Source of the DNA: Rhodamnia argentea
Taxonomy: Eukaryota; Streptophyta; Magnoliopsida; Myrtales; Myrtaceae
DNA length: 64,000 nt
Direction: 5' to 3'
Assembly (NCBI RefSeq): GCF_020921035.1
Contig: NC_063150.1
Coordinates: forward strand, 33,961,826 to 34,025,825
Part shown: piece by piece, positions 1 to 64,000 of the stretch
Layout: each line of letters begins with the position of its first letter
Numbering within the stretch: the stretch's first letter is position 1
Notes under the pieces: model-generated
Databases searched by the model: none
What the model was told of the DNA's origin: nothing
The model's input: only the letters and a program-made list of their open reading frames with translations
Made by a program: the position numbers and the translations under genes

Positions 1-2761
1 ACTTCAGAAGCTGCAGTTACTTTCTCGATAACACTGTCTTGGCAGCTATCTTCTGCATTAGCATGGCCACTCTCAACAACAGTGCCAACTTCAAAATCAC
101 TGACTGGGATATTAAGTGATTGATGTGCAGCATAAATCTCACTGCCCATGTCTTCAGTAGCAGTATCACCCTTGTCAAATTCGAAAATTTCTTGGTCAAC
201 AGTAGCGTATATTCCTCCTCCTGATTCACAGGTCTTATCATCACGGTTCTGGTCACTCCCTTCAGCAGCAAGTACAGTTCCTGTGCCATGGTCAGAACTG
301 GCATTGCTGCTTGTTGTCACCGAAGAGTTTCTAGATACCATAGGACGATGCATAGAGCCTGCTTTTCCAATATAGAATGTGCTACTTGGTACACTTGACA
401 AGAGGGGCCTAAACATATTCTGAGGGGCTTTCCGATGATCCTACAATGAAGTAGCAAAACCGAATCAAATGTGAGTTTACAATGGATGAAAATTTAATCT
501 CAATAAGGTCTGTTGAAAGATTTCAGCTTTTTCAATTCTCCACTTCTTCTAATGTATAAAAGTTGATTTCCGCAGTTCGCAACCTGAACAAGGACTCAGA
601 AACAATAGGCCACAACATCACCAAGACCATTCAAATCATTGTCCATGCATTTACAAAAGAAAAAGAAAATCCCCTTTCAAGATATAAAGAATACTGATTT
701 AAGAGAAACTCCATGAAGGGCTTATGAGAGAACTATCTATGAAACTAAGCCATTTCAAAATGCCACAGCACCATGGTGGATTGAAAATCTGTTCTACAAT
801 TATTAAATGCCAAATACTCCTTACTTCAAGAATACGAGACTAAAAAGAGTAGGATGTCACTGCCATTTTCATCAAATTATTAAGTACAAGTTACCATCAC
901 TATAGCTTGAAAACAAGGGGGTTTTTTTCTACCAATTGGGGCTCTCCCTTCACCACCCCCATGGGGATGGTCTACAGGATTCATAACCACTCCTCTTATT
1001 ACGGGACGCTTACCTAGCCCACATTTAGATCCGGCTCTACCCAACTTCAAGTTACCATCACTATAGCTTGAAAACAAGGACATAATCATTTAGTTAGACA
1101 CGTACCGTTTGTCTTAAAGCCGGATCCAAGGACCTCTTTGGAGCAGAAACCGAGGAGACAGCTTTTGTCCTGGAAGAGACCAAAGATCTTCTATTGGGAG
1201 AGGAACCAACTTTTCTTAAAGTCGATCGGTCCAGACTTCCCACTTGAATCGACTGTAGAGAGTCCACATCATCATCACCAGATGATGCCACAGAACCTCT
1301 GCTATGTGAACTGAAGTGATCTCGCTCATGGCCATAAGATGACGCCACACTTCTAGAAGCAGTTGGGGAAACCGATTGCCGACTATTTCTAGATGCTGGA
1401 GAACTACCCCTCACATATGAGGCTGGCCGGTCAGCCAAGGAAGTGCGCAGATTGGGAGGCACTTCAGTAGAGAAACCCGGGATATTGGCTTGCCATGCCC
1501 TTATTTTGGGCGAAGCAGAGTTTCCTCGACTTGTCTTTACAGGGGATGCTCCTCTAACCCCTGAACCACTAGTAGAACTAAACCCACTGCTCATCCTCCT
1601 GCTAGTAGGGGTAGAAGACCTAGGAGCAGACACAGAGGTTTTGCTTGGTGGAGTAGATGGCCTCTGTGGTGGAGTGGCATTCTGCAGGCTAGGAGTCGGA
1701 CTGGCATGACGAGCCGATGATGGCCTTCCCCTTGACTGGGCAGCACTGTTACCAGAGCGTGGAGATGGGCTAGAACGACTTGGACTTGCACTACCCCTGC
1801 TGCTCCGGTAACTCTTCTCCATCTGCGACAAAACATGGTTAAGAAGATGAATTTGAGGAGATGAATACATCCTGAATCGATAAAGCAATGGTGCGAGACA
1901 ATCATATTCACACTCCATCAAGTGATTTAATGACCTACCGTGGATGACCTTGATATGGAAATTGGTTGACTCCGGGGACGTCCTCTAGGTACAACATTGG
2001 CTGGCGGTGTATCGTCGTCCAAAGATGGAAACAGCGGGGTATCAGGAGGAGTTAACAACCTTCGCAAATGATAATGTCAATTAGAAGAACCATGAAAGCA
2101 AGGAGAGATTATGATCCCCAATTAGCATCATGAAATGAACATAACATATTTAAGTTGCAGCAAATCTTTGAGCATTTAGCTCATTAATTGAACTCAAATA
2201 ACTCCAGATGCACGTCTAAACCGTAAAGCACAAAATTTTAACGATTGCATTAGCCAACAACTAAATATTCTGAAAGTGCTGTGGACCCTTGGTTAAATTA
2301 CATAGTCTTGTTTAATATGGGGAGAATGTGACTCACCATTCATAGTCATTTTTCTCTCCATCGGCATTGAGAAGATCACTACTCTCTCCTCTACCAGGAA
2401 TGGAGATCCCAAGTTTAAAGTCAGAGAAGTGTGTGAGTTTCGTAGCTGACAGGAAGTTCATAACAAGAAATAACGTTCAATGGTATTAGATATGGTAAAG
2501 GTAAACCAACAGAAACCTGAACTCCACACTGTGGCAATAAAAGGAAGTTCGATTCAGCAACTCACAAAATACATCTTCAAGATCATCGTCGGACTGGAGC
2601 AAAAAGTTATCTCTTTCTCGTGTCTGCATTTCCTTGAACAATGCGAGATCGTCGTCCTTCTCTCTGAAGAGCAGCCCACCTTCGAGACTCCGACCTCGCT
2701 TGTGACTCTCCGCTCTCACCTCTCTCCCTGGAGAGCATCGCAATGCCGGAGAAGGAGGCAT
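1..2761 (-). CDS. Ser/Pro-rich At3g08670-like protein, 3' end beyond window
   Basis: Five coding exons read on the minus strand: 2761-2566, 2445-2337, 2059-1939, 1822-1106 and 440 to the window edge. All junctions are GT-AG and phases close, giving about 527 residues before the edge. The start is the Met of [14 protein letters not shown]; an in-frame Met 12 codons upstream (2797) is possible. The N-terminus carries the acidic block [20 protein letters not shown], then [13 protein letters not shown], then a long Ser/Arg/Pro-rich low-complexity stretch with [15 protein letters not shown] and [18 protein letters not shown], and [15 protein letters not shown] in the last exon. This motif order is that of the plant At3g08670 / At2g40070 family (annotated as proline-rich or FLO11-like), whose biochemical role is not established. 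No membrane segment or enzyme motif is visible. A plastid DNA fragment lies in the fourth intron. Confidence 0.85.
887..1079. repeat. 32-bp direct repeats flanking the rpl2 insert
   Basis: Positions 887-918 and 1048-1079 are identical over 32 bases (core CATCACTATAGCTTG). They immediately border the rpl2 fragment. The simplest reading is a duplication of the target made during insertion or end repair. Confidence 0.9.
919..1047 (-). other. Nuclear insert of plastid rpl2 fragment (NUPT)
   Basis: The minus strand translates to [20 protein letters not shown] followed by [22 protein letters not shown]. This is the C-terminal part of chloroplast ribosomal protein L2, with apparent changes W to G and V to I relative to the usual plastid protein. 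The 129-bp piece lies in an intron of the At3g08670-like gene and has no start, no remaining domains and no own promoter, so it is a transferred organelle fragment and not a gene. It is flanked by a perfect 32-bp direct repeat. Transfer through a mitochondrial intermediate cannot be excluded. Confidence 0.88.
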
Positions 2762-3500
2762 TTCCCCCACTAAAAAATCACCTACCGAGAGTAACACAAC
2801 TCATTTCAAAATTATCAATACGAGTTTACACACACCCAGATAAAGCTTTCGGATGACACGAAGCTAAAAACACACTCAGCACAAATGTTGACTCAACTCA
2901 GCACCAAAAGCTGCAAATTAGTCGGTCGCATTATCAAGCGCAACCAGTCACTCATCAACTCTATAATTAACTGCACAGTAGGAACCCTAGCGGAAAACCA
3001 ATTCACGGAGACTGTGCCATTAAAGCGAACACTCAAGCAGGCCAAACTTGACGCCCGGAGATCCGTTCAACTCGCAATGAAATCGAAAATCTCGAAGAGA
3101 AAATCCGCCAAATCAGCGCGTGCCAAAAGAGCCGCGAGCTTACCAAAATTTTCCCAAGTCAAAGGGGTCTTCGGGCACCGACTCCGAGCTCGCGGGAGCT
3201 CAATTGGGACCCCAAATTGCACCAATGCGGAATCCACAGCGTGCGGGACGCCGAACGATGAGCTCGGATCTAGCGACGCAATTGGCGAGCAGATCGGAGA
3301 GCAGGCAGCGACGGATCGGCCGGGCGCAGCGACGACGGGAGCCCCGAGTCTTCCCGCATTCTCCCTCCCTCCCTCCCTCTCTCCCTCTCCCTCCTCCAAG
3401 TCCTGAGAAAGCTCAACGGACGTCACCTTCCTCTCTCTGCTGTTGGTGCTGTGGCTTCAGATTTTCTTCTTCCCTCTGAAGCAAGCCTTCACTCTCTCTC
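2762..3500 (-). promoter_or_regulatory. Probable 5' leader of At3g08670-like gene, with upstream ORF
   Basis: This stretch lies directly upstream of the first coding exon. The part from about 3060 to 3480 is GC-richer, with a (GGGA)n/(GAGA)n tract near 3360-3400 and 3490-3506 typical of plant leaders. On the minus strand it contains a 119-codon open frame (3426-3067) that is not in frame with the main start and shows no known domain. I read it as 5' UTR, possibly with a leader intron. I see no clear TATA box. Confidence 0.4.
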
Positions 3501-6092
3501 TCTCTGCTAACTGCAATATTATTATTTTATTTTTTTTGGCTTTTCGCTTTTTCCTTTTTCTTTATTCTTATTGATTTTCCCTTTTTTTTTTTAATTTTTC
3601 CTGTTTTTATATCCGACGGTATCTGATGCAAAATTTAATTACAGGAAAGTGGTTTTTCGAGATTTTTTATTTAAAAAAAAAAAGGAAAATTAACTTTGCC
3701 CTCGTCAAAAAAATATTTATTTTTTGGTCCTCGTCACTTCAGCCAGTGTGAGACGGGGCATGGCGGTGGGCCCTCTCTTTATAGGTACGGCCCCCTCGCG
3801 GGATGAATTGCGTGCCGAAATAACGGGACACACTGTTCTTGCAACATCGACATTGCTCTCCATTACGGCTTCGTGTCGAATGAATTCGTGAGCGATCCGC
3901 ATCGAATCGCCGTGTCGAGTCGGGGTCGAGTCGCGATCGAGCCTGACCAAACTTGTCGCTCCTTCTTGCTGACGAGCACATGTAATTCAAGGCCTCGGAG
4001 CGCAAGCCGGACTCGAACTTTGCATGCCGTAGGTCGAGTTCAAGATTTTGGACGGGGGGCCTCTTTCCCCCTCCCGTGCAACAACATGAATCGGGGAAAA
4101 TTGTCTGATCAACCTTAAAGCTATTTTTCAAATGTCAATTCGATCTCGAACATTTTAGAATCTTCTATTTGATCCCGACATTTTGACCGAAATTTTAATA
4201 TAGTCTTTTCGGCCAACTTTGCCTGAAATAACTATTGGGGTCTGGATCATATTCTCCTATGACAAGAAAGCACGAGAGTCCGAAGGAGCCGCCCCGACGA
4301 GGATCTCAAGGAGGTAGCCACTCCTGGACACCATAGGGCTTTTACAATTTAAGTCCATATTTTTCCTTTAGTAGTTTGGGCTCGAGCTCGAGCTCGGGCT
4401 CATAAATAATTTCTACTATATATACTCTTTTTCTCTTGTAATCGAGGGATGTAACGAAAGGTGCAAGGTGCTGATTATAGTAGAATCATTTGATGGACAT
4501 AGCGCTAGTTTAAAGGTGAATCGGGATAAAATCTCGTGTATTGATTTTTGTTTTTCGCTTTACGTTTTCACTTCAATTTGATTGCATACCGAATCCTAAC
4601 GATAGGCGACATGGCGGTCCAATCTTCGTCGACCGTGCTACATGGCACATTACCACACCAACGATTTCCAATGGACTTTGATCGGAATAACCACATCGGA
4701 ATTCCGCGCGTAAATTTAAGACTAACTTGATAAAATTAAAAAATTTAAGACCGAATTGACATCCGCATAATAAATATAGGGTCGATTACCTGATTTACAT
4801 GGCATGTGTGAGTGTGATCACACCCATAAAATGCGTGGGCATGTCATTTTGCGCATGCACGCACGAATGCATTGCGAATCGTATTAATTAAAGCTAACCG
4901 GAACAAAGTTACACTTCATCCTCCGAATCCGAAGTATGCCACGTCATCACTCCCATCTCCTAAAACTTACTTTGCCATTAACCCCCTCCACTTTACGGTT
5001 CTCTTAATTACGCCCCCGACTTTCTTTGCCGTTGGTGCGTTTTCTAGTGGATTGAATTCTCCCTTAAGAGCTCCTAAAGACCCAAAGAGCATGGCTACAG
5101 AGAGGGAGAACATATTTTTTGCGTCGCGCCGAGGACGTGGCCAACGTGATTTAGCTAATGACATTGCTCTTCTCATATGAAAACTACGTTCTCGAAATCA
5201 TTTTCCCTGCTTCTTTTTTTTTGTCACGGTGCCATCTTTTTGCACATTTAAAAAAAGAAAAGTCGAATTGTCGCGTATTTTCCCTTTTCAATTCAGGAAA
5301 CTCCATGCGTGTTCTTCTTATTACGTCTTTCGATCTTGCATGTCAAAAGGGTCCAGAGTGTATTCCACAACCCACATCCCTCGAATACAATGTTAAAAAC
5401 ATATCCCGAATTGACTTAATGACTTGATGCACCGAGAACGATTACAATGTGATGTAAGTCGAGAGTCCGAGAATGATTACAATTCTTAGTAACTCAAAAG
5501 TAAGTTGAGAGTATGAAATACGAGGTTAGCGACCTTGATGCCATTAACCCTCCTAAAATGTAGCGATCACACATGAATGCTACCCGTGCTGTGAATCCGG
5601 TTCTAATCCTTTAGAAATCAAAATTTGTTGGACACTTGTTAAGCCTCCAATTAAGGTGAATTTGATATTTCAACGCATCGTTTTTCTCGTGTAGCGCAAC
5701 ATTTCGAAAGTATTTGTCGATAAATATCCCTTCAGAATAAATGTCATGTAAAGTCCCAAATGAAGGCTTTTTATATCTGTGTTTGCTTGCTTCCAGCTCT
5801 TTGCTCAACTGCCATTGACTATGTCTTTTTGGAATTAACCACACCGACACCTACGTTAAATGCCATGTTAAAGGTTCCGCCAATTCTTTTATGGAGATTT
5901 CAAGACTCGTTTAAGCTAGCGACATGGTTGCTAACTTCAATTTCGCCGGCCCATCATCAAATTGCCAGGCATCTTAAACATAGGACCCAAGGATCATAAA
6001 CATGAAGATGTTCACCAAACAAACCAGAGGGTGAATCGTAAGGGGGAAAGAGCCAAATCTCGGAGTTGTCATAAACCCATCACAACTTAAAA

Positions 6093-6594
6093 GGGGAAAT
6101 TACCAAAAAAGTCCCAAATCTATTATAATTATATCAAGTCAATCATAAGTCTTTTTTTTTTTTAACCAATTGAGTCCTTAAATTTTTGCCTTTGTGTCAA
6201 TTTAGTCCTTTCAGTCAACTTTAACCGACCGCCACTTATGTGGACAGATTTTAATAATATTTTAATCTTTTTTTCTTTTCTTTCTCATTCCTTCTTCCTC
6301 CAGCCGGTCTCCGACGGGTGAGGGCCAGCGAGGTCTCTAGTAAGGTCAAACCTCGTTGGCCCTTGCCTTTGGCCAATCGCCAGAAAGAAAAAAATAAAAA
6401 AAAAAATAATTCAAAAAATGTTAAGAGATTATTAAATATTATACATGTTGCCATCTGCTTGCCGGTCAAAGTTGACCGAAAGGATTGAATTGACACAAAT
6501 ACAAAAGGTTTAGGACTCAATTAGTACAAAAAAGGATTAGGACTTTAATTGGCACGATTGCAACATATTTAGGAATTTTTTGGTAATTTTCCCC
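6093..6594. mobile_element. Mutator-like MITE (foldback, 9-bp target-site duplication)
   Basis: The left end GGGGAAATTACCAAAAAAGT and the right end, read in reverse complement, GGGGAAAATTACCAAAAAAT are imperfect terminal inverted repeats. The inversion extends inwards about 150-190 bp through motifs such as TTTAGTCC / GGACTAAATTGACA. The element is flanked by AACTTAAAA on both sides (6084-6092 and 6595-6603). A 9-bp duplication with long inverted arms is characteristic of Mutator-type elements. It has no coding capacity. Related copies or arms occur at 27.6, 38.3, 55.1 and 57.8 kb. Confidence 0.8.
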
Positions 6595-8367
6595 AACTTA
6601 AAAACTCCTCAACCAAATTAAAATATGTTGAAAAAAAAAATAAGTAGCAAGGAAGTATTGACAATGGGAAGCTATCAAGAAACGGGTGGGGGAAGAGGAG
6701 AGGAAGATCAAGGCAAACTTCAATGTTAGGTTTAATAATGTTTCGAAGAACCCACTTTACCTTAAAGATGAATGAACGAAGGTGCAATCATTATCTTAAT
6801 TGTCAATGCTCCTCCCATCCAATTAGGACAACATCATTGGAGATTAGGAGGGGATGATTAGGCTAATCATTAGCTCATGTTCGGCTACGTTGACCTTTTG
6901 CTTCTACCCCTTAAACTAAATGTTCTCTCCCCTTTCGTTCCTTCCCATAATCCAACCATTCAATGGCGTTTTCCCACCTTTGGAGGTTAGGCTGTACTTA
7001 TTGGATTGCGCAGCAATGATGTTGTTGCACCAACCTGTGCTCCAAAAAGCCTATCCATTGCCTAAGTTCTTGCGTGGACCCTCTCCTTTCTTCTATGTTC
7101 ACCGTTTTGGAAGCGAAAGAAATGGTGTGAAACCAAACAAGGTGAGCACAAGAATGAAGATGAGGTGATGGCCTCGATGGCAACTAACCACCAACTTAAC
7201 CGGGCATTCTTGGCTGTTTATGTGAATATTCTCGTGTCGACGCCTCTGAATATTCTAGAATTTTTATGACCGATCGAGGTCTATATAAGTACTTTATCGC
7301 GTAAGAGCGTGATGAAATTCTAAACATACGCGGAATCGAAATTGATTTACTGTTTGCATAAGAGTGTGCTCAAAACATGATTTAAAAAAAATAAATAATA
7401 AAAAAAATGGTGTCTCATTATCATCATTTGACTCCAATCTTTCTTCTTTGGGATTTGCCCTTAAGCCCATAGAGGCTATTGAGGCCTCATGGCGATGAGT
7501 TTGTCTTCGATGCCTCTCTTTCGACTTTTATTCTTTGCTGAGCGTTGGAGTCAAATTCCTTGGTAAAATTAAATGTCCTCACCTCACTGAATTTCCTTAC
7601 CACCTGGTCAAGGATGAGCTTACGCCAAAAGAAAAAAAAAATGGTTATCCTAAACAAAGAATGATTTGTACATGCTAAGTAGATTTGATTTAGATCGCAC
7701 TTGGTTGAGCATGGCTTGGTCTCGTAAATCGTTCATCTATTTATGTCGATCATGCAATTACTAACTATTCAACATAATGAGCATACTCAAAAGAATTTAC
7801 AAATTTCATTTAAAGAAAGGAAGTTCACGATCCGAAAGGGTCTTTATTTTAAAACAGAATAAATTTACGAGACTCTAGAGCACTATACCCCGTAATCCTA
7901 TTTCTTTATTTCCATCGCAATTGAATTGAACCCACTTTCGCTCTAAAAAATTGTTTGCGGTGTCTTCAAAAGATTTTGATCCCCTCACACCTCGAAACTT
8001 TTTGTTGGTTCGCTTGCTTAGGGTTTTCAAAACACAGAGTGAAGGATTATCATCGTGAGTATAAAGAACTTTCTATGCATCGACTGCTCGATTAGTCGGG
8101 ATGAATGCGATTACACGGCTATGTCCACGTACACGTGTCATTCATCCAACGGTGAATGTGTTGGAATTTCTTTATATTGGCGATGGACCTTGCTAGAAAT
8201 CCGGAAATTATTTTCTTACTTTAAAACGTACTACTTCATTTTTTTCTCGTAAAAAGTAGGCTAGTTTGAGGCTGTTGGGCTTTCTATCCATGGGCCTGAA
8301 AACCCAAAACTTTGCTTAAGGTTGTGGCTTGAAAGCCCAAATTGATGAAATTAAGTCGGTTTGGCAG

Positions 8368-8845
8368 TAGGGGTAAGCATGGTTCTAGGATAGAACCGAG
8401 AACCTGGAATCGGAACCTGTAGGATCCGGTCTGGTTCCATGTTACAAGGTATATGTTTTTGTACGATCCTATAATATCCTATGACATCCGATGATGAGTG
8501 TATAATCTGGAGCCAAATAAATTTTTAAGTTTCGGGTTCCAAAAAATGATAAACGTTTTTCAATGAATTGGTTTCATGTTCTAAATGTAACATGTATGGA
8601 ACCTAAAATCACTCATCTCTACTTTCTCTTAGATGTTGTAGCGTTCACTCTCATTTTACTTAACTAAAAATAAAAAAAAATAAAAGACAATAAAAGAAAT
8701 TAATAGGTTATCGGGTTCCCCGGAACCGACCCTAGAACTTGTGATAGGGTAGGTTCCGGGTTCCCAAAAATGAGGAACCTGTTCCGACGGATAAGTTACA
8801 GGTTCCAAGTGGAACCCGTAAGGATTCCGGAGCCGCTCACTCCTA
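8368..8845. mobile_element. hAT-like MITE
   Basis: The ends are similar inverted repeats: TAGGGGTAAGCATGGTTC on the left, and TAGGAGTGAGCGGCTCCG read inward from the right. The interior is rich in inverted GGTTCC / GGAACC words (for example 8400-8440 against 8715-8830). The flanks TTTGGCAG (8360-8367) and TTTGACGG (8846-8853) match at 6 of 8 positions, as expected of an aged 8-bp hAT duplication. No transposase frame is present. Confidence 0.6.
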
Positions 8846-10080
8846 TTTGACGGTAGGTTTTTGGGCTTTTAAGCATTGCTTTTTTTTTTTTTCCTTTTTT
8901 TAACCCATACCTCCACGACCTTCATTGTTTCCTTTTACTAGGACGAGGATCATTTTAAGTGAATCGACCTATACAATGTCTGTGTAACCTATATAAATAG
9001 GATAAGATGTGGTCAAAAGGATGATGCACAAAGATGGAAAATCAAACTGCCCCTGCCTCAATGCCATAAAGAGTTCATTCTCGCCATCTGGGAAACCATC
9101 ATCCAGGAAGAACTAAAACTCTGGATCCGCACACGGGCGGATCCGCCAATTAGTCACAAGGGCAAAGGCAGTGCGTATGCTCATGTATTTATGTATTGCA
9201 CGTGCATCCTAATATTTCTACCGTTGTATGATGTTTTTCATTCGATACAAACGGATGACATATTGTACCGTGAGGCACCACTATCAACATGCACATATGT
9301 ATTCACGTGAGCATGCATTTTCGTCTTTACTTCTCCTCCTGAATACTCCCCGGGACGTCCCCGACACATGATGCATCTCCACACACGAGGCATCTCAACT
9401 CTGAGGCCTCCCGAAACACTCCTCGAGTCATCCGAACTCGATGGGGTATTTCGCCTTTCAAGGCATCTTGACACACGAGGCATCGTCGCCACCATCAAGT
9501 GGACGACATAAATACTTTCATAATATTATCCAAAATTATCATGCAACAATGACGCACGTGAAGATATTCAAAATCAATGACATTGCACGATCATTAATAT
9601 ATTCAAGACATCGCTGCAATACTAACACAATGGTTTCATGCGTCCTCCACGTAGTAGTAACGCTCACTTCCCTCTTCTCATGTTACACAAACATACCTTG
9701 AAATCGACAACTTTAGAGCAAAGATATTCTATAATAAACACTTTACCTAAAAGTCTATGAATACCCTTATCGATCGTTTTCTTTTACTTAACTTTTTGGT
9801 CGATGGCTCTCTTTGGCAGTCTATGACTATTGGTAGTTTGTTTGTAAAACAAATTGAGAGGTGCCTTGTCCCACATCAAAAAGATGTGAGTGCGTACGTG
9901 GACTAGATTAGGCACTAATCAACAATTACCATTGTTTTGTAGTTTCACAAAAGGGTTTTTACAACTTTTGAAGAGGTGTTTTCGAATTATGCCTGTTTGG
10001 ACATAACTTCTTAATATTTGAAAAGTCATGTCTGTTCGGACATAACTCCTTCGCCTTTGAAAGATTGTGTTTGTTCAAAT

Positions 10081-10084
<4 letters not shown>

Positions 10085-10127
<43 letters not shown>
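10085..10127. repeat. (TA)n microsatellite
   Basis: An uninterrupted TA run of about 21 units in intergenic DNA. It is visible directly and likely to be length-variable. Confidence 0.95.
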
Positions 10128-12391
10128 CTAAACGTGTCTATTCAATTCAAAACTTCATGTTCCATTTTTCATTTTTTCTTTCAAAAAAAAAAATACAGCC
10201 ATTCTTTCTAATTGTTTCCAAGAGAGATCCTGAAGAAATATCAGAATTTCTTTCTACTATTCTCATCGAGACATTATTGTATCATGAGGATATTTTTCGA
10301 AAATCATTAGCAACGTTGTAAGGTAAATAAATCTAGTGTTATCACGTCTCAAAGTTTGATTCCATTGTTCATCCCATTCGCCAAATTTCCCAACAATGAC
10401 TCCCCAGATTATGGAATCTGAACTCCGTGGATGGATCTCTCTTTTTTTCTTAAAATGAAGACCCCATCGAGGGCATAATTTTGGCATCGATGGTGTCCCA
10501 CTGCCAATCTCCGTCATTGGCTTTCCCTTTTCTTTTCTATTTTTACTTTTTGAGAAAGACCAATCATTGGACAATTTTTTTTTTCTTTTTTGGATCGAAT
10601 CATTCGACAACTTTCAATAGAGCTTTCTTGGGCTAGTTTTCAAAACTTCCATATCGATGACTACACATACATTCCTTGTTCTTTTTTGGAAGTAAAGAAA
10701 CATTGCGTGCGGCATGCTTTCCTCTTCCGCTTCTCGAAGTTACTCCCCAACCCCATCGATCCTCATACCATTTGCTGCCTAGAATCTGTTGGGAGAACGT
10801 CTAGGATGATTGTTGTTTCTCAAAGCATTGATGAGGCTAGACTTTAGGCAACAACGACCCCGGTACTGTGGTTTTTGAATCTTGATAAGTAAGATCGCGT
10901 CCGTGACATCCATCGATCGTCTGCGGTTTCGACACGGACTTCAGAAACAATTCGGTAAGTTTAATAAACGAAGCAAAGGGCAATAAGATGAACCTATCCC
11001 AAAATATTCAGTCTGATTAGATATCACAAACTGAAATGGATAACTGAAACTTTAAATCTAGTCATGCGCATGTTAACAGCACCGAATTCCCTCCATCCGA
11101 ACAGAAAACGACAATAATCAGTCACTTGACCTTCCCTGGCGTGAAGACAAAAAGCCATTTATATCATGTCTTTATGTCTCAATCTGCATCTGATAGAATA
11201 TCGCAAAGGAAATGCTGGTTCTGTGATATTCTTCTCCCACTTCAGAGACATCTTCACCTGTCATAGGCCAGTGTAATGAAGAAGAAAGCCCTAAACCTAG
11301 ACAATTATATATATATATATATATATATTCTTCCTGGCCCAGGCAATGGCTGGCCTCACCGTCTACCCCGGATGAACCTGGAAAAAAAAAGGCAAAGAAA
11401 AAAAGAAAGGACGAAAATAATAAGACTAGAAAAATATTATTGAAAAAAATATTCACGTCAGGTCTAGCCGTGCCATGTAGGCCATCCGGCGTTCACATCA
11501 GCAATATCCATCCAAACTTAGTTGGAAGGATTGAATTGACTTTAGATAAAAGGATTTAGGATTAAATTGACATCATTAAAAAATTTAGGCCTAAATTGGC
11601 ACCAATGCACCAGGAAGAAATCCGTATCAAGCACAAGCATGCTCTCATTTTGACAATTTTCAATAGTGTTAAGCGTCCCACGTCTTATTCAAGAGAATGA
11701 ATTACTTTTATAAATTAATCAAATTAAACCGCTTCAATTTCAGCAAAGCATCTTGTCCCGATATGCATGCTCTTCAAAGATACGGAAAGAGATATATGCA
11801 AATCCGAAATAGCGAGGCCGTGGACGTAGGAGTCTTTAGTAATCATTTGTAAAAATGTGTTCTCCGAATATTGGAAAGCTTGGGATCTAAAGTCCAAAAC
11901 ATCTGCTCGAACCTGTCAATATATCTAATTGGACCCACCTTCACTCAAAAAGCTTAGGCTAATGAATTATGAGTCAATCAAGATATATTAAATCGATCCG
12001 CACCACATCAATTCTTCGATATGAGATTTTTTTTTTATATTAGGGTATGTTAATGCCACGTATTTAAATGATTGTAATAATTTCATTTCATAGAATTTTT
12101 CAAATGTGCTGTATTTTGTCGCGTGTTATTTAGTTAATTCATGAAATAAACCCCCCAGCGTCATAACCAACTCTTTGAAATAACGAACCCCAACTTCGTT
12201 TCCATCGCCGCCCTCGGCGCAATCCGGAGTTCCGGACCTCCCGAGGCTCCCCCTGACACGCGCCCTCGCCCATTTATGTACTCTGCAAAAATTCCTCCTC
12301 CCCGACCATTTCGTTCCTGGCTTCACTCCTCTCTTCTTCTCCTTTCTTCGCATTCGGTTCGGGCACCTGCGAGCTCTCGCCGGGATCTCTC

Positions 12392-16007
<3,616 letters not shown>

Positions 16008-16756
16008 AGTATTATACCTGCTTTGTTGAAGCCTGAATAGAACTTATAATTGCAGAGCATAGCCTACATGGCAGGGATTCACATGTGACCAGTGGTATGA
16101 CATTTGAGCCCATGTTGAAAACTTATAATTCCTTAGGATGGGCAATAATGAGGTTTTTGAGGCGAGAATTGAGATTATCAGCTTCAACTGATCACACAGA
16201 ACCATTTGTCATGTTTGACATACTTGTTCATGAAATACCATTGTATGGTCATTTTTAGCTCGATCAGGAAGGTGAAATTTGCTGTCTTGAATTACAAGTC
16301 TAGGGAATTTGTTCGTCTTCTCCTTCAACCCCAAATCTTCTCTCCAAATTAGGATGGAAGTAAAATCCATCTGCATTTCTTTCATAGGCTGTGCGTAGAG
16401 TTCAAATTTCTTCGGATGATCCAACTGCTGGTAACCACAGTGATCAATGCTGCCTTAAAAAACTTTGCGAGCATTCTTGGAGAGATCGTTGGATCTCAAA
16501 CATGGAGAGACATACATGCTTTCAGTACCCGTCCCTGTTCTTATGATAGCTAAGTCGCAAGGCGTGCTTCGACTTGCCAAGACAAGAACACAATCATTCC
16601 TACCAAATCAAGCGGCAATATTGTATTACTATGAACAAAGACACTGTAGCAATTTATTACTCCGTGAACCGATCGTCCTACAGTCGTCTACATTGTCATC
16701 GTCAGGCCATGATAATCCTCAGGGCTAGTCGATCCTCCTCTTTAGGGCGAAAGCCT

Positions 16757-17117
16757 TTATGAGAAGAACTTGTACTCTTTTGACGAAAGGATGATCTGCC
16801 TTAGGCCACCACTTGGTCCACAACTCGGCAGCATGACACCGATAGTGATGCTAATCCGATGCGCATGGCAGATGAAGCTAAATTGGTAAATCAACCAAGA
16901 ATTTGCTGAGGAAGTAGGTATGTATCCACAACAATTTACTGCTTACCAGGCCGGTACACCATGTCAAGCTGAATCCTACTCGGTTTGGGGATACAATGCA
17001 CTTGTCAAGTGAGCGGTAGGCAAGGAAATGAAGCGATTTTGCTCTGGATTACCAAGAATGTTGTTGGAGAGAGAGCAAACCCTCCATAGAACCTGAGTGC
17101 GGATAGCTACGAGTATT
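16757..17117 (-). pseudogene. Remnant of LHT-type transporter 3' end
   Basis: On the minus strand this aligns with the last exons of the intact LHT gene at 24.8-27.2 kb. The final-exon copy (16757 to about 16855) still reads ...GGLRQIILSSKEYKFFS and a stop. A penultimate-exon copy lies near 16944-17005 (RVGFSLTWCTG), and part of the preceding exon near 17030-17117 has an internal deletion. All upstream exons are missing and a hAT-like element sits at the break, so no functional carrier can be made. It lies tail-to-tail with the intact reductase, the same arrangement as in the second unit. Confidence 0.82.
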
Positions 17118-17125
17118 GTAAGTGC

Positions 17126-18459
17126 TAGACCTATCAAACGGATGGGTCGGATTGGGGTTATGACCCCGACCTATAGATCAATTTGACTCGTTTATGACCT
17201 ATTTATTGCATTGCAAATTTAGTGGCCCATACTTGATTTGATTCATATTCTCAAGCACTTCCATATTTAATCTAATCTAAAAAACCTCATATCCAAACCG
17301 ATGTGAGAGTTTTGATAAAAAGAAGAAGAAGAGAAATTATGGATTGAGTGAAGGCGAGAGAGTGAAAATGGATAGAGAGCCATAGAGGTGGATTGGGTTT
17401 AAGTAGATGTGTCAAATGGGAGGTTCATGTCAAGTCGAGTCGAATATGGTCCAACTCATATTGATACGTCTAATTCATTTTGATCCATATTCAATGACCC
17501 ATACTCGATCCTACTCGTAACCAACCCATACATGACCCGACCCGTTTTGACCCATATTACCAAATCACACTAATATTCTAAGAAAACCTATATAACTCAT
17601 TTACTATATTTTAAGCTCTTCACATGTATATGTTATCAAATAAAAACTTCACATCAAATAAAAAAAGCAAATTAAACAATAAAAAAACTAACAAATAAAA
17701 TAAAAAAATGTTGTTACTAAATATTTTCATGCAATAAAAAATCTAGTGAAATTTTTTCCTTTTTTTTAAATCTTTTTATTTTTTTTCAAAATATTTTTTA
17801 TTCAAAAATATTTTATTATTAAAATTATTTTTTATTTTATTTTTTCTTTCATTTTTCTCTTGCGACGGGCAGTAGATGGCGGCGGTGGGCAACGAACGGC
17901 TGCGAGCCGCAACAGACAGCAATGGACGACAACGAACGGCGATGGCGGTGGCGGCGGTCGGCGGCGGTCAAGATGGCGACGGACGGTCGACCAACAGGTT
18001 TTATAATTTTTTAATTATATTTTTCTTTTATGATTTTTTTTCATTCACTTATAAAAATAGAAAATTAAAAAATAATAATAACCAAGTTGAGCCTTTTAGG
18101 CCCTAGGCCCATTTGCAACTTGTGGGAGCTACCCTCATGGGTCGAAAATAGGTTTAAGTGTGTGATCCATTTTTTATCCATCCGATTCAACTTAAATTTT
18201 TTGGACCCATTTTCATTCGGCTCTTTAAAATCTTAGAACTCATATACAATCCATTTATACAAAATATGGGTAAAAAATGGGTCATTGACCCATATTGACG
18301 GCTCTAGGTTTAAATAAGTTGTAAACCAATATATGATCAATTTAATAATTATGCTTAAATTAATATATGACTCATTTATTGAATAAAACCAACTCCTATA
18401 ACAACTCAGCCTATTATCCGGGTTGAAAAATAGGTTGATGGCCCATTTTAACAGATCTA
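17126..18459. mobile_element. Non-autonomous hAT-like element, 1.33 kb
   Basis: Left end TAGACCTATCAAACGGATGG; right end, read inward, TAGATCTGTTAAAATGGGCC. Subterminal regions repeat GACCCATAT / ATGGGTC words in both orientations. The flanks GTAAGTGC (17118-17125) and ATAAGTGC (18460-18467) form an 8-bp duplication with one mismatch. The left copy matches LHT exon sequence, so the element landed in the LHT remnant. The interior is extremely AT-rich apart from a GC-rich island at 17862-17995 (GGCGGTGG-type repeats). I see no transposase. Confidence 0.72.
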
Positions 18460-18467
18460 ATAAGTGC

Positions 18468-20312
18468 ATAAAGAAAGAGAATTAGTCAAAAGAATCTTAA
18501 CAAATGTTAAGTAGAACAATAAAAATTTTACAAAAAATTACATAAAAGAACCGATCCAAAATAGTTAATTCAGCATATAAGTACATACGGATCACGACAG
18601 ATCGAAATATTCACGCGCAAAAAAGTTTCCGATGCTCGATATGCCCCAATCTGACCATGAATTACATGCTTGTACATAAAGAAGCAATAGGTTCATTTTG
18701 GCCTAATCATGACTTGATCTGGCTCGTTTGATTCGAGAATTACACGCTCATTGCTCCCGGCCGCTTCAATAAAAAAAATTTCAATGATACGGACCAATGC
18801 CCAATGTTGCAAAAAACGAAGTATGTTCGTGTTAGGACTAAGCATACAAACACAACGAAATAAAAAGTAAAGGCGAGAAAGAGAAATAAAGAAATCATAT
18901 TTATCGAGATTCACGGCTACAAACCGCATAGTTTTCTACTATAATTATCATATCCCACTTTTTATTTCAACTCTCAATTTTAAGGGAAAGATTATATAGA
19001 CAGCACAAGAAAACCCGAAAGGCGAGAAAGTCCTAAGTCATTGAATAGTTATTCATAGATTCATGCCCAAACTATCAATAAATTATGGATTCAAATTATA
19101 AAAGCCCTATTGCAGCCAAAAGGCACTGCCGTGCGATCCTATTAGGGCGGCCCTCAGGCTTCCGTATGCTCGTCGGAGATCGGAACCATATGTTTTCCTA
19201 TCACGGGAGTACAAATCAAACTACCAACATTTGTGTGTGTGTGTGTGTGTGTGTGTGTTTGGGTTGGAAAATACCGCCATCAGTTGAAAAGGCCGAATCT
19301 GAATATGCCGCGGACATGACCGAGAGAGGGGCCCGGGCCATGCCACTCTTCACGAACATCACTCGCAGCTCGTTCACCGACCCTTCTTCCAAAATTGGAG
19401 CGAGCGAGCGAGCGAGGGCAAAGTCCATTTCTTCTTTACTCTCCGATCTGCTCGCCCCTCATGTTGCTAGATTCTGGTGTCGTTCGGCATCCCACGCGCT
19501 AAAAAATCTGCGGTTGGCGCGACTTGACGTCCTGATCGACCTCCGCTAGCTCGGAGTGGGTGTCCGAAGGCCGCCCTGACCGGGAATTTTCGTGAGTTCG
19601 CGGCCTCTTTGACGCGCGCTGGTTTGGAGGATTTCGGCTTGGTGATTTCGGGTTTCGTTGCAGATTGAGAGGATCTCCGGGAGTGAAGTTGGCGTGCTTT
19701 AATGGCAACAGTCTCCGCGAATTGTTTTTTCCCCTCAAGGTCCCCCTTTTGCAGTTAATTGTACAGTTGGTGATGACTGCTTGTGCTTGATAATTTCATA
19801 CGTAATTCAGGGGTGGTGTTGCTGCAGAAATGCTTCGGTGACGGATATGGTTGCTTGACCACCCTTCATTAATTCATCTTCTCTCGATCACGACTGCATT
19901 GACGGTGCTCGACGAAATGCTCCAGAGACGTTCATTTTTCACTTTGTCGAGTGCTATGCTTTTTGCTAACTGTTGACCTTTTCCTTCCAAATTGTTGATG
20001 TAACCTGCATAATTATGGCGATTTTAGGCTGAGGAAGTAAATCACGAGGAAATCATATCGAATCTAGTCCTGACTTAGGATCATTTGCAGCCCGTGACCT
20101 TGTGTTGAATCATATCAGGCTAAGATTAGGTAAATTTTGCGTACATCTCTCCGATTTAGACATGTACTTTTTCTTAAGTTTAGTAACTATAAACGGTCTT
20201 AACTAGTTGGTTTGTAACGTGAGTCGTAGCTCAACTCTCCAGTTGCGAGGGATACGGTGCAAAAAAGATTACTCTACTGTCAGCCAACAGGAGCAAGAAA
20301 ATCCTGAAACTC
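18468..20312. other. Intergenic DNA and probable leader of PPR gene
   Basis: 18468-19230 shows nothing recognisable. A (TG)n microsatellite occupies 19232-19258. From about 19300 to 19740 the DNA is GC-richer, and its sequence and position fit the first non-coding exon(s) of the PPR gene at 20313; no TATA box is clear. The small open frames here have no known domain. Confidence 0.45.
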
Positions 20313-22330
20313 ATGCTAGCCCTGGCTTTTGGGCCAAGCAGCCGGTGCATTCAAGGGATCCATCGTCGAGCACATGCTATATCTTCATTGTTCACTCAGC
20401 TTCCTTTTAGTTATCGCAGCTTCCTTTGCACTGAAGCTACTGAGAGGTCTCCGGGAGGAAATCTGCCAGTAAAAGCAGAAGCAGAATGCCTTTGTTATAG
20501 AATCGAGAAGCTGCCTAGAGGACAGCCAATTGGATGTGCATTCCAGAGTTGGATGGGGGACGGTTTCCCCATTCATAGAGGAGAAATATATCATGCTATT
20601 AATCGTTTGAGGAAGCTGAAGATGAACAAGCGTGCTCTTGAGGTGAATGTCTTCTCTGCTTGAATTCATTTTGTGGGTGGTAGTTTGATGCTGAAGGCAA
20701 AATGTGCTATTTGCATCAAATGAGTAGTCCCTAGAGGGTTCATTTTCACCCGATCGTTGATTCTTTAGAAAATATTGAAAAATGTTTGAAGTGTAAGAGC
20801 TACAAGGTCGACTTGTGTTGGTCCTAATAAATGGAGACATTGTATTCTATGAAGATTGACCAGTTCGGTAGCATCCTTTTTGGCTATGTTCTTCTTCTCT
20901 TGGGCTGAACTGTAATATTAAAGGCATACGTTTTTTAATAGCTTTTTTTCCTACTTTTTTACCTTGTTCAAGAAAATTCAAGCAGTATTGCACCCTTCTC
21001 TAGATGGTCCTATATTGGGATCCAAGGTAGCCTGAATACGGAAAGCTTAATTCGCTGTTGTGTTAAATTCATTTTACAGATGATGGAATGGGTTATTCGC
21101 GAGAGACCATATAGGCCAAATGAACTGGAGTACTCTTATCTGTTGGAATTCACGACAAGGTTTCATGGGATATCAAGAGGTGAGAGTCTTTTCTCTCGAA
21201 TTCCAATGGAGTTTCAGAATGAGCTGGTTTACAACAATTTTGTGATTATCTGCTTAGAGAAAGGTGTTGTAAGGCTTTCATTAACGTACATGAAGAAAAT
21301 GAGGGAGCTAGGTTATGCTATCTCACACTTGGTTTTCAACCGCCTCATTGTTCTCCATTCCTCCCCCGGCCGCAGGAAAATGATCCCAAAGATCCTAACT
21401 CAAATGAAGGCCGATAAGGTGGGCCCACATGTGTCCACGTACAACATTCTTATGAAAATAGAGGCTAATGAACATAACATCGAAGGTCTGGTCAAGGTAT
21501 ACGGCGAGATGCATCGAAAGAAAGTTGAGCCGAACGAGGTGTCTTATTGCATGCTAGCTATTGCACATGCTGTGGCGAGGTTATACACTGCTGCTGAGGC
21601 CTATGTTGAGTCTATAGAGAAATCTGCTACAGGAAGTAACTGGTCTACACTAGATCTCCTTCTCATATTGTATGGATATCTTGGGAAGGATAAGGAGCTG
21701 GAAAGAACTTGGTGTGTTGTGAAATATCTTCCCCATGTTAGATCAAAGAGTTATATGTTGGCTATTGAAGCATTCGGTAGGATTGGACAACTTTCTCGAG
21801 CTGAGGAGCTCTGGTCAGAGATGAAGTCGACGAAAGAGTTGAAATCAACAGAGCAATACAACTCTCTCATGTCTGTGTATTGCAAGCACAGCTCCGTTAA
21901 TAAAGCTTCTGCTCTATTCAAAGAGATGGTCGCGAATGGGTGCAAGCCGAATGCCATTACTTACCGCCATCTCGGGTTAGGTTGTATGAAAGCGAATTTA
22001 GTAAACGAAGCCCTGAGGACTCTGGAAAAGGGTTCACGGTCGCCAACAAGCGCAAGGGTGAGGAAATCCACCCCGTGGTTGGAGACCACGCTATCTATAG
22101 TCGAGATATTCGCGGAGAAGGGCGACGTCATCAATGCGGAGAAGTATTTCGAGGAGCTTGCTCAAGCGAAATACACCCGCTATACCTTCGTGTACAACAC
22201 ATTGATAAAGGCTTATCTGAGGGCCAAGGCTTGTGATCCCAACCTCCTGAGAAGAATGATCCTAGGAGGCGCGAGGCCGGACGCCGAGACATATAGCTTG
22301 ATTAAGCTCGCCGAGCAGCACCAGCGATAA
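20313..22330 (+). CDS. P-class PPR protein, At1g07590-like, mitochondrial
   Basis: Two exons: 20313-20642, ending in GAG before GTGAAT, and 21080-22330. They encode 526 residues. The N-terminus (MLALAFGPSSRCIQGIHRRA...) is basic and Ser-rich, as in mitochondrial presequences. The conserved block AECLCYRIEKLPRG...SWMGDGFPIHRGEIYHAINR precedes the exon junction, and WVIRERPYRPNELEYSYLLE follows it, as in the Arabidopsis At1g07590 group. The second exon holds degenerate 35-residue helical repeats, for example HVSTYNILMKIEANEHNIEG, STEQYNSLMSVYCKHSSVNK and YTFVYNTLIKAYLRAK. There is no E/DYW editing domain. P-class PPR proteins bind organelle RNA and guide its stability or splicing; the target cannot be read from sequence. 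The gene lies between the two units of the reductase-LHT duplication. Confidence 0.9.
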
Positions 22331-22855
22331 TTCCGTCCGTTCTAATTTAACCTTTGTTTAGTTGATGCTATCGTGTATTTTCTGTGAAAACAAGGAGCCC
22401 GCCATTCTTAAAGAAAGTAATTGATTTACGCATTGGAAGTTTCTCAGATGAAAATATGCTCTACCTAAATTTCCCAGTTATCCTTTTGAATCATTTTACT
22501 ACTGGCTCTGTTTCTAATATCAAATCAAAGCCCTTTGTCTTCATGGATATTTGTTATCTTTTTATTAGCTTAAATTAGTCTCTATGTTGCCAATGATCGC
22601 TCGGTATTGTTGTTAGAGCCTGGAGGCGTAACGGACGTGCGATTGTTATGTGTTTCCAACGTTGTAACTAACTCTTTGAACGAACGACCTGAGCTTCGTT
22701 TCCATTGCCCATCTCGGCACAATCCCGACTGCCGAATGCTCAGAAACCACGTCTTCTTCATCCTAATCATTTAGTTTCCGTCTTCCCTCTCTTCTTCTTC
22801 TTCTTCTTCTCCTCCGTGTCTGAATCAGATGCTGCGAGCTCTCGCAGGATCTCTG
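22331..22855. other. Short intergenic stretch: PPR 3' end and decayed promoter of reductase copy
   Basis: 22331 to about 22600 is the presumed 3' UTR of the PPR gene. From about 22655 the sequence resembles that upstream of the intact reductase ('aactaactctttgaa' against 'aaccaactctttgaa' at about 12163), so the duplicated unit begins here. A (CTT)n tract lies near 22793-22812. Confidence 0.5.
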
Positions 22856-24071
<1,216 letters not shown>

Positions 24072-24823
24072 AGTATTATACCTGCTTTATAGAAGCCTGA
24101 ACAGAACTTCCAACTGCAGAGCTTAGCCTATGGGTAGGAATTCACAAACGACCAGTGGTATGACATTTGAAACCCATGTTGAAAACTTATTTTGCTTAGG
24201 ATGGACAGTAACGAGGTTTTTTTAGGCAAGTTTTGAGATTATAGGCTGCAGTTGATCACACAGAGTCATTTGTCATGTTTGACATGTTCATGAAATACCA
24301 ACTGTGTGGTCATCTTCTGCTCAATCAGGAAGAAGTGATTTGCAGCAAGTTCCAGGAATATTTTCCATCTTCTGCCTCAACTCCAAATTTGGATTGAAGC
24401 AAAACCATCTGCCAATTTCTTGCACAGGCATTGTGTTGAAGTCAAATTTCTTCGGACATTCGACTGCTGTACACCAAAGTGATTAATGCTGCTTTGGAAA
24501 ACTTTGCGAGCGTTCTTATGAATTCAGTGTTTCGATAAACAGCTGGATCTGAAACGGAGACATACATACGTACATGCTTTCTCTAAACGTCCTTGTTTTC
24601 CATGATAGCTAAGTCAAATGTGCGCTTTGACCTTATGTACACACAGACTTATCGTAACTAGAATATGGTCCTCCCAAATCAAGCCAGATGATTATACAAA
24701 CGTCAGCATATGTAAACAAAGAGACTGTCACAAACTAATCCTCGATCATTGTATAATTGCCATCATTATGTCATCATAATCGTCAAGGTTAGTCGATCCT
24801 CCACCCCTTTAGAGCGAAAGCCT

Positions 24824-27167
24824 TTATGAGAAGAACTTGTAATCTTTTGATGAAATGATGATCTGCCTGAGGCCACCAATTGGTCCGAGAATCACCAGCA
24901 TCATGCCGAGTATGATGCAAATCTGAAGTGCATAAAAGATGAAGCTAAATCAGCAAAGCGACCACGAATTTGCAGTCAAAGTAAGTGAGTATGTATCCAT
25001 GAGAATTTGTGCATACCCAGTTGGTACACCATGACAAGCTGAATTTCCTCGGTTTGTAGATACAGAGCCACATGATGCAGGGGAGCTATAGAAATTGGAC
25101 AGATATCAATTTTCTGATGTATCTGCTAAATTTTCTAAGAGAGCGGTTCATAATAGATGAAGCGATTTTGCTTTCACTTACGAAGTAGGTTGTCGGAGCT
25201 AGAGCAAACCCGCCGAAAAAGCCGAGGAGACTACCAAAAAAGGGGATGCAGATACCGATGAACATTGTGAGTGCTGAGCAAGGAAGACCAGAAAAAATAG
25301 TTAGTTGCATTGGAGAAAAACAGCTCCGACTTTTTCCCGGAAACACCCACTTAAGTCCCTACTTTCAGATTCAGAAGTTCCATGCATAGAAAACAGGTAA
25401 GCTTTTCGAGTCACTCACCGACATAAACTGTACGCGTGACGAAACGGAGAGTGAAGCAAGGCCTGAAGCGCAATTGCTTGACGAGAAAGGTCTCCATCAT
25501 GTCGAAAACTGGCATCGCGTAGATCTGTACCCACAAAGCGTCGCGGAGTGTAAGGAAAATAGTCCTTAGCATGGGACGCAATTTTTTTCAACAGGAAAAA
25601 AAAAGCCGAAGCAAATCATTGGGGCCTGCTCACCTGGTAGCTACCAATGACATGGATGACCACAAACAAGTTAGAAGCAGCAATGAGCCACTTGGGCTTT
25701 TGCAGAGTGATGAGGATGTTGTCATCCACTGTGTTGCCAAACACGTAGTAGCCGATTAGGGCCACGGGGAAGTAGCAGATGGCCACAACGATGTAGGCGA
25801 ACACCACGCCTTTCCACATGGGCTTCTTCGAGGGTTTCTCTGGAGTGGAGGGAATGGTGGCCTGGATCTCCAGCACCACGTTGTGGCCAGCATAAGCGAA
25901 GGCAATATCGCCCAGCGCGCTGAAGAAGTTGAACACTACGGTTTGTTTATCTCCCTTTAACGAATAGTCCACATCTGGTTGCACTCCCTTGTGCAGAGAT
26001 GCTGTCCAGGCAATGGTGGAGTAGCTGTGTGCACGCAAAAAACAAATAAGAAAGATGCAGGCGCGGGGTTGATGTAGATTACCAGACTCCTGAAAAATAT
26101 GTCAAAGACCCTTCGTTCCTTTCTTGATGCACAAGCTAAAGCTCATATGGTCCGCTCTCGGAAGTTGAAGGTTTCTCTCATGAACAAATATAGAGACTAG
26201 CTTGTTTTTGTGCCTTACCTGAGGGACATGACTGCAGCAGCCAAGGAGACAACAGAGATGGAGTTGAAGTTGGGGAGGTGGGATAGGACAAAGTGGATGG
26301 AGGCAAAGATCATGATGAAGTAGGAGGTCCTGATGGGCTGGCAATCGGCGCAGAGAACGGTGTGGATCTTCTTGATGGACTTGCCTCCAGTGATCATGTA
26401 CACGATGCAGACCCCGACATCGACGAGCAGCTGCTGAGGGACCACAATCCACAGGCCCAGCTTCTCGCCAAAGGCGTGTTGGCCCAGCTCGTGGTACCGG
26501 TCGAACCTCTTCCCCGGCACCATCTCGTGCATCTCCACCATCTGCCACAGCGTGTACAGGGTGATAACCCATGATAGGATGAGCAGAGTCACACCAGGTC
26601 CCCTGCAATGACATCCCGTCATCCAATGTCCAGAAAAACAGAGGATAAAAAAAAGGGAAAGGGACAATGTCAAGACAGAGCAATCCAGATGTAAAATGAT
26701 GTCATTTGTTTGCTGCATTTTGCTCGTGCATCGGTGGGGATCAATCGAGCCAAAAGTTCTAGATAGAGCAACCTAGATGTAAATTTGAGTTTCAAGCTGA
26801 TGAACTGTAGATTATGTAAAGAATTCACATCCCGGCATCAAGGATCCTGAAGATTTTTCAGGTCAAAAGCTACCTTTGGAAGAAAAGGATCATGCCTAAT
26901 GGGCTTTCTTAAGGTGCAACTGCCTATGGTAATGGTCGTAAAAGACAGAAATCAAAACTGAAGAACCGGTCATGGGAGGCAGTTAAATAATTACCATCCA
27001 AGCTCAGCCATGGAATAAGGCAAGCTGAGGACGCCGGCACCGACCATGGCGGTGACATTGTGGAAGGTTGAGTACCACCACTTGGCATTCCGGGAGGATG
27101 TGATGGGAAGCCAATCGTCGATCGCCTTCTCATCGTATTCATCATTCCGTGGCTGATCCTGGGCCAT
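24824..27167 (-). CDS. LHT1: LHT-type amino-acid transporter (lysine/histidine transporter-like)
   Basis: Seven exons on the minus strand: 27167-26995, 26602-26219, 26024-25634, 25524-25419, 25273-25182, 25085-25017 and 24922-24824. Phases close to 437 residues, the usual LHT length. The start gives [20 protein letters not shown], a short acidic cytosolic tail; an upstream in-frame Met exists but is not LHT-like. Signature segments are [60 protein letters not shown] and [16 protein letters not shown], with about ten hydrophobic helices. The family imports neutral and basic amino acids with protons at the plasma membrane. The sequence is closest, from memory, to LHT1/LHT2, so the exact paralogue number is tentative. 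It lies tail-to-tail with the broken reductase copy; a 3' remnant of a second LHT lies at 16.76 kb. Confidence 0.94.
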
Positions 27168-27364
27168 TGTTAGGGAAAGGCAGGCGTTCGTCAAGCTTCC
27201 CCTGGACCCGAAAAAACCACAGAACGATGAGTTCTTGCTGCATGAAGATACGAGTGAGATATATAGAGAGAGGTGGAGAGAGAGATCACCCCTGGAATCG
27301 AAAGAGAAGCCATATTTAGCCACCCACTCTTTTACTAAGAATATACCAGGAAGCTGGCCTCGCC

Positions 27365-27403
27365 CGCTCTCTCTCTCTCTCTCTCTGTAACACGCCTTAT
27401 AAC
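27365..27403 (-). promoter_or_regulatory. Putative core promoter of LHT gene
   Basis: On the minus strand TTATAAGG (27403-27396) lies about 230 bp upstream of the start codon. It is followed by a (GA)10 tract at 27386-27367, a common feature of plant leaders. The spacing fits transcription starting within or just after the GA tract. The assignment rests on motif and position only. Confidence 0.4.
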
Positions 27404-27574
27404 TGAAACCTGAAGATTCTTACAGCCACCCATTCGACATTTTCAGGTGCGGTTTCCTTGTTGAATTATCGCTCCAGCCTTCTTTTTTCCAATTTCTTCT
27501 CAATGGAGGTGGCAGGCATTTTTGTCTGTGCAAAGTCCGTGCTCGCTTTGAATTTCACCGTTGCTGGAATCAAG

Positions 27575-28110
27575 ACACAGCCCTAAAACCTTTTGCATTT
27601 TTTTGCCAATCCAATCCGAAACCTTTTAATTTTGACAATTCAGTCCCGAACATTTTCAATTTGTTCCAATTTAGTCCATCCGACTAACGCTGATGTACAT
27701 ATTGGCCGGCATTGACGTGGACAATTTTTTAATATATTTCAAATTTTTTGTGTTTTCCTTCTTCTTTTTTCCGATGATTGGCTAGAGGAAGAAAAAAGGA
27801 AAAAAGAAAAAGAAAAAAGAGAGAAAATTAAATAAAAATATATATTTGAAGAAAATGTTAAAATATTATTAATAATTATTCAAGTCGGTGTCGGTCTACC
27901 AAAATTGACCGGATTGATTGTTTTCTTTTCTTTCTTTCTTTTTTTTTTTGGGGGGGGATATCGAGGACGGACTGAATTAGCATATACGCAAAAAGTTTAG
28001 GATTGAATTGGCATAAATCGAAAAGTTTTGAATTGAATTTACAAAAATGCAATAGTTTTTTTTTTTTTTTTTTACTTTTTTGATAGATTTTTCCTGAAGT
28101 CTTTCGAGAC
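27575..28110. mobile_element. Foldback element of the 'TTTAGTCC' family
   Basis: The left arm (about 27585-27740) carries CCTAAAACCTTTTG and AATTTAGTCCATCC. The right arm (about 27880-28095) carries the inverted motifs TTTAGGATTGAATTGGCA and AATTGACCGGATTGATTG. The interior is polypurine or AT-rich. The arrangement equals that of the MITE at 6.1 kb; the outer left end looks eroded and I find no clean target duplication. Confidence 0.6.
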
Positions 28111-28597
28111 GAACCCTGTTCCGCCGCGCCATTTCCTGATATGTTGAGAGACCAACCTAGCCGCGCTGAGACGACATGTGATTTGTACCTGTCGATAATC
28201 GTCATTCCCAGCTAAAACTACAGATAACATGGGCTGTTGCTTAAAACGAGGAACCTACACGAGCGAAGTAGGCACGTCAATCATCACTCCGCAATCTTGG
28301 GTCCATTCCATTTACATGACCTGGGAACAAACCTAACTCCATACAGAGCCTACTGCACATACAATTTACATTACATGTTTCACAATCTTGCTCTTCATAA
28401 CATTATTTATTCGACCAACCTCGGGACATCGCCGCCACGTGCGTTTTACTGTGCCGAAAAACTCCTAAGAGCTTCATGTTTATTATTACAAAGGGAGGTT
28501 AAGGAATCAACAATATATCGTGATCTCTCGGAATGTCTTAATCCAATCTTACCGAGGGGAAAACCCGCTAGTACTGTACTGTTCCAAGGAAGCGAAA
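28111..28597. other. 3' flank between foldback element and ankyrin gene
   Basis: No coding pattern is seen. The part next to 28598 is presumably the 3' UTR of the ankyrin-repeat gene, which is transcribed towards this region. Confidence 0.4.
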
Positions 28598-31500
28598 TCA
28601 TACCATTAATGCTTGCTCATAGGCTTGATATTCCGGTGCAGACTCGATAGAATCTTCAGTGGCTAGACGTTGTGCACCGAAGCAGAAATACTGATTCATC
28701 AGCCTCCTGTTGAGCGAGGTCTTGTTCTGGTCCCTCCCTGGGGCGCTGCCGTCATTCGAGGGTTTAATCGACCCTGACGCTCTCAAGACGTTAATATTCT
28801 GTCTGGCGTCAACCGACATAGGTGAAGATACGGATGACCCCGCATAAGAGCTTGGACCGGAATCAGCTTGCCAAAATTGTGGCCTCGCTTGAAGCACACC
28901 GTGCATAAGGCCCGTGGTGTACTTCTTTCTCGTGGAAGGACTTGGAAAATCAGCCCCCAAAGAGTAAGTCCTCTTATTGTTTGGAAGGGATGCTTGCTTC
29001 GAATACCGTTGTCGGAGTGAGATCGGGTGATCCTTGAAACTGCCACTTACTTTGACAGACTCGAAAGAATCGTCGTCGTTGTCATTTCTAAGCTCCACCT
29101 TAATGGCATTTCTTTCTTTCCTCCCGGCCCAACCAAAGAGAAACTTCAGGCGCCTCCCACTACGATTTAGTGAATTCCCCATCTTATTTTCAGACAAGTT
29201 ACCAGAATGTATGTCGCTTATTTCACTCACGCAGCTGGCGTACTCCAGCAGGCCCGAATTGAAATGGGACCCACATGCACTATCGACCCCAGCATACAAA
29301 AGGATCTCTCCGTCAGGAATCCTGAATGAAGTTCCTGGGCTATGCACAACGCCCTGCTCTCTAAGATGAGAAGCAAGCACATTTCTAACTTTGCGGTCTC
29401 GACAGTTGGTGATCCCCCCAGCAGAAATCAACTGCTTTATTAAAATGTTGGAAGATGTTGACATGGGCCGCTGCTTGAGAAGATCTAGCGGAGTCATTCC
29501 ATTAGAATCCCGGACATTCAAATTGATTGAACGAACAGTCACCAGCAGTTCCACCAGACTTGTCTGGATATTCTCGGTTACAGCCATGTGAAGGGCAGTC
29601 CTTCCATCGTTGTTCCTCACATTAATGATGTCTTCGATATTTATGATCTTTCCACATAACAACTGCTTCATAAGCTTGATCTGATGATCAACTCTTCGGA
29701 ATCCGGGAGTGCGGAAACCTGCCACAGCAAGATGAAGGAAAGTATCGCCATAGCTGTTCATCACAGAGGCCAGAGAGGGAGATGCGAGAATGAGGACCTC
29801 TACTACACTTAAATGACCCCGGTAAGCAGCCACATGTAATGCTGTGTTGCCATGATTGTCTGTTGAGTTAATGATATCATAGGATGCTATTAGATCCTTA
29901 ACAACCTGCAGCCAGCAAAAACACGCGTAAGTGTTCACAACGGTAGTCCCAAATAAAGCCTGTGGTGATGTGGGAATCTGTGATTGAATGCTCAGGGGAT
30001 TTCATTGCCATAAAAGGGTCGGTAAACCAGCGAATGAAAAGAATTTTCTTTGTCCCAGTTTAAAGTCGAAAAAAAAAAAAAGAGACTTCACATGCTACAG
30101 TAAGACTCTTTCAAAGAAAAACAGAAAACACAAAATTGACGAGTCACGATAGCAGTGTCTAGATACAGTCTCATTGATCATTCTGATGCCCCACTTATAT
30201 GCCGTAAAGATTGAAATCTTCAAAAAGCACGATGCTGATGCGCTCCTTGATAGTTGAGGTGCTGGGTGTTTCTCTCAGAAATGCTCTGATCGACTAGTCA
30301 ATGAGCATCGGGTTTCTTACCATTAGCACAAAAAGTCGTCAAGGGCCATTCTCACATTTCACATATCAACACCAAACGAACTTAAAAATGTGAAATAACG
30401 ACTCTAAAACCACAGCATCATAGGTCATCTGCTTTTGGCGGCTACAAAATGTTACGCAGAAAAAGCATCACAAAGGCATTTGTCAAGGTGGAACGCTTCA
30501 ATTAGCACGTAATGTCCAAGCATCAAATCGCTTACTCACAAAGCATATAGAGATGTGCATGAAGCTGAGTTGGTCTTTGGAAACAAGCAGTTTTTTGCTA
30601 TACACAACAGAGCACAATGTATCCCACTTAAGACATCCATAAAGCAACAAATACCGAAGCATTTCCAGCGCAATTTGAGTCAGCTCTCCACCCCCTATTC
30701 AATAACTTCAAATCACACAAGCAACCAAACTCCCAAGATTATCACTGACCAAAAGAAGCATGGCATCTTAATTGCAGTCAAGATAAAGAGAGTTTCGCCA
30801 AGAAGACAAAAAGATCTTCTCTTGTAACCACACTTTTGCAAGTCACCAAACTATGAACTACCACCATTATCAGCCTCAGAATCCAATGACCAATTCATAT
30901 ACCAGCCAAAGCATGAAACGAAAATCTTCAAATGTAATCCAGAAAACAAAGAAATCCCACAAGAATAACGAGAAAAAAATATATCCTAACCTCAACTTGC
31001 CCTCTTCCAGATGCACTATGCAACACAGTAGAGCCCTGCAAATCTCTGTACGCCGAAACATCAGAACAACCATCAATCAGCTCCCTCAGAATCTCCACAT
31101 TCCCTCCTCTGGCAGCTGCATGAACAGCTCTGTTCATAATCTCCCACCTAAAACCTCTGTCCCCATCACCTTCACCACCACTCAATCCGTTCCCCTGTGA
31201 AACCGCAGATTCGAGCAAGAACCTGAAAACCCCAACATTCTTGCTCCTAGCAGCAGCATACAAAACATCACTCACCCCATACTCTCCCTCTCCAAACACC
31301 AGAAAAGGGTCTCTCTCCAACAGCTCCTTCACGAACTCGAGGTCGCCCGCCGAGGCGGCCGTGTACACGAGCCACCCGCCGTAGCCAGCGCGGACAAGCG
31401 AGTTCTCGCCCTTGCCTTTCCGTGGCTCGCAGTCGAGGAGGAGCCTGCGCGCCACGGTGGCGCGGCACCGGGCCACGTCGCCGACCGCTGTGTCGTCGTC

Positions 31501-31692
31501 CCACACGGTCTCGAGGCGGCGGATGCGGCGTAGGGAGGTGAGCTTGATGAGGAGGTTGGGGTCCAGGTGGAGCAGCTCCCTGACCACGTCATAGAGGCCG
31601 TTCGCCGCCGCCCAGTCGATGGGCGAGGCGTACCACCACTGTTCGCCGGTGCTCTCCCACCGCAGAGGGAAGTAATCCGGTGGCATTTCCAA
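28598..31692 (-). CDS. Ankyrin-repeat protein, 669 residues
   Basis: Two exons on the minus strand: 31692-30991, ending GAG before GTTAGG, and 29905-28598 after a CTGCAG acceptor. The phase closes to 669 residues. The start MEMPPDYFPLRWESTGEQWW is followed by ankyrin units: SPIDWAAANGLYDVVRELLH, WLVYTAASAGDLEFVKELLE, MNRAVHAAARGGNVEILREL, then across the junction QGSTVLHSASGRGQVE/VVKDL, NTALHVAAYRGHLSVVEVLI, and TALHMAVTENIQTSLVELL. The C-terminal ~250 residues are basic and Ser-rich (KFLFGWAGRKER...) without the PGG membrane domain of ACD6-like proteins, so I predict a soluble protein. Ankyrin repeats mediate protein binding; no partner can be inferred. The intron of about 1.1 kb contains no other gene that I can see. 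Confidence 0.9.
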
Positions 31693-32034
31693 GCAGAAAG
31701 AGGATGGCCCAGAAAGAAAGTTTGGAGCTTTAAGTGAAAACCAGCAAGGGGAAGACGAAAGCTATCGAAAAGATGAAGGAAAGACTTCAGAGAGTTGGAC
31801 AGCCATGTGAAGAGGCTGAGTTTCAAGTTCAACAGCGGATTTATTTCGTTGGAGAGGAGGAGAAAACGAGGGAAACAATGGTTTCTGTGCCTGTACAAAA
31901 CCGGGCAAAAGGGAAAGAGGACTCGGACACAGTTAAGAGCAAAAGGGACAACCTTTTGAAACTGTTCGTTCACGCGCTCATGCTCACGGGGAAGATAGCA
32001 AGAACATGGTGGCAGATTTTTGGAGGGTGTTTGC

Positions 32035-32071
32035 GCTTTTTCTTCTTCTTCTTCTTCCTCTTCTTTATATT
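32035..32071 (-). promoter_or_regulatory. Putative TATA region of ankyrin gene
   Basis: On the minus strand AATATAAAG (about 32071-32063) is followed by a GAA-rich tract. It lies some 370 bp upstream of the start codon, allowing a leader of about 340 bp. Motif and position only. Confidence 0.35.
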
Positions 32072-32199
32072 TTTTTGTAAGGTGGAGAAAAAGTTTGGAG
32101 ACGAAAAATGAAGGACTGGGATACGATTCCTCTGGATATTAAAGTTTGCTTCTTTGAAAAATAATTTCTGTGGAATTGGGGTTCGTGAGAGGGCCACGC

Positions 32200-35100
32200 T
32201 CTTGTGATTATGTACATCTCCATAGATTCTTTACTAATCGTGTTAAGATGAAAACATACAAGGACCGAAGATTACTGTCACGATGCTTTTCGTTTGGATA
32301 AAAAACACGTCTTACTTATGTCGGAACAAATGAATTTGCCAAAGTTACTTTCTCAAAACCAGTGCGACAAGACATTATTGCGGACAAGAATGGAGAACTG
32401 AAACCAAAACCATGAGAAGAAAGAAGGAAGGAATGAAGGATGATGCGGTCGACCTTGGTTTATTCCGTCGACTTTTTGAGCTGAACTTTTCCAATGTATG
32501 GGTTGGCCGAAAAAAGGTTTTCGAAGAAATGACTTCAAATTTTTGCCCAGCTTTTGATAGCGTGTGCAACTGGGTACTTTTTTCTTTTTTCTTTCTTCCC
32601 GTTTTTGAGGTCAGAAAAAGTCTATTCTCTTCTTTTTATATATATATATAAACTCCAAAATTACTAACGTGGTCATCTGTACATAACAAGTCCAAAAGTT
32701 TGTGGGACGGGAGAAAAATCAATATTGACTTTTCATTTCACAAATTGATGAACGATTTTGGCAGAAGGGAAAATGCAGCTACGGAGAATACTTCAATGGA
32801 TTTTTACCAAGTCGCGACATTCGCCAATGATGTGCAGATTACTATATGGAAAGAAGGCATCGTCGGCCCGCGGTATTCGGTGATCCGATCATCATCGATG
32901 GGGACTGTTGTTTAAAGAATCCAACATGAATGTGATTTTTTTTATATATGAACTTGGTCAAGAATGCACATGCATCGACCTCCTTGTGATTTGGCCCCGA
33001 GTTCCTGTTCCTAGAATCTCGCACCCTTTGCGCGTGTCTCCAACATATGTTTGGACAAGCAGGATTAGTCGGTTGTTTATAATTAGTCGGTGGACGAGAG
33101 GAAACAAGGGGCTCCATTACATGGACCCCACTGCACTTCTGCATTATCGTCAGATTAATTGAGATTTTTTTTTAAGGTTTTGTGTCATCATCATTTCTTA
33201 ATACATAACCTAGAACAGAAATTGATGAGATTGTCTTTCGTTACCGGCCTTTAGATAACCTCGAAGCCTTGCCGATTGCAACAATGGGTCTGCCCCTCCT
33301 GCCTCATCTTCCGACTGCAATTTGACTAAAGCCAACAATATTGTTAATCATAATACGCGCGGTGTCTTTAAATCAAGCATATATCGCCGACAAGTTGGTT
33401 CAAAAATACTGTGCGAAGCATAGGTCGACGACGCAGCAGCCGCAACTTTGATGATTCACCCTAGGCACGGGATGCTACTATACGACTCTACGTGGCGGTA
33501 GCCATCCGAAGATGACGTGGAGTCTACCTTTCCTACCATCATCCCTTAAATTAAGAGAAAATATTTTTATTCCCTTCATTTCAAAGAATACTCTCGAATT
33601 TTACGTCTTAAAGTTCAAACGAAGCAATTTAAAGACTTTACTTAGGTCCAAGAATTCTTAATTAGGAGTGCGTTTATTTCACGAAATATGATTAATTTTA
33701 AAAATATGTTCTCTAAAAAGACGATGGCTTGCTACGCTTATAAAAATCAATAAACAGAAAATATTCTCCTTGCCCACGAAATATTTAAACATATATTATT
33801 GTCTATGATAAGGATGTTTATGATTTATTTATTATTTCAGGCATCTCAAGCGATTATTTCTGGACAAATATTTTTCACAAAATCCTCATCAAAGCTGCAC
33901 TTCAACAGTCGGCCGTTGTTCCGATATTACACCAATTAAGCGTTTTAATATTTGTTCAAAAAGACATGTTAATCTAACATTTTTTTTTTGGTCAAATCCC
34001 TCATTTAATGTCTAATTAATAAGACTACTCGATCAGTCCGAAAATATCACGCAATACGAACAGCACAATGCGCGTTTTCCTTGGCTCCGAACTCTTTTCT
34101 TCCCCGCTTCAATTACGAATCAACTGAAAACCCACGTCGAGTTTCAGACAGATTTCTAGTCACATCGAAAGACATGTACTCGTGACCGGGTTCGGCGATT
34201 CTTGCGGCGACCTCCTAAGTAGTAAAGATTCCAGGGGGAAGATGACAATCTGGTGGTTCAGTCCCACGTCCAAAGAAGCGATTAAGGATAATGATCACGG
34301 AAGTGGACCATCGAGCACATGGGAATGTCGAAGACGAGGAAGAATGTGCGAGGCCCTACCGTGGGGCCCAAGTGATTAGGATGTCCGTTGTTGGGTCGTG
34401 CTTTGGATCACGAGATGTGGATTCTCTCTCGGCCTTACTTGGGACTAGGATTTGGATAAAGTTTGAGGGAATCACGGGAGAGTCGTCAACCTCGTAAGAA
34501 GAATCCCATGCAGAGTTTGGCTCGCAATCACCAGTTGAGTTAGATGAACCATTCCATCCTTCCCAATGCCACCCACTCTTCTTTCCCAACAGCACCAGCA
34601 AAAGGCACCGCCCCGAGTCATGCCGGCACAAGCTGAGCCTATGCGCTTTACTCGTTGCATGGACAAATTGCATATTACTATGTTTGGGTCTCTGCTTGAT
34701 CTGATCCCCAGCCAGATCTGTGAAGTACCCATCAATCTATCTTTCCACTGAAAGAACAAGCTCCAACCCTAATCCCATAGTATAAGGCTCGACTAGTGTC
34801 CAAGTCCATGTGTTTGTCTGCTTCATGCACGTACGTGGCACGATGTTGCATCGGGTGTTCGTTGCAATCCCCTTCTTCATTCAGGATTTTCATTGAATTC
34901 GTCAACAAGACTAGGTGGTGAGCAAAAACAGCGCTTGCTCTACCCAGAAACTCCATTGATGATGATGGATTTTTCTTGCCGCAGGCAGATAACAAATTCT
35001 GCCCTCTAGCTGTCCATCATCCTCCACCGGCCACAAGTGTCCTATGCTGTCCTAACAGCCTGTGATTGTTGAGCAACATTTTGGTTATCGACGTCAGCAT

Positions 35101-35700
35101 CAAAACAAGGCTTCCAGCGCCTGGTGCAACAGAAGCAATCTCGTTAGGGGAATATCAGGTTGTCATCGTAAGAAAGAGCACGTTCATGAGTCAGTACAAT
35201 CTATACTATTTGTTTTCCCAACATCAAGCAGGGTAGTGTGTGTTGACCAAAGGGGAAGAGAGAAAAGAAGTGGGGATTAAAATAACTGAACTGATAGATG
35301 CTTTTACATAGATCAGAAATCCATATACTGCTTCCAACACTGACAGCATTCTCCAGATGAATCTTACCTTTAAATATCAAAGCAAAATCCAATGATCTCT
35401 ATCTACACCATTCTACTGTGGCACGTCATTTTGGCATTCAAATCTATGAAACGAAAATCGCACCCATGAGTAGTTGGCTTCACTAGCCAGTAAAGCAACA
35501 ATAGGCAAGGTAATTTCCTGGATTCAAGCTGATTTGAGGCAATTGTCGGCCATTTAGCTCAAACTCTCTTTGCTTCTAGGCTACAACAAATTCAAGATTC
35601 GCAAAGATGACCATGTTGGCCTCTTACTTCAATCTTACAAGGAAGAAAAAGAACAGAAACGAAGATCCAAAGGTGCTCTTAAGTTAGATTCACATCATTG
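32200..35700. other. Gene-free intergenic DNA
   Basis: Open frames here are short (at most 105 codons) and lack recognisable domains. A minus-strand frame at 34673-34356 is moderately open but I cannot link it to a family. 33660-33810 contains 'cgtttatttcacgaaat' / 'cacgaaatatttaaac' words resembling the ends of a foldback element seen at 56.1 kb. The rest shows nothing I can name. Confidence 0.5.
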
Positions 35701-36248
35701 ACATAACAACCACTTTATGAATATCAAAGGAGAGTTCTGTCTTATTAACATATCGACCAAGGTGTTATATGGATATAGTTGCTCTTAAAACAGAAATAGT
35801 AAAACAAGTAGCATTCATGGAGGATTCAAGCTTCCAGTAATTGGACATAATGCCTTTAGATCGTAATAAAAAAGAACATGAAGTTTCATACACGAACCAT
35901 TCCAAAAACATGAAGACATGTCACACTTTCCATTCTCTGAATTTACAGTGCTATTTCAGAAACCTTGAGTGCATTCGTTGATTTCAGAATGCCTTAGTCC
36001 AAAACAAAGTCTGTCCGCCATCTTTTGCGCTTAAATTTTCTCGTCATCTCACCAAGCTGGACCCTTGCTTTCAATAATGAAATGGACTCTAATTCATGAT
36101 TCACAGCATTGTCCACTTAAAACTTCAGAGTAATAGCAAACATTCAAACAAGAAGGATCACAAATATTAAGGGCTGCAGCTACTTGTTCAGTGTAATATT
36201 CAAGCCATATCAAACTAGATGTCAGCTTATACATATTTTACCTTGTGC
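35701..36248 (-). other. Probable 3' flank of second PPR gene
   Basis: AT-rich sequence directly downstream of the PPR stop codon with no coding pattern. It probably contains the 3' UTR; I cannot fix the polyadenylation site. Confidence 0.35.
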
Positions 36249-37742
36249 TCACAATTTCTTCATGAAATCCTCAATCCTCTCAGCGGCATCATACATGTTC
36301 TTCTGTTTCACTTCATCCAGCAGCAAACGACATGTCTGATACCTTGGAGTTATGTCTTGACCAACCATCTCGTCAAACAGAAGGTAAGCCCAATCAGCTT
36401 TGTCCGCCCTACATAACCCATGAATTAGAAGTGTGTATGCCGAGACATCCAGACTGAGGTGATGCTTGTTGACCATGTCGTCCAACAATCTGCTCAAAAA
36501 GCCGTCAGTTTTTCCAGATTTAAAGCAAGACTTCAGCAAGGGATAGTACGTCTGAACATCAGGTTCGGCAAAGTTTGAATCTTCCATATCTTTTAGGAGA
36601 TCCATCGCCTTCTGAACGTGACCATGATGACAAAACATTGAAATCATGGTGTTGTAGGTAGGCGTGTTTGGTCTTACGCCACGAGCAGGCATCTCCACCT
36701 CAAAAACATCCACGGCATCTCGAACTCGCCCAGCTCTCGCGAGTACATGGATCAAGCAATTGTAGAAGAGCGTATCCGGCTCGCACCCATCCAATTTCAT
36801 CCGCTCGGCTAATTGCAGCGCTTCATCAAACTCCTCCGACTTTGCCAAATAATGCATGACCGTAGTGTAAGTGACCACATTCGGCGGGCGCCCCTCACCC
36901 CGCATTTCATCGAACAGTTGATAGACCTTATTGAAATTGCCCTGACGACAGTAAAACTGCACGATCGTTGAGTAGCTAATGACACAAGGCCGAACCCCGT
37001 GGCCCTTCATTTCCTGCATGGTCCACTGCGCCTCGTCGACCCTATTAATCTTACACCAACCGAAGATCAAAATATTGAACGTGTGCGCATCGGGCAAAAC
37101 GTGAGGCTTGAGCTGCAGCATAATCGAGCGTGCCTGCTCTACCCTACGCTCCTTGCAGAGCGTGTCCAGCAACAAGTTCATGGCCTCGGTGTTCTTCTCC
37201 AGACCGAAGTCCCCCAATTCATCAAACACCTTGACCGCTTCTTCCCACAAACCCGCACCAGCAAATCTCCTCATCACCTTCCCTACCGTACTGAGCCTCA
37301 CGAGCTTGCTCCGGCTCATCTCCTCCAAAACCTCCCTCATCCTATCCATCCTCCGGTTCTTACCGAGGATGTCGACGACCGCGTCGTACGCCTCCGGCGA
37401 GACGCGGCCGGATTCGACGCGCGGCCCGGCCCACCGGAGCACGCCGAGGGCGGACTTCCAGTCGTCCCGGAACCGATCGAGCAGCTTCTCGACGAGGCCA
37501 TGGGAGACCTCGATGGAGGCGCAGGAGGGGTCGCGCTCGAGGGACCGGAGGACTTCGTGCTCGCTGCTGCCGGCGCGGACTCTGGACACGACGATCTCGA
37601 GGTCGGACGGTGGCTCCCCGGTCGGGCTTTCGCGGGTGTGGCGGAGCGCGTAGGAGGAGAGATTGGGAGTGGCCCGGCGGGTCGACGGGAAGCTGGAGAT
37701 GCGGGGGCGTCGGGCGATGGGTCGGGAAGAGAAGAAGCTCAT
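36249..37742 (-). CDS. P-class PPR protein, At3g04130-like, mitochondrial
   Basis: A single open frame without introns, as usual for PPR genes. I choose the Met at 37742 (MSFFSSRPIARRPRISSFPS), which yields 497 residues and a basic, Ser/Arg-rich mitochondrial-type presequence. The frame stays open 58 codons further upstream to 37916. From about residue 150 on there are tandem 35-residue repeats: DAHTFNILIFGWCKINRVDE, CVISYSTIVQFYCRQGNFNK, NVVTYTTVMHYLAKSEEFDE, DTLFYNCLIHVLARAGRVRD, NTPTYNTMISMFCHHGHVQK and VSAYTLLIHGLCRADKADWA. There is no E or DYW extension, so it should act in RNA stability, splicing or translation rather than as a deaminase. The resemblance to the At3g04130 group is from memory; the RNA target is unknown. 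Confidence 0.92.
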   Translation of the reverse strand: MSFFSSRPIARRPRISSFPSTRRATPNLSSYALRHTRESPTGEPPSDLEIVVSRVRAGSSEHEVLRSLERDPSCASIEVSHGLVEKLLDRFRDDWKSALGVLRWAGPRVESGRVSPEAYDAVVDILGKNRRMDRMREVLEEMSRSKLVRLSTVGKVMRRFAGAGLWEEAVKVFDELGDFGLEKNTEAMNLLLDTLCKERRVEQARSIMLQLKPHVLPDAHTFNILIFGWCKINRVDEAQWTMQEMKGHGVRPCVISYSTIVQFYCRQGNFNKVYQLFDEMRGEGRPPNVVTYTTVMHYLAKSEEFDEALQLAERMKLDGCEPDTLFYNCLIHVLARAGRVRDAVDVFEVEMPARGVRPNTPTYNTMISMFCHHGHVQKAMDLLKDMEDSNFAEPDVQTYYPLLKSCFKSGKTDGFLSRLLDDMVNKHHLSLDVSAYTLLIHGLCRADKADWAYLLFDEMVGQDITPRYQTCRLLLDEVKQKNMYDAAERIEDFMKKL

Positions 37743-37956
37743 GAGAGAGAAGGACGAGAGGGAATTGGGAGTTTGATTGAGCTTTTTTGAAGTTTTGAGC
37801 AAATGCGGGATCAAATCGTGAGAAGCGTGTCGGCGTCTGCTGGACCGTAGGGCCGACAGGCGGAAACAGGGTGAGACCGGTCGACACGAACGGTCGGAGG
37901 AACTCTTCCAAGGCACGGGATTAGGATTTAGGATGACTGAACTGATAAATGCTCGA

Positions 37957-38185
37957 AAAAATGATGCAAATGGTCCTAAATTTTGATTTATCGCGTAAAT
38001 TAGCCATGAACTTTTAATTTATTCAATATTATATTTAAACTTGAGCATAATATGCTGGGCAACATTAATATTATGTACAAAAGTTTAGGGACCATATCAA
38101 TAATTTAAAAATTCGGGGACTACGTTGGATAAATAAAAAATTTAGGGATCACGATGTAAAATTCACGAATCATTTTATGTCATTG
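37957..38185. repeat. Small foldback repeat upstream of PPR gene
   Basis: The left arm GTCCTAAATTTTGATTTAT... and the right arm ...ATAAATAAAAAATTTAGGGA are imperfect inverted copies. The outer ends 'aaaatgatgcaaat' and 'cattttatgtcatt' also resemble each other inverted. It is non-coding, possibly a short MITE close to the promoter of the PPR gene at 36.2-37.7 kb. Confidence 0.45.
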
Positions 38186-38302
38186 TCTGCAAAGATCAGA
38201 AAATCATATACTGCAGCATACAGGTCCCACACTAACAACATTCTTCTCCACATGAATCTTATGTTTGAGAATCTAGCCTTCTCCATATACTAAATGCAAT
38301 TG

Positions 38303-38843
38303 AGAAAAGTGTTAAAAAAATCTCAAACCTATTGTATTTGTATTAATTCAGTTCTAAACCTTTTATTGGTGTCAATTTAGTTATAAACCTTTTGGATTGA
38401 TGCTAATTCAATCCTAAACATTTTGTCTTTCTGTTAACTAAGTCAATCGGGCCAATTTTGATTGAAAATTCGCTAATGTGGACGTCTGTTGTCCTACATG
38501 GCATGGCTGGCGCAGACGTGAATATTTCTTAATATTATTTTAATATTTTTAAATAATTTTAATAATGGTTTTTTTTAATGATTGATAAAAGAAAAAGTAG
38601 AAACGCCAAAATATTTATTAATAAATATTTAAAAATCTCCACACAAAAAATTCACATCGGCGCTAGGCGTGCCACGTAAGACAACCGACATATCAACAAA
38701 TTTTCGACTAAGATTAGCCGAATTGACTCAATTAACATAAATGCAAAAAAAGTTAGGATTGAATTGGTTTGGTACCGATGCAGAAGGTTTAGTATCGAAT
38801 TGACACAAATGGAATAAGTTTAAGACTTTTTTAACACTTTGTC
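38303..38843. mobile_element. Foldback element of the 'TTTAGTCC' family
   Basis: The left end GAAAAGTGTTAAAAAAATCT mirrors the right end, read inward, GACAAAGTGTTAAAAAAGTC. The arms carry ATTCAGTTCTAAACC, CAATTTAGTTATAAACC and the inverted TTAGGATTGAATTGG. The middle holds AATATTTTAATAT-type AT-rich DNA. A target duplication is not clear. It lies just outside the LINE insertion. Confidence 0.65.
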
Positions 38844-39254
38844 CAAATGAAATTTTGCTTTCAGAAGAACATCTACTCAATTGGACCCTTTATTTGTTTT
38901 TTTTTTTTTGGTAAGGTAAGTATGTATTGATCATCCAAAAAGCTAGGTACAAAGGAAACCGGACACAAGAACCATGAACTCGATATGGCACAATAGGTGA
39001 CATAGGGAGTTCAACGGTGAACCGGCCGCAAAATACAACCGACGAACGGCAAACAAAGGAACTAAAGACATGACATGTAGAGCCACGCAAATGGGAAACA
39101 AAGAACAAAGGCGAATAGCCAAGACCAACACTAAACAAAAGCTGTACACAGCAAGGAGCGACAAAGCCAATGGAAGTAGCATGACAGCAGCAGCAAAAGA
39201 GGGCAACGAGCAAACTCCAGGAGGAGGGAGCAGCAGATTTGTTGTAGGAGCGCA

Positions 39255-40300
39255 AGGAGGGTGAGCGCGACAAGTGACCAGCCAAAAGGAGAACCACAGC
39301 TGCATAAATAGGGAAAGCAGTGGCAGAGGGGGAAGGTTGATGAGGAAGAAGCCGTTGCACAGTAGACCCGCAGTGTTGCACCAGCCGCGGCAGCCAAGAG
39401 CCTCACCAGGGGAGGTCAACAGGGGAGATCCATAGGCAGAGAACAGCGGCGCCTAAAACCAGCAAAAGAAAGAGAAAACAACCAGTGCAAAAAGGAAAAA
39501 GGGAGGGGGGATGGGAAAACACAAAAAGAAGGCCAAACAGGCGGCCAAAGAAAGGGAGGGGGGGGAGAACACCGGCAAGAAAGGGAGAGGAAGCAAGGCA
39601 ACCGGGGAAAGTAGCCGATGGGGCTAACACCTGCTACAACTACAGAAGGGGGAGAACCAGGCAGCACCAGCGAACACGAGCTTAGACAAAGAACAACAGA
39701 ATAGGTACAAAACCATTAGCAGTAAGTAGCAGCCTAAAGGACTAAAACAGCCACAAGGGAGCCACAGCAACAGCAGGTTGGCGAAGGCAGTAGCAGAGGT
39801 GGCCAGTTGTCGAGAAAGCAGCCACCGTAGAAGCAAAACCAAAGAGAGGGAGAACCGCGGCGACCGCCCCAAGGAGAAAGCAGCAGCAGAGGTAGAGAGT
39901 TGATGAAGAGCAGCCAAAGCAAAAGCAGGTTGCTGCACCAGCCAAGTCAGCACGAACACCAGCCAAGTCAGCACGAACCCGAGAGCAGCTCCGGAAAAGG
40001 TCATCAGGTACAGAGCAGCAACGCCTCCGAGCAGCAAAACAAAGACACAAGCAACGCAAGAGCAGAAAAACAGGGAGGGGGAAGAGGGAACACAAGAGGA
40101 AGGCCAAACACGGCCAAAGAAAGGGAGAGGACAGAAAGAAACCACCAGGAGAAGGGGTGGCAAAACAGAAAAAGAAGAGAAGAACGCACGGGAAAGACAC
40201 CAGCAAGGTAAGAAAAGGGGACAAAGCCAACCGAGGAACAAAACAGAAAGAGCAGACGCCAAACTATACACCAGCGACAGCTCCAGGAGATGTTAACAGA
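39255..40300 (-). repeat. Degenerate ~0.55-kb tandem repeats in LINE 3' region
   Basis: Two purine-rich units (about 39270-39720 and 39800-40270) share an ordered series of words: 'gagaaccRcRgc', 'agagttgatgaRgaRgc', 'ttgcaccagcc', 'gaaggccaaaca...ggccaaagaaagggag' and 'caccRgcaag'. The opposite strand yields long Leu/Phe/Cys-rich open frames that are artefacts of this composition. Confidence 0.6.
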
Positions 40301-41034
40301 AAAGGAAACCTGCGAGAGGTATAGCCAGAATTACAAAGGAATCAGCACAGAAACATCCACGGCCAAAGTGGGAGGTTTCCAGGTTGCAGCAGTGTCCACG
40401 TCGTCCAGAGAGGAGGCAGGAAAGAGCAGCAGCCAAAAACATCGACCAGCGAAGAAGCAAACGGGTTATAGCCAAGAGCACCCATCGAAACGAACACTCC
40501 ACAGAACGAAGCTCGACGTGTGAAAAAAGCCCAAGAAAAGGGCTAGAACATTTGGCGTCAACAGCATAAATACCAGAAGAACGAAGGAAACCTCCACAGA
40601 AAGTATCATCAGCCAAGGCTCTGCAGCAAACAACCATCCAGCAGTAGCCGTAGTGAGCACAGGTATGGAGCAACGGAAGAGCATCATATGTAGATCGAAC
40701 AAGCTGCAGCAGTGGGGACAGTAGAGGACTCCACTAGCCACATCGGGTGAAAATGAAGACCCGGAAGTGGTAGGAGCAACAGCCAGCAGCAGTAATAGAG
40801 TTCCATGAATGCATAATCAAGGAGCCAAGGCAGGGGAGAGGGGTCAGTCGAAAGAAGAGCCTGATCCTCCAGTAGTGACCAACCCAGAAAATAATAGCAG
40901 CAAAAACATCCCAAGGTGTAAAGGATATTGAGCTTAGAAGAAGCCTTGGTGGGGAGTCCCATAGCAGCAGAAGATGGGGGCATCGTTGTTAACAAAACAA
41001 ACGCCACGCTAAGCAGGGAAGCCACTAGCATGTG

Positions 41035-41215
41035 GGCAGGAAAGGCAAATATAGTCGATATGAAAATAGCATCGGGTATAGAGACCAGCATCAAGAGCAG
41101 CATGGGCGTCTCCATTTCCACTAGCCGATATGAAGGCAAGATGAAAACAGCAGCAGGTATAGGAAACCAGCGTGAAGGGCAAGCATAGGCGTCTCCATTT
41201 CTGCTAGCAGACGAT
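41035..41215 (-). repeat. Two ~88-bp tandem repeats in LINE 3' region
   Basis: Two adjacent units share 'cgatatgaa', 'agca(t/g)c(g/a)ggtatag' and 'ggcgtctccatttc(c/t)(a/g)ctag'. They are visible directly and about 85% alike by eye. Confidence 0.7.
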
Positions 41216-41344
41216 GCAAATGGGTAAGGGCCAGATAAAACAGCAGAGCCCTTTTAGGTCAGGGGCCAACAGTACGTAGCCTTCCAAAGTGGTAGATGTT
41301 TTAAAGGTCTGCAGTTGCAATATAGAAAGCAGTGATTGTAGCGT

Positions 41345-42499
41345 CTACACCCGGCTTGAAGGGTCATCAAAGATAGATGCCGATAGCCCCCAATTGTTTT
41401 GGACGCGCCTATTTCGCGAATGATCTCTAATATGGCCCAACGATAGGGCTTTATCCTTGACGAGCCTGGTGAGGTGGAGAAGCATCGCAGGGGGAAATAG
41501 TTGCTTGTTGCGAAAGAGTATCTCGTTACGCGTAGTCCGGATAATGTGGCATAGAGCACCAAGAGCAAATCTCGCGATCCTATGGGAGAAGGAGGAAGTA
41601 CCCAAATGTGTCTTTGCCCATCTAATGAAATCATCCCAAGGTCAGTTCCGCCAATGTATTAGGCAGTTGGAAGCCCGGGTAGAGGCTAGCGGACTGGTGA
41701 TAGAGCATCCAAAGAAGAGATGATCGACCGAGTCCGGTGTCTTGCGGCAAAAAGCACAAGCGCCATCCTCAATCCTACGGTATTGAAGAAGTAAGGTTTG
41801 GGTAGGGAGACGGCTATGAGAGGCTAGCCACATAATGAAGGTATGTCGCGGGGTGAAGGCTTTATCCCAAATGAAGGAGTGCCAATGAACAGTTTGCCCT
41901 CTCGGCCTAATAACGTCCCAAGCCGAAGAGACAGAGAAGCGTCCGGAGGCGTGACCACTCCAATTGAACCTGTCATCCATAGTTTCCACTAAAGATGGCA
42001 GCGGATCCAACCAAGGCTGCATAGTAGTAAGTAAAGTAGATGGTGGAAAGTCGGAGGAAAAGAAATCCCGTACCGATATCATGCGAGGGATCCCCGCTCG
42101 ATATATTTCTGCTGGTGTAAAGAACTTGTATAGAGGGCCTTTCTCATGCCGGTGATCAAACCAAAAAGATGTTGAGAGACCGTTTCCCAACTTCCATTTG
42201 AAGTGGTTAGAGAAGTCTTGACGAAGGTCGAGGATTTTCTTCCAAGACCAAGAACAAATAGTAGGTCTGGTGACAATCCAAAAGTTGGACTTTCGCAGGA
42301 AGTTAGAGTGAATCCACCTACACCAAAGAGATTCCTTATCGGTGAAGAGAGACCAAATATGCTTTAGCATCAAAGCCTTGTTACAATCCCCAAGTCTACG
42401 AATCCCCAAGCCACCTTCCCTTTTAGGGCAGCATATATTCGCCCATAGTAAGAGCAGCATATATTCCCTTTTAGAGCAGCAGCCTACGAATCCCCAATT
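41345..42499 (-). pseudogene. LINE ORF2 C-terminal fragment (zf-RVT region)
   Basis: The minus-strand frame reads CCPKREGGLGIRRLGDCNKA, SLWCRWIHSNFLRKSNFW, KLGNGLSTSFWFDH, then FSVSSAWDVIRPRGQTVHWH, HTFIMWLASHSRLPTQTLLL and CAFCRKTPDSVDHLFFGCSI. This order is that of the zinc-binding region following reverse transcriptase in plant LINEs (zf-RVT). A stop after HWRN near 41642 ends the frame. The homologous continuation ARFALGALCHIIRTTRNEIL lies in another frame (about 41605-41345), so a frameshift or stop has broken it. No reverse-transcriptase core remains. Confidence 0.9.
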
Positions 42500-42517
42500 G
42501 CGACCCTTTATTTGTTT

Positions 42518-43957
42518 CATCCTTGGGAATCTAAGTTTTTTTCATTTAGATACATTTTACATCTGTCGATCTTAACCATAGTAAGATTGTGCTTCATTTG
42601 CATGCTACATTGCTGAAATTATCATTCAATTAAATGTTCACATTAGATTTTAGTTTGTCGTAATGGGATCATGAAAAATTGAAGTTTGTCGGTTGTCTTT
42701 CGCTTGCGTCTTTTCACTTTTGCTGGCGGGCGGGAGGGGATCATCGGCACGAAAATCTGCGACAATCAACTTTTCCTTTTGGGGTACAACTGCAGCAATA
42801 TTTTAAAACGCTTCCACTCGTCAAATTCGAGTAAATATATCCAATTCAAGCAATCTCTTTCTCTCTTTCCTCGAGCATTGATTTATTTTTTTCCCCCCAT
42901 CCTTTTTTGATCAGATCACTCGGGCAAACGACTGAGTCCTCTTTCCGGCTTAATAATGATGGCTCCAAACTCACCAGTCTAGCGAACCCCGTCATGTGGG
43001 AGTACGCACAAGGAATGCAATTAAAGTGATAGTTGAGACTCTAAGCATCAGTTGCCGCATCGCTGGTGGTAAAGGTGAGGCGGCACTGGCAGTTGTGTGA
43101 TGGTCGTTTGCCACCACATGATGATCATGATGGTGCCAATTAAACCAGCGTCAATCTATGACGGTAGTGCTGGTTGTGGCAGATCGGACGTTAGGTACCG
43201 TGGCGATGCTTAAGTGGCAAACAATTGCGACCAAATGCGAATTAGCAGACATCGAACCGACACGTGCTCCACAAGCTTAACAGTCGAAAGCAGATCAAAT
43301 CTGTATCACAAGTAAATTGCATCTTGTGAATCTGGTGAAACACAGTTCCATCCGAATGATACAACGAACAAGTTAATGCAATCCCTCCCTTATTCCACAA
43401 AACATAAGCCAAGCTTGTTATCATTGCTACACATGAATGATACGTTATGCTCCTCTGTCCCCAAGAAATTGCTAACCAGAAACCCTACGGTGGATAAATG
43501 GGCTCTCGTAGAAGGGAGGGACCTGTGAAAGATGAGTGTTGTTATCCTTACAAACTGATCGATCGGGCTATTTCTGATCTCCAACGTTTTAAGAAAGTTA
43601 GAACAACCATATAAGATGAATGACACAATCCCATTTTCTTACAATGTCAGCTGATGAAAAGCTGAAGTAAATGGAAAAGAGAGGCAATAGCAAAAGGTCC
43701 AATAAGTATTTCAAAACCTCAGCAAGCAAGAGGACACCCAAAAATGGTGTGTCGCAATTTGTCTCTTTTATTGGTCCAAACATCTAAGAGCGAGGACACC
43801 ATAATACCATGGGGGCTTAACGCAGAAAGACCCTACAAAAGCATGAGTAGACGCTCGCAATGACCATACGATGGTTCCGAGTATTAAGTAACCCCAAATA
43901 CTCCAACATTTGACAAACAAAAAAAAGCCTCCATTAACCATAAGATCCGCTTCCAAT
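42518..43957. other. Intergenic DNA and GAPC 3' flank
   Basis: No coding pattern. 43040-43230 is mildly enriched in 'ggtggt/gatgatc' words. The part from about 43600 to 43957 is presumably the 3' UTR of GAPC, transcribed leftwards. Confidence 0.4.
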
Positions 43958-46538
<2,581 letters not shown>

Positions 46539-46650
46539 GATCAAGCGCCGCGCGACGAGGGATTAGAAATGACGAGAGAGAAGACGAGAAGCAGAGGAGA
46601 GAGAAAGACTTGACTGTGTGTGGTTGAGACAAGAGTGAGTGATGAGGGGC

Positions 46651-46699
46651 AATTTATACAGCGAGTCGAGCGGTGAGTTAGCTCGGCTCCCGTCACGTG
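46651..46699 (-). promoter_or_regulatory. GAPC core promoter: TATA box and G-box
   Basis: On the minus strand TATAAATT (46658-46651) lies about 115 bp upstream of the GAPC start codon. A palindromic G-box CACGTG (46694-46699) lies some 40 bp further upstream. G-boxes bind bZIP and bHLH factors, often in light, sugar or ABA responses. The assignment rests on motif and spacing only. Confidence 0.6.
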
Positions 46700-46739
46700 A
46701 CTTGAGGCGGGTCCCGCTTCTTTTTCTCTTTGCTTGGGC

Positions 46740-49700
46740 AAAACGAAATCCCCCTTGAAAATCGAAAGAAGGATGCGCTGCCTCTTCGAGCCGCTGTTTT
46801 AATTAGACGCGGCACTCCGTTTGAGCCGCTGGTTCCGGATGGCGGATGGGACCACGGACACGCGCCGAGCTCCCGGGATTCGGATAGGTTTTTGTCCGCA
46901 CGCGCTTAGAGTGAGCGTGGGGAGACAAGGAAGTAGGGAATATTCGGGGCATCCGAGAGCCGGTGGGCTTGGGCAGGAAGAGATTTTTTGAAGGTTCTGC
47001 TTGTCTAACATATTTCTTTTCACTTTTACCTCCCTTGGAAAATAAAAAATATATATTCCAAAATCTCTTAGAAATTGTGGACAGTTTCTATAAATCAACA
47101 TACAAAAAAATTTCTACAGATTGGAATAATTATTTTATTACAAAAAGGAGAAAATCAAATTTCAAATGAGATATCTTTATCGAGTCTCGATTTGACGATC
47201 AGAACTATCTACTTTATTAAATAAACGTTGCATAAATCACTTATGTAAAAATATATTTCGAAGGGCCGTAATTTTCGCATTCATCAGTCAAAAAAACTCG
47301 TGTAATGATATATCGCCTCTAATTAGTAATTATATCATCTGTGGTTTCATTTACTTAAGTGAGTTTCTCTATGGAAGATTGAGGAATTTATTACCCATGA
47401 GACAATTACACGTGGAATTTCAGGAGTTGCCTAAAAATTATGGGAGGAGGAGAATTTTGAATTGGAATTAGGGTTTTGGGAATGGTCAACGTCGAGGAAA
47501 GGTTGATGGGCAGACCAATGAGAGGCGGACATCCCACGGCAGCTCAACCACCTTTCAAGAAGAGCTCCAAGTTTTGGGAATTCTTTGATCGGATCAGAAA
47601 ATGGCCTAATGTTCTAGAAACTTCCACGGAATACGGTGACTTGTAGGTGCCCGTTTTGGTAATCCAATTTTATGCCATTTAAAATCCGCTTTTTTGTGGA
47701 AATGATATATATATTTTAAATTTTGGTTAATCTCTTGTGTGATTGCGCATATGGAAATTCGGTGATTTTGGCAATTGCATTTATTTGTTGTTTGTTTTTT
47801 ATTGGATGAATTTCATCGCTCAATTTTGTCGCGTGTTTTTGTGTGGTTCTCAAACTTGTTATCCGACCGGAGTTCTTCCTCGTTCTTCTTTTCTTGGTTT
47901 TCAGTTTATTATTAAAACAGCACTTGTCTGTGCGCGCGCGCGCGGGGGGGTGGTGGGGAATAAACTTAAATTTGGTCAATTTAGAAAATATCCAAAAATC
48001 CGAGAATTTTAGGATTTTATAGTTGGGAATTCTAGTATCGAATCCGAAGTGTTTCAGTTACTAAAATGAATCTATTTCCTTTATAGTCTTCAGCAAATGT
48101 ACATTATTGCGATAATTGTACTAGAGTCGTGGACGTTTTTTTTTTTAAGATTTACTGAATACTTAAGGGTACATAATTTTGTGAATGCATATGGGGAAAT
48201 TAGCCGTAATTTAACATTTTTTTTGTAGCGATCGCCATTACAAGCAAGATTTCTCATTTTAGGATTAGTAAACATTCTATATTTTGTGACTGTTGATGTT
48301 GGAGCTACTTCAATCTTACGTACTTACACATATCAATTCTGTAGGTATTATATTTGGAGATTCACAATGCGTGATTTATAGATGAATTGCTTTGGCTTGC
48401 AAATTCGACGTGGTTTATTATATTTTTAGGGTCTATTCGTTTTTTATGAGAAACCCTTTTCGATAAATTGTTTTTCGGACTTTTCAGCGTTTATTAGAAT
48501 TTTTTTTTTTTTGGGTCGAAAGCGTTTAATAGATGAAAAACTGCTCAATCTGCGAAAAACATCCTCGATGTGCTAAAAACAATAGGCTTAGATTGGGGAA
48601 TCATTTTTTATTATGCGTCCAAATGAGAATAATAGGTACTCTCTCTATCTTCTCAGTTTTTTTTTTTCGATAACTCACATTGTCTTTTCTCACTTATATA
48701 GTGATCTTAAATATACTTCATTGATGCTTGCGTTGTGCTCTACATTCCAAAAAGAATGACGTTCATAAGTAATATTTTGCGAATATTATTTCCTAATTTT
48801 TTTGTAAACTCTTGTTACTTTGATTGATTGCATAATAGAAAAAGAAGCTGTCGATTCGAGCCTGTAGTAATCTTTTTAATTATACAACAGAAACATCGCA
48901 GGTTGCGAATGCCTGGCTAGAACTTGACGGCTCCAAGGAGATGGAATTGAGATCGGCTATCTAAACCTACAAGGAACTCTTAGCTTATTATTCAAGTAAA
49001 AAAAATGTTATTTATTAAATATGGGTTACAAAATTGATATGTACTTAACCGAAATGTCAAATTATTATTAGGTGTTGGAGGTGGAACATTGAGGGTACGC
49101 ACGATAACTATTATGTTTACCCGTTTCTCTTCCAAATCTTTCCCAGATGTAAGAGTTTTGGAACAAAAATCCATTTTGTAACGCAATTTTATTTTTCTAT
49201 TTATCGAACAAATTTTTAGTCCAAAAACAAGTTTAGAATAGAAATAAGAAGTATAAATTTTTTTACTTTTCTATTTATTTCTTCTCATCGTTCATCATTT
49301 CTTGTAGTGGGCCGTGCTTGTCGCTAATCACTCGTCGAGCCCGGTGGCTAGCAAGCGTAAGAATTTTATGATGTTATCAAACGAACGTTTATTTCGAAAA
49401 TAGAAATTTATGTTGTTATCACACGTGTTTATCTACTTAGAAATTCGTCAAGAAATATAAATAGATACTAAAAATTATTACGAGAAACATGTATGGCTAT
49501 CATCCCCACCCTTACTTACGCTACTTATTTTTATAACGAGGAAAGCAAATGGTGCCGATGGCCGTGGATCGTGATAAGGTCGGATCCAAGATCGCATCTT
49601 GGCTGCTGCAATCAAGAATATGATGTGTTTGCACATTATTTAATTGATGAAGATGACGAATTTAGTTAGTTGAGAAGTCAAATTGTCTGGTTGACCGTCG

Positions 49701-49800
49701 TTGCAGCCCCAGCAGTCCGCAAATTATTCCCGCTTGTCACTTCCGAAAGAGAAAAAGGAAAAACTGAAAATTGACAAAGAGATTGAATGAAACAACAAAT
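46740..49800. other. Gene-free intergenic DNA
   Basis: 3.0 kb without a plausible coding frame. It has a GC-richer start (46780-46980, distal GAPC promoter), a (CG)n/(G)n tract near 47932-47950, and otherwise AT-rich DNA with poly-T runs. I see no transposon ends that I can defend. Confidence 0.6.
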
Positions 49801-49808
49801 AAAAAAAA
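49801..49808 (-). terminator. Pol III T-run after tRNA-Val
   Basis: Eight consecutive T on the minus strand, 20 nt past the tRNA 3' end. This is the standard RNA polymerase III stop signal. Confidence 0.75.
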
Positions 49809-49827
49809 GAAGAAGAGAAGCCAACGC

Positions 49828-49901
49828 TGGCGTCGCCCGGACTCGAACCGGAGACCTTCAGTGTGTTAGACTGACGTGATAACCAACTACACCACGACAC
49901 C
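49828..49901 (-). tRNA. tRNA-Val (anticodon AAC)
   Basis: 74 nt on the minus strand. The acceptor stem GGTGTCG pairs with CGACGCC (one G-U) followed by discriminator A. A-box TGGTGTAGTTGG and B-box GGTTCGAGTCC are present. The anticodon stem TCAGT/ACTGA encloses loop CTAACAC, so the anticodon AAC is at 49867-49865. It matches the plant nuclear Val-AAC type and has no intron. Downstream on the same strand a run of eight T (49808-49801 in minus sense) can end RNA polymerase III transcription. Confidence 0.97.
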
Positions 49902-51163
49902 TTTCATGCGCCATTATATAAACTTAAATTATATGAACTTAACATGATGAGGTCAAAGTCAACGATCGCGACGGCCGAAAATAACGACGGGCGTGCGAGG
50001 CAGCGGGTGGTCACGCTTGCCTCGCCGAGCGGCGAGAATCCCGGATGGGGGGAAGGACACCAACACGTCATCAATTTAATTGAACATTAATTCCCCTTTC
50101 TTTACTCGATTGATTTAGATTGGATTGATGGTTCCTCGTTTTTTACGGGCTCATAAAAAAATTACAAATTTTTACTTGAGTTACAAATTTACCCTTATTA
50201 ACCTTCTGTAAAAAATTTCTCCTTGACTGAAAAACCCCTAAGCATGAGCTATTCGAGTGTCCCGAGCATGAGATCTCCGATAGTGAGAGATGAAACATTC
50301 TCAAGCACAAGAGGTCAAAGATTGAGCGCAAAATCATAAAAAAGTGAGAGCGATTTTGACATATGGTTAATTGAGGTGGATTTAAGACTCAAGTAAAACT
50401 TGATGATCTTTATGAGACAAAAAAATTAGAGTAAAATTAAAACTGGACCTAAAGCCGGGATCTTTTATGAAACGAAAAAAAGTTTAGGATAGAATTAGGA
50501 TTGAATTTAAAATTGAAGATATTTTTATGGGACAAAAAAAATATAGGATAAAATTGAGACTACAACTAAAATTGAAAGTGTTTTTTATGAAATAACATAT
50601 AAAATTGAGATAAGAGTTAAAGTTACTTTTTTTTACGGCATTAGGCCAAAAGTAAAATGGCCTCATAGGCAAATTTTATTTAAAAAGAATGCTAAAAGAA
50701 AGGAGTAATGTCAATCCAAATCAAACTCTTAATTCCATTTTGTCTTTCTTAATCACCCAATGAAACGTCAACGCCGACAGTTGTGACTTGTGAGATCGCA
50801 CATGCGTACAGGACAGGGACAGGCTGGTTCTTGGTCCGCCCGCCACCGTTTCATACGATACGAACCGCAAATCCGCGCCCCGAATATTCGGAGGAAACCC
50901 GAGAACACAGCTCGCGGTTCACCATCGTAGTCAAAATTCAATGGTCGGCCGTTGTTCATCGACGACCCCCGTTTCGCAGTCAAAATTCTAATTGAGGCAT
51001 GTCCTTCCTTTTCCTCTTTCTTCCTATTAATAAAGGCTGATGCCCCAATAAAGGTGGAGACTTTTCCATCGTTTTCTTCCTGGGTGGGGTGAATTTTGGG
51101 TGATTTTCTCTTGTCTTTCTCTCCAAGTTTTCTTGCTTGGAGATTAAGGAAAAGGGTCTGCTT

Positions 51164-51199
<36 letters not shown>

Positions 51200-51220
51200 G
51201 CTATCTCTGTCCCTTTGACA
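49902..51220. other. Intergenic DNA and B12D promoter/leader
   Basis: No gene is seen other than the tandem repeat at 50395-50640. Near 50760-50990 the DNA becomes GC-richer. A (CT)n tract of about 14 units (51169-51197) lies 24 bp before the B12D start codon and belongs to its leader. 'attaataaagg' at about 51025 is a possible but weak TATA region. Confidence 0.45.
50395..50640. repeat. ~62-bp degenerate tandem repeat, about four units
   Basis: The core words 'ttttatgaRacRaaaaaa', 'taggataRaatt' and 'RactRaa(t/c)taaaattgaa' recur with a period near 60-65 bp from about 50395 to 50640. Units are about 75% alike by eye. Non-coding. Confidence 0.65.
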
Positions 51221-52323
51221 ATGGCTTCTTCAACCGCTAGCAGATGGATCAGGCCCGAGGTACGTGCCATTTTCTGTCCCTTGTTCTTTCTCTTTGTGTT
51301 TTTTCATTATGTTTTGGAGTTCGAGAGCTTGGTTTTGTCGGTCTGTACGTGAACATCGCGATCGTGCCTTTCGTGGGGCTGGATTCGTTGGTTAAGCAAT
51401 TCGTAGATGGTGGTTGTTGCGCTCGTTCTTTCTTTCCTCTGAAAGAATCTCAATTAGAATGCTTTGCTTGGGATCTGGAAAGCTTGTCTGGAAGATCATA
51501 ACTTCAACCTAGAGATCAGAGCATATGCTACGAGTCAGTGCCGATGCTACGGGTGGATATTAATCTGCACTAGTTCGAATGGACATCGAATGCCATACAG
51601 CTTTCGAGATCTTACTGCGACAGCTTTAATCTGCCTCGAGTCATGGAGATTGATGTGTTGATGAGCAGCTCTGTTGTGACAAATTTAGGGATTTGAATGT
51701 TGATAGCTTTTGTTAATCGTCAGTGATCGCACATTCTCGAGAATTAGCACTCTTTCCTCGGTACTCGTCTTTTCGGGTCATTCAGGGCCAGACACCTAAA
51801 CTACCTTTCGAGCAACATCAGTTTCTTGAGCTTGTTACTTCTGTGTGCTGTTTTTTGTCATGAACGTGTTAATGCGACTCGCTGAGGACTAATCCGGGTC
51901 TCTCTTCTCTCGTTCTTTCGAAATAGGTTTACCCTCTTTTTGCGGCTGTCGGCGTAGCGGTCGGCATCTGCGGGATGCAACTCGTAAGAAACATCTGCAC
52001 CAACCCTGAAGTCAGGTAACATTTTGGCTCTCAAAACATCTGTCTGTCAAAGGTTCACGTAGGACCTCTAAGGCATCTGTGTCCCTTTGTGTCTAGGGTT
52101 TTCCTAGTACTCAGCAGTTACATTTCATGATTGCGAAGCCGGTGATGATTTTGCGAATGTTCTGCTCTTTTTCAGAGTTACCAAAGAGAACAGAGCCGCC
52201 GGGGTGCTCGATAACTTTGCAGAGGGCGAGAAGTACTCGCAGCATGCTGTCAGGAAGTTCGTCCGCAACAGATCCTCGCAGATCATGCCATCCATCAACA
52301 AGTTCTTCTCCGATCCCAACTAA
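51221..52323 (+). CDS. B12D: B12D-family protein (complex I MLRQ-like subunit)
   Basis: Three exons: 51221-51259, 51927-52015 and 52176-52323, with GT-AG introns and phases closing to 91 residues. The sequence opens MASSTASRWIRPE, then one membrane helix VYPLFAAVGVAVGICGMQLV (residues 14-33), then RNICTNPEVRVTKENRAAGV and a C-terminal SIKKFFSDPN. This order and length are those of plant B12D proteins, which belong to the NADH-ubiquinone reductase MLRQ-subunit family (Pfam B12D). Known members are small mitochondrial membrane proteins linked to complex I and induced in germination, senescence or flooding. The first intron is 667 bp, long compared with the small exons. Confidence 0.93.
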
Positions 52324-53900
52324 AAGACGTTGGCGATTGATTCGTTCTCAACAATAGAAAGTCAATACTTTTGCCAACATTGCTAAAAAATCTAGGATTG
52401 TCTCTGATTTGATCAGAGGGGTGGGGATGATTTGTTCATGAAATCCTGATGTTTGTTGGGTCTGAACCTGACGGATAAATGAAATCTTTGAACTTTGCAA
52501 ATCAGTTCAATTCGATATTTACCTTTCAACTACTAATTCACGCACTGTGTAGTCCAAGCCCTTGTCTTTTGAATGAACCTCAGGTACTATCTAATCCTGA
52601 GTAGTGCTTTACCGGTTATGGCTAAATTCCTCCAATCCCGACATTATCGGGCCATTACAGAATCACATAGGTCCATGCTTCTTACGCAGGCGCAAGGAGT
52701 TGGCGGTGGTGAAGCGGACCGATCTCGAGACGTGCCATGAGGTCCAAGTGTTCTACCACTTTGCCAGAACGAGCTAGGATAAGAGCTTCTCTGGTCTGAG
52801 GCTTCACATGCCACGCTTCCATGCGTTAGGACATAGAAAAAACCTACATTATGCAGTCTCTTCTCAAACTACAAATTTCAGTGGGCTGGGCTGGATCTTC
52901 AATTATGCCCAATAAGACTGCTACAACTGTACTCTTAAGAAGTGGGAAAGTGGGCATGGTCCCATGAACATGGGCCAGGCTCATGTTGGCCCAAGCAACT
53001 CCTTCCAGGCTCGTTTTCATAAAGCTCAGACGTGTCGAAAACCGAACCGGACCGGCCAGTTCATCTCCCGCGACCGTCAACCAATAGCGCACTCGAACGC
53101 CCACACGGTTCCCTCTCCGATTCAATTTCCGAACATCAATGAAGCTAACAATTTTCGATGAAAACGACTCGAACTACATCCTCATGAACAACATTGGGGC
53201 ACGCAACCAAACCAATTGCTTCCTAGAAAACGGGCTAGAAGGTGGCAGACAACCAAAGAATCGAGGGCCAATAGAAGCAGCAGCAAAGAAGAAGAAACAA
53301 ACCTTAATTGACTTCTTGATGGCACGAGCCATTTTTACTTGTTTTCCACAGAAATGGGAAAAAGGAAAAAAAATTTTGATTTCACAGCCACTATATCAAA
53401 AGAGCTCATCATGTAATGTACATTTCAACCTCAACTTTTTCTTTCGGCCAACCTTTTTGTCCGTGAGACACAGATAACAAAGTTCAATAAAGCTGCCTGA
53501 AGAATCTCGACAGGACTAAAAATCATAGCCATCCCCAACGTTTTATGGTCATCACGCGTCTCATCCTATCCACATTACGTTAAGGAAATAATGCAAATCG
53601 AATCGAGGGTTCCGCGCAATATCTCATAATCTTATCTTAACACTCTCTCGCGACATGTAAACCATCGAAACTCCGGTGGTGTGATCACGACGTGCGAATA
53701 TACCTTGGTACATGCTCTGTGGAAAAATAATGCGGATCAGACACGTTGGAAAAAGATTTTAGATGTGTCCGTGCTATTTCCCGATGGTGTCGTCGAAACA
53801 TACGAACGTCGAAATTCTCGCGGTATGAGCGTGACGTGCAAATATACTAGGGGTACTTGCTTCGGCCGGATAGGGATTGAAGCTTCCCAGAATTGTGGAC
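52324..53900. other. B12D 3' flank and gene-free intergenic DNA
   Basis: The 3' UTR of B12D probably runs to about 52500. Beyond that no convincing gene is seen. Near 53685 and 53845 the words 'gatcacgacgtgcgaatata' and 'gagcgtgacgtgcaaatata' form a spaced direct repeat (about 150 bp apart). Confidence 0.45.
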
Positions 53901-54775
53901 TATACGAGGAATAGGATCAGCTCTAAGCAACTAATCAGGGTGGATTTCGCTATCAGAGGCGGGGAAAGCTCGGTATCGCGCTTTGGCGGGACGACTTTTC
54001 GGGTCTTCGGTCACGGGTAGCTCTCCAGGGGGTGGTCCAATTTGATCTTCCTAATCCTCAAGGTGTGACTGATGAAAGCTGCGAGACAAGCGCCCCCCTA
54101 GCGCAGGACGAAATGGCCACCACAAAACCAAAGGGATAAAGAGACTGGTGAATTTGGAAAAAAAAGACAAAGAAAGATGATGGCTATGAAGGACGGAAGC
54201 AGAGAGATTTTTCTAGAAAGATGGAGGCTTTTTTTTCTTCCAGGCGCATGAAGGATTGAATCAGAAAAAGGCTGATGGAGAATAATATCGAACCCATTTA
54301 ATGGCGTGGTCCTTGCCTCGGACGCACCATAGTGTCGACATGATGACTCTCTCGTTTCTTCATTTTCTGCGAACCGGGTTCCTGGGAGCATCTGATCTGA
54401 TGACGACGACGTAGAGCAAAGGTATCTGGCAGGAAGAAATTCGCGAGTCCTAGGATGACCATAGTGCTGTTCTTGGCGCTTCTTTATCGTGATGTATCAT
54501 CGGCTTTACTTTAGGGTAGGAAATTAGGAATCGGTTCCGGGGAAAGGAAATCGATGCTCCGAGGTTCCGCTCAACGAGAAGCCGAGGGGGGGTGAATTCG
54601 TAATTCTCTTTAGGAAACGCGTGGATAATTTGCGAGGCGAATCTTTAAGGTTATGAACAGCGATCGGGGCGGGGGCCGATGACCGTGCCGCTTGCCCCCT
54701 CTTTCGGGGTCCGCTGTTGCTCGAGCTCCTCTCCCCCGCCAAATCGCCTTCAACGGGCCTCGACAATGTTTGAAT
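53901..54775. other. GC-shifted island of unknown origin
   Basis: Composition is clearly different from the AT-rich surroundings, with G-runs and words such as 'cgggtcttcggtcacggg' and 'tttcggggtccgctgttg'. Minus-strand frames of 97 (54391-54098) and 80 codons (54766-54524) are open but show no domain I recognise. An organelle-derived insert or an old gene fragment is possible; I cannot decide. Confidence 0.35.
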
Positions 54776-55129
54776 CGAACTATTTAGATGTGGCGCGTAA
54801 TTCGCTGTTACGAATTACGAGAAGAATGTGCACGACATGCTAGAGTTAAAAGAATCGCAGCTTATATGCTTAAAAAGCTATGTATCCACATAATTAGAAA
54901 CTTAGAACTAGTTTGAGCGCATAAGGTTAAGCTAAATCTACTTGTCTGTTCTATGATTCTATTCAAATTTAATGCGCAAAATCTTAGTGTTGTTACGAAA
55001 ACAATTTCCATTTTCGGACCTCCTTTTTTCCTCCAAGAATAGCATCATTATGATTCTTGGCAAGTTCATATAAGCATAAAGGTTATATCACCTATTTTCT
55101 TCATTTTCGGAACCCCCTAATAAAAAGAT

Positions 55130-55335
55130 CAGGAGTATATCACCCAAAATACAATTTTAAAGACCTAAACTTTTTTGCCACGTTAGCACCAGCAAGCCAA
55201 ATGGACAAAATTGGCACAATTGCAAAAGGCTTATGACTCAATTGGCCAAAAAAAAAAAAAAAATCTATGACTGAATTGGCATGATTACAATAGATTTATG
55301 ACTTTTTTCGATAATTTTTTCTATTATAATGTGTT
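55130..55335. repeat. Partial arm of the 'TTTAGTCC' foldback family
   Basis: It contains AATTGGCACAATTGC, AAAAGGCTTATGACTCAATTGG, 'gaattggcatgatta' and the end ACTTTTTTCGATAATTTTTT. These match the right arm of the MITE at 6.1 kb. The opposite arm is absent or too diverged to see. Confidence 0.55.
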
Positions 55336-56142
55336 ATGAAATTGAGTCAACTATATCCTCCCGAATTGGAAAGATGGATAATCCGAAAAAAAAAATGGTG
55401 AACAAAAAATGCTGAAATCGAAAAGACATTTGACAATTATAATAATTAGTCAATTTTATAGGATCCAATGCAATTAATCAATTAAATATAATATGTGTAA
55501 ACTAATTGGTCCGGTGACAGTCTTGCGAATACCTTCTTGCCGAAAGCAAGGTACAAAGTCATGTCAATCGCCTACAATAATTTTTAAATATTTGTTATTT
55601 GCTTTTCTTTTTTTGATCCGGAATAAACTGTTAATCTCATAGTGGATTAAGGACAGCCACATACTTATCTACAAGCTCGAGCTCGACCAGTAGTCATGTG
55701 AGTCGATCTCAAGCCGATCGATTACCGGGTTGAGCTCGAGTCATTCACGTGTAGCTTCTTCATTCGACATGACCCCAAAGCCTGTCCCCCTTGCGTAGCA
55801 TTACAAAGTTGAATTATAGGATGCATGCACGTGAAAGTGGGGGAGTGTCCCCATGTTGTACCATGAAAAAAGCTGCCTTTGAACAAATCAAAAGGCATAG
55901 TTGCCACCTTCTCTCTCTGTCTCTCTGTCTCTCTCTCTCCTTTCTTCTTCCTTTTGTCGATAAAAGTAGCACGCCAAATCCCCATTGCAATCCCCGTGAC
56001 TCAAAAATGGCTGCTAAGAGAAGGAGAACATAGTTGAGAAATTTCTTTTGAACACGAACGTCGTTGAGAGCTGACTCTCACCTTGACTCGCCTCTTCATA
56101 AGGAGTTTAGAAAGTTTCATTGGCCATTTGCATGCATCTTAT

Positions 56143-56798
56143 GCTTCGTTTGTTTCGCGAAATATATTTTCTGAAAAAAAAAAAGTATTTTCCTCATTTT
56201 TTGGCGTTTGAATTGTTGAGGAAAATGAGCCAACGGAAGATATTTTCATTTTTAGTAAACTGAAAAACTTATGCTTAATTTCAGGATAATGATTTCTTCT
56301 ATTTAAAATCGAAAATCATTTTCCAAAGCTACCTATATATTGACTCTTGGATCAGAAACTTTGCACGTAGGCACGAAAACCCTAGCAATGGCTCTTAGGT
56401 CCTCGATATCCAGGACTAGGTTCATCGAGGCCGGGGCCGGGACCTCAATGCACATGCCGGGGTTCCTAGCGCTCGCACTACGGTCTATCGAGGCCGGACC
56501 CTAAGTGCCCTTGCCCGATCCCCGACGCTTGGTTCGGGGTCCATCAAGGCTGGAATCGAAATCCCCATACCCGTGCTTGGCTCTTTGGCTGCCTGTGCGC
56601 AAGTCACTATCGCTTGAATGATGTATGCATATTTAACAAAATCAAATCATATTTTCCTTTCCAAACAACAAAAAATCTTGTTAGAATCTTTTTTAGATTT
56701 CGAAAAAACATCGAAGAAAAATTGTCATTTTTCTGAAAAATGACTTCTTGAAAAATATATTCCTAAAATGTTATATTTTCAGTGAAACAAACAGAGCC
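56143..56798. mobile_element. Foldback MITE with internal GC-rich tandem repeats
   Basis: The left end GCTTCGTTTGTTTCGCGAAA and the right end, read inward, GGCTCTGTTTGTTTCACTGA are inverted repeats continuing into AT-rich 'gaaaatatattttctg' arms. The middle (about 56395-56590) holds GC-rich imperfect repeats of 'tYYatcRaggcYgg' at 56420, 56484 and 56540. A target duplication is not clear. No coding capacity. Confidence 0.55.
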
Positions 56799-57847
56799 TT
56801 AAATCAATTGAGTCCGCGTTTGATCGTTAGGACAAGCATTATAATAGAACAAGATAGTATAAGAAATATGGGGAATTTTGTTATATACTATTTTTTTTCT
56901 TTCTGTTTGGTAAAGGTCCATATAACACTGTGGATATAGGCTATAGCCATAAGAATAGAAAAGGAAACAAAAAGAAATAAAAAAGAATTAGTTAAATAAA
57001 GTCAGGAAAATAAAAGAAATGGATAGCAAATAACTTGTGCCCGATCGCCACCTCCGAGATGGTTGTGATGGTGAAAGATACCAATTCTCAATCTAGATCT
57101 TAACCTGCATGGCCGATCATTTGGATCTCGACCTGAGGGTGGCTGCCTGTCGAGGACAACCACCGCCACGGCGATTACTCAGTTCGGGGTTTTCTACCGC
57201 AGAGAATTGCAAGGGATGGAGGGAAATTGCAAGTGAACGGGAAAGTCGCAGGCGACCACCTGCGCCGTACACAGCGGCTCCACCATGGCGGCGCCACCTT
57301 CTTATTGTTCATCTCCCGCAATTTCCATTCGTTTAAAAAAAAAGAATTCCGCTCAATCCTAAATTTGTATTTGACCATGAATAGATGACATCTTTGTGAC
57401 TTTATCCTACCATTCAACACGCAAGTTCCAAAAAAGTGACAGACTTTTTAATATTCCGTTTTCACTTAACAGCATGCCGATTCAACTTTATATTTACTCG
57501 CTCTTTTACGTTTATCCTCAAATATGCTTTCTCCACCTTTGGAGTATCAAAATTTGTTAACAACACTATAGAAAGTACACATGTTAACATGATGATGACT
57601 CTTGCTTTTGGACACAATCACATCTTGTTCGGTTGGTATTAATTCGATCTTAAGATGGGGAAAAAAAAATATTCGCTACTGCCCTAGACCGACATTGTTC
57701 CAAACAAAATGGATCGAATACATGTTGCGCACTAATAGCACGAATAACCACGAAAATTTTTTCCACTTAGCCTGTCATCCATGGTACTCACGGGTCTTTG
57801 CGTAATTTCAGTTAATATGGTCCGAGGTACGCGACATATTTAGTAAG

Positions 57848-58241
57848 AGAAAATTATCCAAAAATTCCTAAACCCATTGTACGACGATCAATTTAGTCCT
57901 AAACCTTTCAACCGTGTCACTTTTGACAATTTGTCAATTTAGTCCTAAAGTTTTTGATCATTTGTCAATGTAGTCCTTTCAGCCAATTATTCATATAATA
58001 TGTTTAGGATTAAATTGGCAAATCTTCAAAATATTTAGGACTAAATTGATAAAATTGAAAGGTTTAGAACTAAATTGACAAATCGTCAAAAGGTTTAGGA
58101 CTAAATTGACACAATTAAAAGGTTTATGGATAAATTGGCAATTTGTCAAAAGATTTAGGACTAAAAATTGGCACAATTCAAAGGTTTAGAATTGAATTGA
58201 CCGCCATAAAATAATATATGACTTTTTGGATAACCTGTCCC
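57848..58241. mobile_element. Mutator-like MITE of the 'TTTAGTCC' family
   Basis: The left end GAAAATTATCCAAAAATTCC mirrors the right end, read inward, GGGACAGGTTATCCAAAAAG. The interior is almost wholly made of repeats of 'tttaggactaaattgacaa' in one half and 'ttgtcaatttagtcc' in the other, with a period near 60 bp. The flanks TATTTAGTAAG (57837-57847) and TATTTAATAAG (58242-58252) form a 9-11-bp target duplication with one mismatch. Confidence 0.72.
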
Positions 58242-60364
58242 TATTTAATAAGCGTATTGTGCAAGAGTTGCCGGGCAACAAAAACTCCATCCACATCATA
58301 TACAAGGGCCAAATTTCACGTGAGCAAGTAGTGTCAAACAGAAGAAATTAATTAATTAACAAGATCCCAATTGATCTTAAAGCTCTACAATTAAAAATAA
58401 AAATAAAAAAGCTGATTTAAGCTTTCTGTGCTCATCTCTCCATACATGGATAGAAAGATGCACTGACCAAAACATAATTAATCACAAAAAACAACGTTGT
58501 TCTGAACTAGAGATGCACAAAACTTTTGGCTTTGTCTTGTGGGGGTGCTGTCGAAAAAGTAAAAGGGAATCAAAATTACCATCAAAATTAAAAAAAAAAA
58601 AATAGAGATGGCCGAAAAGGGATTATTTAAAGATTAGATGTGAGATTAATGAGTAAACGCCCCAAGCCCTAGTAATAACTAATAACCACGAGTCACCCTC
58701 AAGCTACAGTGAGCTTGCCATCGACCGCCACACGCCTTCCGCCTACCGGCCACGTGTCCAATGTATCCAATCTGACTAAAGTAGTCTATGTCGGTTGGCC
58801 TGACCGCCATGTCACCCACACGCCTCCATTCCAATGTGGCTCCCTAACCATTCCTTCATCGTTGATCTTGTCCAAATTCTTCACTTGGGCATTTGGCGAA
58901 CGGACCGGCAGCACGGCCCCGCCGGGCTGCCACAGGGTGCGGCCGCACGGGAATGCCGAGTTGGGGTCCGGATGTGCGCTTCTCTCGATGCGGGAGAGTT
59001 TCTTCTTCCCTCTTGCTCAGTAATAACATCGATAATGGCCCTTAGAAAACTCGATAGGCACGATTCATCCGATGTCAAGATTCATGTAAAATACAGTAAC
59101 GAATAAGTTCTCTCATCTCAATAAGATGACGAATTTTTTATAACCCCGATTCCGATATGAAATCTAATTAGTAGACTCAAGCACTACTTGTTGGGATAAC
59201 GACAATAAACCAGTTCTTGAAATTGAAAGTTCATTGAAAAAAGAAGTAGTTAAGAACCCAATTGATTTAAAGTTTGATATTTGTATATTGAATAAAAATT
59301 CGAGGATTTCATTGTATTAATTGGAGGTTTAAAAATGACATTTCATGTATAACAAATAACAAAAGTCCAGAGTTTTTTTTTTTTTTTTTTGGTAAAGAAA
59401 AGTCCAGAGTTTAATGATGTCATTATCCCGCATTTTTCATAATGTCCATGCTTTATGAAGGAAATAACTAAAAAAATTTGAGATTGAATTCTAGGTTGCC
59501 TGGAATATCCCAAGGGTGCTGATCAATTGGCTAGGCTTGCCCCATTTGTCCGAACAAGATTGACCCTAGAATTATAGCTTATGTATGTTAAGAATTTATA
59601 TTTTCTCAATACTTAGAGTTTTCATTAATCATGTCTCATGAGGAATATCCTTTTTTAATTATCTATTACACCGGCACGAGATAAAAAAAAATTATTGGGT
59701 TATCTAATAAATCACTAAGAGAGGACTCATTAATATATCTCGAGATTATAACTTGAGAAAAGCGAGATTGATTTTAAGTGAATTTCTCTTGCGCACACAA
59801 TAAATGTCAACAAAAGAAGTTAAAAAAAAAAAGTTCCATTTTTGAAGAAAAACTTTTTTTATGGTCGGACGTGGTATATTGATTTAACTGACGAGGTGGA
59901 CGCATCGAATGTTCAAATTGAAAATTTTTTCCTTCGGTGAATGCACTAGCATTCTGCAATCTATATTAATCTCCTCTTTAGATCGTTAAATTCTTCTTGG
60001 AAGCGCTACTCTTTCATCCATCACAGATTCATATGTTTTCCCCGAACCTAGTGGACAGGAACCTATCTATTTTAGCTAAAAAGTTGACCATTTGAGTTGC
60101 TTCTTTTTTGCCATTTAAGAACAATGAGGATTTCTTTGATTTGAAAATTGCGATTTCTCCCCTCTGTCGCTTTCTGACTTTATATGAAATATACGGATCT
60201 CCAAGCTGGATTGTATGTCAACCACTCGGATGTGTTGAAGGGAATGGCGGCTAGTGGTCTAGATCTTGACCACGGAGCTCCTCTGTCGAGAGGTCAAGTC
60301 GAGCTCAGACACGGAGGAGCTCCAGACCTTGCCGTGAAGCTCCTGGCAACGAGAAGGAGCTCGG
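58242..60364. other. Gene-free DNA with a GC-rich island
   Basis: 58700-59060 is a GC-rich island; on the minus strand a frame of about 75 codons reads ...FPCGRTLWQPGGAVLPVRSP and EPHWNGGVWVTWRSGQPT before a stop, which looks protein-like but matches no family I know. The remainder is AT-rich, with a poly-T run near 59370 and no gene. Confidence 0.4.
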
Positions 60365-61705
60365 TGGGAGGCTGCTGGTGGCGGAGACCGGGACCGCCGG
60401 CCATGGGTGGATAGAGTGCACATAGAAGAGAGATGAGCACGAGACATACCCTAGCCGCCTCTGTTCCACTCTTCATATGAGATTTTTTTTTTTATAATTT
60501 GGTTAATAAGATCATATCCTTATTTTAAACTTGACTACCAAAGGTAACCTTAAGGTCGTGATGATGACATGAGTTTGCTGCCGATAATTCGAGAAGATCA
60601 ATCCTTTGGATCGGATTCCGCCCCTTTCTTTACATGTGCTCTTCGCGTCAATCGAATTTTCGACTCCTAATATTTCTTGCTTCAAACTTACGGGGATTAT
60701 GTGCTCTTTACATGCAATTATCCTCCCTGCTTCATCGGTTCGACGGCATAAAAAAAAAAGTAAACTTTGCACCCCAATAGACTTTGGTATGGTAAGTGAA
60801 GTCAAAGTCATCGAATTATTCGCAGTTTATCCACCATAAAGATTCCCAGCGAACAAGGAAAATCCGAGAGACGGGATTCCGTGTTGTTAGATGAAGGCAC
60901 AAATGAAGACATCCTCTGCCATTCAGAATTGACAACTAGTGAGCGAACGAACGAGGAAATGGAAGAAAAGGAAATCGCGAATTGAGAAGCTTTACCAACA
61001 GCCAATCCGATGGGAGGCTGCTGGCGGCGGAGACCGGGACCGCTGGCCATGGGTGGATAGAGTGCACATAGAAGAGAGACGAGCACGAGACATACACTAC
61101 CCGCCTCTGTGCCACTCCTCACATGAGATTTTTTTTTTTTTTAATTTTGTTAATAAGATCATATCCTTATTTTAAACTCGACTACCAAAGGTAACCTTAA
61201 GGTCAAGATGATGACATGAGTTTGCTGCCGATGATTCGAGAAGATCGATCCTTTGGATCGGATTCCGCCCCTTTCTTTACATGCGCTCTTCGCGTCAATC
61301 GAATTTTCGACTCCTAATATTTCTTGCTTCAAACTTACGGGGATTATGTGCTCTTCACATGCAATTATCCTCCCTGCTTTATCGGTTTCGAAGGCATAAA
61401 AAAAAAGTAAACTTTGCACCCCAATAGACTTTGGTATGGTAAGTGAAGTCAAGTCATCGAATTATTCGCAGTTCATCCACCATAAAAATCCCCAGCGAAT
61501 GTGGGTGCAAATGCTTTAAATACGGCCCCGGGGGATATTCTTTGTGCTGCATATGTGAGGAGATGCTAATCTGGGTGCAAGAAGGGGATTCCGTGACGTT
61601 AGATGAAGACACGAATGGAGACATCCTCTTCCATTCGGAATTGACAACGAGTGAGCGAGTGAACGAGGAAATGAAGAAAGCGAAAGGAGCGAATTAACCA
61701 ACAGC
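60365..61705. repeat. Tandem duplication, two ~0.65-0.70-kb units
   Basis: Unit 1 (60365-61010, 646 bp) and unit 2 (61011 to about 61705) align over their whole length, about 93% alike by eye. Both start TGGGAGGCTGCTGG and include 'taataagatcatatcc' and 'ggatcggattccgcccc'. Unit 2 has about 65 extra bases (about 61499-61575) bracketed by GGGTGCAA. Each unit keeps a minus-strand open frame of 97-99 codons (60811-60512 and 61452-61159) of no recognised family. Confidence 0.85.
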
Positions 61706-63638
61706 AATGGTGACAGCCCTGAGTGTTTTATTATTATTATTATTCTTATTATTTATTTTTTCAAAATAACAATTCTCTCATTTCTACGGAAATACGAGAG
61801 AAATCAAGATAAATTCGAGCTAATTAAAAAAAAAAAAAGGCTCTAGATAACAAAATGAAAAGTTTCGGATCACACGCTTAATGAGCAGATATGTGAATTC
61901 TTCAAATCAAAACGGGAGGTAATCACCGAATCCGTCTTCCGTAATAAGCACACATCGTCTCTGACTGTTGCCATTGCTTTATCTTTTGGCGAGTCACTTC
62001 TGACGTGAATTGAACTCCCTCCCCCCCACCCCTCCTTTTTTTTCTCTAAGATCTCGGATTTCCTTTTACCATTGGGGGCAGCCGTGGCCGAGCTTTCAAT
62101 CTGTTTCCTGTATTGCTTTGGTAACGTAATGACGATAATACTATAAAATAGATGACATTCCACCTTAGGCGAGGCGATAGCGATGGAGGTACGCTAACTA
62201 AGGTTGCACATGGTAATAATTTTGTTCCGGAAAACCGATTCTGATTAAAATGACTTTTTCTAATTCTGTTCCTGGATGAGTTTTAGAGAATCAGAACGCG
62301 TTTGATAACTACCCAAAATTTCTGTTCTTGGAATATCAACGCGTTTGATAACTACACAAAATTTCTATTTCGAAAAATTGTTTCTCTTCCTAATTTTTTT
62401 TTCATTTAAGTCAAATAACTATGCGGTTACTTTGTAAAATTTCATCCTAAATTGAAGACTAATTTTCAATGCACACTAAAATAATTTAAAATACGTTATT
62501 TTTTTTAGCATGTCATAAATGAAACATAAATTTTAATACATGACATTTGAAGTTCGATTGAAGCATGGGACGGTTTCCATATTAAGAACTCATTTTTTAT
62601 TTTAAATGCTGCGATATCCAAAATACATACAAACATAGCAACCAAATAACCAAATTATCCACCGAAAAAAAAAAACCAAATTATCATATTTGATATGAAG
62701 TACAAGTCCTTCACTATCATTTTGTAGCTTCTGTCCTAAATCCAAGTGGGTATTTGGCTCAAGTTTCACATACAGATGGTCACATTTTGTGACGCACGGC
62801 TATGAGCATGTTGGATGCCCTCATCTTACGTGATATTTTTTTGCGTAAGAGTGAAATCTATGAAATCTAGAAAATTTAGGCCCAAATTTATGAAAATGAG
62901 GTCAAAGTAGCCTAATCTAAGCTTCTTCTATTTTTAAGGATTTTCTAAATTTTTTGTGATTTTTTAAAATTTTCCAATTTTTTTGGATTTTTATTTTTAT
63001 TTTTATTAGATTGAGGGAAAAGTGACGAGAGGACTGAAAAGGAAAAGTGAGAGATGTGAGACTTTATTTTGTTTTGTGATTCTCAAAAGTGATTCTTTTT
63101 TTCGGAACCAACTTTTTTTTTTTGTTCTCGATTTTGCTCTAAAACCGATTCTGATCTTTTAAAACCGATTCTGGGAACATAATCAAAATCATAATCATTT
63201 ACGTTACCAAACATGGTTATCATCTTTTTTTATTCTAGGAAATAGAATCAGAGAACCATAATGGTTCTCATGTAGGCCCTAGGATTATGGCGATGGCGAT
63301 TTTTTATTTTTTTTTTTGGTGCTGGTCTGGGATCTATTTAAACAATTTCAGAAACCAAACTCTGTGATCGTAGTCCCACTGAATGCACACTTTCTCGTTA
63401 CCAACCCACTCACGACGAAGAACCACGTGCTCTCTCTTCCCAGGTTTGAATCTCAAAAACCAAAAAAGAAGAAGCTCCCACCATCACCCGCACATGTTTT
63501 TGAAGTTTATCCACGAAAGCGAGAAGAAAAAACGTTCAAATTCCTGATTCTGCAGTTTCTTGAGTTACCAAGTTTCCTTTTTTCTTTCGTTTTCTTTTGG
63601 ATTGCAGGTTCTCATAGTTGTAGAGATTTTCTGCGTCC
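61706..63638. other. AT-rich intergenic DNA and probable leader of last gene
   Basis: A (TTA)n tract occupies about 61728-61752. 62200-63260 contains mutually inverted words ('aaaaccgattctga', 'cgcgtttgataactac' twice, 'gttaccaaacatgg') suggesting an old foldback element; its ends are not clear. From about 63316 on lies the probable leader of the gene at 63639, perhaps with a leader intron 63443-63608 (CCCAG/GTTTGA ... TTGCAG). Confidence 0.4.
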
Positions 63639-64000
63639 ATGGCCATTCCAATGGGAAGCATCTCACCCGGAGTCTTGGGACCTGTCAACTTGTATATAGC
63701 ACTTGCACTGGTGAATGTAGCGTTTGCGTTCGCTTTGGTGGCATGGGTTCTGATTCACACTTTGAAGCAGAGAAGATCCGGTGGCGGTGGCGGTGGCGGT
63801 GGTGGTGATGCGGAGCTAATCCACAGTGACAGAGCAAAGAGAAAACTCAGAGTCTCTTCAATGGTGATTCTGGTTTGCAGTGTCGTAATCTCCATGACAT
63901 ACGTTGGCTTCTGTGTTTATCGTTATTGGGTCCACAGAATTGTGGATGATGACACTGTCTCTTGGGCTGTCTCTTGGATTTTCGCATTTTTCGTTTCATG
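63639..64000 (+). CDS. N-terminus of multi-pass membrane protein, possibly ABC transporter class C
   Basis: The frame opens ATGGCCATTCCAATGGG and runs off the window after 120 codons without a stop. It encodes MAIPMGSISPGVLGPVNLYI, a helix IALALVNVAFAFALVAWVLI (about 20-39), a loop HTLKQRRS with nine Gly, a charged stretch DRAKRKLRV, a second helix VSSMVILVCSVVISMTYVGF, then YRYWVHRIVDDDTVSWAVSW entering a third. The helix order and spacing resemble the N-terminal TMD0 of plant ABCC (MRP) transporters, which pump glutathione conjugates and other anions. No ATP-binding cassette lies within the window, so this is a guess; other multi-pass proteins are possible. The start codon context and an upstream stop support this Met. 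Confidence 0.55.
   Translation, partial: MAIPMGSISPGVLGPVNLYIALALVNVAFAFALVAWVLIHTLKQRRSGGGGGGGGGDAELIHSDRAKRKLRVSSMVILVCSVVISMTYVGFCVYRYWVHRIVDDDTVSWAVSWIFAFFVS

Follow-up and report, generated by a model that had tools for sequence, protein, structure and literature searches.

A 64,000-nucleotide stretch of Rhodamnia argentea chromosomal DNA (hereafter the window), nuclear to judge from its gene content, contains two diverged copies of one block, units A and B, in which a 3-oxoacyl-ACP reductase and an LHT-type amino acid transporter are arranged tail to tail. The outcome is complementary: unit A keeps the reductase gene intact beside a broken LHT remnant, and unit B keeps the LHT gene intact beside a broken reductase. 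We hypothesize, with a probability of about one half, that a block of ~5 kb was duplicated from the B side and that the LHT part of unit A was partial from birth or became so soon afterward.

Table 1. Features of the duplicated region, with positions in the window
Feature	Position	Strand	Basis
Unit A, homologous to unit B	12150..17125	.	BLASTN and base-level alignment
3-oxoacyl-ACP reductase gene (KAR), intact, 11 exons, 328 aa	12392..16007	+	GT-AG at 10/10 introns, open frame
LHT remnant, exons 5–7 only	16757..17125	-	Alignment to LHT gene of unit B
Likely hAT-like element (outer) with TIR-like ends and 8-bp TSD GTAAGTGC/ATAAGTGC, lacking a long open frame	17126..18459	.	TIR+TSD score
Nested hAT-like element, inside the outer one, TSD GGTTTAAG/GGTTTAAA	17404..18306	.	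TIR+TSD score 18; runner-up 17
PPR-protein open frame between the units	21080..22330	+	Open-frame list, Pfam
Unit B, homologous to unit A	22653..25274	.	BLASTN and base-level alignment
Reductase pseudogene	22856..24068	+	Alignment to unit A, tblastn
LHT-type amino acid transporter gene, intact, 7 exons, 437 aa	24824..27167	-	GT-AG at 6/6 introns, open frame

Extent of the Duplicated Block

Units A and B are collinear across exons, introns, and the intergenic spacer both by BLASTN and by base-level alignment, the latter spanning reductase introns 8–10, the intergenic region, and LHT introns 5–6. The BLASTN pieces are 15068–15816/23231–23954 (77.4%, E 4e-158), 15924–16995/23981–25064 (72.4% over gapped columns, E 3e-171), 12307–12437/22768–22901 (E 4e-12), and 12155–12234/22656–22734 (E 2e-9). 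Local alignment of the 3′ block scored 5342 versus at most 1337 in 8 shuffles; this score comes from shuffle tests with loose gap costs, and the negative results given below rest on separate alignments. The collinearity of exons, introns, and spacer supports one ancestral block as the parent of both copies. The duplication proposed in the earlier note is thus borne out by collinear identity that extends outside exons and lies far above chance.

The same note held that introns and flanks match as well. This is correct for the introns, for the intergenic spacer, and for the ~240 bp 5′ of the reductase ATG, where the homology reaches its left limit (~12,150/22,653); the flanks upstream of that limit scored 74 and 82 versus a shuffle maximum of 105 (n = 20), and given that these outer flanks score no higher than shuffles, the statement applies to the spacer and those ~240 bp. 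The right limit (17,125/25,274) is the junction of LHT intron 4 and exon 5. Unit B starts near 22.65 kb, close to the proposed position, but its homologous part stops at ~25.27 kb and not at 27.2 kb.

Intact Genes and Their Broken Counterparts

The unit A reductase matches the short-chain dehydrogenase families PF00106 and PF13561, contains the SDR family motifs TGxxxGIG, NNAG, and YxxxK, and finds its best PDB match in 1edo, a ketoacyl-ACP reductase (E 1.6e-129) whose source we take to be Brassica napus. Residues 1–62 include 13 Ser/Thr and one acidic residue and resemble transit peptides, so that the protein is probably targeted to the plastid. Gene structure, Pfam families, structural match, and motifs agree on an intact plastid-type reductase. 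The corresponding reductase of unit B contains three stops in exon 1 when read from its ATG and lacks exons 2–7. Its exon 8 has lost ~87 bp at the 5′ end, leaving ~48 bp at the 3′ end, and exons 9–11 are retained, with a 1-bp deletion in exon 10; relative to unit A, ~2.3–2.5 kb is absent. When reductase exons 2–8 were sought in the gap of unit B by alignment against shuffles, only a weak match to intron 1 was recovered (107 vs. 99 in shuffles), through which the 5′ homology may reach ~12.76/23.21 kb, and a reductase tblastn search over the whole window gave matches with E < 0.05 in units A and B only. Because exon 1 and parts of exons 8–11 persist in order, the unit B reductase is likely to have once been nearly or fully complete.

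The LHT coding sequence of unit B comprises 1314 nt, stop included, and its product matches Pfam Aa_trans (PF01490) with E 1e-108 over residues 27–421 of 437; the nearest solved structures are remote (AUX1, E 3e-6). The domain match itself is to Aa_trans, and the LHT subfamily name, adopted from the earlier note, is putative. Aligned to unit B, the LHT remnant of unit A shows gaps of 20 bp (in exon 5) and 61 bp (over intron 5 into the beginning of exon 6); its exon 6 also carries a 1-bp insertion, and its exon 7 acceptor reads GG in place of AG, although the frame of exon 7 is still open. The earlier reading of all four partners, namely an intact reductase and a remnant of the LHT 3′ end in unit A and a broken reductase and an intact LHT-type gene in unit B, therefore stands.

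We searched the window for the LHT exons that unit A lacks. Exons 1–4 with their introns scored 93 on each strand at 18.46–22.65 kb versus a shuffle maximum of 132 (n = 20). At 8–12.16 kb the best score for exons 1–4 was 115 versus a shuffle maximum of 107, but this match is an A-rich stretch, and at 1–8 kb (134 vs. 121) and 30–64 kb (139 vs. 128; 8 shuffles) the matches are A-rich or CT-repeat sequences; these slight excesses outside 18.46–22.65 kb look like low-complexity matches. At the protein level, a tblastn search with the whole LHT over the entire window had a best E of 0.049 outside unit B and the unit A remnant, all matches with E < 0.04 falling in these two places. Pfam searches of 20 of the 64 stop-to-stop frames and of two other frames in the window revealed no additional reductase or transporter.

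Transposon-Like Sequence and the Spacer between the Units

The outer hAT-like element begins exactly where LHT homology ends (17,125/17,126). Its TIR+TSD score of 18 was the highest among right ends tested at 17.2–22.65 kb (the next was 15) and was reached in none of 60 shuffles, the shuffle maximum of 17 occurring several times. We consider the element likely to be genuine, but not certain, and its far boundary moderately supported. Given that no open frame of at least 90 aa was found inside it, the element is predicted to be non-autonomous; short TIRs and the 8-bp TSD make it hAT-like, its family assignment being putative. In the outer and in the nested element alike, the two copies of the TSD agree at 7 of 8 bases. 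The sequence to the right of the outer TSD does not match LHT intron 4–exon 4 (68 vs. a shuffle mean of 61 and maximum of 76), and because the DNA past the TSD does not resume this part of the gene, the LHT truncation seems to be older than the insertion.

The PPR gene also lies between the units, which, like the placement of the hAT-like sequence, is as the earlier note described; its first exon may be represented by a further open frame at 20313–20663, upstream of the main one. A larger tandem unit that includes the PPR gene was considered but is not supported. A tblastn search with the PPR frame upstream of unit A gave a single match (E 1.6), and at the DNA level 20,200–22,650 aligned to 1–12,160 with a forward score of 113 and a reverse score of 128, the latter a marginal excess over the shuffle maximum of 116 (n = 8). 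The ankyrin frames gave only chance-level tblastn matches upstream of unit A. Comparison of 18,468–20,300 with 1–12,155 yielded a reverse-strand score of 824, which corresponds to an inverted repeat: a spacer piece upstream of the PPR frame (19,439–19,794) matches 2,930–3,301 in inverted orientation (72%), and a second short match (4333–4381) follows the latter in the same inverted order. This inverted pair is possibly another old local duplication. The presence upstream of unit A of a relative of this spacer piece shows that other old rearrangements have affected the flanks of both units, and the block visible today may be smaller than the original unit.

These observations bear on the possibility that unit B was derived from unit A as the original locus, or that a larger segmental event took place and its flanks have since been replaced, either of which would be compatible with both a partial copy and reciprocal loss. 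Transposon-like sequence lies directly at the edge of unit A, the spacer contains an inverted counterpart to sequence on the upstream side of unit A, and neither flank is datable. However, an intact LHT gene in unit B and only an LHT 3′ end in unit A make unit B the simpler source, and the chance-level matches of the PPR and ankyrin frames upstream of unit A are a further point against it; we regard this possibility as unlikely.

Other features lie in the window. Two ankyrin-repeat open frames (28601–29938 and 30931–31761, minus strand), perhaps one gene, are located beyond the LHT 5′ end. A second PPR-protein open frame is at 36252–38018 (minus strand, 589 codons stop to stop), a zf-RVT domain, likely a retroelement remnant, is encoded at 41645–42541 (minus strand), and a tRNA-Val (AAC) gene is at 49828–49901 (minus strand). 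A separate tandem duplication, 60362–60983/61008–61695, consists of pieces that are 94.5% and 85.7% identical and is less diverged than the reductase–LHT block.

Divergence and Selection since the Duplication

Noncoding sequence in the 3′ part of the block differs between the units by 0.231 ± 0.011 (~77% identity; K2P 0.279; 1414 sites), and the 5′ part is more diverged (~70% identity; K2P 0.411 in 195 sites 5′ of the ATG). An assembly artefact, with the two units representing alleles or a mis-joined haplotig, is contradicted by this divergence: ~23% in noncoding sequence, together with large structural differences, is far above allelic variation. Nothing in favor of this explanation was found, and we give it practically no weight.

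In reductase exon 1, K2P ranges from 0.40 to 0.56 by codon position (172 aligned columns). Third codon positions have K2P values near that of noncoding sequence both in reductase exons 8–11 (0.331) and in LHT exons 5–7 (0.333); the values for first and second positions are 0.186 (172 sites) and 0.228 (148 sites), respectively. First and second positions of the LHT have changed nearly as fast as noncoding sequence (median ratio 0.82, interval 0.53–1.19). Under an assumed constraint of 0.2 in the working copy, the 95th bootstrap percentile limits the share of its history that the broken copy spent under constraint to about 0.10 for the unit A LHT and 0.37 for the unit B reductase; with a constraint of 0.3 the limits are 0.23 and 0.55. 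These estimates use 148 and 172 sites, leave out reductase exon 1, and assume equal neutral rates, and the model is rough given that the bootstrap medians are negative. Changes in the reductase protein are asymmetric: of 83 codons compared with 1edo as an outgroup, 55 are equal in units A and B, 20 are changed in B only, 2 are changed in A only, and 6 are unpolarised. The LHT remnant of unit A carries no sign of past selection since the duplication. Codon-position divergence and codon polarisation together indicate that both dead parts lost constraint early, and that the unit A reductase stayed under selection.

Origin of the Complementary State

The earlier note proposed that a tail-to-tail pair was duplicated and that the two units subsequently lost one gene each, a different one in either case. 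Block duplication and the complementary outcome are observed, and a once complete reductase in unit B is likely; a whole LHT gene in unit A is putative, given that exons 5–7 alone are recognizable there. Duplication of a complete convergent pair followed by reciprocal loss agrees with the convergent order preserved in both units, with the ordered reductase exons retained in unit B, and with unit B itself, which demonstrates that a decaying copy can lose kilobases. Since unconstrained DNA vanishes at such divergence, as it did in unit B, LHT exons 1–4 and both flanks of unit A could be post-duplication deletions. Set against this are the absence of a convincing match to LHT exons 1–4 near unit A, the end of the homology within the LHT gene, and the lack of past constraint on the LHT remnant. 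We consider reciprocal loss a serious contender at somewhat less than even odds and slightly prefer a copy in which the LHT was partial at birth; our slight lean rests on an LHT remnant that bears no sign of past selection. An argument against the partial copy is that the hAT-like element would have landed within 2 bases of the truncation, an awkward coincidence.

Under the partial-copy scenario that we favor, the starting point would be a reductase gene and an LHT gene lying tail to tail on a plant chromosome. Local duplication would have copied ~5 kb, beginning ~240 bp before the reductase ATG and ending within the LHT gene. The unit B reductase, beside the intact LHT, would have been released from constraint early and subsequently lost ~2.3–2.5 kb, the unit A reductase surviving. 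The LHT part of unit A would have been truncated at birth (our slight preference) or soon after, would never have been detectably selected since, and would later have been flanked by the hAT-like insertion. A more speculative consequence, to which we assign a very low probability, is that duplication and loss of the original shifted a housekeeping fatty-acid-synthesis gene by ~8–10 kb and that a transcript of the gutted reductase relic might still overlap and influence the LHT 3′ end. Retention of the opposite copy in sister species would make the pair a record of divergent resolution, on a small scale, between two linked genes.

Relation to Known Systems

Arabidopsis locus numbers generally follow map order. 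At1g24360 is described as a 3-oxoacyl-ACP reductase (PMC3507003, PMC7650296) and At1g24400 as AtLHT2 (PMC3737465), numbering which hints that a reductase and an LHT gene are close neighbors in Arabidopsis too; this would make their association old. The LHT gene in the window may be an orthologue of LHT2. Our literature search found no paper naming both At1g24360 and At1g24400, and none on a lysine histidine transporter with 3-oxoacyl as adjacent genes.

In fractionation, or divergent resolution, alternate members of a duplicated block are lost from each copy. The block described here resembles this in its alternate loss and differs in that only two genes are involved and the copies are ~8–10 kb apart. 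Reciprocal loss after tandem duplication is reported for BAAT/BAATP1 in mammals (PMC6934887). As in that account, a local duplication came first and one of the resulting copies was then lost; there, however, it is one gene or its duplicate that is lost, in different species, whereas here two neighbors in one genome survive in opposite copies, and completeness of the unit A LHT at birth is putative. Partial gene duplicates are a described structural class (PMC2728529), and the LHT of unit A is like them in aligning to part of a longer gene; unlike the duplicates as outlined in that source, the unit A piece adjoins a complete neighboring gene and is itself broken.

Judging from these two reports, partial duplication is already on record (PMC2728529), as is reciprocal loss following a tandem event (PMC6934887), and the reductase–LHT block is a new instance. 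It is a tidy but ordinary case of duplicate decay that leaves the current view of gene duplication unchanged. Its lesson is that a partial copy may mimic reciprocal loss, and it provides a compact example of duplicated neighbors resolving to one working copy each.
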